Assembly (NCBI RefSeq): GCF_000020605.1
Contig: NC_012781.1
Location: forward strand, 682,001 to 746,000
From: Agathobacter rectalis ATCC 33656
GTDB lineage: Bacteria; Bacillota; Clostridia; Lachnospirales; Lachnospiraceae
DNA length: 64,000 nucleotides
Direction: 5' to 3'
Below, in pieces: positions 1 to 64,000 of this stretch (position 1 is its first letter; the number at the start of each line of letters is the position of its first letter). Under the pieces are notes generated by a model, which ran no database searches, was not told the DNA's origin, and saw only the letters and a program-made list of their open reading frames with translations. Both the position numbers and the translations under genes were made by a program.

Positions 1-900
1 AACGTAAAGGCTCTTGCAACAGAGCTCGGTGAGTACGGCGCAGATAAGGTAATCGTTGTAGACAATCCTGCACTTGAGACATACAGAACAGAGCCATACG
101 CACAGGCTCTTGTATCAGTAATCAACGAGTACAAGCCGGAGATCATGTTAGTTGGTGCAACAGCTATCGGACGTGACCTCGGACCAACAGTTTCAGCAAG
201 AGTTAAGACTGGTCTTACAGCTGACTGTACAAAGCTTGAGATTGGTGATTTCCCAATCAATGCTATGCCTGGACAGGAGCAGAAGCACAACCAGCTTCTC
301 ATGACACGTCCTGCATTCGGTGGAAACACAATCGCAACAATCGCTTGTCCTGACAACCGTCCACAGATGGCAACAGTTCGTCCTGGTGTTATGCAGAAGC
401 TTCCTAAAGAGGCTGGCAGAGCAGCAGAGGTTATCGAGTTCAATCCTGCACTCGAGGAGAACAACCGTTATGTTGAGATCATGGATATCGTTAAGGCAGT
501 TGGCAACGTAGAGAACATCATGGACGCTAAGGTACTTGTATCAGGCGGACGTGGAGTTGGAAGCGCTGAGAACTTCGAGATGCTTCGTGACCTTGCTTCA
601 TGCTTCAAGGGTGGTATGGTATCATGCTCTCGTGCAGCAGTAGAGAACGGCTGGTTAGCACAGGATTATCAGGTAGGACAGACAGGAAAGACTGTACGTC
701 CACAGATTTACTTCGCAATCGGTATCTCAGGAGCCATCCAGCACGTAGCAGGTATGGAGGAGTCTGATCTCATCATCGCCATCAACAAGGACGAGGATGC
801 TCCAATCTTCGACGTAGCTGATTACGGCTTAGTAGGAGATTTAAAGAAGATCGTTCCTCAGCTTACAGCAGCTCTTAAAGAGGCAAATGCTGACGCATAA
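1..900 (+). CDS. etfA: Electron transfer flavoprotein alpha subunit (5' end cut by window)
   Basis: Reading frame 1 is open from base 1, so the start lies outside the window; about 299 codons remain. EtfA pairs with EtfB, carries FAD and passes electrons between dehydrogenases (such as butyryl-CoA dehydrogenase) and the membrane or ferredoxin pools. The C-terminal FAD domain is clear: [10 protein letters not shown] at codon ~179, then the [18 protein letters not shown] and [12 protein letters not shown] stretches that bind FAD, and the [10 protein letters not shown] tail. The TAA stop is at 898-900, followed by a strong terminator, so it ends its operon. Base composition is moderate and contrasts with the AT-rich genes that follow. 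Confidence 0.96.
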
Positions 901-941
901 TCGCATAATAATGCAATAAAATTACATTACTAATACATTTA

Positions 942-978
942 AACACAGTACTGTTTATCGCAGTGCTGTGTTTTTTTG
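942..978 (+). terminator. Rho-independent terminator after etfA
   Basis: A 12-bp near-perfect stem (AACACAGTACTG / CAGTGCTGTGTT) with a short loop is followed by a run of seven T. It lies 41 bp after the etfA stop. Confidence 0.9.
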
Positions 979-1039
979 ACCATAAATATAGCGTAATCTT
1001 ATAAATATAAAGAGTTTTTTGGGGAAATAAGTAATTTTC

Positions 1040-1095
1040 TTAATAAAAAAACATCCGTGTGTAAATCGCAAAGGATTTGACTCAGATGTTTTATT
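1040..1095 (-). terminator. Terminator of the small XRE gene
   Basis: Read on the minus strand, AAAACATC pairs with GATGTTTT, with an inner GAGTCAAATC/GATTT pairing. A T-rich tail follows. It overlaps the stop codon of the regulator at 1091-1309. Confidence 0.65.
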
Positions 1096-1309
1096 TGGAA
1101 GTTTGTTTGATATTAGAAAGACCTAATATATAGTCAGCGGACACATTATAGTATTTACATAAAGCGAGCAGATGGTGAATCGGTAGTTCATTTGCTCCGC
1201 GCTCATATCTGGCATACATGGTCTGGGATGTACCAAGATAATCGGCTATTTGCTGTTGGGTTTTATCGTTATCTTCCCGTAGATTGCGCATTCGTTGAAT
1301 GTAATCCAT
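1091..1309 (-). CDS. Small XRE-family transcriptional regulator
   Basis: A 72-aa protein that is essentially a single helix-turn-helix (XRE/Cro) domain: RMRNLREDNDKTQQQIADYLGTSQTMYARYERG, then the typical LLALCKYYNVSADYILGL segment. The start at 1309 is preferred over an upstream ATG because GGAGGGGGG lies just before it. A perfect 10-bp palindrome (1322-1331) lies just upstream, and a TTTACT/AGTAAA inverted repeat covers the -35 of the divergent promoter. It is therefore probably an autoregulating repressor of the 1440 gene group; this regulatory role is inference. Confidence 0.85.
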   Translation of the reverse strand: MDYIQRMRNLREDNDKTQQQIADYLGTSQTMYARYERGANELPIHHLLALCKYYNVSADYILGLSNIKQTSK

Positions 1310-1355
1310 ATTCCCCCCTCCGTACATGTACATATAACTTAACATAATAAAGATG

Positions 1356-1391
1356 TTTACTATTGAATTTAGTAAATATTTGTACTATAAT
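1356..1391 (+). promoter_or_regulatory. Promoter with overlapping inverted repeat, upstream of zinc-ribbon gene
   Basis: The -35 TTGAAT (1363-1368) and -10 TATAAT (1386-1391) are separated by exactly 17 bp. An inverted repeat TTTACT (1356-1361) / AGTAAA (1371-1376) brackets the -35 and is a candidate operator for the divergent XRE regulator. Confidence 0.7.
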
Positions 1392-1439
1392 TTATGTAGG
1401 AAAGATGTCACAGGATGATAAAGAAAGGAAGGTATTAAC

Positions 1440-1730
1440 ATGGCTTTAATAAGATGTCCAGAATGTGGAAAAGAAATAAGTGATTCGGCACAAGTGTGTC
1501 CAAATTGTGGCTGTAAGACAGAGTTGGGAAATCAAAATGAAATTATGAAAACTTCTTTACTCGTGGATATAGGTTTTACAGTTTTAGGAATAATATGTGC
1601 TATATTTGCATTTGTAGCTTACTATACAGTTAGTACGGATGCATTTGTAGTGTTGATTATTTTGGCAGCTGTTTTATTTATTATTGGCTCAGTCTATGGA
1701 AGATTAATAAGAAAAAATAATAAGAAATAA
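1440..1730 (+). CDS. Zinc-ribbon membrane protein
   Basis: A 96-aa protein starting after an AAAGGAAGG ribosome site. The N-terminus is a zinc ribbon (CPECGKEISDSAQVCPNCGCK: two CxxC knuckles, residues ~6-24). Two hydrophobic helices follow (about residues 40-63 and 68-86), and the tail is basic. Zinc-ribbon plus transmembrane proteins of this kind are common in Lachnospiraceae and have no assigned biochemical role. It is the first gene downstream of a strong promoter and probably heads a short operon with the lipoprotein and the second zinc-ribbon gene. Confidence 0.75.
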   Translation: MALIRCPECGKEISDSAQVCPNCGCKTELGNQNEIMKTSLLVDIGFTVLGIICAIFAFVAYYTVSTDAFVVLIILAAVLFIIGSVYGRLIRKNNKK

Positions 1731-1749
1731 TATCTTTGAGAGACGTAAG

Positions 1750-2238
1750 ATGAATAAGAAGATAATAACTATAATATTTACTCTAAGTACTATGCTTTTT
1801 CTAGTCGGATGTTCTTTTACAAACAATGAATCAAATGGGAGTGATAAAAATTATACCTATAATGATTTAGACGAGAATCAAAAAGAAATCATAGATAATG
1901 TGTATGCTGAATTAGGTGATTGGGGATATACGTATGAGCCAAGTGCTATTCCGGCGAGTAAGATAAAGTTTTTTTATGAGGATTCGAAATTGATATTTGC
2001 GGCTTTTCATGATTATGGGGGTGGAAATGGTGGAGGCTCTTATTCAGTATATGAAATAGATGAGAATTCTGGAACTGTAAGTGGACATTCATATGACACG
2101 CTAAACGAAAATGATGTACTAAATAAACGAGTTTTAGCTGTGGAACTTTTATCGGGAGAAAGTTTTGATGTTGAAGCTTCCGAAGACTCGCAAAAAGATA
2201 TTTTGGCAAATTCATATGGTAAAGCTGTAAATGAGTAA
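1750..2238 (+). CDS. Putative lipoprotein
   Basis: A 162-aa protein with a lipoprotein signal: a basic MNKK start, a hydrophobic stretch and lipobox LVGC with the lipidated Cys at residue 21. A Ser/Asn-rich linker follows. The mature part contains a Gly-rich segment (YGGGNGGGSYSVYEID) reminiscent of the small beta-rich domains of secreted Firmicute lipoproteins. No enzymatic motif is visible. It lies 19 bp after the zinc-ribbon gene in the same direction. Confidence 0.75.
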   Translation: MNKKIITIIFTLSTMLFLVGCSFTNNESNGSDKNYTYNDLDENQKEIIDNVYAELGDWGYTYEPSAIPASKIKFFYEDSKLIFAAFHDYGGGNGGGSYSVYEIDENSGTVSGHSYDTLNENDVLNKRVLAVELLSGESFDVEASEDSQKDILANSYGKAVNE

Positions 2239-2273
2239 TAATATGACTATAACAGAATTGGAGAAAATTAAAA

Positions 2274-2684
2274 ATGGGCTATTGCGGTAATTGTGGTGAA
2301 AAAATAGAAAAAGGAGCTAATTTTTGCGGTAAATGTGGTGCGGTTGTTGAGAAAGAACAATCAGAACATGTTTATGATGTTATAGCACCAAAGAACAATA
2401 GCGCTAGAGTATGGAAAATTATAATCCCTAGTCTTATTGTTGGAGTAATTGTAATATGGGGATTTATGCAATTGATGTCTGTATCGGATAAACCGTGTGA
2501 CTGGTGTGGACATAGTCCGACTGTAGCATATAAAGAAAGCGATGGTTCTTACTCTTATGTTTGCAAGGAGTGTAGAAAAAAATGTGCATGGTGTGGAAAA
2601 AAAGCTACACGACATTATGAGAATATGATGCATAAGGAAGTTTTTGTATGTGAAGAAACTTACAAGAAAATGCATGATGATTAA
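2274..2684 (+). CDS. Zinc-ribbon membrane protein with C-terminal CxxC pairs
   Basis: A 136-aa protein. The N-terminal zinc ribbon has CGNCGEKIEKGANFCGKCG (residues ~4-22). One transmembrane helix follows (~48-69), and then a C-terminal domain with CDWCGH, CKECRKKCAWCGKK and a final Cys that look like a second metal site. A membrane-anchored metal-binding protein is likely; the function is unknown. Confidence 0.75.
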   Translation: MGYCGNCGEKIEKGANFCGKCGAVVEKEQSEHVYDVIAPKNNSARVWKIIIPSLIVGVIVIWGFMQLMSVSDKPCDWCGHSPTVAYKESDGSYSYVCKECRKKCAWCGKKATRHYENMMHKEVFVCEETYKKMHDD

Positions 2685-2716
2685 CAAATATGATTTGTGT
2701 ATAAGGAGGAAAATCT

Positions 2717-3409
2717 ATGTTTTGCAAATATTGTGGAAATGAAGTCGCAGAGAATACAAAGTTTTGTACGAAAATGTGGAAAGCCAATAGTTAATGAAGC
2801 GGTATAAAATAAAGTTCATACATTTGAACCAAATGAAATAATCCAATCTAAAAATAAAAAACCATATGTAATTATCGGTGTATTAGTTATTATTGTTTGT
2901 CTACTTGTGGGAGGGATATTTGGCTATTCAAAAATATCGTCTCAAGATATTGACAGAGGGTATACACGAGAATCAACAGTATCTGATGTTAAAAGAGCAG
3001 AGATGTTAAAATTGGATAGTTCTTTCAAACCAAAGGTAAATTATATGAATGCTCAAACGGAAGTGTTCAACGAAGATAAGCAGATATATGAGTATAGATC
3101 AACTGGAGAAAAGACAGATAAAGTTTATTCCTTATATTATAAAAATGCCAAGATAAAGGGCGTTAAAGCTTCAAAGGAATGGTAATTAAATTTGATTTAG
3201 AAACAGGATGTGCTAGTTCAGTTCATTATGGTTTAACTGATAAGGAATTTGATAAGTTTCTATCGAAAATGGGAGAGCCTGATTATAACGATAGTGATGG
3301 AATACGGTGGAATAGCTCAAAACATGGGTGGATAGTTGCAATGTATTGTAATAATTTTTCGGAAGAAGTTTTTCATGGTTCGGGATATGAAATAAGTTAT
3401 TATTATTAG
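2717..3409 (+). pseudogene. Decayed zinc-ribbon membrane protein gene
   Basis: It begins with a good start (AAGGAGG, then ATG at 2717) and encodes a zinc ribbon (MFCKYCGNEVAENTKFCT). An extra A in the AAAA run at 2770-2774 shifts the frame. Correcting that gives a normal TKCGKPIVNEAV, but a stop (TAA 2805) follows. Beyond it the frame continues through a linker, a transmembrane helix (~2868-2925) and an extracellular domain. A second frame change near 3179-3185 joins it to the C-terminal piece MGEPDYNDSDGIRW. It is thus broken at least three times; the neighbouring 2274 gene is an intact relative of the N-terminal part. Confidence 0.75.
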
Positions 3410-3427
3410 TGATTATTTTAATATAAT
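3395..3427 (+). promoter_or_regulatory. Possible promoter of the peptide-modification cluster
   Basis: A perfect -10 hexamer TATAAT is at 3422-3427. The -35 region is only a weak TTATTA-like match in AT-rich sequence, so this is tentative. Confidence 0.3.
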
Positions 3428-3464
3428 TCTAAAATAGAAATTTATGAATTTGCCGGAGAATAAA

Positions 3465-4244
3465 ATGAGTGTATTAAAAAGAATTGGAATACCAATAGTT
3501 GAACATTGTAACTTGAAATGTAAAGGTTGTTTACATTTTTGTAATTCAAATCAAGAAGAATTCTATTATGATTGTGAAGAGTTTGAACGTGATGTAATGC
3601 GGCTTTCTGAGCTTTTTGATAATATCGAAGTATTAATATTATATGGAGGCGAACCTCTTTTACATCCTAAAATAATAAGATTGCTTGAGATTGTGAGAGT
3701 GTATCTAAAAAAAACAAAGATAGAAATTCTGACGAATGGATTGCTATTACCAACTTTAGATGAAAATTTTTATCAATCAATTAAAAAATACGATGTTTGT
3801 ATTGGATGGTCAGCTTATCCAGTAGGAAAAAAAATTAACATGAAAATAGAAGATACGCTAATTTCAGAAAAGGTCGTTTATTATAAAAATGATGTTCAGA
3901 TGTTTTATGGAATATTTAATCCCTTAGGAAATTCAAATTCATATTATCAATGGAAACGCTGCAGTGGAAGAAAGTGTCATGTTTTAAGAAAAGGTTATAT
4001 TAGTGTATGTCCTGCACCGGCTGTAGAACATATTATAAACCAGTCATTTGATAAACAATTGGATTTTTCAACCAGTCGATTGAATATATATGACGAAAGT
4101 ATAGATGCTGAAAAAATACTTTATTTTCTAGAACAATCACATGATGTGTGCAAGTATTGTACAAGTGCAAGAACATTTATATGGGAGAGACAAAGCAAAC
4201 CTAAATTGGAAGACTGGTATGGAAAAGTAGGAGGTAATGAATGA
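3465..4244 (+). CDS. Radical SAM enzyme with C-terminal auxiliary cysteines (first of cluster)
   Basis: A 259-aa protein. The start at 3465 is preferred over the ATG at 3444 because GGAG lies 6 nt before it. The [4Fe-4S]-SAM motif CNLKCKGC (Cys15, 19, 22) is at the extreme N-terminus, and the GGEP motif (LYGGEPLLHP) contacts SAM. C-terminal cysteines (CSGRKC, CPAP, CKYC) could bind an auxiliary Fe-S cluster (SPASM/twitch-like). Its C-terminal layout closely matches the gene at 9410, so the two are relatives. It opens an operon and overlaps the next gene by 4 bp. The substrate is unknown; the peptide at 8186 is the inferred target. Confidence 0.85.
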   Translation: MSVLKRIGIPIVEHCNLKCKGCLHFCNSNQEEFYYDCEEFERDVMRLSELFDNIEVLILYGGEPLLHPKIIRLLEIVRVYLKKTKIEILTNGLLLPTLDENFYQSIKKYDVCIGWSAYPVGKKINMKIEDTLISEKVVYYKNDVQMFYGIFNPLGNSNSYYQWKRCSGRKCHVLRKGYISVCPAPAVEHIINQSFDKQLDFSTSRLNIYDESIDAEKILYFLEQSHDVCKYCTSARTFIWERQSKPKLEDWYGKVGGNE

Positions 4245-5164
4245 ATTCAGCGTATTTGGCAATTAGTTATATATGCAATCAAAAGTGTAGTTTTTGTCCA
4301 TGTACAAAAGAGGAAAAAAAATTTAAATATATGGATTTTCAGGAGGTAAAAGATTCTGTATTTAGATTAAAAGAAGAACTAGGAATAATGGAAGTTGTTC
4401 TTTCAGGAGGAGAGCCAACATTACATCCGAATTTTTTTGATATTATATCATATCTTGATAGCATGAATATTAAGATTACGTTATTAAGTAACGCGGAAAA
4501 ATTAGATGATATAAACTTTGTAAGAGAAATATCAAACCGTATAAATAGTAATAATATTTCTGTGATTACCACGATACATAGTCAAACAGAGGAATTACAC
4601 GAACGCGTAAATGGTTCTAAAGGCAGTTTTAGAAAAACTATAAGAGGATTAGTAAATGTTAATCAAGCAGGTTTTCATACAATAGTAAAACATTGTGTTA
4701 CAAAAGAAAATTATACGGAATTGAAAGAATTTTTTCAGTTTGTTGATAATACATTTCCACAATCCGTGGATATGCAATTGTGTAGCATAGATTATTGCGG
4801 TTTGGAAGAAGAAATAAAAAATAACTATAAACTAGAATTCCCTAGAATGCGTCCTTATTTGGAAAAAATGTTTGATAAATATCTTGAAAAAGGAGAACCA
4901 GGACGGTTGGTGTATTGCTTTAATATGCCATTATGTTCTGCGGATCCATTTTATTGGAGATTTTTTACACCAAAATCTTATGGCTATGAAGGTTATGTTT
5001 CGCCAAATAGAGATGGAAAATCGCAAAGAGCATATAATGTTGATTCAAATGTTGGATTGTATACAAATGCATGTAAAAAATGTAAAGCCAACCAATTGTG
5101 TGCGGGAACGTATAGGACAGCATTTGAGCTGTTTGGTGATAGTATTGTAAAACCGTATGTATAA
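4241..5164 (+). CDS. Radical SAM enzyme (second of cluster)
   Basis: A 307-aa protein translationally coupled (ATGA) to the previous gene. The radical SAM motif CNQKCSFC (Cys12, 16, 19) is followed by LSGGEPTLHP. The C-terminus ends with CKKCKANQLCAGTYRTAFE, a Cys-x2-Cys-x5-Cys-x-G pattern typical of an auxiliary cluster in peptide-modifying radical SAM proteins. The full-length SPASM set is not obvious, so the exact subfamily is left open. It probably performs one of several modifications on the cluster's peptide. Confidence 0.85.
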   Translation: MNSAYLAISYICNQKCSFCPCTKEEKKFKYMDFQEVKDSVFRLKEELGIMEVVLSGGEPTLHPNFFDIISYLDSMNIKITLLSNAEKLDDINFVREISNRINSNNISVITTIHSQTEELHERVNGSKGSFRKTIRGLVNVNQAGFHTIVKHCVTKENYTELKEFFQFVDNTFPQSVDMQLCSIDYCGLEEEIKNNYKLEFPRMRPYLEKMFDKYLEKGEPGRLVYCFNMPLCSADPFYWRFFTPKSYGYEGYVSPNRDGKSQRAYNVDSNVGLYTNACKKCKANQLCAGTYRTAFELFGDSIVKPYV

Positions 5165-5177
5165 AGGAAGATAAAAG

Positions 5178-5471
5178 ATGGATAAATTTGCCAGACAAAT
5201 TATTTATAGTAATAATAATGTCAATAAGTTTTTTTTGTCACCTTATATTGATATAGAAATAGGAGATGATGGAATAATTGTTGAGCGATCTGATGACGGA
5301 AAATTTATTATGTTAGGGAACCATGACACGAGTAGTATGTTGCGCATTTTAAGGGACTTACGGGAAGGAGTCACTTTTGATGAATTAAAAAAGAAAGTTG
5401 AAATTGAACTTAATGAGGAAGATGCCCTTACTTGGATTCGGGCTTTATACCAGAAAGGCATTATTGAGTAA
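5178..5471 (+). CDS. PqqD-like RiPP recognition element protein
   Basis: A 97-aa protein. Short beta-strand-like segments (YIDIEIGDDGIIVERSDDGKFIML) are followed by a three-helix half (SSMLRILRDLREGVTFDELKKKVEIELNEEDALTWIRALYQKGIIE). This is the arrangement of PqqD-type RRE proteins, which bind the leader of a precursor peptide and present it to a radical SAM maturase. The assignment rests on pattern and on position directly before a SPASM enzyme, with stop and start overlapping at 5471. A generic winged helix is the alternative. Confidence 0.7.
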   Translation: MDKFARQIIYSNNNVNKFFLSPYIDIEIGDDGIIVERSDDGKFIMLGNHDTSSMLRILRDLREGVTFDELKKKVEIELNEEDALTWIRALYQKGIIE

Positions 5472-6847
5472 TGGATGAAATGTTAGTTGAAAAGTATACA
5501 GATGAAGAAAATCATATAGTGTATAAAAAATGCAAAGCCTTTACTAATGGTAAAAAATATTTTTTATTAAACGAATTAGGGTATTCAATATTGATTGATC
5601 ATGAATTGTTTAATATGTTGCAGCAAAAAAAAGTATCTACAGATTTTGCGAGTAAGTTATTACAGCATCGACTGGCTGAATTTGATAATTTAAATCATTG
5701 TGATTTATGTACAAATTATAAGATTCGTCCAGAATTTTTTATGATTGATTTGACAACTCGCTGTAATTTGAATTGTAAATATTGTTTTCGAGATGTAAAC
5801 AATCCTGAGAATTATAAATCTATTTCTAAAGAAATGCTTAATGAAATTTGTAAATATATTTTTGATTATTGTACGAAACATGAGGTTAAGAAAATATCTA
5901 TTCAACCATGGGGTGGAGAACCTTTACTTGAAATGGAAAAAATTAAATGGATGTATGATTTTTTTGAAAATACACCTATATCTGTGCATTTTACGATTGA
6001 AACCAACGGAGTACTACTCACAGAAGAAAATGTAAAATGGTTATTTGAACATAATGTGTCAATAGGAATAAGTATTGATGGTAATAAAGAAATTCATGAT
6101 CGGCAAAGAGTGTTTGCAAATACGAAAGGGTCGTTTGAATATGTACTTCAAGGAATAAAAAATGTAAAGAAATATTATGGAGATAATTTTGGAATTATTA
6201 ACACAATAACTCGGAACAGTATTGAGCATATAGAGGATATATTGGATTTTTATGCAAAAGATATTAATATAAAACATGTTAAATTTAATTTTGTACACGA
6301 GAGTGAATTTGCAGCTAACCTATGTTTGAATAAAGAACAGGTAATAGATGGAACAAAAAGAGTCTATAAGAAAATTATGTCTTTAAATAATGAAGGATAT
6401 AATATTATAGATATGAATATTCGGCATAAATTATTGAACTTATTAATACGTGATAATTCAGATATTTGCGTATCACAAGGCTGTACAGGTGGAACAAGTA
6501 TGATTGTGTTTGACATGGAGGGCTACATTTATCCTTGTGAACTAACGGATTATATAGAAGAAAGAATTGGAAATGTTAAAGAAGCAGTAGATTTGATTAA
6601 GATAGTAAAAGAGGCAAAAGAGACAAAAGCATATTTTAAAGAAAAAGACGATGTTAGTTGTTTGTCATGCTCATGGAGATATTTTTGCAAAGGTGGTTGT
6701 AGCATAAAAGCAAAATTATCAAGAACGAAAAAAGATGATTTGGAATGTACGATAAATAGTACTTTATATCCAGAAATGATTGAATCAATTTTAAGTGAAC
6801 AAAAATTGATAAATGACTTTCTAAATATGAAAATAATTGGTGGATAA
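5471..6847 (+). CDS. Radical SAM/SPASM peptide maturase
   Basis: A 458-aa protein of normal length for the family. The N-terminal ~80 residues resemble the small domain found before the barrel in peptide maturases. The SAM cluster motif CNLNCKYC is at Cys98, 102, 105, with GGEP (QPWGGEPLLE) ~50 residues later. The C-terminal SPASM region has CTGGTSMIVFDMEGYIYPC and CLSCSWRYFCKGGC plus a late Cys, enough for two auxiliary [4Fe-4S] clusters. Such enzymes make thioether, C-C, epimer or similar modifications on ribosomal peptides. The preceding PqqD-like protein is its probable partner. Confidence 0.9.
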   Translation: MDEMLVEKYTDEENHIVYKKCKAFTNGKKYFLLNELGYSILIDHELFNMLQQKKVSTDFASKLLQHRLAEFDNLNHCDLCTNYKIRPEFFMIDLTTRCNLNCKYCFRDVNNPENYKSISKEMLNEICKYIFDYCTKHEVKKISIQPWGGEPLLEMEKIKWMYDFFENTPISVHFTIETNGVLLTEENVKWLFEHNVSIGISIDGNKEIHDRQRVFANTKGSFEYVLQGIKNVKKYYGDNFGIINTITRNSIEHIEDILDFYAKDINIKHVKFNFVHESEFAANLCLNKEQVIDGTKRVYKKIMSLNNEGYNIIDMNIRHKLLNLLIRDNSDICVSQGCTGGTSMIVFDMEGYIYPCELTDYIEERIGNVKEAVDLIKIVKEAKETKAYFKEKDDVSCLSCSWRYFCKGGCSIKAKLSRTKKDDLECTINSTLYPEMIESILSEQKLINDFLNMKIIGG

Positions 6848-6848
6848 A

Positions 6849-8081
6849 ATGGCAGATAATGATTTGATTAGAAACAAAGGAATAATGAGTGCTGCACAAA
6901 CCATGTGGACGATAGATTTCGATTCTGAACAGTCTTTAGAAATCGGCAAGGTACAAAATCAGAAATTTACTGGGAAATGCTGGATATACGCAGGACTTAA
7001 TTTATTAAGAATATTGGCAAATAGAAAAAACAGTAGGACTAGCATTATTCTTTCTGCTAACTATATAGCTTATTATGACAAATACGAAAAATCAAAATAT
7101 TTTTTTGAAAAAGTAATAGAGACAATGAAGTTGCCAAGTGATAATAGATTAGTTGAACATTTATTTAAAAATCCATGTCCAGATGCAGGACAATGGGCAA
7201 TGTTTAACAACATTATAAAGAAATATGGTATTGTTCCACAAGAATCAATGCCAGATACATATTCGGCATTAGATACAAATCAAATGAATATTTGTTTATC
7301 GACTATTTTGCGAGATTCTGGGTGTAATATAAGAAAGTTGAATATGAAAGGTGCAAGTTTAGAACAAATCAATAGTGAAGTTGAAACGAAAATGGATGAA
7401 ATTAGAAGAATATTAAGCTTGTGCCTTGGAGAACCACCAACTGAATTTCAGTATGGAAAGATGGAAAAAAAATACTCACCCATTTCGTATTATAAATCAG
7501 AGATAGGAGTAGATTTAGATAAATATTTGTGCTTGATTAATGCTCCTATGTTAAAAGTACCAATGTATAAAAAGTATTGTATTCAAAATCTTAATAATAT
7601 GTCCGAAGGAAAGAAGATAGAGTATATCAATCTACCCATAGAAACTTTAAAAGAAAAAGTCATTGAGCAGATAGCCGATGGAACGCCAGTGTGGTTTGGC
7701 TGTGATGCAGGAAAAATGATAGATAAAAAAACAGGAATTATGGATGATAATACTTTTAATGTATCACATATACTAAATACTTCGTATTTATTTTCAAAGG
7801 GAGAACAATTAGAATACCATCAGTCTGAAATGAATCATGCTATGTTGATTATCGGGATTATATTAAAGGACCAGAAGGTAGTTGGATTTAAAGTAGAAGA
7901 TTCCCATGGAAATCAAGTTGGTAAGGATGGGTACTTTTATATGTCGATAGATTGGTTTGAAAAGTATGTTTATCAAGTAGTGATTGATAAACGATATTTA
8001 TCGATGGATGAAGAAAAAATATTGGATGGAGAAAGTTTATATTTAATGCCATGGAATCCAATGGGAACATTGGCTAACTAA
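6849..8081 (+). CDS. Bleomycin hydrolase/aminopeptidase C-like cysteine protease (C1B)
   Basis: A 410-aa protein starting at the ATG right after the preceding stop, with GGTGG as ribosome site. It follows the PepC/bleomycin hydrolase plan: catalytic Cys44 in GKCWIYAGLN, the SANYIAYYDKYEKSKYFFE and GQWAMFNNIIKKYGIVP segments, His330 in NHAMLIIG, and the C-terminal GYFYMSIDWFEKYVYQVVI block. The family's catalytic Asn (ENSWG) is replaced by Asp (EDSHG, ~351). PepC is normally a housekeeping aminopeptidase. Placed directly before the precursor gene, it is more likely the dedicated leader-removal or trimming peptidase (inference). Confidence 0.85.
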   Translation: MADNDLIRNKGIMSAAQTMWTIDFDSEQSLEIGKVQNQKFTGKCWIYAGLNLLRILANRKNSRTSIILSANYIAYYDKYEKSKYFFEKVIETMKLPSDNRLVEHLFKNPCPDAGQWAMFNNIIKKYGIVPQESMPDTYSALDTNQMNICLSTILRDSGCNIRKLNMKGASLEQINSEVETKMDEIRRILSLCLGEPPTEFQYGKMEKKYSPISYYKSEIGVDLDKYLCLINAPMLKVPMYKKYCIQNLNNMSEGKKIEYINLPIETLKEKVIEQIADGTPVWFGCDAGKMIDKKTGIMDDNTFNVSHILNTSYLFSKGEQLEYHQSEMNHAMLIIGIILKDQKVVGFKVEDSHGNQVGKDGYFYMSIDWFEKYVYQVVIDKRYLSMDEEKILDGESLYLMPWNPMGTLAN

Positions 8082-8185
8082 ATTGTATTTGCGTTTGAAA
8101 AGTACATTTGTTTTGTGGTACAACTTCGAGTGCAGTTTTCAGATGCAAATGTGTCTGGAATACTAAAGAAAGGAGGTATCTGATA

Positions 8186-8362
8186 ATGAACAAATTAGAA
8201 ATGTTTTCAGAGAAGCTTGGAAAAACTATCACAATTATTGCTGAATCTGTTGAAGGACAGAAGACTTTTAAACCAGCAATGGAAGGAACAAGCAATAGCA
8301 CTGTTTCAATGATGGGATGGTGTCGTGGAGGATGGAACAACGATAGCGGTAGTGGATGGTAA
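8186..8362 (+). CDS. Putative RiPP precursor peptide (Gly/Trp-rich core)
   Basis: A 58-aa peptide with a strong ribosome site (AAAGGAGG) before the ATG at 8186. The first ~30 residues form a charged, helix-prone leader (EMFSEKLGKTITIIAES...). The C-terminal part is small and polar: a Ser/Thr/Asn run, then MMGWCRGGWNNDSGSGW, with three Trp and one Cys. There is no signal peptide or double-glycine site. It sits between modification genes and is followed by its own attenuator hairpin, the usual layout for a precursor made in excess. It has no match to any precursor family I know. Trp residues are candidate prenylation sites given the DDxxD protein next door. Confidence 0.75.
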   Translation: MNKLEMFSEKLGKTITIIAESVEGQKTFKPAMEGTSNSTVSMMGWCRGGWNNDSGSGW

Positions 8363-8399
8363 AATCACATAAGCAATAGTTTGTTTCTGTTTAGGCTGA

Positions 8400-8440
8400 C
8401 CTGTAATCTAGGTTTATCCTAGATTACAGGTTTTGTTATT
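8400..8440 (+). terminator. Attenuator/terminator after the precursor gene
   Basis: A perfect 13-bp stem (CCTGTAATCTAGG, loop TTTAT, reverse complement) is followed by TTTTGTTATT. It lies 38 bp after the precursor stop and only 18 bp before the next gene. It should make most transcripts stop after the peptide gene while some read on into the tailoring genes. Confidence 0.9.
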
Positions 8441-8457
8441 ATACGGAGGAGAATTTG

Positions 8458-9441
8458 ATGTATAGACAAAAGGAATATATGCAATTATTGAAAGAAAAAT
8501 TTTCAAAAACAGAAATTATTAATGCTATAAAATATAAAAATAGCTATGAAGAGAAAATTAAAGAAATTTCCCCAAAAAAGAATACGTTATTAGGCATAAG
8601 TATTCAAAAATCTAAAGATATATATGGGTTTGATTTGACTAAAGTCTATACATTTAATTATGTGAAATATTATTTGTGGAGAAAAGAATTTTGTAAAAAT
8701 GATGACAAAGAGTGGAAAGAGGCGGCACTTTCATTTGTCTGTTTAAGTTGCTTGTCTGATTTAATATTTGATTCAAAAAGATTGGGAGAAAAGGAAAAGC
8801 AACATGTAGCAAACATATTAACTAGAGATTATTTTCAAAAAAGTATATCTATGGATATGAGGATAATTACAGAAAATCCAATAGACATATTATATTCGAT
8901 GTTTATTAATCACATGAAAAGCTTGAAAAAATACAATTTTAAAATTTTTCTAGAGTTACAGAAGGATATTCTTAATGCATTTGAGTCAGAAATATATATA
9001 TCTACAAATAAACTAGTATTTCCTGAAAAAATAAATATTGATTTAATAACAAGTAAATCGATAGAATTTGTGTATAGTTGTCTATATTTATCTGCAGTTG
9101 ATACGCATGATTTTATTAGAATGAAGAAATGTGCGGTTGCTACAGCAAAATTATTTTGGCTTGTCGATGATCTCTGTGACTTATATGATGATATTGAAAA
9201 TCAGATTAAAAATTCTATATTGTTTTTACAAAATGAAGAAGTGAGTTCGTTAGAAAATTCAATTGATTTTGTTTTCGAAAACATGGATACCTTTTTTGAA
9301 GTGATAGAAGAAAATTTAGAATTATTAAAAAATAATCTATCATATGATGTTTATATATTTTTTCTATATGAGTTATACGATTGGGTAGAAGCAGTTAATG
9401 TAAGAATGGATGAAAAAAATGAGAGTATTGGTGTTAGGTAA
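8458..9441 (+). CDS. Class I isoprenoid synthase-like protein (candidate peptide prenyltransferase)
   Basis: A 327-aa, mostly helical protein starting at ATG 8458 after GGAGGA. Residues ~197-250 match the second half of polyprenyl-synthase folds: a Lys-Ser helix start, then AKLFWLVDDLCDLYDD with DDxxD at 237-241, then DIENQIKNSIL in place of the GKDLxxGK tail. A possible degenerate first Asp motif is SDLIFDSKRLGE (~100-110). ComQ, which prenylates a Trp of the ComX pheromone, is a divergent member of the same superfamily with a similar size. Position after a Trp-rich peptide, and a pathway IPP isomerase downstream, support a ComQ-like role; this is inference. Confidence 0.55.
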   Translation: MYRQKEYMQLLKEKFSKTEIINAIKYKNSYEEKIKEISPKKNTLLGISIQKSKDIYGFDLTKVYTFNYVKYYLWRKEFCKNDDKEWKEAALSFVCLSCLSDLIFDSKRLGEKEKQHVANILTRDYFQKSISMDMRIITENPIDILYSMFINHMKSLKKYNFKIFLELQKDILNAFESEIYISTNKLVFPEKINIDLITSKSIEFVYSCLYLSAVDTHDFIRMKKCAVATAKLFWLVDDLCDLYDDIENQIKNSILFLQNEEVSSLENSIDFVFENMDTFFEVIEENLELLKNNLSYDVYIFFLYELYDWVEAVNVRMDEKNESIGVR

Positions 9442-10555
9442 TGGAAGAAAATCGCTACAGCTTGCACATATTATTTCTGCTTGGAAAGAATATACATTGG
9501 AAGGTGTGGTAGATTATCAAAATATCAATTGGGAAAAGAGTGAAAATATTGAAGGAAAAATGATTGAAATTGTTTCTCCGATGAAGGCAATAGAAATGTA
9601 TCAGGATTTGTCAATTGATGCGTTTATTATGCCATCGTTAGAAGAAGATGTTAATAACAGAATGTATAGATTTTTAGTAGTGAATGATGTGTCCGAATGT
9701 GATATCTTATATGGTCAAGAGTCACTATTTCATAAAGTAGAATTAAAGCAAGAAGGTTTGATTACTCAGTATATAAGTAGAGATGAACTTGATACGATGG
9801 AAATCCATGTTGCTGATCATTGTAATATGAATTGCAAAAATTGTTCCATGTTTTGTGGACTTGTCAAAGAGCCTAAATATTCAGATTTTATGCAAACACA
9901 GAATAGTTTATATATTCTCAAAGGAATATTTAAACATATAAAACGTATTCGGGTAATTGGAGGGGAGCCTTTACTCAACAAAGAGTTAGACAAGTATCTA
10001 TATATGATTAGAGATATTTATCCGTATTCTGATATTAGAGTTATTACAAATGGAATTCTTGTTACTGGAATGAAAGAGAATTTGATAACGGCGTTTAAAG
10101 AAACATCGTCAAAACTTGTGGTTACAAGTTATTTGCCGTTAATGAAAAAAATTGATAAAATTAATAATTTTCTAAAGAATAAAGAGATAAATTATGAAAT
10201 CTCTGATACTATCACTGATTTTCAAAAAATATATGATTATACAGGACAGCAGGATGAAAAACTATCATTTAATGCATGCCATTGGAAAGGCGCATGTGCT
10301 ACTTTATATGAGAATCAAATTGCGCCATGCTTTGTACCATTTGTTATTAAATATTTAGCAGAAAACTTTGATTTAAATATTTCGCCATCAGGAACTATGA
10401 TATTAAATGCTGACAATATGAATAAAGATAAAATTCGAAAACTATTTAATACTCCATTTGATATGTGCAAATATTGTGCTCCTAGAGGTATTACATCAAA
10501 ATGGGAAATGTGCGATAAAAATTCAGTTAATAATATATTTGATTGGAGTATATAA
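9410..10555 (+). CDS. Rossmann-like domain fused to radical SAM enzyme
   Basis: A 381-aa protein overlapping the previous gene by 32 bp (ATG at 9419 is an alternative start). Residues 1-~115 begin with MRVLVLGNGRKSLQLAHIISAW, a Rossmann-type glycine pattern as in nucleotide-binding domains. The radical SAM half has CNMNCKNC (Cys138, 142, 145) and VIGGEPLLNKE, plus C-terminal cysteines (CHWKGAC, CFVPF, CKYC) laid out as in the 3465 gene. It is therefore a paralog of that enzyme with an added N-terminal domain. The substrate is unknown. Confidence 0.8.
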   Translation: MKKMRVLVLGNGRKSLQLAHIISAWKEYTLEGVVDYQNINWEKSENIEGKMIEIVSPMKAIEMYQDLSIDAFIMPSLEEDVNNRMYRFLVVNDVSECDILYGQESLFHKVELKQEGLITQYISRDELDTMEIHVADHCNMNCKNCSMFCGLVKEPKYSDFMQTQNSLYILKGIFKHIKRIRVIGGEPLLNKELDKYLYMIRDIYPYSDIRVITNGILVTGMKENLITAFKETSSKLVVTSYLPLMKKIDKINNFLKNKEINYEISDTITDFQKIYDYTGQQDEKLSFNACHWKGACATLYENQIAPCFVPFVIKYLAENFDLNISPSGTMILNADNMNKDKIRKLFNTPFDMCKYCAPRGITSKWEMCDKNSVNNIFDWSI

Positions 10556-10557
10556 GA

Positions 10558-11199
10558 ATGGAAAAAATTGACTTTTTTGAAAAGTTTAATACATTTCAAA
10601 TATACTATAAGCAATTGTTAAAAGATAACATTTATGACAATGGTAATCTAGCGTCATATATTAGAACGTATTATATAGAAAATAATAAAATACTATTTCA
10701 TGTATCGGAAATACTTGATTTAAGTGTTATTGTTCCTAAAGGTAATTTTGATATGTATCAAAAAAAATTTAGTGAAAAAGTGTTCGCAACTTCTAATCCA
10801 TATGAAATATGGTTATATGCTTGTCGAGCTGTGTTGGGAGAAATGCATGAGAAAAACAGAGTGTGTATTTATCCAGATAATCCGTTTCTTTTTTTTGAAA
10901 CAGGATATTATTATTTGAAAAGAAGTGTGGCAGTATATGTTTTAAATGCGGAAGATTTTTTTCCAGTATTAAAGCTAAAATCTCATTTTATTGAGAATAA
11001 AAATTGTTTTGATAATGAATGGATTGCTAATCATAATATTAATCCTTTATATCAATATACAATTGATCGAATTCCAAAAGAATTTACGAAGTATTATGAT
11101 GTTTACTATTTGAATAATAAATCTAATGTAGTATATCCAAATTCATTAGAAGAATTACGATATTTCAGAAAAAACAATATGGTTCGAAAAATAGAGTAG
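10558..11199 (+). CDS. Unrecognised cluster protein
   Basis: A 213-aa protein starting at ATG 10558, two bases after the previous stop, with GGAG upstream. It is rich in Tyr, Phe and Asn, soluble, with no signal peptide or membrane segment. I recognise no family. Its tight packing between a radical SAM gene and an HD-hydrolase gene suggests it belongs to the same pathway. Confidence 0.7.
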   Translation: MEKIDFFEKFNTFQIYYKQLLKDNIYDNGNLASYIRTYYIENNKILFHVSEILDLSVIVPKGNFDMYQKKFSEKVFATSNPYEIWLYACRAVLGEMHEKNRVCIYPDNPFLFFETGYYYLKRSVAVYVLNAEDFFPVLKLKSHFIENKNCFDNEWIANHNINPLYQYTIDRIPKEFTKYYDVYYLNNKSNVVYPNSLEELRYFRKNNMVRKIE

Positions 11200-11214
11200 T
11201 TATGAGGAAACACA

Positions 11215-11901
11215 ATGAAAAAACTTTTTATGTCGGAATATCTCAATTATGTTTTTCAAAAAAAAGTGTGGATAGTAGAAAATATTTATATGATAAAGAT
11301 AATGCAACTATATTATAGTAGTTATAATAAAAAATTTATATCACACACATTTTTCACAGATGCAATAAAAAATTCAAGTTTTCCAATTTTTTTGAATTAT
11401 GTTAATAATTTAAATGATAAGATTTTGTATCACAGCCAAGTGCATGGAGTTAAACATATACTAAATGTAACATTTTTTTCATTTTTAATAGCGTGTAATG
11501 AAAACATGAGTGCAAATGATATGGGAATTCTTTTAGAGACAGCACTTTATCATGATATTGGAAGAGATGACGATATGGAAGATAGTGATCATGGGCATAG
11601 AGGAGCAAAAAAGATATTGATGCATATTTCGGATAATAAAATGGATATGATTATACCAGCGGTTATTCATGCTCATTCTTTATTAGATGAGGAAGCATAT
11701 CAGATTTTTAGACAATACAATATTGAAAAATCGCAATATGCTAGATATTCAAAAATATTGTCAATTATCAAAGATGCGGATGCTTTAGATCGTTTTAGAT
11801 TGCGCCCTAATTCTCTGAACCCCGAATATTTTCGAATTGATTTTTCGAAAATATTGATAAGTCTTGCATGTGTGTTGTCAAAGGTAGAGTGGCATGAGTA
11901 G
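11215..11901 (+). CDS. HD-domain phosphohydrolase
   Basis: A 228-aa protein. Metal ligands of an HD fold are visible: His81 (HGVKHI), the His113-Asp114 pair in [11 protein letters not shown], later His residues (HGHRG, HAHS) and Asp187 in [13 protein letters not shown] proteins hydrolyse phosphate esters or nucleotides in the cytoplasm. In this cluster it might act on an isoprenyl diphosphate or nucleotide intermediate, but nothing in the sequence fixes the substrate. It overlaps the next gene by 8 bp. Confidence 0.8.
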
Positions 11902-12475
11902 AAAAATTAATAATATTATATTCAGACAGCGGGTATGTTGTTATAAAGATACATATTTGTGTATTGATGATATTGATGGTCTGAAAATTCATGGAAAATT
12001 AAAGTTGAATTGGAATCCAATTAGTAAGTCAATTCGGACGGGGCAAGCTACTTTTTTTAGAATGGACAACCATTCTCAGTTGAGAGTTGGTGGAAATTTT
12101 GATGTTTTCTATGGTAACGATGTACACATATTCAGCGGTGGAAAATTGGAATTAGGGAGTGGGTTTATTAATTCATACGGTAAAATTGAGTGTCATAAAC
12201 ATATAAAAATAGGAAAAAACTGTGCAGTAGGACCGTATACTATCATTCTTGATTCCGATGGGCATCAAATATTTGGTAAACGTAATACAGATGAAGTGAT
12301 TATTGGAAATAACGTATGGATTGGTGCTAGAGTTACTATATTAAAAGGTGTGCGTATAGGAGATGGTGCAGTTATTGCAGCAGGAACTATTGTGAATAAA
12401 GATGTACCAGCAAGAGCTTTGGCTGCTGGTAATCCAATGCATTTGATATGTGATAATGTTGAGTGGACTAATTAG
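11894..12475 (+). CDS. Hexapeptide-repeat (LbH) acyltransferase
   Basis: A 193-aa protein with left-handed beta-helix repeats: [21 protein letters not shown] (the loop His is the usual catalytic base), then [48 protein letters not shown]. This is the maltose/galactoside O-acetyltransferase type, which transfers acetyl from acetyl-CoA. It is longer at the N-terminus than the core family. It may acetylate the product or a sugar; the acceptor is unknown. Confidence 0.88.
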
Positions 12476-12545
12476 TTAAAAATATTCGAGGGGATTGATT
12501 GGTAATAGATTGTTGTATTAGTAAATGACAAATCGAGGTATAAGT

Positions 12546-13178
12546 ATGAATGATTATATTATTCTTGTAAATGAACAGGATGAAACGATTGGATATTCAG
12601 AGAAAATGGATGCTCACAAAAATGGAAAGTTACATCGAGCGTTCTCAATCTTCATATTTGATTGGAATACTAAAAAGATGCTCATACAGAAAAGAGCATT
12701 TGAAAAGTATCATTCAGGAGGGCTTTGGACTAATGCTTGTTGTTCACATCCACTTAAAGATGAAACCATGGTGAGATGTTTAAATACAAGACTAGCAGAG
12801 GAGCTAGGATTGTGTACAGACTTTAATATTAAAGCTCCATCGGATTGTGGTTTACTAATTCATGGTGAGGATGTAATCTATAGTTGCGGTAAATTTTCAT
12901 ATTTTGCTTCCTTTGGTGAAGTTGTTGAAAATGAAATAGACCATGTTTTTTTATACAGTCCAATTAAAAGTAAAATTGATTTGACAGCTATATCTTTTAA
13001 TAAACAAGAAATAGAAGAAATCAAATGGATAAGCATTGAAGAACTGAAAAGTTGGATGGAGAGTAATCCTGAGGATTTTACAGCGTGGTTCAAATCTGCT
13101 TTTGAACTTGCTTATATTGTGTTTTGCAGACAAGCTGGAAATATAGATATGTTCTTTGACAATGATGAGTATAGATAA
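12546..13178 (+). CDS. idi: Isopentenyl-diphosphate delta-isomerase, type I
   Basis: A 210-aa Nudix-fold enzyme interconverting IPP and DMAPP. The start at 12546 has GAGG 9 nt upstream; the ATG at 12525 lacks one. Hallmarks: HRAFSIFIFD (metal His), GGLWTNACCSHP with the catalytic Cys (~65), and RLAEELGL with the metal Glu pair. Length is slightly above E. coli Idi (182 aa). Bacteria using the MEP pathway obtain both C5 units directly and do not need Idi, so a copy linked to a DDxxD protein suggests dedicated DMAPP supply for the cluster. Confidence 0.92.
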   Translation: MNDYIILVNEQDETIGYSEKMDAHKNGKLHRAFSIFIFDWNTKKMLIQKRAFEKYHSGGLWTNACCSHPLKDETMVRCLNTRLAEELGLCTDFNIKAPSDCGLLIHGEDVIYSCGKFSYFASFGEVVENEIDHVFLYSPIKSKIDLTAISFNKQEIEEIKWISIEELKSWMESNPEDFTAWFKSAFELAYIVFCRQAGNIDMFFDNDEYR

Positions 13179-13195
13179 AAGAGGAGATATCAATA

Positions 13196-14683
13196 ATGAA
13201 GAGAGCAATTTGTTTTATACTTTGCGCAATTACGATAATGTCATCTACATATACGGCATTAGCTACAGAAACAACTGATATATCTTATAATACGCTTTCT
13301 GTTGAGTTCTCGGATAACCTTGGAACAGCAGAAGATCTTAATGTAATGGTGACAGAAAATCACCTTTATGTAGACGCAGAACAGTTAGGAGATAGACTTG
13401 GTTATCAGGTTGAAGTTGGAAATGAATATGTAGCAATTTACAATAAAAATTTTAGTAATACAGTTCCTTATGGTCTTACTACTTTTTATTATGATAGTAC
13501 AAAAGTAAGACATATGTTATTTAATAAAATGGTTGATTATGAAGCTCCATTTAAGATTGTTAAGAATTCTGATGGTGTGTGGATTCCATTTGAATTTAGT
13601 CTTTTATTATTAAATAGTTCTGATGTTGTGCTTGATAATCAGGTGCACATTGAAATGCCACAAAAAAATATCGTAGATATTTATATGGATATATTAAAAA
13701 ATAATGATAGATATTTATTTGATTGGAAAAGCGATGCCGGTGCTTCAGAAGGTTCAATATTTGCCATGGGGACAGGAGCATATTTTGTTCAGGTATTTAG
13801 TGGTATTTTGGATAAAGATGGAGCGTCGTGGTCTCAATTAATAGATAGTTTTTACCTGAAAATGGATAGCTATGATCGAAAATATGCAGAGAGCTTTGCT
13901 AGAATGTTTTGTACATACTCAGATGAAGAATTAACTCTTAATGCAAAAGCAATGAAAGAGAAAATGAAACCTTTTAATGGGGATAATTGGGTTGCAAAAT
14001 CAATAAAAAAAGTTGACGATATTATAGATGATAATATTGGAGATTTATCTGAAAAAACAGCTGATTTAAAGAAAAAAATTGATGTAGAAAATGGCACATC
14101 TGTAGCGAAGTTTAACAAATCATATCAAGAACTTGATAAAATGTGTAATACAGCAGATTATTTTTCAGATATGACAGATCCATTTTTAACCGTTTCAAAA
14201 GAATTTAAGAATGTTACCAGCTTTTTGGATGTATTTTATAAGATATCGGAAGTTATTGGTTATGCCAGCGAGTTTAAAAATCAGGACGAATTTGCAGTAA
14301 AATCATTAGATACATTAATAAAAAAATCTGATTCGAGCTGTGTAATGTCTAAGGCTATGAAAGATAGCATGGGAGATTATAAAAAGACACTGGAAACCGA
14401 TATTGTAGCATATTCTGCGTATAATTATCTGATGAATAATATGACAGATTTATTTACAGATACTATAGATATATCAACTACAATACTGGATATGGATTCT
14501 AAGCTATACTTGTTAGCGTGGGATATTGCTAAAGGGGCGATTCCGCTTGTCAAAAATAGTCTAAGCAATACTGACTGTTTTTTACAGAGTATGTATGCGG
14601 GAATTATACAATCTGACACCTTTAGCACATATATAAACAAACGAAAGCATCGGTGTACAAGGGGTACAAACGAGATAAAATAG
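13196..14683 (+). pseudogene. Large secreted protein, 5' half, interrupted by the ICE
   Basis: It starts at ATG 13196 after AGGAGA. A signal peptide (hydrophobic, cleavage near ALA-TE at ~24) leads into an N-terminal domain with YHLYVDAEQLGDRLGYQV-like copper-amine-oxidase-type repeats and then a long helical region. Native sequence stops at about 14646; the last ~12 codons and stop come from the ICE end. The homolog at 59315 continues through ...KRDAVFKD..., and the missing part is found at 57528-58629. The full protein would be about 850 aa. Function unknown; probably cell-surface or secreted. Confidence 0.9.
14651..14668 (+). repeat. ICE left terminal inverted repeat
   Basis: CGGTGTACAAGGGGTACA; it matches the reverse complement of 57504-57521 at 16 of 18 positions. 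Both copies lie about 5 bp inside the junction with host DNA and probably form the recombinase binding arms. Confidence 0.8.
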
Positions 14684-14709
14684 AAATGAGGGGCGATAGA
14701 GCGGAAATA

Positions 14710-16218
14710 TCAGATTTTCCACTCTATCTGAACACGGTCGCTGGTGGCCTTGATCGTAGAGATCAAACCATCGGCGGCTTTTCTTTTGTCGTCAAAATCT
14801 ATGCTCTCCCAGTTGTCGAGATAATAGGACAACTTCTTTATCTGCTGGGGCGATATGGTTTCAACGCTCAATTCGGCGATTGCCTTTGAAATGGTCTGGC
14901 GTCGGGTGTCCAGTTCTTCAATTTTTTTGTTGGCATAGGCAAGCAAGGTCGCATTGGCTCCGGTCAGCGTATCCAGCAGCTTTTCAATTTCTGCCTCCAC
15001 CTGTGCCAGCTCCACTTGATAGGTGGTCAGCTTCGGATTGACTTTTTCCTCCCTGCCGTGGAGTATCTGAAAGTCTTTGAACTTCTCCTGCATGGCCGAG
15101 AAAATGAATTGCTCAAATTCTTCTTTGCGGATTTTCCCGCAGCCCGGACAGCCTTTGTTTTCCGTCCGTTTGGTGCAGCGGAAATAGCCTGTACTGTTTG
15201 GTACATGGGTGGCTTTCAGCGCATACCCACAATGCCCGCATTTGATTTTTCCGGCCAGCCAAGTATTTTTCGGTTTCCGCCCCTGCTGGAAGGTGGTATT
15301 TGCCATGAGCTTTTTCCGGCATTTCAGCCATGTGTCAGAGGAAATGAGTGCTTCGTGGGGAGCGATAACAAGTATCTGGTCTTTTAAGCACCTGTCCTTG
15401 TCCTCCTTCACATCCCGTCCCTGATAAAGATAGCAGCCGTTTGTTCCGGCAAAGTCAGAAGCGTCATTGATAATCGCTGCGCCCTGGCTTTTGAAAAATT
15501 CGTACAGCTCCAAATCGGCCTGTGCGTAAACGGGGTTTCTTAAAAGCTGGGAAAGAAATGTACGGAACATGGATTTGCCATAAATTTTTATGTCATGTTC
15601 CTCGAAGTATCGGGTAATATCTCCGAAGGAGGTTTCCGGTTCAGCGTACATTTCAAACATCAGCCGAACATGGTCGGCGGCTACGGGGTCGGCAACCATT
15701 TTCTTTGTGCGGATACCCTCTACCACAGTAGGCTCTAACTGATAACCGTATGGTGCCTGTCCGCTCATGTGAAAGCCTTTCAGGCACCGTGAATAGTAGG
15801 CGTCTGTGACACGCTTCTGAATTGTCTCACGTTCAAGCTGGGCGAATACAATGCAGATATTCAGCATGGCCCGGCCCATCGGGGTCGAAGTATCAAACTT
15901 TTCTGTGGATGATACAAACTCCACATCATACTCTTGAAACAGCTCCATCATCGTTGCAAAGTCCAGAATAGAGCGGCTTATACGGTCCAGTTTATACACG
16001 ATGACCCGCCTGACCTTTCCCTTGCGGATCTCGCCCAGCAGCTTTTGAAACTCCGGCCTGTCCGTATTTTTACCGGAATAGCCTTTGTCCTTGAATACCC
16101 GGCAGCTACCACCTTTCAATTCATACTTGCAAAAGTCGATCTGACTTTCAATGCTGATACTGTCCTTGCGGTCTACTGACTGTCTTGCGTAAATACAATC
16201 TTCTCTGATAAATTCCAT
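14710..16218 (-). CDS. Large serine recombinase (ICE integrase)
   Basis: A 502-aa protein starting at 16218, with AAGGAG 7 nt upstream. The N-terminal catalytic domain has YARQS with nucleophile Ser14, then VYKLDRISRS and the Arg-rich active site. A recombinase domain (~170-280) and a zinc-ribbon domain (CGHCGYALKA ... CTKR ... CPGC) precede a coiled-coil tail. This is the TnpX/TndX type that excises and integrates through a circular intermediate. It lies 60 bp from the left ICE end and reads toward it. Its promoter (16267-16325) shares an operator module with the mobilization operon. Confidence 0.95.
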   Translation of the reverse strand: MEFIREDCIYARQSVDRKDSISIESQIDFCKYELKGGSCRVFKDKGYSGKNTDRPEFQKLLGEIRKGKVRRVIVYKLDRISRSILDFATMMELFQEYDVEFVSSTEKFDTSTPMGRAMLNICIVFAQLERETIQKRVTDAYYSRCLKGFHMSGQAPYGYQLEPTVVEGIRTKKMVADPVAADHVRLMFEMYAEPETSFGDITRYFEEHDIKIYGKSMFRTFLSQLLRNPVYAQADLELYEFFKSQGAAIINDASDFAGTNGCYLYQGRDVKEDKDRCLKDQILVIAPHEALISSDTWLKCRKKLMANTTFQQGRKPKNTWLAGKIKCGHCGYALKATHVPNSTGYFRCTKRTENKGCPGCGKIRKEEFEQFIFSAMQEKFKDFQILHGREEKVNPKLTTYQVELAQVEAEIEKLLDTLTGANATLLAYANKKIEELDTRRQTISKAIAELSVETISPQQIKKLSYYLDNWESIDFDDKRKAADGLISTIKATSDRVQIEWKI

Positions 16219-16261
16219 ATTGGGCTCCTTTCCTTGTTGGAATGGAGCTACCAACCTTACA

Positions 16262-16325
16262 ACTATATTATACCATCAGCAGCCCCGGACAACAATGTTG
16301 CGAATAATTAGGGAAATCTGTCCCC
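16262..16325 (-). promoter_or_regulatory. Recombinase promoter with shared operator module
   Basis: On the minus strand, -35 TTGTTG and -10 TATAAT (16267-16272) are 17 bp apart. Upstream and overlapping the -35 is a ~42-bp block closely repeated at 27072-27113, bounded by GGGACA and TGTCC half-sites with TTCGCAACAT between them. Confidence 0.7.
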
Positions 16326-16484
16326 ATATTTGCGGAACACCTCATAAAGACAACGCTCAATTTCTTTTTTGCGCTGTGCTTTCTCCTTCGGGGGAAGTAC
16401 CGGCGTGAGGCTTTCCAGCACAATGATCTTCCCTTGAAATGCGACAGACTTTGTTTCTCGTTCATAAGTGACAGCTTGCGTCAT
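16308..16484 (-). CDS. Small conserved ICE protein (58 aa)
   Basis: A 58-aa protein with a strong AAAGGAGG site before ATG 16484. The sequence (MTQAVTYERETKSVAFQGK, then a basic KEKAQRKKEIERCLYEVFRKYG helix) shows no recognised domain. It lies just upstream of the recombinase, and small proteins in this position can assist excision, but that is only a guess. Confidence 0.65.
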   Translation of the reverse strand: MTQAVTYERETKSVAFQGKIIVLESLTPVLPPKEKAQRKKEIERCLYEVFRKYGDRFP

Positions 16485-16594
16485 TGAAAACCTCCTTTGC
16501 GAAAGTGCGTGTATATGCCTGCCTTTCCCACTTGTCCCGTGGGGAAATGTCAAAAGACGGCACCCAGCAGGTGCCGCCCTTTGAGCTTTCTCCA

Positions 16595-16616
16595 CTTCGG
16601 GTCGATATGGCCCGAG
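16595..16616. repeat. ICE palindrome copy 1
   Basis: Imperfect copy of the palindrome, between the 58-aa gene and the 16618 gene. Confidence 0.6.
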
Positions 16617-16617
16617 C

Positions 16618-16887
16618 TCAGTAAGGACTGGAATGGTACTTTTCTTTGGCGTCCTCCACGCTGTTGAGGTCAAATACTTCATAAAGCTGCCCGACAACAC
16701 GCCGTATATCCTTCTTTGAAAATCCGCAGTCCTCCATTGCCATAATGACATAACCGCGGCAGGCGTCATTGCTCCATTCGTCCGTTTCCAAGCCGGGGAT
16801 CATTCCAAACGCATTTCCCATAAAATGCTCCTTGTTTGAAAAGATGGGGAGCCACGCCGGATCGGTTGGCCTATCATCAGACAGCAT
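16618..16887 (-). CDS. Conserved ICE hypothetical protein
   Basis: 89 aa from ATG 16887 (GGGGAG upstream); a GTG at 16914 would give 98 aa. Acidic and soluble (SDDRPTDPAWLPIFSNKEHFMGNAFG, NDACRGYVIMAMEDCGFSKKDIRRVVGQLYEVFDLNSV). The C-terminal half looks like a small helical bundle. No function can be assigned from sequence. Confidence 0.65.
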   Translation of the reverse strand: MLSDDRPTDPAWLPIFSNKEHFMGNAFGMIPGLETDEWSNDACRGYVIMAMEDCGFSKKDIRRVVGQLYEVFDLNSVEDAKEKYHSSPY

Positions 16888-17328
16888 TACCGGGGGCTCC
16901 CCATAGGTTTTCACTTCATTTCAGACACATCGGACGGACATAGGCTTCATGCCCCATAGTATTTCAACTCTCCCCATTCTGATGGCAAGGCGTTCTCATT
17001 GCCTGCGACGGCTCACGGCTTGCAAGGCCGCTTCAACGCTCGGACTGTGACTAAACGCAAGTATCCGGGGCCTGCGCCTGTTCCGGTGGAGCCAGCCTTG
17101 CCCCACCTATGGCATGGACCTGTTCGCTCGCTCAGTTTTACAAAGACTGTACTCTCTGAAATCCGAGGTCATGGCGGGTCTGTCACACAGCGCGTTCCCC
17201 TTCGTATCCGGGTGTCTTTTTATTCAATTTTCAATCTGCATGAGGCTTGTCTGAACCTCGGGTCATTGTGACCCGAAGTGTTTTGCCTCTCATAAACCAT
17301 TTCATTTTCCGGTCTAAATCGGTACGCC
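16888..17328. other. Non-coding stretch with one palindrome
   Basis: No convincing gene on either strand. It contains one palindrome copy (17256-17278) and GC-rich sequence with no clear promoter; the short open frames lack ribosome sites. Confidence 0.5.
17256..17278. repeat. ICE palindrome copy 2
   Basis: Copy with half-sites CCTCGGGTCA and TGACCCGAAG around TTG; intergenic, about 50 bp beyond the stop of the sigma-like gene. Confidence 0.85.
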
Positions 17329-17751
17329 TTACAAAGAATTTTTCAAAATTTTTTCTAAGCGCCGCAGACCTCGCTCGATTGCGACACGAACCACTTTTTC
17401 ATGGACGCCCTCTGCCCGGGCAATGTCCTGTTTGGTCATGCCGAGAATGAAATGAGCATAAATCCGTTTTGCCTGTTTGTTCGGCAGATTGGCAATCGCT
17501 GCGTGAAGTTCCTGCATGGTCACTTTCCGCTCATACAGTTCATGGGGAGATAAGGCAACAAAGACAGCTTCATGCTCCAGCCCGTCATCCCGATCAAGGG
17601 AATAGTAGGCTTTGTGGCGGTATGTACGCAGCCGGTAGGCAGCCTCTTTACGATCAAACTCTTTGAACATTTCTGCAACTTCTTCCGATACTTCCATGAA
17701 GCAATCCGATGTATAGAATGGGTAATAGTCCCGCAAATTGATAATAGCCAT
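17329..17751 (-). CDS. Sigma-70-like/helix-turn-helix regulator
   Basis: 140 aa from ATG 17751 with CGGAGG upstream. An N-terminal segment is followed by a sigma region-4-type HTH: LHAAIANLPNKQAKRIYAHFILGMTKQDIARAEGVHEKVVRVAIERGLRRLEKIL. Proteins like this sit near the recombinase of Tn916- and CTn-type elements and regulate excision or transfer. A 9-bp inverted repeat (17761-17794) lies immediately upstream and could be its operator. Confidence 0.8.
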   Translation of the reverse strand: MAIINLRDYYPFYTSDCFMEVSEEVAEMFKEFDRKEAAYRLRTYRHKAYYSLDRDDGLEHEAVFVALSPHELYERKVTMQELHAAIANLPNKQAKRIYAHFILGMTKQDIARAEGVHEKVVRVAIERGLRRLEKILKNSL

Positions 17752-17760
17752 ATTGACCTC

Positions 17761-17794
17761 CGTTTCGGTTGTTGGTTGACGAGTGACCGAAACG
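17761..17794. promoter_or_regulatory. Inverted repeat upstream of sigma-like gene
   Basis: CGTTTCGGT (17761-17769) and ACCGAAACG (17786-17794) form a perfect 9-bp dyad directly before the ribosome site; candidate operator. Confidence 0.55.
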
Positions 17795-17824
17795 AAGGCG
17801 GCGGGGAGCGGCACCGGGGAATGG

Positions 17825-17847
17825 CTTCGGGCCAACATGACCCGAAG
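17825..17847. repeat. ICE palindrome copy 3
   Basis: Half-sites CTTCGGGCCA and TGACCCGAAG around ACA; it lies upstream of the sigma-like gene and is the last copy before the cargo region. Confidence 0.85.
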
Positions 17848-18025
17848 CAGCCCCATAAGAACACAAAAGCGCCCGGGCGGCATGAAGCCACACGAACGCA
17901 TGAAGTTACATATTCATTTATGTACTGCCTGATTTCACATTTATAACCAGACTGTCCCGGAGGGGGAGCTACGCTTTTTTTAGCTGGTGTAGATCATGTG
18001 TACTGTGAAAAAAGGCAAAAATAGA

Positions 18026-18190
18026 CACGGCGGCAATCCTCCTATATGCCGCCGTGGATTTACACGGTATTAGGTCGTCGTTGGTTTAAGGTAGACGAAA
18101 AGAAACGGCGGCTCTGAAAATCAAAGCCGCCGTTTCAAATGGGCGTGTCAAATTGTCTGCTCTACGACGGCTTTTTTCTTTTGCCGTCGT
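18026..18190 (-). terminator. Three stacked GC hairpins at the cargo boundary
   Basis: Three perfect stems: 10 bp (18026-18035/18047-18056), 11 bp (18103-18113/18125-18135) and 8 bp (18164-18171/18183-18190). On the minus strand the first two are followed by T-rich tails. They lie beyond the phosphoesterase stop and could insulate cargo transcription from the recombinase region. The 17848-18225 stretch holds no gene besides these. Confidence 0.65.
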
Positions 18191-18225
18191 GCGGCAGATC
18201 ATTTCAATATTCGGTTGAAGTATCG

Positions 18226-19092
18226 TTATTCGGTGTTAAGTTCTACTAATACAACCTCTGGACGATTATTAAATCGGAATGGAATAATACTATTTCCAAG
18301 GCCGCGGCTAACAACCATATTTGTCTTTTCGTCTGTATAAAGGCCGGAATCATATTTAGGAAACAGTCCTTGATTGGGGGCAACGAGCCCCCCAATAAAA
18401 GGTAATCGAAACTGCCCTCCGTGTGCATGACCACATAAAACCAAATCAACACCACAGCATACATAGGTTTCAAATAACTCTGGCCGATGTGATAGCAGTA
18501 TAGTGTAACTGTTTTCGTCATCAATAAGGCTATTCAATTTTGTGTTGACCATGGCTGGCGCTTCATTAAACATATCGCCCTTAATCGTAAAGTCAGAATC
18601 AGAAAGCCCGATAAGGGTAATCATTTCGTTGTTATGCACTAACTGTATTGCTTCATCTTCAAGGACAGTTACGCCAGACGCTTCAAGCCCTGTTTTGAAT
18701 TGATCATAATGTGAGAAGTTAGCTTCGTGGTTTCCAGTTACAAAGTAGACAGGGGCTATTTGAACAGCTTGTTTTATAAAATCAAACGCAATCTCAATGT
18801 CTGTATGTCCAGCATCGATTAAATCTCCAGTTATCACAATAATATCCGGTTCGTGTTCAGACAGCAATTCTATCAATTCTGTATTGCTTTCTCCAAATTC
18901 AGCATTATGCAAGTCGGACACTTGTGCAATCCGAAAATTAGAAAAGGCAGATGCTATGCGATCGCTGGAGATATTAACCATACTTACCATCAATGCTGAA
19001 TTGCCCCATATAGTATAGATTATCAAAACCAGCAGTATAGTTGTTAATACACAAATCTTCACCAATACTCTGGTGGAAAGGATTTTTTTCAT
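18226..19092 (-). CDS. Membrane-anchored metallophosphoesterase
   Basis: A 288-aa protein. An N-terminal transmembrane anchor (residues ~10-30) precedes a calcineurin-like phosphoesterase domain: IAQVSDLHNAEFG (metal Asp and His), ITGDLIDAGH (GD motif), VTGNHEA (GNH), and LLSHRP and LCGHAHGGQF (C-terminal His motifs). This is the YkuE-type family acting on phosphoesters such as lipid or wall precursors outside the cell. It shares a 40-bp promoter element with the ABC operon, so it probably belongs to the same two-component regulon. Confidence 0.88.
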   Translation of the reverse strand: MKKILSTRVLVKICVLTTILLVLIIYTIWGNSALMVSMVNISSDRIASAFSNFRIAQVSDLHNAEFGESNTELIELLSEHEPDIIVITGDLIDAGHTDIEIAFDFIKQAVQIAPVYFVTGNHEANFSHYDQFKTGLEASGVTVLEDEAIQLVHNNEMITLIGLSDSDFTIKGDMFNEAPAMVNTKLNSLIDDENSYTILLSHRPELFETYVCCGVDLVLCGHAHGGQFRLPFIGGLVAPNQGLFPKYDSGLYTDEKTNMVVSRGLGNSIIPFRFNNRPEVVLVELNTE

Positions 19093-19130
19093 TTTTTCCT
19101 CTCTTTCATCAACTTAATTATAAAAAAATC

Positions 19131-19170
19131 AGCTTACAAACAGGTGAATTTCAACTTACGAATTTGTAAG
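19131..19170 (-). promoter_or_regulatory. Putative response-regulator box before phosphoesterase gene
   Basis: A 40-bp block, 33 of 40 identical to 22294-22333, with repeated CTTAC/GTAAG half-sites. A TATAAT lies downstream on the minus strand (19113-19122 area). Confidence 0.7.
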
Positions 19171-19175
19171 ACAAA

Positions 19176-19203
19176 AGTGGGCGGCTTCTAAAGCCACCCG
19201 CTT
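19176..19203 (-). terminator. Terminator of the ABC/two-component operon
   Basis: On the minus strand GGGTGGCTT-TAG-AAGCCGCCC is followed by ACTTTTGTC; it lies 12 bp after the permease stop. Confidence 0.7.
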
Positions 19204-19214
19204 CAAAAGTAGAA

Positions 19215-21575
19215 TTACTGTGCGCTGATTGTATCAACAATGGACATATTGCGTATTCTCTTGATTGGCCCATGCACAGCCAGAATTACAGAGCTTACGA
19301 CAATCAACAGAATAACAGCTACCTCTGGTAATGGAGGAGTCCAAGCATCCCCCCATCTATAACTTATCAACATTCCAAACAATAGCTTGTTACAAAACAG
19401 TCCCAACACCGTACCAACTACACCGCCGATTATGGTATAGGTGAAGGCTTCTGCAACAATCATTTTACTTAGCTGTCCCATGCTAACGCCGATAGCACGG
19501 AAAGCGCCATACTGTTTCAACCGTGCAGACACACTCATGGAAATACTATTGATTATGTTAAAAATTGTAATCATTGCAATTAGGACGAGGAATCCATAGA
19601 TGAACAGCCAAAAACAATAGTAAGTTCCCATGGTACTGCTGTTACCCATGCGTTCATCAGCGAAAGTAAATGAGGAATCTACCATTTGGCGGATCACATA
19701 AACATCTTCGTCTGTTGTGCCTTTCACTAACTGCACATCAATAACCGTATATTTCGACTCGCCAGTAATTTGTTCAAATGTATCCTCTGAACAAATAATT
19801 GTTCCAACACCGGCGGCACTGTAAAACGGACAGTCGGACAACATTCCCACGATTTGGATTTCTTTACTTTGTCCGTTTGTATTCAACGATACAGTATCGC
19901 CTATTTGTATTGTGTTCTGCGAATTATAAACAATTAAGCCCGTCCCTAAATCAGTTTGCACAGATTCCAGAGAACCCTCTAATAAATAGTCCTTTGCCCA
20001 ATCAAATTGATACTGCTCATAAGAGATTAAATCCATCTTTTTTTCAATACCGTTTGTGACAGACGGAACCTCGTATGCAAATTTTCTTCCATACGCTAAA
20101 TCCACAACAGGATTTTCCTTTAGATCATCAAGTAATGCTTTGTCAATAGCACAGGCGTTATCAGGGCTTATGATAGATAAATCTGCTGTCCAAGGTTGGA
20201 GCGGTGTTAAGGTATGCTGCATGAACTCAACTGTTACAGAGAATGAAAGGAAAAGGATAATACTGAGAGCAAATGAGCTTGTCATCAAAAACAGATTTTT
20301 CCGATTTGCTTTTGCATGATAAATTCCAAGTGCTGTATCAATCTTAAGCAGTTGTGTATTAGCAGCATTTCTTGCAGGCTCCAAGTCGTTTGCATTACCG
20401 GAAACCGCTGCCAACGGAGATACTTTTGCTGCTTTCTTTGCCGGAGAATAGGCAGCGAACAAAACCGTTACCAAGCCCACAACGATTCCTGCAAGAATAC
20501 TTGGTACGCTAAATCCGAATGTAGACATCGCTTTGAAAAATTCCGGACTTAGGAAACGCAAAATCGCACATAAGACCCAAATGACAACTATACCGATGGA
20601 AATACCCACAGGGATTGCCAAACGGCACCAACTAAGCGCCTCTTTCCGTATTAAGCGCATAATCTGTTTTGGTGTTGCACCGATACAGCGCATAAGGCCG
20701 AAAAATTCGGTACGCTGGGCTACATTGCTGTTCAGGCTGCTTGCAATCATCATAATACCAGCTAACATTACCAGTACAAACAATACAGCCGCAGCCAAGT
20801 AAACCTGTAACAAAAAGGGAACGCGGCTTTGTCCAAGCAATCCAAGCAGATTGTTGTTGGAAGATATTTGTTCATTCGATAAATTGCATTGTTCTTTCAA
20901 ATCTGCAATTTTCCCTTGTATATTTCTTGTGTTTGCAAATTGAGTAAAAAACATAATGCCGTAATCATTCGGCTCCCCGTCTGATACATTCGGATAAATC
21001 GCGCAGTAATCCTCTGTGTTCAAAATGATGCCGTAGGAGTCGCCACTCATGATCGAGGCGGTATTATTCATAAATCCTGATATGGTAAAATTCAGTTTAT
21101 CGCCATCAGGAGTTTCTACGGCAATGGGATCACCAATCGCAACACCCATTATCTGCTTTGCATTTTCAGTCACCAACGCTTCATTACTTGTCTGTGGAAA
21201 AACACCTTCTTCAAGTTGGTCAGTCCAGATTTCAGTTATATAGCTTTCATCACAACCGCATATCGCTACATCTTTTCCACCCAAAGTGTAGCCTAAATCT
21301 CCACGATAATTGAGTACGCCATACGGTGAAAATACTTCAATATCAGGGCGTGAAGCAATAATTGCTGCTTCTTCATTGCTGATATTCTTAATGGCAATAT
21401 GCCAATTCCCAGACTCCTGCTGTGCCTGCAAAATCTGGCTGCGGATGAACATATCTGCCATTCCAAAAATAGTTGTAACCAGAAATACCGCCAGCACAAT
21501 GCAGAAAATAGACATTCTGCTTTGCTTCTTGTGGATTTTTGCGGATATGGGAACAAGGTCAAGATAATGCTTCAT
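19215..21575 (-). CDS. FtsX-family ABC transporter permease
   Basis: A 786-aa protein with the duplicated MacB/FtsX plan: a first transmembrane helix (~20-42), a large extracellular domain, three helices (~258-380) forming one FtsX domain, a second N-terminal helix (~430-450), another extracellular domain, and three C-terminal helices (~660-775). Permeases of this type with an adjacent ATPase and two-component system usually export or sense antimicrobial peptides and lipids. The start overlaps the ATPase 3' end by 17 bp. Confidence 0.92.
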   Translation of the reverse strand: MKHYLDLVPISAKIHKKQSRMSIFCIVLAVFLVTTIFGMADMFIRSQILQAQQESGNWHIAIKNISNEEAAIIASRPDIEVFSPYGVLNYRGDLGYTLGGKDVAICGCDESYITEIWTDQLEEGVFPQTSNEALVTENAKQIMGVAIGDPIAVETPDGDKLNFTISGFMNNTASIMSGDSYGIILNTEDYCAIYPNVSDGEPNDYGIMFFTQFANTRNIQGKIADLKEQCNLSNEQISSNNNLLGLLGQSRVPFLLQVYLAAAVLFVLVMLAGIMMIASSLNSNVAQRTEFFGLMRCIGATPKQIMRLIRKEALSWCRLAIPVGISIGIVVIWVLCAILRFLSPEFFKAMSTFGFSVPSILAGIVVGLVTVLFAAYSPAKKAAKVSPLAAVSGNANDLEPARNAANTQLLKIDTALGIYHAKANRKNLFLMTSSFALSIILFLSFSVTVEFMQHTLTPLQPWTADLSIISPDNACAIDKALLDDLKENPVVDLAYGRKFAYEVPSVTNGIEKKMDLISYEQYQFDWAKDYLLEGSLESVQTDLGTGLIVYNSQNTIQIGDTVSLNTNGQSKEIQIVGMLSDCPFYSAAGVGTIICSEDTFEQITGESKYTVIDVQLVKGTTDEDVYVIRQMVDSSFTFADERMGNSSTMGTYYCFWLFIYGFLVLIAMITIFNIINSISMSVSARLKQYGAFRAIGVSMGQLSKMIVAEAFTYTIIGGVVGTVLGLFCNKLLFGMLISYRWGDAWTPPLPEVAVILLIVVSSVILAVHGPIKRIRNMSIVDTISAQ

Positions 21576-22260
21576 TTGTTTTTCCTCCCAAATCCGTCAA
21601 AACGCCATCTGATACCCGGAACACCCGATCAACGGATGCAGTCAAATCCTTATTGTGGGTAATCATCAGGATTGTTTGCTGATAGCGACGGGACGCCTGC
21701 GTAAGCAGGGCGATAACATCCTGACTATTCTTGCTGTCCAGATTGCCAGTAGGTTCATCTGCCAGAATCAGTTTGGGCTTTGTGATTAACGCCCGGCCAA
21801 TGGCAACACGCTGCTGCTGTCCGCCGGATAGTTGGCTCGGCAGGTGATGTCGACGCTCGGTAAGTCCCAAGAGTTCCAAAATTTCTTCTACTGCTGCCGG
21901 GTCTGGTTTGCGATAGTCCAAAAGAAGCGGAAACATGATATTCTGCTCCACATTCAGCTCGGAAACCAACTGAAAGGATTGGAAGATAAAGCCGATATTA
22001 CGACGGCGGAAAATCGTGCGCTGTTCCTCTTTCATGGAAAACAGGTCTTGTTCATCAATCCAAATGTGGCCGGAAGTAGGGGTATCCAAAGCTCCAATAC
22101 AGTTCAGTAATGTGCTTTTGCCAGAACCGGATTCACCCACAACGGCAGCAAATTCGCCTTTATCCAGGGAGAAGGAAACCTTCTTCAACGCTTCGACTTT
22201 CGCCTCACCCTTGCCATAAGTTTTACATAAATCTTGTACTTTCAATATTTCCATAGTCAT
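21559..22260 (-). CDS. ABC transporter ATP-binding protein (MacB/LolD type)
   Basis: 233 aa from ATG 22260 (AAAGGAGG upstream; ATG 22254 is possible). Walker [11 protein letters not shown]-loop FQSFQL, signature [15 protein letters not shown], Walker [14 protein letters not shown] and the His switch ITHN are all intact. It powers the FtsX permease encoded downstream. A response-regulator-type box lies 34-73 bp upstream. Confidence 0.95.
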
Positions 22261-22293
22261 CAGTACCTCCTTTCTCAAAAGGATAGCAAAAAC

Positions 22294-22333
22294 AGCTTAC
22301 AAGCAGGTGAATTTGACCTTACAGATCCGTAAG
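22294..22333 (-). promoter_or_regulatory. Putative response-regulator box before ABC operon
   Basis: A 40-bp block nearly repeated at 19131-19170. It overlaps the 3' end of the histidine kinase gene, so the transporter is likely transcribed from its own promoter under the two-component system. Confidence 0.7.
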
Positions 22334-23548
22334 GAAAGATAGTGTAAACAGCGTACCTTTTCCGACTTCACTTTGTACGGAGATAACACCGTTTTGACCC
22401 TCAATAATGGACTTGGCAAGGGGAAGCCCCAGCCCGATTCCTTGTGTATCAAGGGAATGTTTGCTGCGATAAAAGCGTTTAAAGATATGGTAAATATCTT
22501 CCGGGACTATGCCGTTACCATTATCAGAAATAAAAATCCGAAACATAGCAGGAGTGCGCTCCCATGTAATACGGACAATACCGCCAGCTTGCGTGTGATC
22601 CAGTGCATTTTTTACAATGTTTCCAATCGCTTCACCTGTCCATTCCATGTCACAAATAAGCTGCTGTTCACCATCGCCATCTATCTGAATCTGCTTGCTT
22701 TCGCTTTTAGCCCTGGTGGTTAGGTCATTGACTGAATGAGCTATCAGCTCGGACACACGGCAACTTTTTTTCTCAAAAATGATGTTTCCCGTATCCAGTC
22801 GGGTTATCTTCAACATGGATAAGATTAACTGCTCCATACGCTTTAGAGAAATACCCATCTTCGCCGCAAACTGTTTGACCGTTTCTGCATTTTCTGGCTC
22901 ACTTTCAATGATCTCCTGATACATAGTGAGGGCTGCCAGAGGCGTTTTGAGCTGGTGAGATATATCGGATATGGTGTCTTTCAAAAACTCTTTTGCTTTA
23001 CGTTCTGTTTCATTTTTGGATTGGAGCATAGTTGCAAGCTGTTCTATCGAAGAAAACACTTGGTAGATAGCCCCCTCATAATTCTGCGGTAAATGACAAG
23101 AGTAATCCCCGTTGATGTAATTTAGCAATATTCTGTCGACCTGTTGATACAATCGCTTCCTTTTCCAGAAAAAAATAAATATTCCTATGGCAAGCACAAA
23201 GAGAAAAAATAGCACAGTGCATAGCATGGCGCAGAAAGCGGAACGCTGAAATTGATTGAAATAAGGCCGCATACTGCTTTCTGACTGTTTTCCCAAACCC
23301 GCAGCCGCTAATAATGACCTACCATCGTCACTGATGTCTGTGTTCGTAAAGGCAACTGCAACCACTTCTTTCGGAACACCCTGTTCCAAAAGTGAGGATG
23401 AAACCGCTTCATCATGTTTGAGCCATAGGACTTCCGCATCGTTCACCTGATAAATAGTCAAAACGGTTGCTGTACCTACAAACAGCAGAGCAAACAAAGT
23501 CAAAAATAGCAGGAACCCTTTAATCTGTCTATCTTGGTACAAACTCAT
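22319..23548 (-). CDS. Sensor histidine kinase
   Basis: 409 aa from ATG 23548. Two transmembrane helices (~12-35 and ~105-130) flank a short extracellular sensor, then a HAMP-like linker. The phospho-acceptor box is SHQLKTPLAAL, the N box NIVKNALDH, then DNGNGI, FKRFYRSK and GIGLGL of the ATP lid. It overlaps its response regulator by 4 bp. It probably senses a compound handled by the neighbouring transporter. Confidence 0.93.
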   Translation of the reverse strand: MSLYQDRQIKGFLLFLTLFALLFVGTATVLTIYQVNDAEVLWLKHDEAVSSSLLEQGVPKEVVAVAFTNTDISDDGRSLLAAAGLGKQSESSMRPYFNQFQRSAFCAMLCTVLFFLFVLAIGIFIFFWKRKRLYQQVDRILLNYINGDYSCHLPQNYEGAIYQVFSSIEQLATMLQSKNETERKAKEFLKDTISDISHQLKTPLAALTMYQEIIESEPENAETVKQFAAKMGISLKRMEQLILSMLKITRLDTGNIIFEKKSCRVSELIAHSVNDLTTRAKSESKQIQIDGDGEQQLICDMEWTGEAIGNIVKNALDHTQAGGIVRITWERTPAMFRIFISDNGNGIVPEDIYHIFKRFYRSKHSLDTQGIGLGLPLAKSIIEGQNGVISVQSEVGKGTLFTLSFLTDL

Positions 23549-24243
23549 ATAGACACCTCTTTCCATTGGTAGCCGAACCCACGAATGGTTATAAGGTGTT
23601 CTGGATGGGACGGATTGGTTTCCACTTTTTCACGAAGCCGCCGTACATAGACGGACAGGGTATTATCATCAACAAAATTTCCTGTATCATCCCACAGCTC
23701 ATTTAGAATGATGTCCCTTGTCACAACGCGATTTGCGTTTCTTACCAGCAGACAAAGCAAACGATATTCGGCGCTTGTCAAATCCAATGCTTTTCCCTTT
23801 AAGGTTGCACGGCTACCCAACAGATCAATGGTAATGTCGCCACATTCCATAGAAGTGTTTTTTTCGCTTTTGGAAACTCCGGCCCGACGCAACAGCGCCC
23901 GGATGCGGGAACACAATTCCCCCAGTTTGAAAGGCTTGGTGATATAATCGTCCCCACCGCTATCTAATCCACGAATTATGCTGACTTCTTCATCCGATGC
24001 AGTCAGGAATATAATCGGTATCTGCTGATTTTCTTTTCTTACTCTTTCGCATACGTCAAATCCTGTTCCATCTGGCAGAGTAACATCCAAAATCAATAAA
24101 TCGTATCGGTCGAGTTCGGATAAGTATTGTTTTGCTTCACATACTGTACGGGCAACTTCAACATCAAATTCATTCTTTTTCAAAGAGTAGACCAAGCCAT
24201 CTATTAGACTGACATCATCCTCCAATAGCAATATTCTATTCAT
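23545..24243 (-). CDS. OmpR-family response regulator
   Basis: 232 aa: an N-terminal receiver domain (acidic EDD, phospho-Asp in LLILDVTLPDG, Lys in YITKPF) and a C-terminal winged helix (LTSAEYRLLCLL ... VDDNTLSVYVRRLREK ... TIRGFGYQW). It pairs with the overlapping kinase gene. Likely targets are the repeated boxes at 22294 and 19131. Confidence 0.94.
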   Translation of the reverse strand: MNRILLLEDDVSLIDGLVYSLKKNEFDVEVARTVCEAKQYLSELDRYDLLILDVTLPDGTGFDVCERVRKENQQIPIIFLTASDEEVSIIRGLDSGGDDYITKPFKLGELCSRIRALLRRAGVSKSEKNTSMECGDITIDLLGSRATLKGKALDLTSAEYRLLCLLVRNANRVVTRDIILNELWDDTGNFVDDNTLSVYVRRLREKVETNPSHPEHLITIRGFGYQWKEVSI

Positions 24244-24424
24244 GTTTTAATTCCTTTCCTTGTTTTGTCCTCATATCCACAGGTTTCTCCGCGTCTTTCG
24301 GGATCAACCAGATTGTAGCCATCTTCACAGCGCCGGGAATACGGCCACCGGCGCAATAATAGTTTATCCGTCGAGGGGTCACGCCCCACTTTTCGGCAGC
24401 CTCTTTCAATGTCATATAGTCCAT
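24236..24424 (-). CDS. Small MerR/excisionase-like DNA-binding protein
   Basis: 62 aa from ATG 24424 with GGAGG. A single winged-HTH of excisionase type: MTLKEAAEKWGVTPRRINYYCAGGRIPGAVKMATIWLIPKDAEKP. It overlaps the response regulator by 8 bp, so it heads the cargo operon. It could act as a regulator of that operon or, less likely, as an excisionase. Confidence 0.8.
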   Translation of the reverse strand: MDYMTLKEAAEKWGVTPRRINYYCAGGRIPGAVKMATIWLIPKDAEKPVDMRTKQGKELKHE

Positions 24425-24699
24425 TTCGCACCTCCACAGGATATATTATTAGGGTTGAGCAAAACGCGCGTTTTGCAAAGCTGAGTCACAATATATAGAG
24501 CTCAAATGAGCTGGATAGTACTATTTAATGTATAGCCTTATGAGCAAATCGGAGTTTTGCTCAACCCTATATATTATAGTTCTCTGCCTCGAATAATACA
24601 AGTTAGAGCCTACACGGATACGAAATAAAATACTACTTAATGTAAAATTTCATTACATTCTCATAATCCAACCCGAAATGTAGAATGATATAGGGTGAT
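24425..24699. promoter_or_regulatory. Divergent regulatory region with nested dyads
   Basis: It lies between the divergent genes at 24424 and 24700. AGGGTTGAGCAAAAC (24451-24465) is repeated inverted at 24554-24568, a perfect 15-bp match 88 bp apart. Nested in the left arm is a perfect 18-bp palindrome (24459-24476), and GAGCTCAAATGAGCT lies between the arms. No gene is seen; it is probably an operator region for one or both flanking regulators. Confidence 0.65.
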
Positions 24700-25065
24700 A
24701 TGAAAATGAACCAAGATGAAAGAAGGTTTGACTTCCACGGCCTCGGGGCGGCTCTCAAACGAGCCAGAGAAGAAAAGGGCTGGACACAAGCCTATGTTGC
24801 GGAATTAGTAGACCGTGACTCCCGTACCATTATGAATATTGAGAACAAAGGTCAATATCCCAGCTTCGACCTTTTTGTTAAACTCATTACTATGTTTGAC
24901 GTTTCAGTTGACCAGTTTATTCATGCGGACGGAGGGGCAAGGTCAAGCTCTTGTAGAAAGCACATTGATGTACTTCTAAACTCCATGAATGAAAAAGAGC
25001 TTGTCGTAATAGAAGCCACAGCCGAGGGCATTAAGAAAGCCAGAGAAACGGAGGTTCCAGAATAA
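24700..25065 (+). CDS. XRE-family regulator
   Basis: A 121-aa protein with an N-terminal XRE domain (LGAALKRAREEKGWTQAYVAELVDRDSRTIMNIENKGQYPSFDLFVKLITMFDVSVDQFI) and a short helical C-terminus. It is the only plus-strand gene of the cargo region and diverges from the two-component operon across a dyad-rich region. Likely a repressor of the cargo module or itself. Confidence 0.88.
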   Translation: MKMNQDERRFDFHGLGAALKRAREEKGWTQAYVAELVDRDSRTIMNIENKGQYPSFDLFVKLITMFDVSVDQFIHADGGARSSSCRKHIDVLLNSMNEKELVVIEATAEGIKKARETEVPE

Positions 25066-25079
25066 GGGCCTCTGTTTTT
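25044..25079 (+). terminator. Terminator of XRE gene
   Basis: GGAGG ... CCTCTG pairing across the stop codon is followed by seven T. Confidence 0.5.
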
Positions 25080-25177
25080 TTGCGCTATTTTAGGGGCTGT
25101 CGCTAAGTGGCAAGCAATGCCTCTGTGGCCACAAGTGGCACAAAGGCGGCTTGTTGGGGCTCGCCCCAAACCCGTAT

Positions 25178-25200
25178 CTTCGGGCCAACATGGCCCGAAG
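25178..25200. repeat. ICE palindrome copy 4
   Basis: Perfect half-sites CTTCGGGCCA/TGGCCCGAAG around ACA, 34 bp beyond the relaxase stop; the first copy after the cargo region. Confidence 0.88.
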
Positions 25201-25234
25201 TGTCAGCGTCGCTTTGCTCCTTATTTTCATAACC

Positions 25235-26650
25235 TTAACGCTCCTTTTCCTGCTTTCTTCCCGGCTCGGTGTAGCCCATCAGAGTGTCAATGTTCGCCTT
25301 GATCGTGACGAGCTCCTGCATATCCCGTCGTGCCTTCTGGTATTCTCCATAGAGCTGTTTTTTCTTTGCTGTGAGCTTGCGGCCTTCCTCCTTCAGCACA
25401 TCCATTTTAGGGAGCTTCGCCCCGCCCAGCAGAGAGCGCATTTCCGCTTGTGCAGCCCGGTACAGTTCAAGGTCGGCCTCATGCTCCGCAAGGAATTTCC
25501 GGCTGTACTTCGTCACCTTATACTGCTCAAAGACTGGGCGGGTTTTGGCATACTGAACCGTTGCGGCCTTTAGCCCGGCATTGGTTTTCATGGCCTGTTC
25601 CGTCTGCTTGACCTGTTCGGAAATAACATGGAAACGGTCTGCCGCCTCGGTGGCTTTCTTCGCCAACTGCTCATAATCGGTCAGGTTATTGTCCTGTATA
25701 TAGGCAAGAGCGGCGGCCATCTGCTTAATGTTAAATACCTTCGCCCAGCGTTCATATCCCGGCCCCTTACCGGCAGCCAGCTTTGCTTGAATATCCACCG
25801 CCAGACTGATTTTCCGCTCCGAGCGCCCGGGGCGTTTTTCTTTGCCCTCAATGGCGGACAGAACATCTTGCAAGTCGTAGCCGTCCCCCAGCGTGGAGGC
25901 ACGCAGACGGGTGAAGCGTTCCTGTCCCTGCCCGGTCAGCCGGAAGCTGATACCGCCGCCTCGAACCGTCTTGACCTCATACCCGGCCCGCTTCATCAAA
26001 TTGAGAAATTCGTCCAGATCAGCGGGGCGTTCCGCCAGCGCAGTATCAATAGCAAGGCGCAGTCGGTCCTGATAGGAAATCGGCCCTTTCCGGTCTTTCT
26101 GCCACTCCCCATAGTTCCGATACTTGCTCTTGCTCCGGGGCTTCGGGTTCTCCACGATGGACAGCCCGTTTTCAAGGCACAGCCTGTCAGAGAGCCGCCG
26201 AAGGGCGAAGCTGGAGCCCCAAAAATTTCGGAATTTCCGGGTGCAGTCAAGGGTGGTGGAGTTGTAATAAATGTGACAATGGATGTGCTGCTTATCGGTG
26301 TGCGTGGTAACGATAAAAGCGTGCCGCCCCTTTGTCCAGCGCATAGCCAGCTCATAGCCGATACGGTTCGCCTCCTTCGGGGTGATCTCGCCCGGATAGA
26401 AGGATTGTCGTATCTGATAGCACAGCACATTATTTTCTTTCTTCTGTTCCCGGCCCGTCATAGCGGCATAGCTGGCCTTTGCCAAAAGGAACTCGTCCGC
26501 CACGGTGGCCGGATCACATTCATAAGCGGAGATATACTTTCCGCTTTCTGTTTTCTCCGGGTCCTTGCCATAGTCCAGACAATCCCGGATAGCCTCAGCA
26601 ATCGTTTCGCCTTCGCCCGCATGGCGTTGTAACAAAGTTGTGGTAGCCAA
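25235..26650 (-). CDS. Relaxase (MobA/VirD2-like) of the ICE
   Basis: A 471-aa protein starting with TTG at 26650, 8 nt after GGAGG. The N-terminal relaxase domain has the metal-binding three-His motif in THTDKQHIHCHIYYNST (~residues 115-131) and an upstream Tyr-bearing segment. The C-terminal half is helical with coiled-coil character. It nicks oriT and leads the strand through the type IV system. It is the last gene of the transfer region. Confidence 0.93.
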   Translation of the reverse strand: MATTTLLQRHAGEGETIAEAIRDCLDYGKDPEKTESGKYISAYECDPATVADEFLLAKASYAAMTGREQKKENNVLCYQIRQSFYPGEITPKEANRIGYELAMRWTKGRHAFIVTTHTDKQHIHCHIYYNSTTLDCTRKFRNFWGSSFALRRLSDRLCLENGLSIVENPKPRSKSKYRNYGEWQKDRKGPISYQDRLRLAIDTALAERPADLDEFLNLMKRAGYEVKTVRGGGISFRLTGQGQERFTRLRASTLGDGYDLQDVLSAIEGKEKRPGRSERKISLAVDIQAKLAAGKGPGYERWAKVFNIKQMAAALAYIQDNNLTDYEQLAKKATEAADRFHVISEQVKQTEQAMKTNAGLKAATVQYAKTRPVFEQYKVTKYSRKFLAEHEADLELYRAAQAEMRSLLGGAKLPKMDVLKEEGRKLTAKKKQLYGEYQKARRDMQELVTIKANIDTLMGYTEPGRKQEKER

Positions 26651-26702
26651 AAATCATTCCTCCTTTCCATGAGAAAGGGGCGGCCCATTCAGACCGCCCC
26701 GA

Positions 26703-26725
26703 CTTCGGGCCAGTATGGCCCGAGG
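26703..26725. repeat. ICE palindrome copy 5
   Basis: Between the relaxase ribosome site and the membrane protein stop. Confidence 0.85.
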
Positions 26726-26729
26726 CTGC

Positions 26730-27020
26730 TTAACTTGCCAGAAACCGGTACAGAGCGGATTTGCCTCCGTCCAGCACCCAAAGAAGGGAGCCCGCCGCCG
26801 CTTGCAGTCCATACGGCGAAAGAAGGAAGGCAAGAAACAGAAATACAATCCCACCTATGGGCGTCGGCGTGAAAAAGAGAGCGACACCCAGCACCGCCAG
26901 GATCACAGAGGCAATCGTCAGCAGGACGGCACAAATATCAAACAGGAACACCAGCAGAGCCGCCAGAAGGGACAACGCCAAAGCAAAGGGAGCAACCAAT
27001 ATTTTCAGCAGTATCTTCAT
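26730..27020 (-). CDS. Small conjugative-element membrane protein (CD1845-like)
   Basis: 96 aa from ATG 27020 (GGAGG 8 nt upstream). It has two to three hydrophobic helices (LVAPFALALSLLAALLVFLFDICAVLL, then VILAVLGVALFF and IGGIVFLFLAFLL). Small membrane proteins of this type accompany relaxase genes in CTn elements; the mechanism is unknown. It is transcribed from the promoter module at 27040-27113. Confidence 0.75.
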   Translation of the reverse strand: MKILLKILVAPFALALSLLAALLVFLFDICAVLLTIASVILAVLGVALFFTPTPIGGIVFLFLAFLLSPYGLQAAAGSLLWVLDGGKSALYRFLAS

Positions 27021-27039
27021 CTTCAAAACCTCCTTTATC

Positions 27040-27113
27040 TATCCTTCCTACCTCTATTTTATCATGCCTGCCCGGGGACATAAATGTTGCGAAAGATTAG
27101 TGAATCCTGTCCC
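27040..27113 (-). promoter_or_regulatory. Mobilization promoter sharing the recombinase operator module
   Basis: On the minus strand -35 TTTATG and -10 TAAAAT are 17 bp apart. The overlapping upstream block (27072-27113) repeats the one before the recombinase, including GGGACA/TGTCC half-sites and TTCGCAACAT. Confidence 0.65.
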
Positions 27114-27117
27114 AAAC

Positions 27118-27140
27118 CTTCGGGTCATACTGGCCCGAAG
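27118..27140. repeat. ICE palindrome copy 6
   Basis: Immediately upstream of the mobilization promoter module, beyond the MobC stop. Confidence 0.85.
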
Positions 27141-27195
27141 TGGTAAAAAAAGAGCAGGGCGGCAAGCCCCGCAACGGAAGCCTGCCGCCCTCGTC

Positions 27196-27537
27196 TTACT
27201 TTGCCACCAGCTCGGAGAGCTCCCGCAACACCTTTGACACCTCGCCCCACAGCTTTTCATAGTCCCGCTTCAATCCGTCGATTTCCTCCGGGTACACGCC
27301 ATAGGTATGTGCGTGTATGGCAACCTGATTGAGATTGTTAGAACAGCGCCGTTGCAGAGAGATCAGCTCTTTTACGGGCGCAAGGTCGATGTGCAGGATA
27401 TACCCATTCAGAGCCATTTTCCGTACATAAGCCCCGGCGTTGGAAATGCCCGCCTCAGCCATCCGTTCATGGATGGCTGCCAGCTCGTCCGGCGTTACCA
27501 TGACGTGCAGATGGACATTCCGCTTGCGGTTCTCCAT
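27196..27537 (-). CDS. mobC: MobC-like relaxosome protein
   Basis: 113 aa. MobC family pattern: a ribbon-helix-helix start (NRKRNVHLHVMVTPDELAAIHERMAEAGISNAGAYVRKMALNGYIL), then LISLQRRCSNNLNQVAIHAHTYGVYPEEIDGLKRDYEKLW. MobC proteins bind near oriT and help the relaxase open the strands. The start codon overlaps the stop of the next gene upstream by one base. Confidence 0.88.
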   Translation of the reverse strand: MENRKRNVHLHVMVTPDELAAIHERMAEAGISNAGAYVRKMALNGYILHIDLAPVKELISLQRRCSNNLNQVAIHAHTYGVYPEEIDGLKRDYEKLWGEVSKVLRELSELVAK

Positions 27538-27719
27538 CAGCGTTCCAGCTCCCGGCCTTTCCGGCGCTCTTTGGGTTCCTTTACCTTATCAAGCGGTTTT
27601 GCGTCCAGCTCCGGGGGCGTGGGTGGGATGGGCGTGTTGTTGGGTACGCCGTCGATCATGTTGCAGTTCTGCTCTGTGGAGAGCTCGGCGGTTTTCAGAT
27701 AGTTGTCTTTTTCGTGCAT
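27537..27719 (-). CDS. Small DUF4316-like protein
   Basis: 60 aa. The N-terminal NYLKTAELSTEQNCNMIDGVPNN resembles the DUF4316 segment found at the ends of larger conjugative-element proteins; the rest is Pro- and Lys-rich. It may be a stand-alone or truncated version. Function unknown. Confidence 0.6.
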   Translation of the reverse strand: MHEKDNYLKTAELSTEQNCNMIDGVPNNTPIPPTPPELDAKPLDKVKEPKERRKGRELER

Positions 27720-27731
27720 GGCGATCCTCCT

Positions 27732-28322
27732 TTATCGTTCCTCATGGTTTTTATGGTTTCGCTTCTGGCCGGGTTCCTTCGGGGGTTCCTGCCCTCTGGT
27801 TCCTTCTTTGAGCCGGGCAGTAATGGATGGGCGCACCCGGTCAGGATTGCCCGGTGCTGGTTTCAGTTCATAATCCTCCATCTGCTTTTCGGTCAGCGGC
27901 TTTGCGTAGGTCAGTTCGCCCCATGCCATCAGCCTGCCATCAGCCACAGGACGCCTCCTGTCGTCATCGTAGTTGACGATGGAAAGAGGCTGGTTATCCG
28001 GCAGCTTCGGGTAAGTTCCTATGTCCACGGGCCGCTGGGTGGAATAATAGCGGTAAACGCCCTCCGGTCCCAGCTCGGTATGCTTGACCGCCGCATGGTA
28101 AAGCTGCTGATAGTCGTCCACCCGGCGGTCAAAGTCCCTCTGCGCCCACGCCTGACTGGTTCCATAGCGGCCCCAGTAGTAATCCCGATGGCCGTTTTCC
28201 CCCTCGGTAAACTGCCAGGTCACAAAGGGGCTCGGCGCTCCCGGATTATGCCCCAGCGCAAAGCCGTGTCCGGTTTCAAAGGTGGCAGCTTTCAAAATCA
28301 CATATCCTTGTACTGTCTCCAA
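27732..28322 (-). CDS. Conserved ICE protein of unknown function
   Basis: 196 aa from a TTG at 28322 placed 6 nt after AAAGGAGGG. It begins LETVQGYVILKAATFETGHGFALGHNP and contains TWQFTEGENGHRDYYWGRY, a conserved-looking compact domain; the C-terminus is charged and Pro-rich. I know of similar sequences in CTn elements but no function. Confidence 0.65.
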   Translation of the reverse strand: METVQGYVILKAATFETGHGFALGHNPGAPSPFVTWQFTEGENGHRDYYWGRYGTSQAWAQRDFDRRVDDYQQLYHAAVKHTELGPEGVYRYYSTQRPVDIGTYPKLPDNQPLSIVNYDDDRRRPVADGRLMAWGELTYAKPLTEKQMEDYELKPAPGNPDRVRPSITARLKEGTRGQEPPKEPGQKRNHKNHEER

Positions 28323-28341
28323 GAGATCCCTCCTTTCTGTG

Positions 28342-28364
28342 CCTCGGGCCAACATGACCCGAAG
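28342..28364. repeat. ICE palindrome copy 7
   Basis: Just upstream of the ribosome site of the 27732 gene. Confidence 0.85.
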
Positions 28365-28454
28365 TGCTGGATGTTACGAAATAAGAGGGCAGACCGGGGA
28401 GGAATGTAATAAGATATTCCCACCCCGGAAACACCCTCAAAAAAGCCCGGAATG

Positions 28455-28856
28455 TCAAGCCTTTGGAGGCGGCAAATCGTAACAGCCGCCCGGCCTTTTC
28501 TCCCGCATTTTCCTCATGCGTTCCCGGCTTTTTCGGCGGTTCCCTTCGGCCTTGCAGGCGTCGGAGCAGTAGGCTTGACGCCCCTCGGGCAAAAACGCCT
28601 TTCCGCAGACCGCACAGGCTCGCAGCTCCGGGGAGATGCCTTCCGTTGTCAACGACGCTTGAAGCTCCGGGTTAAGAGGCAGGACAGCCTCACGGAAATA
28701 ACGGCAGTACGCCCCTGTCCAGCACTTGTGCAGCATATAGCAGGCACAGTCAAGAGGAAGGCACAGGCCGCTTTCCCGGTCATAGTTGGCGCACATCCCC
28801 GTGACAAGAGAACGGATTTTCTTCTTCTCGTCACGGGTCAGCTCCCGGGCGTCCAT
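28455..28856 (-). CDS. Cysteine-rich VLP-domain protein
   Basis: 133 aa with many cysteines: CANYDRESGLCLPLDCACYMLHKCWTGAYCRYFREAVLPLNPEL is the Cys-rich VLP pattern, followed by a zinc-finger-like CAVCGKAFLPEGRQAYCSDACK and a basic tail. It is common in CTn-type elements between MobC and the T4SS genes; probably a metal-binding nucleic-acid-associated protein. Confidence 0.8.
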   Translation of the reverse strand: MDARELTRDEKKKIRSLVTGMCANYDRESGLCLPLDCACYMLHKCWTGAYCRYFREAVLPLNPELQASLTTEGISPELRACAVCGKAFLPEGRQAYCSDACKAEGNRRKSRERMRKMREKRPGGCYDLPPPKA

Positions 28857-29048
28857 TTAAGACTTCGGGCCACGATGGCCCGAAGGGCGGGACTCCACGA
28901 TCAGCGCCCGGAACTTCTTCCGGCACTGTTTTTTCTTTCCTTTGCACTCCTTGTGATAACGGCATCCCTTACAAGGGTCGTCATTGTTCCAGCCGGGGTG
29001 CGGTACTTCCTTCATCATTCGTTCAAAAGGGCTGCTTGTAAAATTCAT
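28857..29048 (-). CDS. Small cysteine-rich ICE protein
   Basis: 63 aa from ATG 29048 (GGAGG 7 nt upstream). Four-Cys motif CKGCRYHKECKGKKKQC, basic. The last residues PSGHRGPKS are encoded by a copy of the ICE palindrome, which also supplies the codons just before the stop. Function unknown. Confidence 0.7.
   Translation of the reverse strand: MNFTSSPFERMMKEVPHPGWNNDDPCKGCRYHKECKGKKKQCRKKFRALIVESRPSGHRGPKS
28863..28885. repeat. ICE palindrome copy 8 (inside a coding 3' end)
   Basis: Translated as SGHRGPK at the C-terminus of the 63-aa protein. Confidence 0.88.
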
Positions 29049-29050
29049 TC

Positions 29051-29698
29051 TCATTCCTCCGTATCTTCCTCCCATGGCGGGGTATCTTCGTCATCGGGTT
29101 CCTCTGAGATCTCCTCCAGCTCCCCGTCCTCATATTCGCAGTAATCATCTTCCAAATCCGGGGCTTCATGCTTCGGCTTGTAAATCTTGAAATAGTAACC
29201 AATCCCACCGCCGGCCAGCACCACCGCACCGATCAGGAGCAGAGAGAGAAGGGGGCTGTCCTTTTTCTCCGGCTCGGATTCCGGTACTTCCTCCACCGGT
29301 TCGGTGGGCTTTGGCTCTGGCTCCGGGGTCACTTCTTTGGGCGGTTCCTTACCCTGTTCGGCAAGAGGCAGAAGGTCGTCTGTGGTAACGGTATTGAGGA
29401 AATAGACGTTCTCGCTGGTTTTCTGTTTGTCGATCACCAGATAAAACACGCTCTCGTCTGCTGTGGTAATGGTGTAAAACTCTTTACCGTCCTCGTCGGT
29501 GGCGTTGTCCACCACGGTTCCCGTCCCGTCCGGGGTAAAGGGGTTCTGTGTTTCCGGCTCCGCTTCGGTTTCCGCCGGGGCGGGAGCTGTCTCCGGCTGT
29601 GGCTCGCTGCTCTGGGCGTAGGCCGGGACCGTAAAGATCAGGCAACACAAAAGGCTGGCAGCCATCGCCGCCAGCCTGCGGTATTTAGTTTTCTTCAT
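29051..29698 (-). CDS. DUF4366 (CD1107-like) surface protein
   Basis: 215 aa from ATG 29698 (AAGGAGG upstream). Signal peptide with cleavage near AYAQ (~29), a Glu/Pro-rich linker, a folded domain (FYTITTADESVFYLVIDKQKTSENVYFLNTVTTDDLLPLAEQG), another Pro/Glu linker, one transmembrane helix (~158-178) and an acidic cytoplasmic tail. This is the mobile-element DUF4366 family, thought to be part of the Gram-positive transfer apparatus. Confidence 0.85.
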   Translation of the reverse strand: MKKTKYRRLAAMAASLLCCLIFTVPAYAQSSEPQPETAPAPAETEAEPETQNPFTPDGTGTVVDNATDEDGKEFYTITTADESVFYLVIDKQKTSENVYFLNTVTTDDLLPLAEQGKEPPKEVTPEPEPKPTEPVEEVPESEPEKKDSPLLSLLLIGAVVLAGGGIGYYFKIYKPKHEAPDLEDDYCEYEDGELEEISEEPDDEDTPPWEEDTEE

Positions 29699-29951
29699 GG
29701 GCTGTGTCCTCCTTTTCGGGTGCCTCCGGCTTCGGGTCAGTATGGCCCGAAGCGGTAAGGCTGTTTTTGGGGTCATTCAGAAATGCCATCAGCTGGGCGG
29801 GCGTCAGTTTAAGGGAGCGCACCGCCTGCACGATCTGGCTGTTTTCTTCCTCCTGTTTCTGCTTTTCCAGCTCCCGGATTTTGGCCTGCCACTCGGCAGC
29901 CTTCTCCCGGGCTTTTTCCAGTTCCTTATCGAGCTTGTCGATCTTGTTCAT
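29685..29951 (-). CDS. DUF4315 family protein
   Basis: 88 aa from ATG 29951 (AAAGGAG). Coiled coil MNKIDKLDKELEKAREKAAEWQAKIRELEKQKQEEEN, then IVQAVRSLKLTPAQLMAFL, as in DUF4315 proteins of conjugative elements. A palindrome copy is translated as ASGHTDPK near the C-terminus. It overlaps the DUF4366 gene by 14 bp. Confidence 0.85.
   Translation of the reverse strand: MNKIDKLDKELEKAREKAAEWQAKIRELEKQKQEEENSQIVQAVRSLKLTPAQLMAFLNDPKNSLTASGHTDPKPEAPEKEDTAHEEN
29730..29752. repeat. ICE palindrome copy 9 (inside the DUF4315 gene)
   Basis: Translated as SGHTDPK in frame within the 3' part of the DUF4315 gene. Confidence 0.88.
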
Positions 29952-29973
29952 GCAAGGACTCCTTTCCTTTGGC

Positions 29974-31641
29974 TCACAAACGCCCGAAGGCATAGAAATG
30001 TGTCTGCCAGTAGCTTGAATTGATGTTTGCGTATTGGATGGGCGAACCACAATGGAGCATCATCCCGTCGCCCACATAAATCCCCACATGGGACACAGGG
30101 CCGGGGCTGTCATAGGTTCCCGTGAAAAAGATAATGTCGCCGGGCTTTGCCTCGGAGGGGAAAATGATAGCGCACTGGTTATAAATGCCCTGCGCCGTGG
30201 TACGGGGCAGGTTGTGGACGCCGCTGGCCGTGTACACCCAGCAGACAAAGCCCGAACAGTCAAAGGAGGTGGACGGGCTGGAGCCGCCCCACACATAGGG
30301 CCAGCCGATGTACTTTGTGGCTTCTTCCATGAGCGCCGCAAAAGCCGGGTCATCCAGCGCCTCGCCGGGTATCTCATAGCTGGGGCCGGTATCTTCGCCG
30401 CCGTTGTAAATCCCTTCCCACAGATAGGGTTTGTTGCCTTTGAGCTGCTGCATAACGGTGTAGATTTCCCGCTGCTGTTCGTTAAGCCTCGGCAGGATCA
30501 CGGCGGGCAGCGTCTTGTTTGTGAGGGTCACATTGAGAATGTAATACTCATAGGGGACTTCCTCGGTGGTGGTTTCCCCGGTCTCCGGGTCGGTGCTGGT
30601 TTCGGTGCGGTAGCGTATCTCGACTTCCTCCGTCAAGGTCAGCTCATACTGTGCCTCGAAAATCTCCCGCAGTTCGTCCTGCACCTGTTCCCGGAAATAG
30701 ACATGGTACTTTGCAGAGAAATAGGATGCCAGCTCATAGGGGTTATGGCCGATCTCGTCCACGGAATAGCGGTACTCGTCATAGCCGGGATGGGTGCTTT
30801 CAATGTTCGCCACCGTCTGCGCCAGCTCGTTTTCCAACGCTGTATAGTCCTCGTCCACCCCCAGCAGGTCCGTATCCTCCGAGGCGTAGGAGGTGCCGGA
30901 TAACGCATTGGCAAGGCCGCTGCCAAGCGTGGGGAAAATGGAACTTACCGCCGACACAAGAAAACAGAGCAGCAACAGCAGGAGCAGGACCAGCACCGCC
31001 ACGGGATGACGGGTCACAAACTGCGCTGCCCGCCGGGTCGCAGTTCCCGAAGCGGCAGCGGTTTTCTTTGCGGCCTTTGCGCCCTGTTTTGCAGCCGCTT
31101 TTGCCTCTTTGGAATACCGGCGTTTCAGTTTCCATTTCTGCTGCACACGGGAAAGCGGATTGCTGGCAAGTTCCGGGTGCTCGGAGGCCATCTTCTGAAA
31201 ATCCACATTGGCCCGGGCTTTTATGTCCTTCCGTTCCCACTTTGCCACCTTCCGGGCTGGGTGTTCCCGCCAGCGGCGTTTGGCATAGCGGGTCAGTTTC
31301 CGGGCTCCGGCCTCTGCGGCCAGCTCGGATTTATGGGCTCCTTCCACACCCACATTTTCATGCTCAACCTCGTGTATCTTGTTGTGGACATAGAACCACG
31401 CTTCTGTACGGGCTCCCCGGACTGCCTTTTTTGCAAGCCCCGGCGGCTTCTTCGCTGCCCGTTTTGCCTCGGTCTTGTCCAGTTTCTCCCGGGCCTTTCC
31501 CAGCTTTTCCCCGGTGTGTTCCGCTTTTGCCTGTGCTTTCTGGTACTTGCCCTTTTTGCTCCCGACCTTCTCGGCGGAGCCCTCCGGCTCCTGTGCCTTG
31601 CCGGTATCCTGCGGCCCGTCCGCTTCATCCTCCTGCCTCAT
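29974..31641 (-). CDS. NlpC/P60 cell-wall hydrolase of the transfer apparatus
   Basis: A 555-aa protein from ATG 31641. A long basic, Ala/Lys-rich cytoplasmic part precedes one transmembrane helix (AVLVLLLLLLLCFLVSAVSS, ~215-235), an extracellular domain, and a C-terminal NlpC/P60 peptidase with catalytic Cys in FDCSGFVCWVY and His in SHVGIYVGDG. It opens peptidoglycan for the channel. No ribosome site precedes 31641. The same frame is open to 31872, where AAAGGAGGG lies just before a GTC-ATC, so the true start may be a non-AUG codon there. Confidence 0.9.
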   Translation of the reverse strand: MRQEDEADGPQDTGKAQEPEGSAEKVGSKKGKYQKAQAKAEHTGEKLGKAREKLDKTEAKRAAKKPPGLAKKAVRGARTEAWFYVHNKIHEVEHENVGVEGAHKSELAAEAGARKLTRYAKRRWREHPARKVAKWERKDIKARANVDFQKMASEHPELASNPLSRVQQKWKLKRRYSKEAKAAAKQGAKAAKKTAAASGTATRRAAQFVTRHPVAVLVLLLLLLLCFLVSAVSSIFPTLGSGLANALSGTSYASEDTDLLGVDEDYTALENELAQTVANIESTHPGYDEYRYSVDEIGHNPYELASYFSAKYHVYFREQVQDELREIFEAQYELTLTEEVEIRYRTETSTDPETGETTTEEVPYEYYILNVTLTNKTLPAVILPRLNEQQREIYTVMQQLKGNKPYLWEGIYNGGEDTGPSYEIPGEALDDPAFAALMEEATKYIGWPYVWGGSSPSTSFDCSGFVCWVYTASGVHNLPRTTAQGIYNQCAIIFPSEAKPGDIIFFTGTYDSPGPVSHVGIYVGDGMMLHCGSPIQYANINSSYWQTHFYAFGRL

Positions 31642-31695
31642 GCGGTCAGAGGGACGGCTTTTCCGGCTGTCCTCTTGAAACTTACCGCTTTTGGA

Positions 31696-31718
31696 CTTCA
31701 GACCATCATGGCCCGAAG
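31696..31718. repeat. ICE palindrome copy 10
   Basis: Variant half-site (CTTCAGACCA). It lies in the open frame upstream of the NlpC/P60 start and would translate as SGHDGLK. Confidence 0.75.
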
Positions 31719-31893
31719 GGCTGTCCTGTCCGGTATCCTCGTCCTCAAACCGCAGACGCCGGGATGGTGCGTGGGAAGGTCCTTCCCGTTCAGCCGGTCC
31801 GGGGCGATTGCCCCCGGTATCCTCCGTCGGCCCCGGCCTCTGAAAATTCCGTTTGTCCGGTTTCTTTCCGATGACGTATCCCTCCTTTCCAAA

Positions 31894-31916
31894 CCTCGGG
31901 CCAACATGGCCCGAAG
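31894..31916. repeat. ICE palindrome copy 11
   Basis: Between the VirB4 stop and the ribosome site of the NlpC/P60 gene. Confidence 0.88.
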
Positions 31917-31920
31917 TGTG

Positions 31921-34314
31921 TTATGCCCGGTTCATTTCCTGTTTTTTGTCCTCCGGGCGGGTGGTCATAATGGCGTACAGCTCGGTATTCTGCGGGAAGC
32001 GGTCAACAAACGGGATGGTGGTATTCCCGAAGAACAGCAACCCTTCGCCGGAATTGGTATGGGTCACATAGGAAAGCTGGTGGGGGCTGATCCCAAGCTG
32101 TTTGGCTAAAATCTGCCGGTCCCCCTGTGCCTGCGAGAGCAACACAAGGAAGTCCGAGTTTTCAAAGATGTTCTCAATCTCTGGGCTTGCCAGAAAATCC
32201 TTTACGTTCTGCGTTAAAGCACTCGGAACGCACCCTTTTTTTCGCAGCATTTTCCAGATCGCCACACAATAGCTTGCCGTCAGCCGGTCGCGGAGCAGCA
32301 CATGGAACTCGTCGAAGTAGCACCATGTAGCGATACCACGCAGGAAATTCATGGACACCTGCGAGTTTACCAAGTCCTGCATAATGAGCATGGCAATCGT
32401 CCGAAGCCCGGCCCCCAGCTTTTTTAAGTCAAGGCATACCAAACGGCGGTTCAAGTCCACATTGGTTTCATGGTTGAACACGTTAAGAGAACCCGACACA
32501 TAAATTTCAAGGGCAGTTGCCAGCCGTACCGCCTCGCCCTCCGGCTGGGAACAGAGCAGGTCATACAGGGTTTGGAGGGTCGGCATTTTGCTTGTTTCCG
32601 GGTCCTGCAAGTGTTCCCGGTACATCTGGCGTACACAGCGGTCAATGACGGTACGCTCCACCGGCTGCAAGCCGTCCTTGCCGCCAACGATCAGCTCCAT
32701 CAGCGACAGAATAAAGTCGGCTTTCAGCGCCATCGGGTTTTCCTCGTCGAAGCTCAAATCAATGTCCATCGGGTTGATGTGGTGGGGGCTGTCCGGGGCG
32801 ATCTCGATGACCTGTCCGCCCAGCCGCTTGATAAGGGGCGAATATTCGCCCATCGGATCAACCACAATGATCCGGTCACGGGTGGCAAGGAACACGTTCA
32901 CAAGCTCCCGCTTTGCGGCAAAGGATTTGCCGGAGCCCGGCACGCCGAGGAACAGGCCGTTGGGATTTTTGAGCTTCTTCCGGTTTGCCATGATGACGTT
33001 ATGGGAAAGTGCGTTGAGCCCGTAATAGACGGCTTCGCCATCCATGCGGAGCTCCTGCGTCATAAAGGGAACGAAAATGGCCGTGGAGCTTGTCGTCATG
33101 CCGCGCTTGATCTCAATGCCGTTATGGCCCAGCGGAAGGCTGGAAAGAAAACCATCCTCCTGCTGGAAGTCCAGCCGCTTCAAGGTGCAGTTGTATTTCT
33201 GGACGATACCGGACACCGTGAACAGGTCATTGTCCAGCTCCCGGCGGGTCGGGGCCATGTTTACCACAAGGAAGGTCAGCAGGAACATTCTTTCATTCCG
33301 GCTCTGTAAATCTTCCAGAAGGGTCTTTGCGTCGTTGCTGTATGTTACGAGGTCGGGCGGAAGTATGTCCATGTCGTACCCTGACCGGGCTGCCTTCTTT
33401 TGTTCCTCCACCTTCATCTTGTCAATGTCGGAGACTTTGGCCTTGATGGATTTTACGGCGGCGGCCTGATCGACGGTTTGGATATGGAGGGTGATGGTCA
33501 TTTCCGCATCCATTTCCAAAAGCTCCGCCAGCAGCTTGTCCGAGAGCTCCGAGGCCAAAATCTGCAAGTAGGAGGCGGCGCCCCAAGTCGTCCCCACCCG
33601 GAACAGACGGCTGAAACGGAAGTCGAAGCTGTCCGGGGCGATAAAGTCTTTGGTGGAAAGCCCGGTTTTGGGGATCATATCCCATGAAAACCGGAAGGGG
33701 GATCCGCTGCCGGGGTGGAGCTGCCCGTGAAGAAGCTCCAGCCGTTCCAGCCCCGAAAGGGAGCGGCACTTGACGCCCAGCTTTTTGAAGTTCCCGCAAA
33801 TGTCCGCCTCTACACGTTCCAGCCTTGCCCTGGCGGTGGGAAGGTCGTCCACGTTCACGCCGAAGGTCAGGAGCTTTGTGCGGACAATGCCGTTGTTGCT
33901 TTTGGCGATCTGGTTTTCCAGCATTTCCACATACTCACACCGGACGCTGTTGTAATCATCGTCCTGCATGGGGATGTTCACGCTGTACCGGCTGCCCGGG
34001 CGGCTCCGGTGGTTGAGGAAGGAAAGCTGGAACGGAAGGCTGCTGTCAAAGTAGTTAAGGCAGGCGCTCCACCCGTCAAAGATGGCCGCCTGATCTTCGG
34101 ACTGTGCGAGCTGGTAGTTGATGTCCTCGTATTCAATGGTTTTGGTGTAATAGCGGTCCGCTACCCGGCACACCCCGTCCCGGTACATTTCCCGGTAAGG
34201 GAGGGTCTGCTGGGCGGTGGTGGGAATGTTCTTTCCTTTCGTGAACAGGCCGGTAAGGCCCTGCTTTTCAGGCTTTCTGCCTGCGGGCTTTCCGGCCCTT
34301 CTGCTGTTTCGCAA
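31921..34314 (-). CDS. virB4: VirB4-like conjugation ATPase
   Basis: 797 aa from TTG 34314 (AGGAGG 9 nt upstream), overlapping PrgI by 47 bp. N-terminal VirB4/TraE domain (REMYRDGVCRVADRYYTKTIEYEDINYQL), Walker A GVPGSGKS, Walker B region IIVVDPMGEYSPL, and the later CYFDEFHVLLRDRLT and SALTQNVKDFL segments. This hexameric ATPase energises assembly and transport of the type IV channel. Full length, no visible damage. Confidence 0.95.
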   Translation of the reverse strand: MRNSRRAGKPAGRKPEKQGLTGLFTKGKNIPTTAQQTLPYREMYRDGVCRVADRYYTKTIEYEDINYQLAQSEDQAAIFDGWSACLNYFDSSLPFQLSFLNHRSRPGSRYSVNIPMQDDDYNSVRCEYVEMLENQIAKSNNGIVRTKLLTFGVNVDDLPTARARLERVEADICGNFKKLGVKCRSLSGLERLELLHGQLHPGSGSPFRFSWDMIPKTGLSTKDFIAPDSFDFRFSRLFRVGTTWGAASYLQILASELSDKLLAELLEMDAEMTITLHIQTVDQAAAVKSIKAKVSDIDKMKVEEQKKAARSGYDMDILPPDLVTYSNDAKTLLEDLQSRNERMFLLTFLVVNMAPTRRELDNDLFTVSGIVQKYNCTLKRLDFQQEDGFLSSLPLGHNGIEIKRGMTTSSTAIFVPFMTQELRMDGEAVYYGLNALSHNVIMANRKKLKNPNGLFLGVPGSGKSFAAKRELVNVFLATRDRIIVVDPMGEYSPLIKRLGGQVIEIAPDSPHHINPMDIDLSFDEENPMALKADFILSLMELIVGGKDGLQPVERTVIDRCVRQMYREHLQDPETSKMPTLQTLYDLLCSQPEGEAVRLATALEIYVSGSLNVFNHETNVDLNRRLVCLDLKKLGAGLRTIAMLIMQDLVNSQVSMNFLRGIATWCYFDEFHVLLRDRLTASYCVAIWKMLRKKGCVPSALTQNVKDFLASPEIENIFENSDFLVLLSQAQGDRQILAKQLGISPHQLSYVTHTNSGEGLLFFGNTTIPFVDRFPQNTELYAIMTTRPEDKKQEMNRA

Positions 34315-34654
34315 TCGGCTGCGCCTCCTTTCTGGCGCTAAGCAGCGCATAGAAGTTTTCGGTTTTGTAAGGCCGCACACGGGGATAGAGGAACCGGGTG
34401 CGGATGATGTTTTTCAGCACTTTTTCCAGCGGCAGACCGTCTCGTTCATACATAGCCAGAAAGAAGAACGGGAGCATGAGGCCGATCATCAGGAACATGG
34501 CGGCACTGTTCCCGATACTGCCACGGGAAAACAGGTAAGCCGGGAGGCCCACCGCCGCCGCGCTGGAAAAACAAACAAGCTGGCGCTTCGTTAGGTTGAA
34601 GGCCAGCTTTGTCTTGATTTTGGAAAGGTCTTTTGGTACTGGCACATAGGCCAT
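34268..34654 (-). CDS. prgI: PrgI family membrane protein
   Basis: 128 aa: the VPVPKDLSKIKTKLAFNLTKRQLVCF N-terminus, two transmembrane helices (~27-45, 52-68) and the RDGLPLEKVLKNIIRTRFLYPRVRPYKTEN tail are characteristic of PrgI, the VirB3-like inner-membrane component preceding VirB4 in Gram-positive T4SS operons. Confidence 0.9.
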   Translation of the reverse strand: MAYVPVPKDLSKIKTKLAFNLTKRQLVCFSSAAAVGLPAYLFSRGSIGNSAAMFLMIGLMLPFFFLAMYERDGLPLEKVLKNIIRTRFLYPRVRPYKTENFYALLSARKEAQPIAKQQKGRKARRQKA

Positions 34655-34675
34655 TTTGTTACACCTCCTTTATTG

Positions 34676-34698
34676 CTTCGGGCCAGTATGGCCCGAGG
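34676..34698. repeat. ICE palindrome copy 12
   Basis: Fills the gap between the stop of the 34699 gene and the PrgI ribosome site. Confidence 0.85.
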
Positions 34699-35319
34699 TT
34701 ATCTTGCGGCCTCTTTGGCCGGGGTTGTACTGCGGGCGGCTTCGGCGGCCTTGCGTCCGCTCTGCCTTGCCCGCCAGTATTCGGGATTATACTGCCGGAT
34801 GGACTGATTGAGGTTTTCTTCAAACTGCGCTTTGTCCTTAATGCGGTCGGGGATGTTCCACAGCTTTTTGTCCAGCAGCTCCCGAAGCACTACGCTTTCC
34901 TGCGCGTCCTCCTCATAGCAGATATAGCCCTTGTCCTTGAAGCCGCATTTTTTGGCCGCCGGGGAGAGGACGGCGGCTACCTCGTTTGCCACCATCGTTC
35001 CGCCGTGGCTGGCGGTAGATACCAGAAACACCCCCGGACAGAGAACTTCACAGCTCTGCACCTCGCCCCACGGGGAGCTTTTCGGCGCATGGAACATTCC
35101 GCCCGTCCGGTTCCGGTCCGCCTGCATGAGAGCCGCCTTTTCCAAGATGGCCTTCAGCTCCGGGGAAAAGTAGGCGTATTCCCGCAGGACACGGGCGGCG
35201 TCCCCGCCGCAGGCGTTCATCAACAGGGTATAGGCATCGCTGTCCGCTTTGGTACAGCGGCCCAGCAGTTTTCCGTCGTAATAGCAGGCTGCGTCATAGC
35301 CCGTCCGTTTGCGTGGCAT
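34699..35319 (-). CDS. Conserved transfer-region protein of unknown function
   Basis: 206 aa from ATG 35319 (AAAGGAGG). Soluble: YDAACYYDGKLLGRCTKADSDAYTLLMNACGGDAARVLREYAYFSPELKAILEKA, then a central GEVQSCEVLCPGVFLVSTASHGGTMVANEVAAVLSP stretch and a basic tail. The middle part looks like a small alpha/beta domain seen in CTn elements; no activity can be named. Confidence 0.7.
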   Translation of the reverse strand: MPRKRTGYDAACYYDGKLLGRCTKADSDAYTLLMNACGGDAARVLREYAYFSPELKAILEKAALMQADRNRTGGMFHAPKSSPWGEVQSCEVLCPGVFLVSTASHGGTMVANEVAAVLSPAAKKCGFKDKGYICYEEDAQESVVLRELLDKKLWNIPDRIKDKAQFEENLNQSIRQYNPEYWRARQSGRKAAEAARSTTPAKEAAR

Positions 35320-35338
35320 GGTTTCCGCCTCCTTTCTG

Positions 35339-35361
35339 CTTCGGGCCAGCATGGCCCGAGG
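35339..35361. repeat. ICE palindrome copy 13
   Basis: Exactly between the 35362 gene's stop and the ribosome site of the next gene. Confidence 0.85.
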
Positions 35362-36003
35362 TCAACGCTCTGCGCTGCGGCTGGGCTTTTCCTTCGGAGG
35401 CCGTTCTGCCTTTGCCTGTTCGGCAGCCGCTTTTCCGGCTTTGAGCTGGTCGCTGATGGACGCACGCCCCACAGAGCCGCGCTCCGCCATCTGTTCCAGC
35501 TTTGCCTCATAGGCTTGCAGAACAGCGGTGTTGAGCTGTTCCCGGAACTCCTTTGTGACAGGGTAGGCCATATCCCGGTAGCCGCCTTTGCCGTCCGGCT
35601 GGCTGGGCATCCCAAGAAAGAGGCCCTTGCTGCCCTGTACGATTTTCAGATTTTCCACCACAAAGCAGTCATTGAATTTCACGCTGGCAAAGCCCATCAG
35701 ATTTTTCACAGGTTCGATGACCCGCACGCTTACATCCAGCTTCAACGGTGCGGCCGGGGTGGTGTTTGCAACCTTTTCCTGCATGGTTTCCTCCTTTCCG
35801 GCGGGAACAAGGTTCCCGTCCTTGTAGTCATAGCCTTCCGCCCGGAGTGCCGCCAGCGTGTCCGCCGATACGCACCCGGACAGTTTCAGATCGGTTTCCA
35901 CCATAAAGCGCATGGTGTCTGCTTTAGAAAATTCTTCGGGGAGCTTTCCATAGAAAGCCGGGTTCGGCTGTCCGTCCGCACCCTGTTTGTAACGCCGAGG
36001 CAT
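35362..36003 (-). CDS. SpoVG-domain protein
   Basis: A 213-aa protein. The centre matches SpoVG: VSVRVIEPVKNLMGFASVKFNDCFVVENLKIVQGSKGLFLGMPSQPDGKGGYRDMAYPVTKEFREQL. SpoVG is a small DNA/RNA-binding regulator of Firmicutes; here it is extended by an N-terminal ~85-residue part and a basic C-terminal tail. A role in regulating transfer genes or binding ICE DNA is plausible but inferred. Confidence 0.85.
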   Translation of the reverse strand: MPRRYKQGADGQPNPAFYGKLPEEFSKADTMRFMVETDLKLSGCVSADTLAALRAEGYDYKDGNLVPAGKEETMQEKVANTTPAAPLKLDVSVRVIEPVKNLMGFASVKFNDCFVVENLKIVQGSKGLFLGMPSQPDGKGGYRDMAYPVTKEFREQLNTAVLQAYEAKLEQMAERGSVGRASISDQLKAGKAAAEQAKAERPPKEKPSRSAER

Positions 36004-36018
36004 ACCGCCTCCTTTCCG

Positions 36019-36041
36019 CTTCGGGTCAGCATGGCCCGAAG
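36019..36041. repeat. ICE palindrome copy 14
   Basis: Between the TrbL-like stop and the ribosome site of the SpoVG-domain gene. Confidence 0.85.
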
Positions 36042-36045
36042 TCTC

Positions 36046-36912
36046 TTAATGGCAGCCGAAGATGGATTTTGCAAGACTGCCTGTTTTGAATAAGGTAAAA
36101 CACAGCAGCACCGTATATCCCACGCAGCCCCAGATCGCCCCGATGGGGTCGCCGTCGGTGGCGATACTCTGGATCAGCACCGCATAGATGGCGACACAGA
36201 CTAAGATCAATAGACCTTGAAAGCCCACCGCAAAGAGGGAGCGGAAATAGTTCTGCCCCATGTGTCCGGTTTCCCTGTTGGGGACGGTGGCAAACGGGAT
36301 AGGCGCTAAACTTGTGAGTAAATAAATTTCAATCATACGGCCATATACGATAACGAAGATCACGATGTTTAAGGCAATCATGGTAAGCTGGATCAGGAAG
36401 GACTGGAGCCAGAGTCCGAACAGAGGACCTAACTCCATCGCTTCAAGCTCTGTCCGCAGACTGTCCAGCACATCCGGCGTGATCTCTGTCCCGTTCTGGA
36501 TAATGCCCGCTGACTGCTGTATCACATGCTGGCTCACATCAAAGACCGCCAGCACGATATTGAAGGTATTCGTCAGGATCATCACAGCCACAAAGGTTTT
36601 GAACACCCACTTAAAAAACATCCATGTGTCAACTTCATGGAGGTTGTTGCGTTCTATGAGCATCTGTATCAGTTCATAGGTCATAACAAAAGTGAGGATG
36701 ACCCCGGCGATTGGCAGAATGGCAGTTTCGGAGATCTGTCGTATCATGGAAAAGACCCCGGCGTTCCAGTCCGCCGGGGTCGTGCCTACCTGTGTGGCGA
36801 TCTCGCCAACGCTCTGATTGACGTTATCGAAAAGGCCGTCCAGATTTCCCATGATACCATCGACGAGCAGACCTTTCAGCCATTCAACGATTGCGTCGAT
36901 GATAAAGTCCAT
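36046..36912 (-). CDS. TrbL/VirB6-like channel protein
   Basis: A 288-aa polytopic membrane protein with about six helices (e.g. ETAILPIAGVILTFVMTYEL, FVAVMILTNTFNIVLAVF, LTMIALNIVIFVIVYG, GFQGLLILVCVAIYAVLIQ). It matches the CD0411-like TrbL/VirB6 proteins that form the inner-membrane channel in Gram-positive conjugation. The N-terminal MDFIIDAIVEWLKGLLVDGIMG is amphipathic as usual. Confidence 0.88.
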   Translation of the reverse strand: MDFIIDAIVEWLKGLLVDGIMGNLDGLFDNVNQSVGEIATQVGTTPADWNAGVFSMIRQISETAILPIAGVILTFVMTYELIQMLIERNNLHEVDTWMFFKWVFKTFVAVMILTNTFNIVLAVFDVSQHVIQQSAGIIQNGTEITPDVLDSLRTELEAMELGPLFGLWLQSFLIQLTMIALNIVIFVIVYGRMIEIYLLTSLAPIPFATVPNRETGHMGQNYFRSLFAVGFQGLLILVCVAIYAVLIQSIATDGDPIGAIWGCVGYTVLLCFTLFKTGSLAKSIFGCH

Positions 36913-36952
36913 ACATCAGCTCCTTTTCTGGAAAAGGGACAACGGGTGACAC

Positions 36953-37028
36953 TTAGCTGAACAGGCCGGACAGCAGAGGGATAAGCTGAAGGCCGATCAG
37001 AACGACACCGCCGCCAGCCATGAGCTGT
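36953..37028 (-). pseudogene. Maff2-like protein, 3' fragment
   Basis: On the minus strand this reads GIKQLMAGGGVVLIGLQLIPLLSGLFS then stop. That is the C-terminal membrane helix of the small Maff2 family, whose N-terminal part is at 47431-47589. The nested element entered at the shared AGCCATGA site. Confidence 0.85.
37016..37027. repeat. Nested element left attachment site
   Basis: AGCCATGAGCTG; matches 47437-47448 with one mismatch and marks where maff2 was split. Confidence 0.8.
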
Positions 37029-37126
37029 TTTATCCCCAATTAGGTGTAAAACTCTGCTCGATGGCGAGCGGCGGCGTACAAAAAATCTATATGGTGTTTT
37101 TAAGAGAACCGTCCCGGCGGGACAGG

Positions 37127-38797
37127 TCAGGCACTGACCTGTTCCACCTCCGGGATGGGTTTGAGATTAAAATGAATTTCGATAGAAATGTGTCTTGTTT
37201 TATCTTCGTCAATGCGCTCATGCACGACGATTTCTTTGATTAAGCGGTTAAGGGTGGCTGCGTCCAGCTCTGTGATGTTGGCATATTCCTGAATGGCTTC
37301 CACCCATTGTTTTGCGTCATTGGCAAGCTGGACTTCATCAGACAGCCGCTTTCTGCCCTCGGACACCTTTGCTTTAAGCTCCGTCTGCTCGGTCTGTGTC
37401 TTTTCCAGCATGGTGTTGAAATTCTGCTCACTGATACGCCCTGCAATCATATCCTCATAAAGCCGCATGACCATTTTGTCCAGAACCTCAATCCGTTCCT
37501 CGTCCCTTGTGAGGGAGCGTTCCATTGCTTCCCGCTGTTCCCGCTGCTCTGCTTCACAGGTATTGGTCAGGCGGTCGGCAACCGCTTCCCCGTCCATCAG
37601 GGCAGCTCTGGCACATTCCCTGATTTTCCGCAGCACATGGCTGCAAAGGGTGTCATAGTCAATCCGGTGCTGGGTGCAGTGGTTCTTTCCAAAGGCATTG
37701 TAGGTCTTGCAGGAATAAATTTGCTGGGGATGTTTTGCGTTTGTGTAGCGTATCGTCAGCGACTTCCCACACTCGCCGCATTTTATCAGTCCGGCAAACA
37801 GGCTGATTTCATTGGTCTGCCCCGGACGCTGGCGAGATTTCAGCTTGTTCTGCACAATGTCAAAGCTCATGCGGTCAATCAGCGGTTCATGCTGTCCCTC
37901 CACCACAATCCAGTCCTCCGGCTTCTTTTCCCCAATCGTGCCGATTTTGAAACGGTAGTCTTTTTTCTGGGAAGCAATCGCCCCGGTGTAGACGGGATTC
38001 ATCAAAAGGTCTTTGATAACGGAGAAGTCCCACATATACCGTCCTTTTTCTGGGTCTTTCTTTTCCCATTTGGTGCGGGTATTGCGAAGCCCCCGTTCCC
38101 GGTTCCACCATGTGGGGCAGGGGATTTTTTCTTCCTCCAGCCGTCTGCGGATATAGTTCGGACCATGACCGTTCAGGGCATATCCGAAAATCAGTCGCAC
38201 AATCGGGGCGGTTTCCTCGTCAATGAGCAGATGGTTTTTGTCCTCCGGGTCTTTCCGATACCCAAACGGGGCAAGACACCCGGTAAACTGTCCTTTCTGC
38301 GCTTTCAGAAGATAAGAGGAATGGACTTTCTTGGAAATATCCTTGCTGTACATCTCGTTCAGGATATTCTTGAACGGGGCAATATCGTTGTTATCCCGCA
38401 GGGTGTCGATACCGTCATTCATGGCGATATAGCGGACACCGTTTCTTGGGAAAAAGTCCTCAATCAAATGCCCGGTTTGCAGATAGTTCCGCCCCAGTCG
38501 GCTGAGGTCTTTCGTGATGACAAGGTTGATTTGCCTGCGCTCAATGGCTCTCAACATTCTCTGTAAATCAGGACGCTCCATATTAAGACCTGTGAAGCCA
38601 TCGTCCTGATAGACTGCCACAACCTCCCATCCCTGCTTTTCGCAGTATTTTTCCAGCATATCACGCTGGTTTGCGATACTGGCACTTTCGCCTTGCAGGT
38701 CATCGTCCTTTGACAGTCTGCAATAGACCGCTGCACGATAGCCCCCGGCAAGTGCCGAACCGATTGTTCTGTATTCCATTTCGTTCATCATAGCCAT
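37127..38797 (-). CDS. Large serine recombinase of the nested element
   Basis: A 556-aa protein. Catalytic domain with nucleophile Ser in AAVYCRLSKDDDLQGES, then NLVITKDLSRLGRNYLQTG; recombinase domain (FTGCLAPFGYRKDPEDKNHLLIDEETAPIVRLIFGYAL); zinc ribbon CGECGKSLTIRY with CKTYN; coiled coil and C-terminal domain. It is of the TnpX/TndX type and clearly different from the ICE recombinase at 14710. It starts one base after the stop of the 65-aa gene. Confidence 0.95.
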   Translation of the reverse strand: MAMMNEMEYRTIGSALAGGYRAAVYCRLSKDDDLQGESASIANQRDMLEKYCEKQGWEVVAVYQDDGFTGLNMERPDLQRMLRAIERRQINLVITKDLSRLGRNYLQTGHLIEDFFPRNGVRYIAMNDGIDTLRDNNDIAPFKNILNEMYSKDISKKVHSSYLLKAQKGQFTGCLAPFGYRKDPEDKNHLLIDEETAPIVRLIFGYALNGHGPNYIRRRLEEEKIPCPTWWNRERGLRNTRTKWEKKDPEKGRYMWDFSVIKDLLMNPVYTGAIASQKKDYRFKIGTIGEKKPEDWIVVEGQHEPLIDRMSFDIVQNKLKSRQRPGQTNEISLFAGLIKCGECGKSLTIRYTNAKHPQQIYSCKTYNAFGKNHCTQHRIDYDTLCSHVLRKIRECARAALMDGEAVADRLTNTCEAEQREQREAMERSLTRDEERIEVLDKMVMRLYEDMIAGRISEQNFNTMLEKTQTEQTELKAKVSEGRKRLSDEVQLANDAKQWVEAIQEYANITELDAATLNRLIKEIVVHERIDEDKTRHISIEIHFNLKPIPEVEQVSA

Positions 38798-38995
38798 TTA
38801 CCCACACAATCCAGACGGTATCTGGCTCTTTTGAACCTCATCTTCATTATACTTCAAATCTTTCTTTTTAGCAAGATATTCTTTTGAATTTGTCTTTCCA
38901 TATTTCTGGGAAATCAGGCTGACGAACACATCGGTTGCGTCAAGCTCCCCGTCAAATACAGTGGTCACATGAATCTCTGTTTTGTTTTTTGCCAT
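38798..38995 (-). CDS. Small protein coupled to the recombinase
   Basis: 65 aa, charged (MAKNKTEIHVTTVFDGELDATDVFVSLISQKYGKTNSKEYLAKKK...). Its TAA abuts the recombinase ATG, so the two are translated together. No recognised domain; possibly a recombination accessory. The stretch to 39236 upstream holds no further gene. Confidence 0.65.
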   Translation of the reverse strand: MAKNKTEIHVTTVFDGELDATDVFVSLISQKYGKTNSKEYLAKKKDLKYNEDEVQKSQIPSGLCG

Positions 38996-39236
38996 AGGCA
39001 GTTATCCTCCATACATGAAAATAGCCAGACAGAGGGTGTCGGCAACGAAGTCCGGCAACGGGCTTCAAAAGACCTTGCAAACAATCTCAATCTGGCGATG
39101 ATTACTATTTATACTTTTCTTTTATTTTTCTGTTGTTTTGGTTGTTATAAGGGAGAAAAGCCCGGAAATAAGGGGTTTTCCCCGGCAACCGGCTCGGCAA
39201 CGGGATAGCAACAGGGGGTGCAACGGGCTGTCATTT

Positions 39237-40631
39237 TCAGAATGGAAGCTCCATCTGTTCTGTGACCTCCACAAAGCCATCCATTGCTTTTTCAGACGGG
39301 TTGCATAAGTCCGTTGCCGGGTTTTCACGCTCCCAGCCCTTTTGTCTGCCGTATTCGGAAAACATTCTTGGATTCGGGAAGTACCGCCAGCGGTCAATGC
39401 ATTGGTTCATAATCTCGTTGATTTCCCGTATTTCCCATTGCTTCGGCTCGTCAAAGGCATGGTTCAAAGCTTCCTTGTAGAGCTGCTTGGAGCAGACCAT
39501 GCTCCCGGTGTACCTATCAAGATACGCCTGTATCATTCCGGCTTTGGTGTCCTCCGGCATAAAATCCCGCTGGTGTTCTTTGAGATACCGCTGCATGGCG
39601 GGGCTGAAAGCCAGCTTGAACCTGCCGCTTCGGTAAATCTCCATCGCTTCCGCCCACATCTGCTCGATATAGGCTCTGGAAGCAGCTTCGTCCTCCAAAA
39701 TGTGAACCTCGGCTTGCTCCGGGTACACCATGACGGGGATAAAGCGGCGGTTGCCGGAACGGTCAAGGGGAAGAAAATCAAGGGCATTGGAAGTGCCGCC
39801 AAACACGCACTGACGGGGGCGGTCTGCCGGGTGGGTTTCATAGGGTATCTTGTAGACCTCTTTCTGCCGGCTTAAAAATGACTTGATTTCCTCAATGCTC
39901 TTGGCGTTGGCGGTTGCCATCATTTCCGACATTTCGATAATCCAGTGACCTTGCAGCTTGCGGTACACATTGTCATCGTCCAACTTCCGCAAATCATCGG
40001 AGAACCACTCGTCCCGGACTGCCAGCAGACGGAAGAAGGTGGACTTGCCAGCCCCCTGACCGCCTACCAGACAGAGCATGATTTCAAATTTGCATCCCGG
40101 CTGAAAGGCTCGTGAAATTGCACCCAGCAGGAACAGCTTCAACGCTTCATAGGTGTAATCGTCTGCGTCAGCCCCCAGAAAGTGCCGCAGGCAGAAACGG
40201 ATTCGCTCTGTCCCGTCCCACACAAGGGTATTGAGATAGTCCCGGATGGGATGGTACTTGTTTTCATTCGCCACAATCCCGATGGCGTTATCAATCTTCT
40301 TCTCATTGGTAAGCCCGTAGGTTTCTTCCAGATAGAGAAGCAGATACTTCATGTCCGTATCGTTCAGGGCGGTGCTTTCCCTGTGGAAGCCGATGGGCTT
40401 TATGATGTCCTTGCGGTCGGTCAGGATGTTGTATGCGATAGCCCCGGAAAGCAGCGGGTCACGCTGGAATACGGTCAGGCAGTTCCGTATGCTCTGACGG
40501 ACACCGCCTTTCTCGGTAGTTTCCAGCCCCGCCTTGATTTCCTCAATGCTCTGGGGCGGCTGCATGGCGTTCATGGTGTTTTTTAGTTCTTGCTGCGTTT
40601 GCGGCGGCAAGCTCTGCCATTCGCTTTTCAA
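39237..40631 (-). CDS. VapE-family phage/IME helicase
   Basis: A 464-aa protein. Virulence-associated E family: Walker A CLVGGQGAGKSTFFRLLA, Walker B-like GHWIIEMSEM, sensor region VFGGTSNALDFLPLDRSGNRRFIPV. Together with the CHC2 primase it probably provides element replication after excision. The 5' part overlaps the primase gene by 89 bp in another frame. Confidence 0.88.
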   Translation of the reverse strand: MKSEWQSLPPQTQQELKNTMNAMQPPQSIEEIKAGLETTEKGGVRQSIRNCLTVFQRDPLLSGAIAYNILTDRKDIIKPIGFHRESTALNDTDMKYLLLYLEETYGLTNEKKIDNAIGIVANENKYHPIRDYLNTLVWDGTERIRFCLRHFLGADADDYTYEALKLFLLGAISRAFQPGCKFEIMLCLVGGQGAGKSTFFRLLAVRDEWFSDDLRKLDDDNVYRKLQGHWIIEMSEMMATANAKSIEEIKSFLSRQKEVYKIPYETHPADRPRQCVFGGTSNALDFLPLDRSGNRRFIPVMVYPEQAEVHILEDEAASRAYIEQMWAEAMEIYRSGRFKLAFSPAMQRYLKEHQRDFMPEDTKAGMIQAYLDRYTGSMVCSKQLYKEALNHAFDEPKQWEIREINEIMNQCIDRWRYFPNPRMFSEYGRQKGWERENPATDLCNPSEKAMDGFVEVTEQMELPF

Positions 40632-41187
40632 GCTGTATCACATCCTTTCCGTAGTCCGTAATCAAAGCTGCTTTTTCCTCTGTCTCCCCAAAGAGCAGCA
40701 CATCCAGCAGATATTCCACATGGTCTTGCTTCTGTAAGGCTTCCACAAACCGGGGATGAAAGGCTTCCTCCGGGGAGTGCGGGGCATATTCCTTTCTCCA
40801 TGCCCGAAGCAGATGGAGATAATCGGCAAGGATACGGAAGCAGCGGCTCTTTGCTTCCTGAAACTGTTCCTCCGGGGATTTCTGCCGGGGCTTGGGCTTT
40901 TTTGCCTTTCCCGGCGGCTTCCAGTCCTCATAGGAAAGCCCGAAGTCCTGTGCCAGTTGTACGGCGGCTTCTTTCTTTCCCAGCCCATACAGGGCGGCGG
41001 CAAAATCAATCACATCCCCATCCGCACCGCAGCCGAAGCAGTGGTAACGCTGATCCAGCTTCATGCTTGGGGTTTTATCGTGATGGAACGGGCAGCAAGC
41101 CATCCCGTTCCGCCCTGCATGGATTCCATAATGCTCCGCAGCCTGTCTTGTTGTGACGGACTGCTTCACAGCTTCAAATACATTCAA
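40543..41187 (-). CDS. CHC2 zinc-finger DNA primase domain protein
   Basis: 214 aa. N-terminal CHC2 zinc finger: HYGIHAGRNGMACCPFHHDKTPSMKLDQRYHCFGCGADGDVIDF, as in DnaG. No TOPRIM domain is present, so it is a zinc-finger-only version typical of mobilizable elements, acting with the VapE helicase. Confidence 0.9.
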   Translation of the reverse strand: MNVFEAVKQSVTTRQAAEHYGIHAGRNGMACCPFHHDKTPSMKLDQRYHCFGCGADGDVIDFAAALYGLGKKEAAVQLAQDFGLSYEDWKPPGKAKKPKPRQKSPEEQFQEAKSRCFRILADYLHLLRAWRKEYAPHSPEEAFHPRFVEALQKQDHVEYLLDVLLFGETEEKAALITDYGKDVIQLEKRMAELAAANAARTKKHHERHAAAPEH

Positions 41188-41250
41188 ATCTATCCCTCCT
41201 TAAAAAGAAAAAGCACCTGACATTCTCTGATTGAAAATGGCAAGTGTCTG

Positions 41251-42831
41251 TTAAAGTTCCATATCCTGTTGTCTGTGTTTCGTCTGCGCCGGGGCGGTTC
41301 TTTGTGCTTTTTTCTCGTCCGCCTTATCCTGCAAGACTTCTTTGATAGGCTGTTTCTTGGGCGGCTCTTTACTTTCCTCTGTGCCGGGTGTGGCTTTCCG
41401 TACCCAGTAGCGGATGTCCCGCAGCTTCTTCAAATCCTCCTGCACCTCGGTCAGTGGTACTTTCAGCTCTGCGATGTCGCTGAGAAGCGTTTCCTGCTCC
41501 TCTTGTAGCTCCTTTTGGGTGCTGTCCTTATCGTCCGGGTGCTTGGCAAGGTAGGCGGCGGCTTTCTCATACCGGGCAACCTCCGGGTGTTCCTGTTTGA
41601 ATTTCTCCTTTGTTTTCTTAAAAAATATCTTCTGGTACTTCTCATAGACAGGCTTACATTCTTTGCAGTCTGTCCGGCTGGCAAGAATCCCGTCAATCAC
41701 TTTGCTGCGGGCTTCCTTTGGCTTCATCTGATTGCGGTAATCTGCGGCTGATTTCCCGGAAGATTCCAGAAAGGCTTCCAAGTCCTCCACAGTGGAAAGC
41801 CCCTTTTGCCGGAGATAGGACAGAGCTTCGCTGACTGCCTTTAAGTCTTTGGAAGTCCCCCGGTTCTGCCCAGCCCTCGTCCAGTCCTTCCGTTCTACCT
41901 TTCGTATCTCCATATATTTCATCAGAAGATTGGGAAGAAGCGTCGCTTCTTCCGCCGCTTTTTGTGCAAGCAGTTCCTTCCGCTTTTCGCCCAGCTCGGT
42001 AATCCAGCCTTTGAGGTTTTGGATAAGCTGCCGGATGGACTGCATTAAGCTGTTGGCGGCTCTGATTTCCCGGTTCAGGTTGCCGATATTCGTCTGGATA
42101 CCACGCTTTTCCATCTGCCGGACAGCAGCCCCCTCATGGACAGTGGGGACAATATCAAGCCCCTGTCTGGCATAGGAACGCAAGTCCACACGCTCCGGAC
42201 GGTCATTGGCTTCCAGATAGCGGTTCTGGATGACCTCCCATTCATGCCGCCAGATTTCACAATACTTCTGGTCGTTCCAGTCAACTGTATCCTCCTTGTG
42301 GCTTTTCCACCTGCCGGATGGCAGCTTTATCCGTTCCCCATTCTCGTCAAGGTCATAAACCTTGCGGCTCTTTGGAAGCCATTTCCCATGCTCGTCCATT
42401 GCCCTCATAGTCAGCAGGACATGGGCGTGGGGATTGTGTCCCGGCGGGTGGGGGTCATGGATGGCAAAGTCAACAATCATCCCTTTGGAAACAAACTGCT
42501 GCTCACAAAACTCCCGGACAAGGACAGCGTACTGGTCGGGCGGTATCTCTCTGGGGATGGTAAGCACCCACCGCCTTGCAAGCTGGGAATTCCATTGCTT
42601 CTCCACCGCTTCGGCGGCGTTCCATAAAGTATTGCGGTCTGCATACGACCGTGGGGCATTTGCCGGAAGCAAGATTTCATTGTGGACGATACCACGCTTT
42701 TCCGGGTAGTGCTTCACTTCCTGATCGTATCCACAGAACAGCTTTTCGCCGCTCTGGTAGGCAGCGGCGGCAACCGCAGACTGCTGTTGGCTTCGCTGCA
42801 CAATCGAGATTTCGTTGTGTGGACAGGGCAT
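41251..42831 (-). CDS. mobA: MobA/MobL (MobQ) relaxase
   Basis: A 526-aa protein. N-terminal MobQ relaxase: the SIVQRSQQQSAVAAAAYQSGEKL start, NAAEAVEKQWNSQLARRW, and the metal motif in HDPHPPGHNPHAHVLLTMR. A long coiled-coil C-terminus follows, as in MobA/MobL proteins. It should nick the RSF1010-like oriT at 43846-43883. The ATG at 42831 follows AAGGAGGG. Confidence 0.93.
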   Translation of the reverse strand: MPCPHNEISIVQRSQQQSAVAAAAYQSGEKLFCGYDQEVKHYPEKRGIVHNEILLPANAPRSYADRNTLWNAAEAVEKQWNSQLARRWVLTIPREIPPDQYAVLVREFCEQQFVSKGMIVDFAIHDPHPPGHNPHAHVLLTMRAMDEHGKWLPKSRKVYDLDENGERIKLPSGRWKSHKEDTVDWNDQKYCEIWRHEWEVIQNRYLEANDRPERVDLRSYARQGLDIVPTVHEGAAVRQMEKRGIQTNIGNLNREIRAANSLMQSIRQLIQNLKGWITELGEKRKELLAQKAAEEATLLPNLLMKYMEIRKVERKDWTRAGQNRGTSKDLKAVSEALSYLRQKGLSTVEDLEAFLESSGKSAADYRNQMKPKEARSKVIDGILASRTDCKECKPVYEKYQKIFFKKTKEKFKQEHPEVARYEKAAAYLAKHPDDKDSTQKELQEEQETLLSDIAELKVPLTEVQEDLKKLRDIRYWVRKATPGTEESKEPPKKQPIKEVLQDKADEKKAQRTAPAQTKHRQQDMEL

Positions 42832-42970
42832 TTCGTGTCCCTCCTTTCGGTAATTGGTGGATGGGGTGGCGTTTTACCACCTCATTTGGGGCAGAAAAAA
42901 AGCAGGAGACCTTTTCAGATTTCCTGCTCGGTGGTGCCGCCGGTGGGCGGCTGGTATTCAGTTTTGAAAG

Positions 42971-42990
42971 TTCGGGTCAGGGTGGCCCGA
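42971..42990. repeat. Degenerate palindrome in the nested element
   Basis: TTCGGGTCAG/GGTGGCCCGA: resembles the ICE palindrome, but the outer and central bases differ. The only such copy in the nested element. Confidence 0.45.
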
Positions 42991-43017
42991 TGATGAAATA
43001 AAATATCTGCATGAAGA

Positions 43018-43356
43018 TTATTCAACTTCTTTTAGTAATTCTTCAACAGAAATACCGTAAAGTTTTGCAAGTGCAAAAAGATTTGATGTGGAAGGGTCGG
43101 ATGTTCCATTTTCCCATTTTGAAACAGCCTGCCTGCTAACACCAATCGTTTCAGCAACAAATTCCTGCGTCATTTTGCACTGTGTTCTGTGTACTTTGAG
43201 TGCTTCACCCAACGATTTCCTCACTACGGATTTTTCCTGCCGTACATCTTTTGAATGGATATATTTGAGTAATGCACGAACAATAAGGGTAAGCAAACCA
43301 ACAAAGATACATAAGAAAATTATTCCAACGATTATCATAAATACGGTTACTTTCAT
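43018..43356 (-). CDS. Membrane-anchored XRE regulator
   Basis: 112 aa from ATG 43356 (GGAGGTGG). One transmembrane helix at the N-terminus (FMIIVGIIFLCIFVGLLTLIVRALL), then an XRE domain (LGEALKVHRTQCKMTQEFVAETIGVSRQAVSKWENGTSDPSTSNLFALAKLYGISVEELL). A membrane-tethered HTH is unusual; the upstream 37-aa ORF repeats its membrane part. Confidence 0.82.
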   Translation of the reverse strand: MKVTVFMIIVGIIFLCIFVGLLTLIVRALLKYIHSKDVRQEKSVVRKSLGEALKVHRTQCKMTQEFVAETIGVSRQAVSKWENGTSDPSTSNLFALAKLYGISVEELLKEVE

Positions 43357-43385
43357 TTGACCACCTCCTAATGTTGCTGTTGGCT

Positions 43386-43499
43386 TCATTTCTCTGTACG
43401 GATATATTTAAGCAATGCACGAATAACAAGGATAAGCAAGCCGACAAAGATACATGAGAAAACTATTCCGACTACAATCATAATGATGTTTACTAACAT
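43386..43499 (-). CDS. 37-aa single-helix ORF duplicating the XRE protein's membrane anchor
   Basis: MLVNIIMIVVGIVFSCIF... then GLLILVIRALLKYIRTEK; about two-thirds identical to the N-terminus of the 43018 gene product and tandem to it. The start is ambiguous: GGAGG lies 12 nt from this ATG and 8 nt from another ATG in a different frame. Either a real small membrane protein or the relic of a tandem duplication. Confidence 0.5.
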   Translation of the reverse strand: MLVNIIMIVVGIVFSCIFVGLLILVIRALLKYIRTEK

Positions 43500-43845
43500 T
43501 CATTTGGATGACCTCCTTTCTTTGTTGGCTTTATTCTATCTGAATTACCGTGTTGCTACCACCAACTATCAAGCAATTATCAGTTGCATATCGGTTGCAC
43601 AATGATAGCGTTCTGTTTTTTGACCTTATTATACTAAATTACCGTAGATAAGGATAGCTCGACTGATAAAACTTGCTGGACGGGAACAGCTTGCAGCGCA
43701 AGGTGTTTCCGGGCGGCAAGTCCACAAAAGGGTAGCTGGCGACAGCCAGCGCAGGGGAAGCGTAGCGTCCCCTGTATGATTTGGAGCAGACCATGACTGC
43801 GGAAAATCACAGCCCTCCGGCGAGGAGCCTTCGGAGAACGCAATG
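43500..43845. other. Non-coding, structured region before oriT
   Basis: No supported gene. It contains GC-rich self-complementary segments (e.g. TAGCTGGCGACAGCCAGC near 43733-43751) leading into the oriT. The short minus-strand frame at 43634-43843 lacks a ribosome site. Confidence 0.5.
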
Positions 43846-43883
43846 CACCAACCTTTGGGTGGTGTATAATTGCGCCCTTAGTA
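43846..43883 (+). other. oriT: Putative oriT of the nested element (MobQ/RSF1010-like)
   Basis: An inverted repeat CACCAACC/GGGTGGTG (one mismatch) precedes ATAATTGCGCCCTTA. In RSF1010-type origins the nick region is TAAGTGCGCCCT immediately after a hairpin; the TGCGCCCT core and layout match, and a MobQ relaxase is encoded ~1 kb away. Confidence 0.7.
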
Positions 43884-43885
43884 AA

Positions 43886-44182
43886 CTAAGGGGTTTCCGG
43901 CTTCTCTCGTTCCAGCAGTTTTTTCAATAGTTCCTGTGTGTCCTGTCTGTGAAAAATGAGCTTCAACAACAGCATAACATCATCATCGGTCAGGCGTTCC
44001 GGCTCTTGCAAAAAACTTTCCAGCATACCGCCACGAGTGCAGAGCCGGTGCGTCCGTTCCTTTCGGGTAAGCTGCTTTAGCTGGTGCTGCAACGCCTTTT
44101 CATCATTGATGGCTTTCCGCAGTTTCTTTTCACTTTTTTCCAGCTCCCGGTTGAGCCTTTCCAGCTTTGAGGTATCAGGCAA
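43886..44182 (-). CDS. DUF3847-like coiled-coil protein
   Basis: 98 aa: coiled coil (LERLNRELEKSEKKLRKAINDEKALQHQLKQLTRKERTHRLCTRGGMLE), then LTDDDVMLLLKLIFHRQDTQELLKKLLE. This is the small protein that commonly lies next to oriT in MobA/MobL elements and may help processing. Its start overlaps the stop of the gene upstream by 8 bp. Confidence 0.75.
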   Translation of the reverse strand: MPDTSKLERLNRELEKSEKKLRKAINDEKALQHQLKQLTRKERTHRLCTRGGMLESFLQEPERLTDDDVMLLLKLIFHRQDTQELLKKLLEREKPETP

Positions 44183-44516
44183 GGGCAGCGTCCTCCTCTC
44201 CCGGTATCAGCACATAAATCCTGTTTGGTTCTCCAACGCCCTGACGCACCCGCATGATAAGCCCGGCGGTTTCCAGTTCATTCAAAGAACGCTTGACCGT
44301 CATGGAGCTGCGGGACAGGACTGCGGCAATGGCTGTGACAGGGAAGCAGACAAAGAGGATTCCGTTTTCGTCCTCCTGCCCATTGGAGAGCATAGCGTCC
44401 AACATCCGGCAGTACATGACCTTTGCGGTGCTGCTGACTGGAAATCCTGTCAACGCTCTGGGAAATGGCACACAGGGCGGCAAGGGTGTGTCTATCGTCA
44501 TAAATTCAAAATTCAT
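44175..44516 (-). CDS. RepA-like winged-helix protein
   Basis: 113 aa. The N-terminus FMTIDTPLPPCVPFPRALTGFPVSSTAKVMYCRMLDAML resembles the start of replication initiator A proteins. It is followed by a winged helix (GILFVCFPVTAIAAVLSRSSMTVKRSLNELETAGLIMRVRQGVGEPNRIYV). It may bind the repeats at 44830-44851. Shorter than full RepA, so regulator is an alternative. Confidence 0.72.
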   Translation of the reverse strand: MNFEFMTIDTPLPPCVPFPRALTGFPVSSTAKVMYCRMLDAMLSNGQEDENGILFVCFPVTAIAAVLSRSSMTVKRSLNELETAGLIMRVRQGVGEPNRIYVLIPGEEDAALA

Positions 44517-44701
44517 TCGGTGTGTTCCTCCTTTTTCTTTGCTCGTTTGGATAAATAACGGGGGCAGTCAACCACAACCGCCCGGAAGCTCTGCCTGCAC
44601 CCATGCTGGCATTTCCGGCATAATTCGTTGTAAGTGACACGCCCCCGGTCGTTGAGGTAAAAAGAAAGCTCATGCTTCCTCTTTTTGCTCATTCTCGGCA
44701 T
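44513..44701 (-). CDS. Small cysteine-rich basic protein
   Basis: 62 aa from ATG 44701 (GGGAGG). Cys motif CRKCQHGCRQSFRAVVVDCPRY in a basic protein; comparable in plan to the 63-aa ICE protein at 28857, with no assigned role. The stop overlaps the next start by 4 bp. Confidence 0.68.
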   Translation of the reverse strand: MPRMSKKRKHELSFYLNDRGRVTYNELCRKCQHGCRQSFRAVVVDCPRYLSKRAKKKEEHTE

Positions 44702-45183
44702 ATTGCGCTTCCTCCCGTTTTAGTGTATGGTTTCGGGGCGATTTTTGGAAAAATTACGGTCATAGAGCCGCTTAAAATCTCCCGAAGTATCAGCGATAGG
44801 GTAGACTGTCCCCCTATCAGATTGTCGTGTTTCGGTATCATTTCGGTGTCAGTTCGCCAGTTCTCCCCGGTGTCGTTCCTCCCCTGAATCTCACAGCGGC
44901 GTATCGCTCCCTTTGGTATGCTCGTTTCGGTCAGGGTTCCTCCACATCCCTGCCAAAAGTCATGGCACTACATCGCCGGGGAAGCATATCCCACACAGGC
45001 TGGTCATTCGATTGGAATAATCCATCGATGAACTACCTGTATCATAGAACATTTTTGTGCCCTGTGCCGTATGTCCACAAAGCAGGAATTCGGGGTAAAA
45101 ATCAGAAATTTCCACGATTGCGGAATGATATGGTATAATCAATTCAACGGTTATAAATGTTGTCAGAAGGGGGAACTGCTTCA
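44702..45183. promoter_or_regulatory. Divergent regulatory region with tandem 11-bp repeats
   Basis: No gene in about 480 bp between divergent genes. It contains TTTCGGTATCA (44830-44840) directly followed by TTTCGGTGTCA (44841-44851), with further TTTCGG words nearby (44730, 44926). Iteron-like binding sites or operators are possible. Confidence 0.45.
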
Positions 45184-45990
45184 ATGAACGGAGCTACTAC
45201 AATACAGGAACGGCTAAAAGATTTACGATTAAACAAAGGATTAAAACTGGAAGAACTGGCTGAGCAAACGGGTATTTCAAAATCGGCTCTTGGCAGTTAT
45301 GAAAAAGACGACTATAAGGAAATCAATCATGGCAACCTTATCCTGCTGGCAGATTTTTATGGGGTGTCCCTCGATTATCTCTTTTGCCGGACAGAGAACC
45401 GGGCGGAGATCAACACGCCATTAAGGGAGCTGCATTTGAGTGATGAGATGGTAGCACTTCTGAAAAGCGGTTGGATTAACAACCGTCTGCTGTGCGAACT
45501 TGCCACCCATAAGGACTTTATCAAGTTTCTTGCGGACATTGAGATTTATGTGGATGGGATTGCCACCATGCAGATTCAAAACCTCAACGCCCTTGTCGAT
45601 ACCGTCCGGCATGAAATCATTGAACGGTATCGCCCCGGCGAAGATGACCCCCATTTGAAAGTGTTGCAAGCCGCCCATATCAGTGATGATGAATATTTCA
45701 GTCACATGGTACGGGATGACCTCAACCTGATTATCCGGGATATTCGGGAAGCCCATAAAAAGGACAGCGAGAGTGCACCTCAGACCACCGTTGCCGATGA
45801 ACTGAAAGAAAATCTGGAAGCGGTTGAAAATTTCAAGGGCAGCCGTGATGAAAAGCTGGTTGTCCTTTACTGTAAGCAGCTTGGTATCAACTATAAAAAT
45901 CTGTCAGATGAAGAATTTCGCTGGCTGATTCGGATTCTCAAAAAATCAAAGAAAATGGGAACGCCTATCAGCCAGAGGAAAAAACGATAA
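45184..45990 (+). CDS. XRE-family regulator of the nested element
   Basis: 268 aa from ATG 45184 (GAAGGGGG upstream). N-terminal XRE domain (IQERLKDLRLNKGLKLEELAEQTGISKSALGSYEKDDYKEINHGNLILLADFYGVSLDYLF), then a long helical domain ending in a basic tail. It is the only plus-strand gene of the element, divergent from the Rep/Mob genes; probably their repressor. Confidence 0.88.
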   Translation: MNGATTIQERLKDLRLNKGLKLEELAEQTGISKSALGSYEKDDYKEINHGNLILLADFYGVSLDYLFCRTENRAEINTPLRELHLSDEMVALLKSGWINNRLLCELATHKDFIKFLADIEIYVDGIATMQIQNLNALVDTVRHEIIERYRPGEDDPHLKVLQAAHISDDEYFSHMVRDDLNLIIRDIREAHKKDSESAPQTTVADELKENLEAVENFKGSRDEKLVVLYCKQLGINYKNLSDEEFRWLIRILKKSKKMGTPISQRKKR

Positions 45991-46042
45991 AGAAAAACCG
46001 CTGTTGCATGGTTTGTTGGCTTCCATGTAGCAGCGGTTTTTG
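45990..46042 (+). terminator. Terminator after XRE gene
   Basis: AAAAACCGCTG-TTGCATGG pairs with CCATGTAGCAGCGGTTTTT across an 11-nt loop, ending in a T run; bidirectional character. Confidence 0.85.
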
Positions 46043-46087
46043 CTGGGATTATTCAGTTGAATTTTTAGCACGACAAACTGGAATTTG

Positions 46088-46654
46088 TCAAAGAGGATTA
46101 TTCCAATATTCCACAGTATTTCTATTTACATCATAAAAAGTAATATTACCCGCATTTATAGGCAAGACAATCGCAAAAGGTTTATTGCGGTCAATATCAA
46201 CCACTTGAATTGTGTTGCCATCATCTATTTCAAGTTGTTGCACCTGCTGTTGATTCATAGAAATAAATGCTCGTTCATTATATCCCTCTACAGTAAACTC
46301 CACAATTCCTCTTTGAATCCCCGAAAGAGTTCCACCTCCACGGAAAAAATATCCGAAGGAAAGTCCTGGACGATTGACATAGACGGAAAAAGAATGGTCA
46401 CTCAAATCCTGAGGGTAAGAAATATATGCAGCCATCGTGCTGGAAACGCTTCCATCGACCGTCCAATCATCCTTAATCTTCTGCGACGAACGAATATCTG
46501 CCTCCAGCTTAGATGAAGTCACGCCGATCTCATTGTTCGTATAAAGAAAACAAACAAATAAAATACAAGCAAGAACAACCCCTATCACAATTTTAAGAAA
46601 TATTTTTTTCACGCTATCAAAACTCCTTGTCAACTTTCGATTTGTCATAATCAT
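46088..46654 (-). CDS. Single-pass membrane protein, unknown
   Basis: 188 aa (an ATG two codons in is an alternative start). Short cytoplasmic N-terminus, one transmembrane helix (~18-41), then a ~145-residue extracellular domain with mixed beta content and no known motif. AT-richer than its neighbours. It might be cargo such as a surface or immunity protein; unresolved. Confidence 0.65.
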   Translation of the reverse strand: MIMTNRKLTRSFDSVKKIFLKIVIGVVLACILFVCFLYTNNEIGVTSSKLEADIRSSQKIKDDWTVDGSVSSTMAAYISYPQDLSDHSFSVYVNRPGLSFGYFFRGGGTLSGIQRGIVEFTVEGYNERAFISMNQQQVQQLEIDDGNTIQVVDIDRNKPFAIVLPINAGNITFYDVNRNTVEYWNNPL

Positions 46655-46666
46655 TCTACCATACCG

Positions 46667-47044
46667 TTATGAATAAATCATCTCTTGCAAAATAATTTCT
46701 TCTGCCCGGTTGTGAATGTTATTGCAACGCTGCACCCATTCCATTTGATGGGTACGCTTCAATTCCTCGGTCACACCATCGGCAGCCTTCATCTGCTCCA
46801 TGATGGTGTCTAACCGTTCCTGTGCCTGTTCGTTCAGGCCTGCAAGATATGTCCATAGCTCTCCGGTCAATATCAATGTGTTCAATCTGGCTGGGTGGAC
46901 TTCTCTTAAATATTCCCGGTGTAGCCGTCCATACTTTCCAATGGGGCGGTGTTCTTCCGGTAGCTTCAAATCCGGGATGTAGTAATCCCCAACAAGGATA
47001 TAATCAATTCCGTTTTCTGTTATTCTTGGTTTCAATTCGCTCAT
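46667..47044 (-). CDS. tnpV: TnpV-like transposon protein
   Basis: 125 aa starting MSELKPRITENGIDYILVGDYYIPDLKLPEEHRPIGKYGRLHREYLREVHP, the recognised TnpV pattern from Tn4451-type mobilizable transposons; the rest is helical. Its function is not established. It supports classing the nested element with the TnpX/TnpV group. Confidence 0.88.
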   Translation of the reverse strand: MSELKPRITENGIDYILVGDYYIPDLKLPEEHRPIGKYGRLHREYLREVHPARLNTLILTGELWTYLAGLNEQAQERLDTIMEQMKAADGVTEELKRTHQMEWVQRCNNIHNRAEEIILQEMIYS

Positions 47045-47276
47045 GTTCCTTACCTCCTGTGGAAGCAGGCTCGTCTGGTACTAACTCAATCACATCGGTA
47101 ATCTCACAATTCAGCGTTTCGCAGATACGGGCTAATGTGTCCATACTGATGTGCTTTCCTTCTTTGCTCATGTTGGCAATCATATTCGTTGTCATACCGG
47201 CGGCAAGCCTTAAATCTTCTTTTCTCATATCACGCTCTAACAGTGTATGCCAGAGTGGTTTATAGCTGATGTGCAT
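47004..47276 (-). CDS. Cro/CI-type HTH regulator
   Basis: 90 aa from ATG 47276. HTH: ISYKPLWHTLLERDMRKEDLRLAAGMTTNMIANMSKEGKHISMDTLARICETLNCEITDVIEL, the YozG/YgiT-like short Cro type. It overlaps TnpV by 41 bp and is probably transcribed with it near the right end of the element. Confidence 0.88.
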   Translation of the reverse strand: MHISYKPLWHTLLERDMRKEDLRLAAGMTTNMIANMSKEGKHISMDTLARICETLNCEITDVIELVPDEPASTGGKEHERIETKNNRKRN

Positions 47277-47430
47277 ATTGTTTTCCTGCCTTTCTATCCA
47301 TACCACCGGGGTGGCTGCCCCGGCAGGAACTTTTCTCTTATTATAGCACCAATCTTGTGAAATCACAATTTAATCTTGTAGCCTGTCGCTGATACCGTCT
47401 GGATTGGTTTTTCCTTTCTTTTTGTTCCCT

Positions 47431-47589
47431 TTAATTAGCCATGAACTGCTTAATGCCCTGGCTTTTTGCCGCAGGGTTGTCCGACCCGTAACCTTCCAGA
47501 AGGTTGATGACGCCCCACACCGCCAGACCGGCGCCAAGAGCCATGACCAGAATTTTGAGAATGTCGATTGCCTGATTGAAAAATTCCAT
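47431..47589 (-). pseudogene. Maff2-like protein, 5' fragment
   Basis: From ATG 47589 (GGAGG upstream) it encodes MEFFNQAIDILKILVMAL then GAGLAVWGVINLLEGYGSDN and KSQGIKQFMA, the first two-thirds of a Maff2 family membrane protein. It then runs into the nested element (AN, stop). The remaining helix is at 36953-37028. Confidence 0.88.
47437..47448. repeat. Nested element right attachment site
   Basis: AGCCATGAACTG; the partner of 37016-37027. Confidence 0.8.
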
Positions 47590-47655
47590 ATACGTTCCTC
47601 CATTTTGTTTGTTTGATGGTTTTGGGTACAAAAAAAGCCGCCCACATCGGCGGCG

Positions 47656-47678
47656 CTTCGGGTCATCATGGCCCGAAG
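47656..47678. repeat. ICE palindrome copy 15
   Basis: Between the VirD4 stop and the maff2 ribosome site. Confidence 0.88.
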
Positions 47679-48869
47679 TTACACAAACTCGTCGCTGTCC
47701 AGATCATCGAAATTCAACAGGTCAGCTTCTTCGTCCGTGTCGGAGCCGTCCACTTTGTACACCGTGTATTCGTCCTCCGGCTTTAGTCTCAATGGCCGGT
47801 GGCGGAACAGGCTTTCCAAGCGGAAGGCGTTTTTCTTTTTATCAAATTCGGCTGTGTACTTGTAATTCGGGTGCTTTTTCAAGTCATACTTCGGGGACAG
47901 GAAGGGCGGGAGCCCCCGAAGCTGCAAGATACATTTATCCCCGGGCATGGTGGTGATCTCGCTGGTGGTCATCAGTTCCCGGCCAAGCCGCTGCATATTT
48001 TGGCTGTAACTTTCAGACTGTCCCCGGCTTCGGCCCTCGGTCTGCATAGAGATGGTGGCCTTGCCCAGCCAGTTTTCCGAAATATCCTTTAGGGTGGAAG
48101 CCTCCCGGCCTCCGAGGAACACGATACTGTCCATGTTTCCCATGATGGTTTCGGAATGGTCTTTGTACAATGCCTTGCACTGGCTCATAGCCTGATAAAA
48201 GAGCGTCAGGCTGATCTCCCGGGAACGAATGACGGCCACAATCTTTTCCAGCCCCGGCACCTGCCCGGTGTTGGCAGCCTCGTCCCATAGCACCCGCACA
48301 TGGTAGGGCAGACGCCCGCCATAGGTGTTATCAGCCCGTTCACACAGAAGGTTGAACATCTGCGAGAAAGCAAGGGCAACCAAAAAGTTGTAGGTGGTGT
48401 CCGTGTCGCTGATAAGGAAGAACAGCGCCGATTTTTCGTCCCCCAGCTTATCAAGCTCCAGCTCGTCATAAGACATGATCTCCCGAAGCTGGGGAATATC
48501 AAAGGGAGCCAGTCTTGCACCGCAGGAAATCAAAATGCTTTTGGCTGTCTTGCCGCTGGCGAGCTTGTATTTCTTATACTGCCTCACGGCGAAGTGCTGG
48601 GGGCTGCGGCGTTCCAGCCCGTCAAACATATAGTCCACCGCATTTTTGAAGGTTTCGTCATCCTCCCGGACTTCCATGCTGTTTATCATTTCCACCAGCG
48701 TATTCATGTTGCGTTCTTCTTCCGGCCCCTCAAAGACGATGTAGGCCACAAGGGCGCAGTACAAGAGGGTTTCGGCTTTGGTCCAGAACTCGTCGCCCTC
48801 CTTGCCGTCGCCTTTGGTGTTGGCAATCAAGGCGGTAACGAATTTCAAAACATCGCTTTCCGTCTTGAT
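47679..48869 (-). CDS. virD4: VirD4 coupling protein, exon 2 (after group II intron)
   Basis: Beginning at 48869 it reads IKTESDVLKFVTALIANTKGDGKEGDEFWTKAETLLYCAL, then YHVRVLWDEAANTGQVPGLEKIVAVIRSREISLTLFYQAMSQ (Walker B and the VirD4 core) and TIMGNMDSIVFLGG. Joined to 51252-51884 it gives ~607 residues, a normal Gram-positive VirD4/TraG length. The coupling protein links the relaxase-DNA complex to the channel. A GTG/ATG at 48986 would start inside the intron and is not a real start. Confidence 0.92.
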   Translation of the reverse strand: MKTESDVLKFVTALIANTKGDGKEGDEFWTKAETLLYCALVAYIVFEGPEEERNMNTLVEMINSMEVREDDETFKNAVDYMFDGLERRSPQHFAVRQYKKYKLASGKTAKSILISCGARLAPFDIPQLREIMSYDELELDKLGDEKSALFFLISDTDTTYNFLVALAFSQMFNLLCERADNTYGGRLPYHVRVLWDEAANTGQVPGLEKIVAVIRSREISLTLFYQAMSQCKALYKDHSETIMGNMDSIVFLGGREASTLKDISENWLGKATISMQTEGRSRGQSESYSQNMQRLGRELMTTSEITTMPGDKCILQLRGLPPFLSPKYDLKKHPNYKYTAEFDKKKNAFRLESLFRHRPLRLKPEDEYTVYKVDGSDTDEEADLLNFDDLDSDEFV

Positions 48870-51251
48870 GTCGGGTAAGAGACTGGTATTGCTGCCAGCC
48901 CCTCCCCTAAGAACCGTACGTGACAGTTTCCCGTCATACGGCTCAAGCCTATCGTAAGGCCTCGTGTAAAACGAAACCCGGCTCAAATCAAGTAGTTTGG
49001 CTCATGCAGATTTCGATGACACCAGGGATGTACCATAATAGCGGGCCATTTCCTGTTGTTTTCGGTGTTAAAATGCGTCTTGAATCCTGTTTCGGATGTA
49101 ATTCTTTCTCCGCATACAGGGCAGCACCGTTTCTGGTTGTTCCAGATTTTAACGAGTTTTTCCCGTCCTTTGGTACTGTTCAGCATTCTTTCTCCGTCAC
49201 GTTCCTCATAATATCCCGTCCATTTTTCATCGAATGGGTTAGCTTCGGCGGCGATTTTCCTGAATCGGATGATTTTAGTATTTGCCGCGTATTCCAGCTT
49301 GAGGTATTTTTCATCGAAATCTTTACTGCGGAAAGCAGGCTCTGTTGCAAACGTCCACGTTCGGTTATCAATATGGTGCCAGTATTTGTTGGCAATCCAT
49401 TTCCTACCTTTTCGCTTGTGTCTGCGGCAAGCCCACCTCCATAGGCACTCGAAAATCCTGTGGTCAACCAATCCAAAAATATCCGCAGAAACTACATAGC
49501 GATGGTAGTTGACCCAACCACGAATGACAGGATTTAACTTGCGAATGAGCAAGTCCTGTGTGGCTGTTTTGTTCTCCCTAACGATAGTCCGCACTTTTTT
49601 GAGGAAGGATTTTATCGCATTCTTTGACGGCTTAATGAGCAATTTTCCGTTGTATTTCCGAACGTTCTGCCCAAGAAAATCAAAACCGTCGCTGATATGT
49701 GTGATTACCGTTTTTTCCTCGGAGAGTTGCAGGCCGCGTTCCGCCAGAAAGTCCTTGATGAGCGGCATAACCTCGTTACGTAGAGTTTCCGGGCTTTTTC
49801 CGGTAACGATAAAGTCGTCGGCATATCGCACGAAGTTAATCTGGTCGTAAACAGTTTTACCTGCCACCGTCCGTCTCATAGGGAATCTTTCTTTTAGAAT
49901 CCGCTCCAGACCGTCTAAGGTCATGTTCATCAAGACTGGCGATATTGTGCCGCCCTGTGGGGTTCCTTCCTCTGTTGGAAAGAGCTTTTTGGTTTCCACA
50001 AAACCGCATTTCAGCCATTTCCCGAGCATTTTCTTATCCATTGGAATGTTTGCCAACAGCCAGTTATGGCTGATGTGGTCGAAGCACCCTTTAATATCTC
50101 CTTCCAAAATCCATTGTGGAGAACCGGCTCTGCATAAATCGTTGAAGCATTGCCCGATAGCGTCGTGTGTGCTTCTTCCAATTCTAAAACCGTAGGAGTT
50201 CGGGTCTGCTAGAGTTTCTGCCAATGGTTCCAATGCAAACTTATATAATGTCTGCATGGCGCGGTCTGTCATCGTCGGAATACTCAGCGGGCGTAATTTT
50301 CCGTTTTTCTTCGGGATGTACACCCGTCTGAGAGGTTGGGGCTTATAGCCCCGGCGTTTGAGTTTTTCAATCGCCTCGAATTTGCCCTTTGGCGTTTTCC
50401 ATAATTCATGGTCTACACCAGCAGTGTTTTTGCCTTTATTACTTGTCACACGCTTTACCGCCAATGCCTTGGCATAGAAAGAGTGCGTCAACAGCCATTG
50501 CAGGGTTTTCACCTTGTTGTAATGACCGTCTTTTTGAGCCTTTACGATACGCATTTGCAGCTTTTTAACATAGGCCTCCGCCTTCTTCCAATCAATGGAT
50601 TCCCAGCTTTGTGCCCTGTCAGCAGGCGCACACAGTTTCCTGTTCATTTGCAATTCCTCCTCTCAAAAGTTCTGTAAATTCTCTCGTAAAGATAGACCTG
50701 CTGGAAGTCAGCCCGCTTTCGCGTGGAATACTGTTTCAATCCCTATCCGTTCTCATTACAAGGTCGGCATTCGCTTTTTCCAGCGTTCCTTACCCGCGTT
50801 TCTATCGGCTTTCCTTGCGGTCAGCTTTCCGAATATACGGAGAGAGCGTGGGCTTACCACGTTTCACGTAATCAACCGTGTAGGTTAGGTGCCGCCTATC
50901 CGCCGGCAGTCTTGTTTGTCCATGTGTTCCCAGCTTACAGGAGAACATCCGACTGCACACCTTTTTGGTTCAGGCTTATCAGCAACTTTAGCCTGGTTCC
51001 CGCTAACGACGTTTAACAGCGATTTACTTACATTCACCATACTACACAAGCCAAGCTCCCCAGCCGGACGTTGCTTCCAGCTTTTCGCCTCTGCCTCGCG
51101 GTTTCGGCTTGACCCTTTCGGGAGGGCTACCTTTTCTCGTCATGCTGCCTCACGGCCGTTGCCAGCCGCTTCGGTGACGATAGGCTACTGCTAATGGAAT
51201 AACAGGTTCGGTCGGCGCCGAACAGTTTAATTACGCGACCTCGTGTCGCGC
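48870..51251 (-). mobile_element. Group II intron, 2382 bp, in virD4
   Basis: Borders are deduced from VirD4 continuity (NPLAY | IKTESD). The 3' end has a textbook domain V (GAGCCGTATGACGGG ... ACGTACGGTTC, ~48904-48940), a domain VI stem with a bulged A, and ends in GAC. The 5' end reads GCGCGAC rather than the usual GUGYG. The intron encodes its own reverse transcriptase/maturase in domain IV. Precise splicing would restore VirD4. The 5' ~600 bp (50654-51251) hold only structured intron RNA, no gene. Confidence 0.9.
48983..50653 (-). CDS. ltrA: Group II intron reverse transcriptase/maturase (LtrA-like)
   Basis: 556 aa. Reverse transcriptase domains with the catalytic FVRYADDFIVTG (YADD), QGGTISPVL, GFRIGRSTHDAIG and LSEEKTVITHISDGFDFLG; a maturase X domain (LIRKLNPVIRGWVNYHRYVVSADIFGLVDHRIFECLWRW); and a C-terminal HNH endonuclease (CCPVCGERITSETGFKTHF ... 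HPWCHRNLHE). All motifs look intact, so the intron could still be mobile and self-splicing. Confidence 0.96.
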   Translation of the reverse strand: MQMNRKLCAPADRAQSWESIDWKKAEAYVKKLQMRIVKAQKDGHYNKVKTLQWLLTHSFYAKALAVKRVTSNKGKNTAGVDHELWKTPKGKFEAIEKLKRRGYKPQPLRRVYIPKKNGKLRPLSIPTMTDRAMQTLYKFALEPLAETLADPNSYGFRIGRSTHDAIGQCFNDLCRAGSPQWILEGDIKGCFDHISHNWLLANIPMDKKMLGKWLKCGFVETKKLFPTEEGTPQGGTISPVLMNMTLDGLERILKERFPMRRTVAGKTVYDQINFVRYADDFIVTGKSPETLRNEVMPLIKDFLAERGLQLSEEKTVITHISDGFDFLGQNVRKYNGKLLIKPSKNAIKSFLKKVRTIVRENKTATQDLLIRKLNPVIRGWVNYHRYVVSADIFGLVDHRIFECLWRWACRRHKRKGRKWIANKYWHHIDNRTWTFATEPAFRSKDFDEKYLKLEYAANTKIIRFRKIAAEANPFDEKWTGYYEERDGERMLNSTKGREKLVKIWNNQKRCCPVCGERITSETGFKTHFNTENNRKWPAIMVHPWCHRNLHEPNYLI

Positions 51252-51884
51252 ATAGGCCAGCGGATTGTAGTGCATGGATTTTGAAAAGTCGATACTGTTG
51301 AACACCCGCACCCTGTATTTCTCCCGTTGCAGAAACCGCCCGCACTGGTCGAGGGTGCCGCCCTTCGGGTCTACCACCACATACGAGGAATGGGCTTGAA
51401 GGAGCTGCGGGGTCAGCCAGAACCTTGTCTTTCCCGAGCCGGACGAGCCGATGACACAGGCGTTTAGGTTCCGGGCATTGGCGGGTATCTTCGGACGGGT
51501 GTTCATGGTAAGGAACTCCGTCCCGGTCAGAATGACATTGTTCTGAAATTTTGGGTCAACAAACGGCTTTATATCCTCCTTTGTTCCAAAGCGGGCGGTG
51601 CCGTATTCCGCATCCCGCCGGAATTTTTTCGCCTGCCTGATCTTTGACTGTATCAGCAGATACACCCCAGCCGCACCGGCAAGGCCCACCAGCAGGTCAA
51701 TACCTCCCAGCCCCGGCCAGTAGGTTTCAAAGGCTTTGGGGAAGGTATCGAGCATCCCCATGAGCTTTGTCCCGAAGTCTGTGCCGGGGGCGATCCGGTA
51801 GGCCGTCCCGATTTTGGAGAAGAACCAGAACACAAAGAGGTACGGCAGGTTTGGGAGTACATATTTTCTGATTTTGTCACTCAA
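51252..51884 (-). CDS. virD4: VirD4 coupling protein, exon 1
   Basis: From ATG 51884, overlapping the PcfB stop by 4 bp. Two N-terminal transmembrane helices (~12-28, 60-80), then GTARFGTKEDIKPFVDP, Walker A in CVIGSSGSGKTRFWLTP and VVVDPKGGTLDQCGRFLQREKYRVRVFNSIDFSKSMHYNPLAY. The native exon ends with the Tyr codon at 51252-51254; the extra residues before the in-intron stop are not part of the mature protein. Confidence 0.92.
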
Positions 51885-52351
51885 CGTCCGTCCTTCACCG
51901 CCTCTCTGGTTCGCTGCTTTTCCTTTGCCTGTGTCCTGATCTGCTCCGTGAATTTCCGAAGCTGGCCGAGGATGGAAGCCTTGTCCTGCTCTTTATTCAG
52001 CACCTTTGCGCTGTACTTCTGGAAGGCCGCCGTGATAGCGTCCGCCTGATTGGCTTTGAAAAACAGCAGGTAATGACCGGGGCTCACTTTATGGAAAGCG
52101 TAGTCCACATGGAACTCCTTCGCGATCCGGTCAAAATCCTTTGGAGCTCCCACATAGGGCATGGCACTTTTGCCGCCATAGTGGTTCATCAGCTTTTTCA
52201 CGCTCTGGCGTCCCTGCGGGGTCAGCGCCTTCCGGTGGTGCTTTTGCAGCGCCCGAACCACCTTGCCAAGAGCGGCAGCCAGCACTTTTCCTGTGAGCTT
52301 CGTTGTCCTGATCGAAAGGGCAACCGTTTTTTGGTTTACTTCTTCCTGCAT
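51881..52351 (-). CDS. pcfB: PcfB/DUF3801 family protein
   Basis: 156 aa: LSIRTTKLTGKVLAAALGKVVRALQ at the N-terminus, then GRQSVKKLMNHYGGKSAMPYVGAPKDFDRIAKEFHVDYAFHKVSPGHYLLFFKANQADAITAAFQKY, then a basic coiled-coil tail. This is the PcfB family, which in pCF10-type systems works with the coupling protein and relaxase; it is translationally coupled to virD4. Confidence 0.9.
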   Translation of the reverse strand: MQEEVNQKTVALSIRTTKLTGKVLAAALGKVVRALQKHHRKALTPQGRQSVKKLMNHYGGKSAMPYVGAPKDFDRIAKEFHVDYAFHKVSPGHYLLFFKANQADAITAAFQKYSAKVLNKEQDKASILGQLRKFTEQIRTQAKEKQRTREAVKDGR

Positions 52352-52418
52352 AAAACCTCCTTTCCGTCGGGGTTCCCGCTATCCGGGAGGCCCCCGTACA
52401 GTCTCGGGGAACAGAAAA

Positions 52419-52441
52419 CCTCGGGCCAATGTGGCCCGAGG
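52419..52441. repeat. ICE palindrome copy 16
   Basis: Between the stop of the 52443 gene and the PcfB ribosome region. Confidence 0.85.
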
Positions 52442-52442
52442 C

Positions 52443-53480
52443 TTACCGCTCGGCATCCCTGCCGGACGGAGCTTTCTTTTCCGGCTCCGTCTGGACTTTT
52501 TCGCCCTGTTCCCGCATGGTTTGCAAGATAGAGGGCTTCTTTTGAAGCTGGGAGGGCTTTTCGCCGGACAGCGGCTTGATACATTCCAAGCGGTCAGCCG
52601 CCCGGATGGCGTTGTCCGTGAGCTGCCTCTGCCATGCGCCCACGCTGGGAGCCCAGCGGAAACCGTTGCTTTTCAGCTCGGCCCGGGTGTCCGCGTCAGG
52701 CTTTCCGTCAAAGAACACCTGCAAGCGGTTGTCCTCCCGGTTCATTTCCACACGGCCCCCATCGAACTCCCAGCCGGAAAATTCCTGCTGTGCCTGTTTG
52801 GAAAGCTGTTCGATACGGGCCTTTACCCGGCGGATTTCCGCATTGTTGTTGGTAAGCTGGTAGCTTTCAAAGGGCCTCGGATCGCTCCGCCAGCTTGACG
52901 CCATGCTTGCTTTCAGCTTTTCGATCTGATCCGGTGACAGCAGCGCACAGCCGTCCAGCTTGCCATGCTTGCGGTAATAGGCGTTGACCTCCTTCATAAT
53001 GAGCTGGGAGCGTTCCAGCCCGTCCAGCTTCTTCTGGAGCTTTTCAATCGCTGCCGGGTCATCGGCGCTGATCCCGCCCATGCCGGTACTGCGTATCTTA
53101 TCCAGCAGCCCTTGAATATACCGCCATTCCTCCATGTTGCTGTCCCGGGCCCGGTTCTGTTTTTCCTTCTTTCCCACCGGGAAATTGGCAGGTCCGGCGA
53201 TCATCACAGAGGGAACCCTTGCGTCAATGGCAAAGCCCTGGTTCATGTTTTCGGCCAGCTTGCGGGCGTAGGTGTCTAACAGATGGTCAATCTTCTCATG
53301 GTACATGGGGGCCACCCGGGATTTCTGCCGTTCCGCTATGGCGGCGGCCTTGTCCACCATTGCCCGGTATTCCGCCGTTGCGCTCCCTTCCTTGTAGTCG
53401 GAAAAGCTGTTCATTTCCTTTGCCCGGCGGGCGGCTCCTTCATTGATAGGGTAATAGTTGATGGTATGCACCTCCTTCAT
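52443..53480 (-). CDS. Large conserved ICE protein with single-strand-handling-like C-terminus
   Basis: 345 aa from ATG 53480. It starts MKEVHTINYYPINEGAARRAKEMNSFSDYKEGSATAEYR. The C-terminal part (VEMNREDNRLQVFFDGKPDADTRAELKSNGFRWAPSVGAWQRQLTDNAIRAA) resembles the small LPD/N4-type domains common in mobile elements. A strong AAGGAGG lies inside codons 2-4, as if translation started at a downstream ATC. Function not established. Confidence 0.7.
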   Translation of the reverse strand: MKEVHTINYYPINEGAARRAKEMNSFSDYKEGSATAEYRAMVDKAAAIAERQKSRVAPMYHEKIDHLLDTYARKLAENMNQGFAIDARVPSVMIAGPANFPVGKKEKQNRARDSNMEEWRYIQGLLDKIRSTGMGGISADDPAAIEKLQKKLDGLERSQLIMKEVNAYYRKHGKLDGCALLSPDQIEKLKASMASSWRSDPRPFESYQLTNNNAEIRRVKARIEQLSKQAQQEFSGWEFDGGRVEMNREDNRLQVFFDGKPDADTRAELKSNGFRWAPSVGAWQRQLTDNAIRAADRLECIKPLSGEKPSQLQKKPSILQTMREQGEKVQTEPEKKAPSGRDAER

Positions 53481-53481
53481 G

Positions 53482-53504
53482 CTTCGGGCCATGCTGGCCC
53501 GAAG
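53482..53504. repeat. ICE palindrome copy 17
   Basis: Directly adjacent to the ATG of the 52443 gene and 2 bp from the ArdA stop. Confidence 0.88.
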
Positions 53505-53506
53505 TC

Positions 53507-54220
53507 TTACCGTTCTTCATGGGAAGGCCCCGCCTTGTCCTTTTTCGGAGCGGGCGGGGCTTCTTGAAACCGTTTGAGTGCAGCGAGAATGGAGTGGACA
53601 GGCTCGGCCTTTTCAGGATAGGCAAATATCCGGTGTTCCGGCGGAATGTCCTGCGGCCCGTGGTAATACTCCTTGAAGCCCTCCGGGACTGCCGACACGT
53701 ACCCACCGGGAGCGAATACGCCGCCCTCGTTGATACGCACATCCCGCCCGTATGCCTCATAATCGAAGTAGTTCTGAATGTGCTCCGGTATGTCGATGGT
53801 CCCAAGCTCGTCGGCGTAAAGACGGCCCAGCCCTTCATCATCAGAAATATCCGGGTAAAAGCGGTACAGGTCAAGGTTCTGGGTCAGGTTTATCAAATCC
53901 TTCACGCTCCGTGTGTGGTTTCCCAAGACAAGAGCGGCTTCAAAGGTTTCCAGTCCGCCCTTATCCCGTACTTCCAGCAGGGCGTGGCCCAGCTCGTTCA
54001 GCTCGTCGATGTTCTCACATTCGTAGAGATGATCGTAGAGCCCCAGCACATCACTGTCAAAGCTGGTAAAGAACACTTCGCTGTACCGTTTCCCGTCTAT
54101 CCCGATTTTGGCAAGGGCGGCCTGCAACTCCTGTGTCGTCATGGGGAAATGTACCGTTGTCCCTACCTCGATCCCCATCAAGGGGTACAGGGCTGTATTG
54201 GTTATATAGGCTTCAAACAT
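53507..54220 (-). CDS. ardA: Antirestriction protein ArdA
   Basis: 237 aa from ATG 54220 (AAAGGAGG). ArdA pattern: MFEAYITNTALYPLMGIEVGTTVHFP, YSEVFFTSFDSDVLGLYDHLYECENIDELNELGHALLEV, and DELGTIDIPEHIQNYFDYEAYGRDVRINEGG near the C-terminus. ArdA mimics DNA and blocks type I restriction enzymes, protecting incoming single-stranded ICE DNA. The C-terminal tail is longer and charged. Confidence 0.93.
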   Translation of the reverse strand: MFEAYITNTALYPLMGIEVGTTVHFPMTTQELQAALAKIGIDGKRYSEVFFTSFDSDVLGLYDHLYECENIDELNELGHALLEVRDKGGLETFEAALVLGNHTRSVKDLINLTQNLDLYRFYPDISDDEGLGRLYADELGTIDIPEHIQNYFDYEAYGRDVRINEGGVFAPGGYVSAVPEGFKEYYHGPQDIPPEHRIFAYPEKAEPVHSILAALKRFQEAPPAPKKDKAGPSHEER

Positions 54221-54224
54221 GGGC

Positions 54225-55310
54225 TCATTCCTCCTTTCCGGCCCGGTCAGCCAGCACCTCATAAATCCCGGCCATAATGTAATCGGCGCAAGGGAGGGCA
54301 ATCGCGTTTCCCAGCGCCTTGTAGCGTTGCAGAGGCCGGATCTCCACGCCGTCCGCCCCGTACTTTGTCCAGCCCTCCGGCAGCCCCATCAGCCGTTCGC
54401 TTTCCGTTTCCGTCAGAAAACGGATACAGCCGCCCTCCGGGTCGCCCTCATACCAGAAGGCAAAGGGCGTTACATCACTGGCTAAAAGAGTGGGAAAAGG
54501 GTCAGTTGGTAATCCGAAGCTGTTTCGGAAGGCCGTTTCTTCCTGCCTTTTTGCCGCTCCCCGCATACGGAAGCACTGAAAGGGGTGGATGACTGGTATC
54601 TGCCGCCCTGTTTCAAAAGAAGCTGTTCGATCTCCTTCGGCGGCGGCCCGCCCGCCCTCTCCGCAAGGCGGAGGAAGTGGGAGCATTGGACGGGGCTTAA
54701 ATAGTATGTCTGCGGCACGTCTGCCTCCAAAATCCGCCACGACGAAAATCCGCTGCCTTCGTGCCAGCCTTCGGGAGCCTGCCCAATACTGGGCGTCCAT
54801 GAGCCGCCAGCACACATCAGGCGTTCCCCCTCGCACCATTCCGGCGTTTCCCCATCTTCCCGAAGGAGGCATTGGAACTTCGGTGTCCGAGAAGGCGGAT
54901 AGGACGGCTCTAAAGTCCATCCGGTCATTTGTAGAAAACGCTCCCATGACGTTTTCCCAAACAGCGATAGCTGGATATAGGTTATCAGTAGCATCCCTCA
55001 TTTCCTGTATGATACGAAACGCCTGATAGAACAGGCTTGATTTTGCCCCGGCAAGGCCGGAGCGGTTGCCGATCAGAGAAAGGTTCTGACAGGGGGAACC
55101 GAAGGTAATTATATGGACAGGTGGGATTTTCCCGCCGTCCACCTTCGTAATATCCCCCAAATGCACCATGTCGGGAAAGTGCCTTTTGGTTATGGAGATG
55201 GGCGCTTTTTCAATCTCACTGGCCCATACCGGACGGATACCGCACCGGGAAGCAGCCAGAGGGAACACGCCGATCCCGTCGAAAAGGCTTCCCAGCTTAA
55301 TGTCCGGCAT
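54225..55310 (-). CDS. DNA (cytosine-5) methyltransferase
   Basis: 361 aa. Motif I LGSLFDGIGVFPLAA, catalytic Pro-Cys in FGSPCQNLSLIG (motif IV), ENV (AVWENVMGAFS, motif VI), RRLARRQRIFVVAD (motif VIII), a target-recognition region, and RYKALGNAIALP (motif X). No restriction enzyme gene is adjacent, so it is a solitary methyltransferase, probably protecting the ICE together with ArdA. It overlaps the next gene upstream by 14 bp. Confidence 0.95.
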   Translation of the reverse strand: MPDIKLGSLFDGIGVFPLAASRCGIRPVWASEIEKAPISITKRHFPDMVHLGDITKVDGGKIPPVHIITFGSPCQNLSLIGNRSGLAGAKSSLFYQAFRIIQEMRDATDNLYPAIAVWENVMGAFSTNDRMDFRAVLSAFSDTEVPMPPSGRWGNAGMVRGGTPDVCWRLMDAQYWAGSRRLARRQRIFVVADFGGRRAADILFKPRPMLPLPPPCGEGGRAAAEGDRTASFETGRQIPVIHPFQCFRMRGAAKRQEETAFRNSFGLPTDPFPTLLASDVTPFAFWYEGDPEGGCIRFLTETESERLMGLPEGWTKYGADGVEIRPLQRYKALGNAIALPCADYIMAGIYEVLADRAGKEE

Positions 55311-55653
55311 GGCCCGGGGTGCCGTGTCCCTTCACGGCAAGCACCCCTTCCAGTGTGGTCGCCGCAATGCCCAGCCGCCCGGCAACCGCAATATCGTTTT
55401 TTACATCCTCATCCACAGCGCTGCCGCAGACGATCAGGGTGTGGGAGCGCCGCAGCATATCCCGGCGCATATCAATCCCGGCCTTGTGTTCCTCGGGAAC
55501 GCTGTCATTCAAAAACAGCGGCAGATACAAGAGCGGGCAGATCGGGGAAAAGCCCGCCTCATAAGCAAGACGGCAGTAGTGGGCCGCCAGCTCCATATCA
55601 ACATCCGGCTCGCCGCTCCATGCGGCGGTCAGGTACGCTAAAGGTCGTTTCAT
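55297..55653 (-). CDS. DUF4406 nucleoside deoxyribosyltransferase-like protein
   Basis: 118 aa from ATG 55653 (GGAGG 8 nt upstream). MKRPLAYLTAAWSGEP, then AHYCRLAYEAGFSPICPLLYLPLF, RRDMLRRSHTLIVCGSAVDEDVKNDIAVAGRLG: the DUF4406 plan related to nucleoside 2-deoxyribosyltransferases and TIR-like folds. Activity on nucleotides is possible but not shown. Confidence 0.82.
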   Translation of the reverse strand: MKRPLAYLTAAWSGEPDVDMELAAHYCRLAYEAGFSPICPLLYLPLFLNDSVPEEHKAGIDMRRDMLRRSHTLIVCGSAVDEDVKNDIAVAGRLGIAATTLEGVLAVKGHGTPGHAGH

Positions 55654-55738
55654 TGGTTGAGCCTCCATTTCTGTTTAGGTTTAGGGAAAAGCAAGAGTTC
55701 GCCCAACCCCTCCGCCCCTTCCCCCGGGAAGGGGAACG

Positions 55739-55904
55739 GCTCTGGAGAATTTATATCCCCGTCGCTTGACCGGGAAAAAGCATAACCGGGAGAAATCCGT
55801 CAAGGGTGCCTCCGGCACCGCCTGCGGCGGCGCTGCCCTTGACTGATTTTCCCGGCTATGCTACGGAATAACTGGCGACGGGGAATCATTTATATCTCCA
55901 GAGC
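55739..55904. repeat. Long imperfect inverted repeat (~165 bp hairpin)
   Basis: Outer arms (55739-55766 and 55875-55904) share CTCTGGAGA, TTTATAT and CCCCGTCGC. Inner arms share GCATA, CCGGG, AAATC and GTCAAGGG against their complements (55780-55806 and 55836-55861). The apex is a GC-rich stretch at ~55807-55835. No gene is present at 55654-55962. It could be an origin (transfer or replication), a stable regulatory RNA hairpin, or a small insertion. Confidence 0.75.
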
Positions 55905-55932
55905 TTCGGGGCGCGGGGCAGAACCCCGCAAT

Positions 55933-55955
55933 CCTCGGGCCATGCTGACCCGAAG
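55933..55955. repeat. ICE palindrome copy 18
   Basis: 7 bp beyond the ParB stop. Confidence 0.85.
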
Positions 55956-55962
55956 TTTGGGC

Positions 55963-57336
55963 TTACTTTTCCTGTTCGTTTTTCTTCTCCGGCTTTTCGT
56001 GTTCCTTCTGCTGTCCCTTCCAGTCGTCCAGCAACTTGATGATCTGGTCCTTCATTTCCCTCGGCGTAGTTTCCTTGCCGAAATATTTGCTCAGTTCCGC
56101 ACCTGTCAAAATCACTTTGTCTACCTCCTTTTTGTCCTCCATCATAATGCCGTCGATCACATCCCCGTTGAGCAGCTTCTTTTCGTCCAGCTCACGCATA
56201 CGCTTTGCCTGCGCCTGCGAAGGAGAGGACTGCTGGCTGTCAATGGCGACGGCGATATAGTTCTGGTTCTTCTTGCCGATATAGGAAAGCTCCACCGCCG
56301 TAGTAAAGCCCAGCTTTTTTTCATCCATCAGCTTCATCAGGTCGGGAACCAGTTCATTGAGCCGGATATACCGCTGCACCTGCTTGACCGCCATCTTATT
56401 GCGCTCGGCCACAATCTCGTTGGAGCGTTTGCCTGCGTCCTTCGGGTCAATCTGGCCCGAAGTGCGGGAGCCCTGGTGCTTGATGGCCTCAAGCTGCATT
56501 TTCAAGGCTTTGGCCCGCTCACTGGGGAGGATTTCTTCACGCTGGTTGAGATTGTCCTCGACCATCTGCGTGATGGCTTCATCGTCTGTCAGGTTTCGGA
56601 CGATACAGGGCATATCCGCATACCCGGCAAGCTCGCTGGCTTTCTGGCGGCGGTGGCCGGACACGATCTCATAGCCGCCATCCTCACGGGGACGAACAAT
56701 AGCGGGCTGGGTCACGCCCTTGTCCTTAACGCTGGACACCATAGCCCGCATTTCTTCATCATCCCGGACTTCAAAGGGATGGTTCTTGAAGGCGTAGAGC
56801 TCGTTCAGCTTGATATAGACGATCTGCTCCTTGCCCCGGCGTGGTGCATCCTTCGGCTTTTCGGGTTCCTTCGGAGTGGGAGCAGTCTGCACCGTTGGAG
56901 CCGTTTTTTTCTCCGGTTCCTTTTTGACCGCCTTTTCCGGTTTCTGTGCGGGAGCTTTGGGCTTCGGGGCTGCGTCCTTGTCCTTATCTGCCTTCGGGGG
57001 ACGGCCCCGGCGCTTCGGCTGTTCCGGCTCTTTGGGTTTTTCCTCCGCTTTCTTCGGAGCCTCCGGCTGCTTTTCCGGTTTTTCCGTTTTTGCCGGGACA
57101 GGCTTTTCCCCGCTGGGAGCTGCCGCCCGTTCCTCGACTTTCTTTTCCTTCATAATTTCAGCGAAGTTATAGACGGAAACCTGCGGGTTCTTTACCTCCG
57201 GTTCCGTCTTTTTTTCCGGCTCCGGAGAAACGGAAACCTTCTCCGGCTCTTTTGGGGGAGCGGGAGGCGTTTCCTTGCCCGGCCCGCTATCCGTTACCGG
57301 CTGTTCCGGCGTTTTTGTGGTTTTATCATCTGCCAT
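55963..57336 (-). CDS. parB: ParB-like partition/regulatory protein
   Basis: 457 aa from ATG 57336 (AGGAGG 9 nt upstream). A long Pro/Lys/Glu-rich disordered N-terminus (~1-160) precedes a ParB/Srx domain (IVYIKLNELYAFKNHPFEVRDDEEMRAMVSSVKDKGVTQPAIVRPREDGGYEIVSGHRRQKASELAG) and an HTH region (SNEIVAERNKMAVKQVQRYIRLNELVPDLMKLMDEKKL). No ParA is seen. A palindrome copy is translated in frame as SGQIDPK between the two domains. It heads the transfer operon; it may bind the ICE palindromes, which is inference. Confidence 0.92.
   Translation of the reverse strand: MADDKTTKTPEQPVTDSGPGKETPPAPPKEPEKVSVSPEPEKKTEPEVKNPQVSVYNFAEIMKEKKVEERAAAPSGEKPVPAKTEKPEKQPEAPKKAEEKPKEPEQPKRRGRPPKADKDKDAAPKPKAPAQKPEKAVKKEPEKKTAPTVQTAPTPKEPEKPKDAPRRGKEQIVYIKLNELYAFKNHPFEVRDDEEMRAMVSSVKDKGVTQPAIVRPREDGGYEIVSGHRRQKASELAGYADMPCIVRNLTDDEAITQMVEDNLNQREEILPSERAKALKMQLEAIKHQGSRTSGQIDPKDAGKRSNEIVAERNKMAVKQVQRYIRLNELVPDLMKLMDEKKLGFTTAVELSYIGKKNQNYIAVAIDSQQSSPSQAQAKRMRELDEKKLLNGDVIDGIMMEDKKEVDKVILTGAELSKYFGKETTPREMKDQIIKLLDDWKGQQKEHEKPEKKNEQEK
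56440..56462. repeat. ICE palindrome copy 19 (inside parB)
   Basis: In frame within parB, between the ParB/Srx and HTH segments, translated SGQIDPK. Confidence 0.85.
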
Positions 57337-57434
57337 AAGCATTTACCTCCTGTTTTTTGGCATGAAAAAAGAGGCTCAACTTTTCAGTCAAGCCCCCGTG
57401 GGAAGTTCCTCCTTTCTCCGCCATGATACAAAAA

Positions 57435-57462
57435 TACCGCCCGTAGTCTCGTTTGGGCGGTA
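57435..57462 (-). terminator. Hairpin at ICE right end
   Basis: TACCGCCC (57435-57442) / GGGCGGTA (57455-57462); on the minus strand it is followed by TTTTTG. It would stop transcription entering the ICE from the right flank. Confidence 0.65.
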
Positions 57463-57503
57463 CTTTGTGTAAGATTGGCAGTCCATTATTAAGTTTTTTA
57501 TTA

Positions 57504-57521
57504 TGTTCCCTTTGTACACCG
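57504..57521 (-). repeat. ICE right terminal inverted repeat
   Basis: Reverse complement CGGTGTACAAAGGGAACA; the partner of 14651-14668. Confidence 0.8.
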
Positions 57522-57527
57522 TTGCAA

Positions 57528-58629
57528 TGTTGTGTTTGGAGATGTTAAGAATATAACACCGGAAAATCTGTATGAACTCTCCCAGTATTGTTATGCATAT
57601 CTTAAAAGCTGTTATATAACAAGAGATGCAGCAGTAGGTTCATTAACTGAAAAAACAAAGAAAAATAACCCTACATATGAAAGCACACAGAAGATGGTAA
57701 ATCAGGAAATTGCGGAATATTTGATTAAGCTAAAAAATGCTGATAAAAAAAATAAGTATGGGTGCTATGGATTCTTGCCAGAAAACAATGAACAGTATTT
57801 GGGTGAGTATGATGATAGTTCAATTATAGATGCTGTGCAAAATAAAAGTGATTTGAAAGATTTTGTGGGAATATGGGTATTGGATAGTGTTGCAACAAAT
57901 AAGAATAATGATCGATCTCTTAGTTTTATGTATGGAAGTGGATTAACACAGTATGGTGCTGATTTAGAAATTGATGAAAACGGCGATTTTTCGTTCTATA
58001 TTGGAATAGGACTTGGTGGAAAGGGAGTATGTAGCATTGAAGATGATCATTTGAACTATAACATTAATATGTATGAAGAAAATCAGAATATTCAAGATAC
58101 AATGCTTATTGGAAAAGATAAAAAATATTTGGTAATGAAAGATATAAATGATAATTCATATAATCTTTATTGGATAAGAAAAGGATTTCAAAGTGTTTAT
58201 AGTGAGGTTGAAGAAGAAAATGTTGGAAAAGATGAAATAGAACTTTCTGGATATATTGGAGAGAACATATCTCAAATAGATCAAAACATAAAATTCACAA
58301 TTGAAAATGAAGTAGATGCAGGAAAATTTAAACAAAATGATAATGTTTGTTTTGCTTGTCATAAGGACGATAGCATTAGAGAGATTGATATAACTGGCGA
58401 TGGCGGTTATATGTTATATGGGATTAAATATAATATGGATGTGGATAGCGTAAGAACTATATTGAGTAAAAGCGATATCTGGACAATACAAAAAGATCAA
58501 ACAGATACTATATTTTGTAAAGATAAAACAAATACTTACTATTTTGACATTTATCTAGAAAATGGAAGTGTAAAATCATTATCTTTACATTCTGCGGATA
58601 GTTATTGTGGATACAATCATGCAGAATAA
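57528..58629 (+). pseudogene. Large secreted protein, 3' half, separated by the ICE
   Basis: In frame from the junction: VVFGDVKNITPENLYELSQYCYAYLKSCYITRDAAVGSLTEKTKKNNPTYESTQKMVNQEIAEYL, nearly identical to residues ~490-560 of the 59315 paralog. The remaining ~250 residues diverge from the paralog and form beta-rich domains (DFVGIWVLDSVATNKNNDRSLSF..., then GIKYNMDVDSVRTIL). It lacks a start and signal peptide of its own; only ICE excision would restore the gene. Confidence 0.9.
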
Positions 58630-58725
58630 ACTAATGCGAATAATCTTATTAAATGCATTGCATCTGCGAAAGTTTTGTTTATTAAAATACATAGTAAATC
58701 ATTTCTCTTAGGAAGGAGCAGCAAT

Positions 58726-59331
58726 ATGAAAAAATGCAAATTTATAAAATCAGAAATAGCAATTGCGATTCTAGGATGTTCAATCATTTTTACAGCCTGT
58801 GACGTTAATACTGACAAGAAAGTAGAAAAGCAGGCAAACAAGGTGGTTGACGCTGTAGAATCCAAAGATATAACAAAATTGGATGCTATCATTAACGGAA
58901 CCGATGAAATAAAAGCAGACGAGGAATTAAAAGATTTCTTCGAGACAGACACCGAAGCAAATCAGAAAAATGGATTGATGTCTAAAATTATAAAGCATGA
59001 CACAATCAAGGTGAAAAAGGTCGGAAAAGATACAGTTACATATAAAATAACAGCACCTGATTTTTCCAAGTATTTTACCGAGATGAAAAAGAGTGAAGTG
59101 ACAGAGGAAAATATAGAATCATTTACAGATGATTATATTTCAAATGCTGAAAAAGTGACTAATGAAGTGGAAATTCCATATACATATAAGTATGGAATTT
59201 ATTCAGCAGAATACGATACTGAGGAATTTGTCAATGCATTGACCGGCAATTTGGTTACTGCTTATCAGGAACTGATGCAGGATGTACAAAAGGAACTTAG
59301 TGAGGAGACTGGTGATGAAAAAAATAATTAG
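58726..59331 (+). CDS. Putative lipoprotein
   Basis: 201 aa from ATG 58726 (GGAAGGAG). Lipoprotein signal with FTACD lipobox (Cys ~25), then a DUF5105-like alpha/beta domain: KQANKVVDAVESKDITKLDAIINGTDEIKADEELKDFF ... DTIKVKKVGKDTVTYKITAPDFSKYF. It overlaps the next gene's start by 17 bp, so the two are co-translated and may work together at the surface. Confidence 0.8.
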   Translation: MKKCKFIKSEIAIAILGCSIIFTACDVNTDKKVEKQANKVVDAVESKDITKLDAIINGTDEIKADEELKDFFETDTEANQKNGLMSKIIKHDTIKVKKVGKDTVTYKITAPDFSKYFTEMKKSEVTEENIESFTDDYISNAEKVTNEVEIPYTYKYGIYSAEYDTEEFVNALTGNLVTAYQELMQDVQKELSEETGDEKNN

Positions 59332-62239
59332 TATTTTATTAAGCGCAATAATATTATTGACAACTGGCACAGCGTATGCGACAGAAACAAAAAGTGCTGA
59401 TATTTCGTACAATACACTTCCGGTTGAGTTCTCCGATAATTTAGGAACAACAGAAAATCTGGAGGCGATGGTAGATGACGGACATTTGTATGTAAATGCA
59501 AAACAGCTTGGAGAAAGGCTTGGGTATCAGGTTAAAGCAGGCGATAAGTATGTGGCTATTTTCAACAAAGAATATAGTAATACTGTACCGTATGGTATTA
59601 CAACATTTTACTATGACAGTACAAAGGTTGGACATATGTTATTTAACAAGATGGTAGATTATGAGGCTCCGTTTAAGACAGTAAAGAATGCTGATGGAGA
59701 GTGGATTCCTTTTGAATTCAGTCTGTTATTGCTAAATAGTTCAGATGTTGTACTGGATAAAAAGATTCATGTTGATATGCCGGAGAAGAATATAGTTGAT
59801 ATCTACATGGATGTGTTGAAAAATAATGACCGTTATTTGTTCGATTGGGAAGCTGATGCCGGAGCGACACCTGGTTCAATGTTTGCAATGGGTACTGCAT
59901 CCAATATGGTTCAGATATTTAATGGTGTTCTTGACTGGGATGGAGCATCATGGTGCCAGTTGATTAATTCATTTAGCATGGATTCGTCTAGCTATGATGC
60001 AAAGTATTCGGAATCATTTGCAAAGATGTTCTGTACTTATTCAGATGAAGAATTGAGTCAGGATGTAGATGCAATGAAGGAAAAGCTGAAGCCTTTTGAT
60101 GGAGATAATTGGGTTGTAAAATCCATGAAACAGATAGATGATGCATATGATTATAAGATAGAAAATCTATCTAAGAAGACAGCAGATTTGAAGAAAAAAA
60201 TGGTTGTTGAAAATAAAGCATCTGTGGATGCTTACAATAAATCGTATCAGGAATTAGATAAATTGTGTTCAAGAGCTGATTTCTTTTCTGAGACAACAGA
60301 TCCTTTTGTACAGGTGTCAAAAAGTTTTAAAGAGGCAACAGGTTTTATGGAGGCATTCTATTCAGTAATGGAAATTACAGGGTATGCAAGTGAGTTTCAG
60401 AATCAGGATAAGTTTGCAGTGAAATCGTTGGATACATTTATTAAGAATTCAAATTACGGCTGTGTTATGTCTAAGGCTATGAAAGATGGTTTGAGAGATT
60501 ATAAAAATACGTTGGAAACAGATATAGTCTCATATTCGGCATATAATTATCTGATGAATAATATGGGGGATTTACTTAAAGAAGGGCTGGATGTTTCTAC
60601 GACATTACTTGATACAGAATCAAAGATATATTTGTTAATATGGGACATTTCTAAGGAAAGTGTTCCTTGGGTGAAAAATGGATTAAGCAATACGGACTGT
60701 TTTTTGCAGAGTATGTATGCCGGAATTGTACAGTCTGATACTTTTAAGTCTTATATTGATAAAAGGGATGCTGTGTTCAAGGATGCAAATAATATAACAT
60801 CGAAGAATCTGTACGAGGTGACACAGTATTGCTATGCCTATTTAAAGAGCTGTTATATCACAAGAGATGCAGCGGTTGGAGCGTTAACTGAAAAGACAAA
60901 AGAAGATAATCCGACTTATGAGAGCACACAGAAAATGGTCAATCAGGAAATTGCAAAGTGTCTTGTTAAGCTAAAGGATGCGGATAAGACTAATAAGTAT
61001 GGTTGCTATGGTTTCTTACCGGAAAATAATAAGCAGTATCTTAGTGAATATGATGATGGCGAGTTGTTAAAGTGTGTGGTTTCTTCTGTGGATGGAGAAG
61101 AATTATATAAAGATGTTCTAGATATGTATTATTATAAGATTAAAAATCAGAATTGGACGGAAAATGATAACGTCAGTATTTTGTTGAGTGGGAATTATTC
61201 GGACTATAAATCTTTAAGTAGCGTAGGGTATGCACTTTTGGATATCGATGGGAATGGAATACCGGAATTACTTATTGGAGACAATGACTCACAATCAGAT
61301 GGAGTAATCATTGATTTGTATACATACGTAGATGATAAAGTTGTCTATCTTGATACAACATATGAAAGATTTGGAATTAACTTATCTAAAAACGGAAAGA
61401 TATACAGATATGGTTCTGGTGGGGCGTATAATAATTTTGAAGAAGAGTGTAAAATAGACGAGAAAAATAAAGTACTAGTACCAATTGAGTCGATTGTTTT
61501 TGATGGATATTATAATCCAAATTCGCCATGGTATTATGCTACAGGTAATTATTATACAGATTCATATGATTATGATTTAGACAAAATGAAAAACATATCA
61601 GAAGAAGAGGCTATGAATAAAAGAAAAGAATTCGAAAATAATATTATTGGCTATTCAATTACCCTCTTTTCAGATTATATTCCGCAATCAGATAATGATA
61701 ATATTTCATCTAATGCTGGAGTATATGACGAGTTTCTTAAAAATAGAGAATACAAAAATTATATAGCGGATTCTTGGACATTTGGCATTCCAAAACAATA
61801 TTCAGTTATGGATATAGATGGAGATGGAACAGATGAATTATTAATATACGGAAGTGAAGATTTATGGGAGGATTTAGCTATTTTTTCCTTCAATTCTAAT
61901 ACACAACAAATTTCATTAATACCGGCAATGAATTATGATTCAGATGAACCACAACAAATTAGTGTGCTATCTGCCTATGGAAAAATTAAATACTCTGAAA
62001 AATATCATGCAATTGTATATAGCCAATATCAAAACTATAGTAATGGTATTGCTTGCGATTCAATTTCATATGATGTTATTAAGAATGGTATTTTAGATAA
62101 TGATTTTATAATAGGTTTTGGAATTAATTCTGACACAAGTGAAAAGGAGTATTATTGTGGCACAGAGAACTTAACAGAATCAGAATATAATGAATATTTA
62201 GCAGAGTGCTCGGAAATATCTTGGATGGATTTACCATAA
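59315..62239 (+). CDS. Large secreted protein, intact paralog of the ICE-split gene
   Basis: 974 aa from ATG 59315 (GAGGAG upstream). Signal peptide with AYA-T cleavage (~22). Residues ~25-570 closely match the disrupted gene. The C-terminal ~400 residues are different and contain two FG-GAP/EF-like repeats (LLDIDGNGIPELLIGDND and VMDIDGDGTDELLIYG) that look calcium-binding. Function unknown; probably surface-associated. Paralog in tandem with divergent C-termini suggests domain swapping. Confidence 0.85.
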   Translation: MKKIISILLSAIILLTTGTAYATETKSADISYNTLPVEFSDNLGTTENLEAMVDDGHLYVNAKQLGERLGYQVKAGDKYVAIFNKEYSNTVPYGITTFYYDSTKVGHMLFNKMVDYEAPFKTVKNADGEWIPFEFSLLLLNSSDVVLDKKIHVDMPEKNIVDIYMDVLKNNDRYLFDWEADAGATPGSMFAMGTASNMVQIFNGVLDWDGASWCQLINSFSMDSSSYDAKYSESFAKMFCTYSDEELSQDVDAMKEKLKPFDGDNWVVKSMKQIDDAYDYKIENLSKKTADLKKKMVVENKASVDAYNKSYQELDKLCSRADFFSETTDPFVQVSKSFKEATGFMEAFYSVMEITGYASEFQNQDKFAVKSLDTFIKNSNYGCVMSKAMKDGLRDYKNTLETDIVSYSAYNYLMNNMGDLLKEGLDVSTTLLDTESKIYLLIWDISKESVPWVKNGLSNTDCFLQSMYAGIVQSDTFKSYIDKRDAVFKDANNITSKNLYEVTQYCYAYLKSCYITRDAAVGALTEKTKEDNPTYESTQKMVNQEIAKCLVKLKDADKTNKYGCYGFLPENNKQYLSEYDDGELLKCVVSSVDGEELYKDVLDMYYYKIKNQNWTENDNVSILLSGNYSDYKSLSSVGYALLDIDGNGIPELLIGDNDSQSDGVIIDLYTYVDDKVVYLDTTYERFGINLSKNGKIYRYGSGGAYNNFEEECKIDEKNKVLVPIESIVFDGYYNPNSPWYYATGNYYTDSYDYDLDKMKNISEEEAMNKRKEFENNIIGYSITLFSDYIPQSDNDNISSNAGVYDEFLKNREYKNYIADSWTFGIPKQYSVMDIDGDGTDELLIYGSEDLWEDLAIFSFNSNTQQISLIPAMNYDSDEPQQISVLSAYGKIKYSEKYHAIVYSQYQNYSNGIACDSISYDVIKNGILDNDFIIGFGINSDTSEKEYYCGTENLTESEYNEYLAECSEISWMDLP

Positions 62240-62343
62240 AAGTATAGAACATAGTTACTATTAATGATTTGCATACTTATACCAAAGAGTAAATATTTTC
62301 AAGTTTTGATAGCGAAGTATTATACAATAGATAAGTATTAAAG

Positions 62344-62402
62344 AAAATATCCCCTACAATTGATCTCATATATTATGATGGCAAAAGTAGAGGATATTTT
62401 TT
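62344..62402 (+). terminator. Terminator after the large secreted gene
   Basis: AAAATATCCCCTAC pairs with GTAGAGGATATTTTTT (one mismatch), ending in a T run, 105 bp after the stop. The rest of 62240-62486 shows no gene. Confidence 0.75.
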
Positions 62403-62486
62403 CTATACACTACTAACATTTTTGATGTACGAAAAGAATACATATAAGCCTTTGATAAGAATGTCATAGGAAATGGGGAATCGAAC

Positions 62487-62669
62487 ATGAATAACAATAT
62501 GGAATATAAAGGATATTTAGGAAGTGTTGAATTTTCAGAAGAGGAAGCTGTTTTCTTCGGAAAAATAATGAATATACGTTCATTGATATCGTATGAGGGT
62601 AAAAATGTAAAGGAACTTTCAGAACAATTTCGTGAAGCTGTAGATGAGTATTCATCAATATGTGAGTAA
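62487..62669 (+). CDS. Short HicB-like antitoxin domain protein
   Basis: 60 aa: MEYKGYLGSVEFSEEEAVFFGKIMNIRSLISYEGKNVKELSEQFREAVDEYSSICE matches the N-terminal RNase-H-like half of HicB antitoxins. The usual C-terminal DNA-binding part is missing and no HicA gene is next to it, so it is either a solitary short version or a truncated remnant. The start after a weak GGGAA site is probable. Confidence 0.65.
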   Translation: MNNNMEYKGYLGSVEFSEEEAVFFGKIMNIRSLISYEGKNVKELSEQFREAVDEYSSICE

Positions 62670-63050
62670 CAATGAAACTCTTTAGTAAAAGTGCAGAAAT
62701 GATATATTTAAATGTAAAATAAGAAAAACTAAAGATGACAAAACGATTGCCAGATGTTACAATCATTTCAAAGCATTATATTTCTATTTATATGGCACCA
62801 CATTACAGATTTACATAGGTGCATATCACTTTGAAGAGGGCAGACCACTTCGCATTCATTCTACAAAGACATGGAAATTTTCAATGCTTTATGTTACCAA
62901 TTAATAGCAGGAAAATGGATATGTCAGATGCAAATGACGCTGTAGGAGTAAATGTATTTGTGGGGAAGAAGCCTTTAGATAATGATATAGCTGCCTTTGT
63001 GATTGATATAATCCAATTATCTGCTCACATAACTGAATAGGAGGAGAAAA
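62670..63050. other. Region with degraded coding remnants only
   Basis: Short frames, for example 62819-63040 in frame 2, have no good start and no recognisable domain. Probably decayed sequence between the HicB-like ORF and the nuclease pseudogene. Confidence 0.4.
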
Positions 63051-64000
63051 TTGGGTACAAAAGACTCAAAAGCAAAAGAGTATTTTGCAGACAATGAGCG
63101 GTTTGCAGATCTTTGCAACTATGTATTGTATGGTGGCAGGTGTGTTATCAAAGCTGAAAATCTCGAGGAGAGAGATACTACGGAGGTACTGACAGCATTA
63201 GGACTCAGTCTTAATATGATATCAGTGCAAAAGTGGAGAGATATTTTTAAAAATATCCATGTTAAATATATGGGAAAGACATATATCTTTCTTGTGGGGA
63301 TGGAAAATCAATCAGATATTCATTATGCTATGCCTGTCAAAAACATGATCTATGATGCACTTGCGTATGGCAAACAAGTAAGAGAAGTAGCGAAGAAACA
63401 TCGTCGTGAGCATGATACCGAAACACCAGATGAATTTCTTTCCGGATTTACCGCAAATGACAGGTTGATACCGGTAATTACCATTACTGTTTAGTTATGT
63501 GTAAAAGAATGGAATGGACCTAGAAAATTGACTGATATGCTTGAAGACATTGATGAAGAATTATTACTATTCATTTCGGATTACAAGATTAATTTACTGG
63601 AGCCTAAGAGCATAATGGATTTCACAAAATTCAGGACACAGCTTAAACAGCTATTTGAGGTATTGCAGAATGCCTCGGATAAGAATAAGTTACAGGCTGT
63701 TTTATAGGAAGATGAACAATTTAAGAATATGGACAGAGAAACTGTAGAGGCAATAAATTTATTTGCAGGTATGAATATACAAACCGATGGCAAGGAAGAG
63801 GTGATTGATATGTGTAAAGCATGGGAAGAACAGAGAGAAGAAGGTATTGAGCAGGGCATTGAACAGGGAAGAAAAACCGAAGTTTTTGACTCGGTGCAGT
63901 GTGGAGACTATAGTACTGCAAGAGGTGCACAGAAATTAAATCTGTCTATTGATGAATTTAAGAAACAGATGATGGCAGCGGGATTTTCAATACCGCAATA
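63051..64000 (+). pseudogene. Rpn/PD-(D/E)XK nuclease-like gene with two in-frame amber codons
   Basis: It starts at TTG 63051 after AGGAGG: KDSKAKEYFADNERFADLCNYVLYGGRCVI, the N-terminus of Rpn-family recombination-promoting nucleases (former transposase_31). The same frame continues past TAG (63492-63494) with EWNGPRKLTDMLEDIDEELL, and past a second TAG (63705-63707) to EEQREEGIEQGIEQGRKTE and the window end. Homology-like content on both sides of each stop indicates a pseudogene; recoding is unlikely. It continues beyond the window. Confidence 0.8.

What the first reader, a model, noticed from the sequence alone, without database searches (positions are those of the whole stretch)
3465..13178. 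Radical-SAM peptide pathway linked to isoprenoid genes: candidate prenylated RiPP system
Seen: a compact co-directional AT-rich cluster with four radical SAM enzymes, a PqqD-like protein, a PepC-like peptidase, a 58-aa Trp/Gly-rich peptide, a DDxxD isoprenoid-synthase-like protein, an HD hydrolase, an LbH acyltransferase and Idi. Known: radical SAM/SPASM plus PqqD modify ribosomal peptides; ComQ prenylates Trp of ComX; Idi makes DMAPP. Inference: the product is a radical-SAM-modified, prenylated (perhaps acylated) peptide. I know of no described RiPP class with this gene set. No exporter or immunity gene is evident inside it.
Basis: partly seen in the sequence, partly recalled or inferred. Interest (0 to 1): 0.95.

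Follow-up and report, generated by a model that had tools for sequence, protein, structure and literature searches.

The report
Radical-SAM peptide cluster with isoprenoid genes
A gut-type bacterium carries a gene cluster that very probably makes a small peptide cross-linked at tryptophans by radical enzymes, and next to it genes that look able to supply and perhaps attach an isoprenoid, a combination for which we found no described example.

Summary
The cluster is real. Its core is a RiPP system: a 58-aa precursor with a strong ribosome-binding site and an attenuator-like hairpin directly behind it, a stand-alone RiPP recognition element (RRE; predicted fold matches solved RREs), a seven-Cys SPASM radical-SAM enzyme, an HxsC-like partner radical-SAM enzyme and an aminopeptidase C. 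A locus in another Lachnospiraceae genome keeps RRE + SPASM + partner + homologous precursor; a third, more distant one keeps the layout. In the three precursors 6 of 7 non-terminal Trp have Asn/Asp/Arg two residues on (180 of 50,000 shuffles), the pattern of three-residue cyclophane (triceptide) enzymes. The prenylation half is much weaker. Idi is a genuine type I enzyme, but the DDxxD protein is an orphan: no family hit, no homologue found, no usable model, and its match to prenyl synthases is within the range of shuffles. It lacks the Gln before the second Asp motif that known Trp prenyltransferases share, and the closest relative cluster has FkbM and U32 genes instead of isoprenoid genes. 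Best reading: a triceptide-like radical-SAM RiPP, perhaps isoprenoid-modified at its C-terminal Gly-Trp. The RiPP is near certain, the prenylation below even odds.

The parts
3444..4244 (+). rSAM1: radical SAM enzyme (CNLKCKGC), paralogue of rSAM4; nearest relatives found in the genus sit (by eye) in surface-polysaccharide-type loci
4241..5164 (+). rSAM2: HxsC-like partner radical SAM enzyme with C-terminal Cys cluster
   Evidence: NCBIfam HxsC 112.8 bits (cut-off 267.9); relatives in L053 and L058
5178..5471 (+). Stand-alone RiPP recognition element (PqqD-like)
   Evidence: AF2 model pLDDT 76.4; Foldseek/VIA best matches are RRE-bearing proteins
5471..6847 (+). Radical SAM/SPASM maturase, CNLNCKYC plus seven SPASM cysteines (C338, C356, C397, C400, C406, C410, C426)
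   Evidence: 38% identical relative in L053
6849..8081 (+). C1B peptidase (aminopeptidase C / bleomycin hydrolase type): Cys43, His329, Asp350 where the solved relative has Asn; C-terminal arm kept (numbers count from the first residue of window:6852-8078)
8186..8362 (+). Precursor peptide, 58 aa, leader MNKLEMFSEKLGKTI..., Trp/Gly/Asn-rich C-terminus ending GSGW
8398..8432 (+). Terminator/attenuator-like hairpin directly behind the precursor, 15 pairs
   Evidence: z -5.33
8458..9441 (+). DDxxD protein, orphan, D101xxxD105 and D237DxxD241; possible isoprenoid synthase-like enzyme
9410..10555 (+). rSAM4: N-terminal region of about 125 aa plus radical SAM domain (CNMNCKNC)
10558..11199 (+). Orphan protein of 213 aa, no family, no relative found
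11215..11901 (+). HD-domain protein (putative phosphohydrolase)
   Evidence: Pfam HD 29.2 bits (cut-off 22); no PDB relative of use
11894..12475 (+). Left-handed beta-helix (hexapeptide) O-acetyltransferase-type protein
12525..13178 (+). Type I isopentenyl-diphosphate isomerase (Idi), just over the NCBIfam cut-offs

Best explanation
The cluster encodes a triceptide-like radical-SAM RiPP that is probably also isoprenoid-modified. Well supported by sequence: the RRE, SPASM enzyme, HxsC-like enzyme and 58-aa precursor are one maturation unit. Inferred: the RRE binds the leader (around LEMFSEKLGKTI); the SPASM enzyme, with the HxsC-like partner, joins the indole of Trp45 to Arg47 and of Trp50 to Asn52 as three-residue cyclophanes; the aminopeptidase C trims the leader from the N-terminus, stopping at the rings. 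More speculative: Idi supplies DMAPP, the DDxxD protein uses it (or a longer prenyl diphosphate) to modify the remaining free C-terminal Trp58 of the Gly-Trp end, and rSAM1/rSAM4, the HD and LbH proteins do further tailoring. The hairpin behind the precursor would give much precursor and less of the downstream enzymes.
For: RRE fold. Seven-Cys SPASM pattern. Homologous precursor (Smith-Waterman score 49 reached by 7 of 5,000 shuffles; leader alone 19 of 5,000) next to RRE, SPASM (38%) and rSAM2 (30%) in L053. Similar layout with a 34-aa peptide in L058. The same 12 bases GAAAGGAGGTAT before the start codon and a hairpin directly behind the peptide in all three. Trp+2 is Asn/Asp/Arg for 6 of 7 non-terminal Trp, reached by 180 of 50,000 shuffles, against 2-3 of 7 at the six other offsets tried; these are acceptor residues of known Trp three-residue cyclophane enzymes (PMC11002830, passages). 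Idi over its cut-offs, in a genome with one PF00348 prenyl synthase gene elsewhere. C-terminal Gly-Trp is a favoured end for the Trp prenyltransferase PalQ (PMC13290415, passages).
Against: The DDxxD protein has no detectable relative and no significant link to prenyl synthases: 15 of 2,000 shuffles score higher and 2 the same, and hhalign is not significant. Trp stands where ComQ-like enzymes, PalQ and Ord1 share a Gln just before the second Asp motif, and a DDxxD second motif is reported as unsuitable for ComQ-type Trp prenylation (PMC5331326, passages). L053 also ends in Trp but has no isoprenoid genes nearby. The SPASM protein is far below the cut-off of every named cyclophane family. The Asn/Asp/Arg set and core boundaries were chosen after seeing the sequences.
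Confidence: 0.4

Rival explanations
1. Radical-SAM RiPP beside a separate small-terpenoid or lipid pathway: the DDxxD protein is a class I terpene synthase-like enzyme, and rSAM4, HD, LbH and Idi tailor a terpenoid that is not attached to the peptide.
For: A strong terminator-like hairpin separates the precursor from the DDxxD operon. The four best relatives of rSAM4 in the genus (L054-L057, which also match rSAM1) lie in polysaccharide-type loci, not RiPP loci (read by eye). The Gln of Trp prenyltransferases is missing.
Against: rSAM1, upstream of the RRE, and rSAM4, in the second half, are related to each other (27%), which ties the halves. All 11 genes and the peptide gene are co-directional and in one low-GC block.
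Confidence: 0.25
2. Radical-SAM RiPP in which the DDxxD motif is a chance match: the protein is another helical tailoring or binding protein, and Idi serves general metabolism.
For: No family, structure or genome match of value; the prenyl synthase profile score is within the shuffle range.
Against: The weak match puts D237DxxD241 on the second Asp motif in register, a DxxxD lies upstream at the end of a helix of the low-confidence model, and Idi follows in the same run of genes, four genes further on. Type I Idi over cut-off is rare in the genus (5 of 62 genomes, own included).
Confidence: 0.2
3. The cross-links are thioethers (ranthipeptide/sactipeptide), not Trp cyclophanes.
For: The SPASM enzyme scores almost as well with the PapB ranthipeptide family (147.5 bits) as with DynA (152.0); there is one Cys in the window core (WCR), and L058's peptide has two.
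Against: Cys is not conserved at matching places between the window and L053 precursors, while Trp and WNN are.
Confidence: 0.2
4. A peptide-derived intracellular cofactor (as for PQQ or mycofactocin): RRE, radical SAM enzymes and an exopeptidase cut a small modified unit out of the precursor, and isoprenoid genes give it a membrane tail.
For: No exporter or immunity gene seen by eye in the window or L053 clusters; an exopeptidase is present; the sister cluster has a methyltransferase and a UbiU-like U32 gene, i.e. quinone-type decorations.
Against: No dedicated dehydrogenase partner was seen beside it; U32 and FkbM families have many other roles, and the UbiU match is far below cut-off (62 of 440 bits); exporters may lie elsewhere in the genome.
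Confidence: 0.1

Closest known systems
Triceptides / three-residue cyclophane enzymes (XncB, OscB, MscB, YhhB)
   Same: SPASM radical SAM enzyme next to a small precursor with Trp-x-Asn/Arg/Asp motifs
   Different: SPASM protein far below the cut-offs of these families as far as listed; stand-alone RRE, an HxsC-like second radical SAM enzyme, aminopeptidase C and isoprenoid genes
His-Xaa-Ser system (HxsB/HxsC)
   Same: Paired radical SAM enzymes: SPASM protein HxsB-like (142.7 bits), rSAM2 HxsC-like (112.8 bits)
   Different: Both far below cut-off (370, 267.9); no His-Xaa-Ser repeat in the precursor
ComX/ComQ and PalX/PalQ (trans-IDS-like Trp prenyltransferases)
   Same: Small peptide with Trp near or at the C-terminus beside an Asp-motif protein; DxxxD spacing and C-terminal Gly-Trp recall PalQ
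   Different: No sequence link shown; Trp for the conserved Gln; radical SAM genes; no histidine kinase beside the peptide
PQQ and mycofactocin clusters (recalled)
   Same: RRE + radical SAM + peptidase, no exporter seen
   Different: Different precursor; no PqqB/PqqC- or MftD-like gene seen
Prenylated cyanobactins and lanthipeptides (PagF, MppC)
   Same: Prenylated macrocyclic RiPPs as a concept (PMC12715784, section 3 part 1 read)
   Different: Those use alpha-beta-beta-alpha prenyltransferases; none was recognised here

Membership tests
RiPP (general) | Small precursor encoded beside a leader-binding RRE and modifying enzymes | tested here: met
   homologous arrangement in L053
RiPP (general) | Modified peptide product made from the precursor | not testable with these tools
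   needs expression and mass spectrometry
RRE (PqqD-like) domain | Three strands then three helices, winged-helix RRE fold | tested here: met
SPASM radical SAM maturase | CxxxCxxC plus CX9-15GX4C ... CX2CX5CX3C ... C (motif recalled) | tested here: met
   C98/C102/C105; C338, C356, C397, C400, C406, C410, C426; Pfam SPASM itself only 18.3 of 21.5 bits
Triceptides | SPASM enzyme belongs to a named cyclophane-forming family | tested here: not met
   YhhB 122.1 of 445 bits, GrrM/OscB 92.3 of 310, FxsB 87.1 of 370, DynA (dynobactin) 152 of 450 (best 25 of 73 families shown)
Triceptides | Aromatic-x-Asn/Asp/Arg motifs in the core | tested here: met
   6 of 7 non-terminal Trp in 3 precursors, 180 of 50,000 shuffles; residue set taken from PMC11002830 passages after the sequences were seen
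Ranthipeptide / sactipeptide | Conserved donor Cys in the core | tested here: not met
   one Cys in the window core, none at a matching place in L053
His-Xaa-Ser system | HxsB and HxsC over cut-off with His-Xaa-Ser precursor | tested here: not met
   precursor has no such repeat
Canonical trans-prenyl synthase (PF00348) | Matches the family profile | tested here: not met
   no Pfam hit at E <= 1; own profile of 28 sequences 3.1 bits, 15 of 2,000 shuffles higher
Isoprenoid synthase superfamily | Class I all-helical fold | tested here: inconclusive
   single-sequence model pLDDT 36.7, helices only; Foldseek with it uninformative
ComQ/PalQ-type Trp prenyltransferase | Gln just before the second Asp motif (Q197 before D200 in PalQ) | tested here: not met
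   W234 before D237; feature from PMC10853753 and PMC13290415; rests on the weak alignment
ComQ/PalQ-type Trp prenyltransferase | Two Asp pairs of DxxxD spacing (as in PalQ) | tested here: inconclusive
   D101/D105 and D237/D241 present; no chance control was run for this spacing
Type I Idi | Over curated cut-off | tested here: met
   127.3 of 127 and 106.4 of 105.8 bits
C1B peptidase (aminopeptidase C) | Cys-His-Asn triad and C-terminal arm (recalled) | tested here: inconclusive
   Cys43 and His329 kept, Asp350 for Asn, arm kept

The most novel reading that the evidence does not exclude
The radical-SAM peptide is the seed of a membrane-bound, quinone-like redox cofactor of strict anaerobes: Trp units are cross-linked on the RRE-bound precursor, cut out by the exopeptidase, and decorated like a quinone. 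Here the decoration would be an isoprenoid tail (Idi + DDxxD protein), and in the sister cluster L053 methylation and O2-independent hydroxylation (FkbM + UbiU-like U32 proteins).
Probability: 0.07. Interest if true: 0.92.

Novelty: new variant of a known kind. Interest (0 to 1): 0.62.

Why it matters
If the prenylation reading holds, it would be, as far as my searches show, the first radical-SAM RiPP with an isoprenoid group and would add a very divergent branch to the peptide Trp prenyltransferases of isoprenoid-synthase type (ComQ, ChrPC, PalQ). Even without it, the RRE + SPASM + HxsC-like set with Trp-x-Asn/Arg/Asp precursors looks like an undescribed group of Trp-cross-linked peptides in Lachnospiraceae whose tailoring is swapped between loci: isoprenoid genes here, methyltransferase and UbiU-like genes in L053. 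It is directly testable by co-expression in E. coli.

Tried and rejected
Structure of the DDxxD protein: single-sequence model pLDDT 36.7; Foldseek with it gave only meaningless matches, best E 1.0. I did not fold it on an alignment with prenyl synthases, because that would be circular. Its relatives: none in genome contigs (pattern scan, close relatives only), viral contigs or plasmids; in 299 genomes of the family sample, own included, one other match at E 1.02e-3; in 398 of the phylum sample, own included, five others at E 1.0e-3 to 9.1e-3, two of them in frames with several stops and one with a single stop. No PDB sequence match up to E 10.

Considered and set aside: a native housekeeping Idi. 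The four other over-cut-off Idi genes of the genus are 40-42% identical to this one and share one neighbourhood of their own (AzlC/AzlD-like and coaBC-like genes by eye). The coaBC-like part of that neighbourhood does exist in the own genome, just right of the island, so the chromosomal region is the same but the gene is not a close orthologue. No sign of the system on deposited plasmids or phages for the proteins tried: DDxxD, SPASM and the 10558 protein against plasmids (none), rSAM4 against phages (one 24% match). Other radical SAM hits: 31 of 397 genomes at E <= 1e-10, own included; 15 of 392 at E <= 1e-15, own included. I fetched 11 neighbourhoods of such rSAM2 hits and read all 11 (L053, L058-L062, L133-L137); only L053 (168 bits) and L058 (80.8 bits) showed the maturase-peptide layout; L136 has a SPASM + HxsC-like pair with an HxsD-like small protein (by eye) and no peptide that I saw. 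The remaining hits were read only as short loci in a tblastn table, or not at all (those). The genus search (8 of 62, own included) gave no close relative. The second genome-contig scan chose weak patterns and returned only the L053 locus again. The viral scan with the SPASM alignment gave 31 radical SAM loci with at most 35% identity in the best segment; I did not read them.

Not in print: no described radical-SAM prenylated RiPP appeared in the listings of searches of the held open-access library (some listings were cut, e.g. 20 of 31 and 15 of 130); most subscription journals are not in it. The review of RiPP leader proteases PMC10885120 does not contain the terms bleomycin hydrolase, PepC or C1B. 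Of the papers, I saw passages of PMC11002830, PMC5331326, PMC9062424 and PMC10885120, the outline and section 3 part 1 of 2 of PMC12715784, section 9 and passages of PMC13290415, and parts 1-3 of 4 of PMC10853753.

Full report
What is there. The window is 64 kb of a 3.45-Mb single-contig genome, of the same family as G105, whose record is titled uncultured Lachnospiraceae. From 3,444 to 13,178 eleven genes and one peptide gene run in one direction, often overlapping, at 27-34% GC against 46% in the first kilobase and 40-59% over the neighbouring mobile element.

The precursor. 58 aa, ribosome-binding site GAAAGGAGGTAT, a 15-pair hairpin with a T-rich tail directly behind it (z -5.33, 0 of 200 shuffles as stable). 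L053 (G105) has a PqqD-like gene, SPASM (38%), rSAM2 (30%) and a 63-aa peptide with the same 12 bases before its start and a hairpin behind (z -6.37, 0 of 200; without a T run on that strand). The two peptides align better than chance: 7 of 5,000 shuffles reach the score for the whole, 19 of 5,000 for the leader alone, 97 of 5,000 for the core alone. L058 (G409) has rSAM2 (28%), SPASM (23%), a PqqD-like gene and a 34-aa peptide with the same 12 bases and a hairpin (z -3.81, 1 of 200).

Likely chemistry of the core. Non-terminal Trp and the two residues after: WCR, WNN (window); WMN, WNN, WDH, WED (L053); WSR (L058). Asn/Asp/Arg stands at +2 in 6 of 7 cases (180 of 50,000 shuffles; 2-3 of 7 at the six other offsets tried; two precursors alone 5 of 6, 260 of 20,000 shuffles). 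XncB joins Trp to Arg or Asn, and OscB Trp to Asn or Asp, two residues on (PMC11002830, passages). The set of residues and the core boundaries were chosen with the sequences in view, so the figure is indicative. Cys is not conserved between window and L053, which speaks against thioethers.

The isoprenoid half. Idi is just over both curated cut-offs and aligns along its length to solved Idi. In the genus 5 of 62 genomes, own included, have one over cut-off; the other four are 40-42% identical to it and share one neighbourhood of their own. The own genome has one PF00348 prenyl synthase gene. The DDxxD protein is an orphan. Against a profile of 28 prenyl synthases (28 of 29 loci gave a usable ORF) it gets 3.1 bits with D237DxxD241 on the second Asp motif, but 15 of 2,000 shuffles score higher and 2 the same, and 1 of 253 other ORFs is higher; hhalign gives probability 1%, with a score exceeded by at least 6 of 240 real proteins and at least 6 of 300 shuffles. 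It has D101xxxD105 and D237xxxD241, like D89/D93 and D200/D204 of PalQ (PMC10853753), but Trp234 where PalQ has Gln197, a residue that the trans-IDS-like Trp prenyltransferases and Ord1 share. The precursor ends in Gly-Trp, an end that PalQ favours; yet L053 ends in Trp too, without isoprenoid genes. There the genes behind the peptide are an FkbM methyltransferase, a protein with a weak U32 match and a clear U32 protein (98.5 bits; best NCBIfam match UbiU, 62 of 440 bits). So prenylation is possible, not shown, and not a feature of the class.

The rest. rSAM1 and rSAM4 are related to each other (27%); the four best relatives of rSAM4 in the genus, L054-L057, lie among polysaccharide-type genes (read by eye). 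The LbH protein is of the O-acetyltransferase type. The HD protein and the 10558 protein gave no further clue (one search had one other match in 230 genomes, E 7.7e-4 over stop codons).

Setting. In a close relative (G336, 99% identical at the left flank) the stretch between etfA and glmS is about 6.5 kb of mostly other genes; only a 191-base piece resembles the window (62487-62677, 79%). The cluster thus lies in a variable chromosomal spot and is accessory. The conserved left flank ends at window position 977; the right one begins about 80 bases beyond the window.

Verdict. Radical-SAM RiPP: about 0.9. Trp three-residue cyclophanes: about 0.5. Isoprenoid on the peptide: about 0.4. These are judgements, not computed. 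Novelty: a new variant of radical-SAM RiPPs; the isoprenoid part would make it remarkable if shown.

Noticed in passing
about 14684-57531: A mobile element of about 43 kb (GC 40-59%, serine recombinase at 14710-16254 on the - strand) seems to lie inside a gene: by eye the 13196-14683 product and the start of the 57532-58629 product correspond to successive parts of the 985-aa product at 59282-62239.
   Followed up: partly
13196-14683 and 59282-62239: Two related large secreted-looking proteins (71% identical over residues 17-483 of the shorter); the one scanned (13196) has no Pfam hit. The first sits directly behind idi.
   Followed up: no
18226-24243: ORFs that look by eye like an ABC transporter with a large FtsX-like permease, a sensor kinase and a response regulator, inside the mobile element.
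   Followed up: no
L053:2434-7996: Sister RiPP cluster with FkbM methyltransferase and two U32-type genes (one UbiU-like, one weak), suggesting methylated and hydroxylated products of the same peptide type.
   Followed up: partly
L058:113-2950: Third locus: rSAM2-like, 34-aa peptide with CGWSRC, SPASM, PqqD-like, at the edge of a contig.
   Followed up: partly
window 977 to about 80 bases beyond the window end: The 63-kb stretch between etfA and glmS is replaced by about 6.5 kb of mostly other genes (PTS-type and oxidoreductase-like ORFs by eye) in the near-identical relative G336: a variable hotspot. In four genus members a native idi lies near the coaBC-like gene that here follows glmS.
   Followed up: partly
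6849-8081: Active-site Asn of aminopeptidase C replaced by Asp (Asp350), with His instead of Trp two residues on; may mark a specialised peptidase.
   Followed up: no
L136:5547-9231: SPASM + HxsC-like + HxsD-like genes (by eye) in another family of the order, probably a plain His-Xaa-Ser type system.
   Followed up: no
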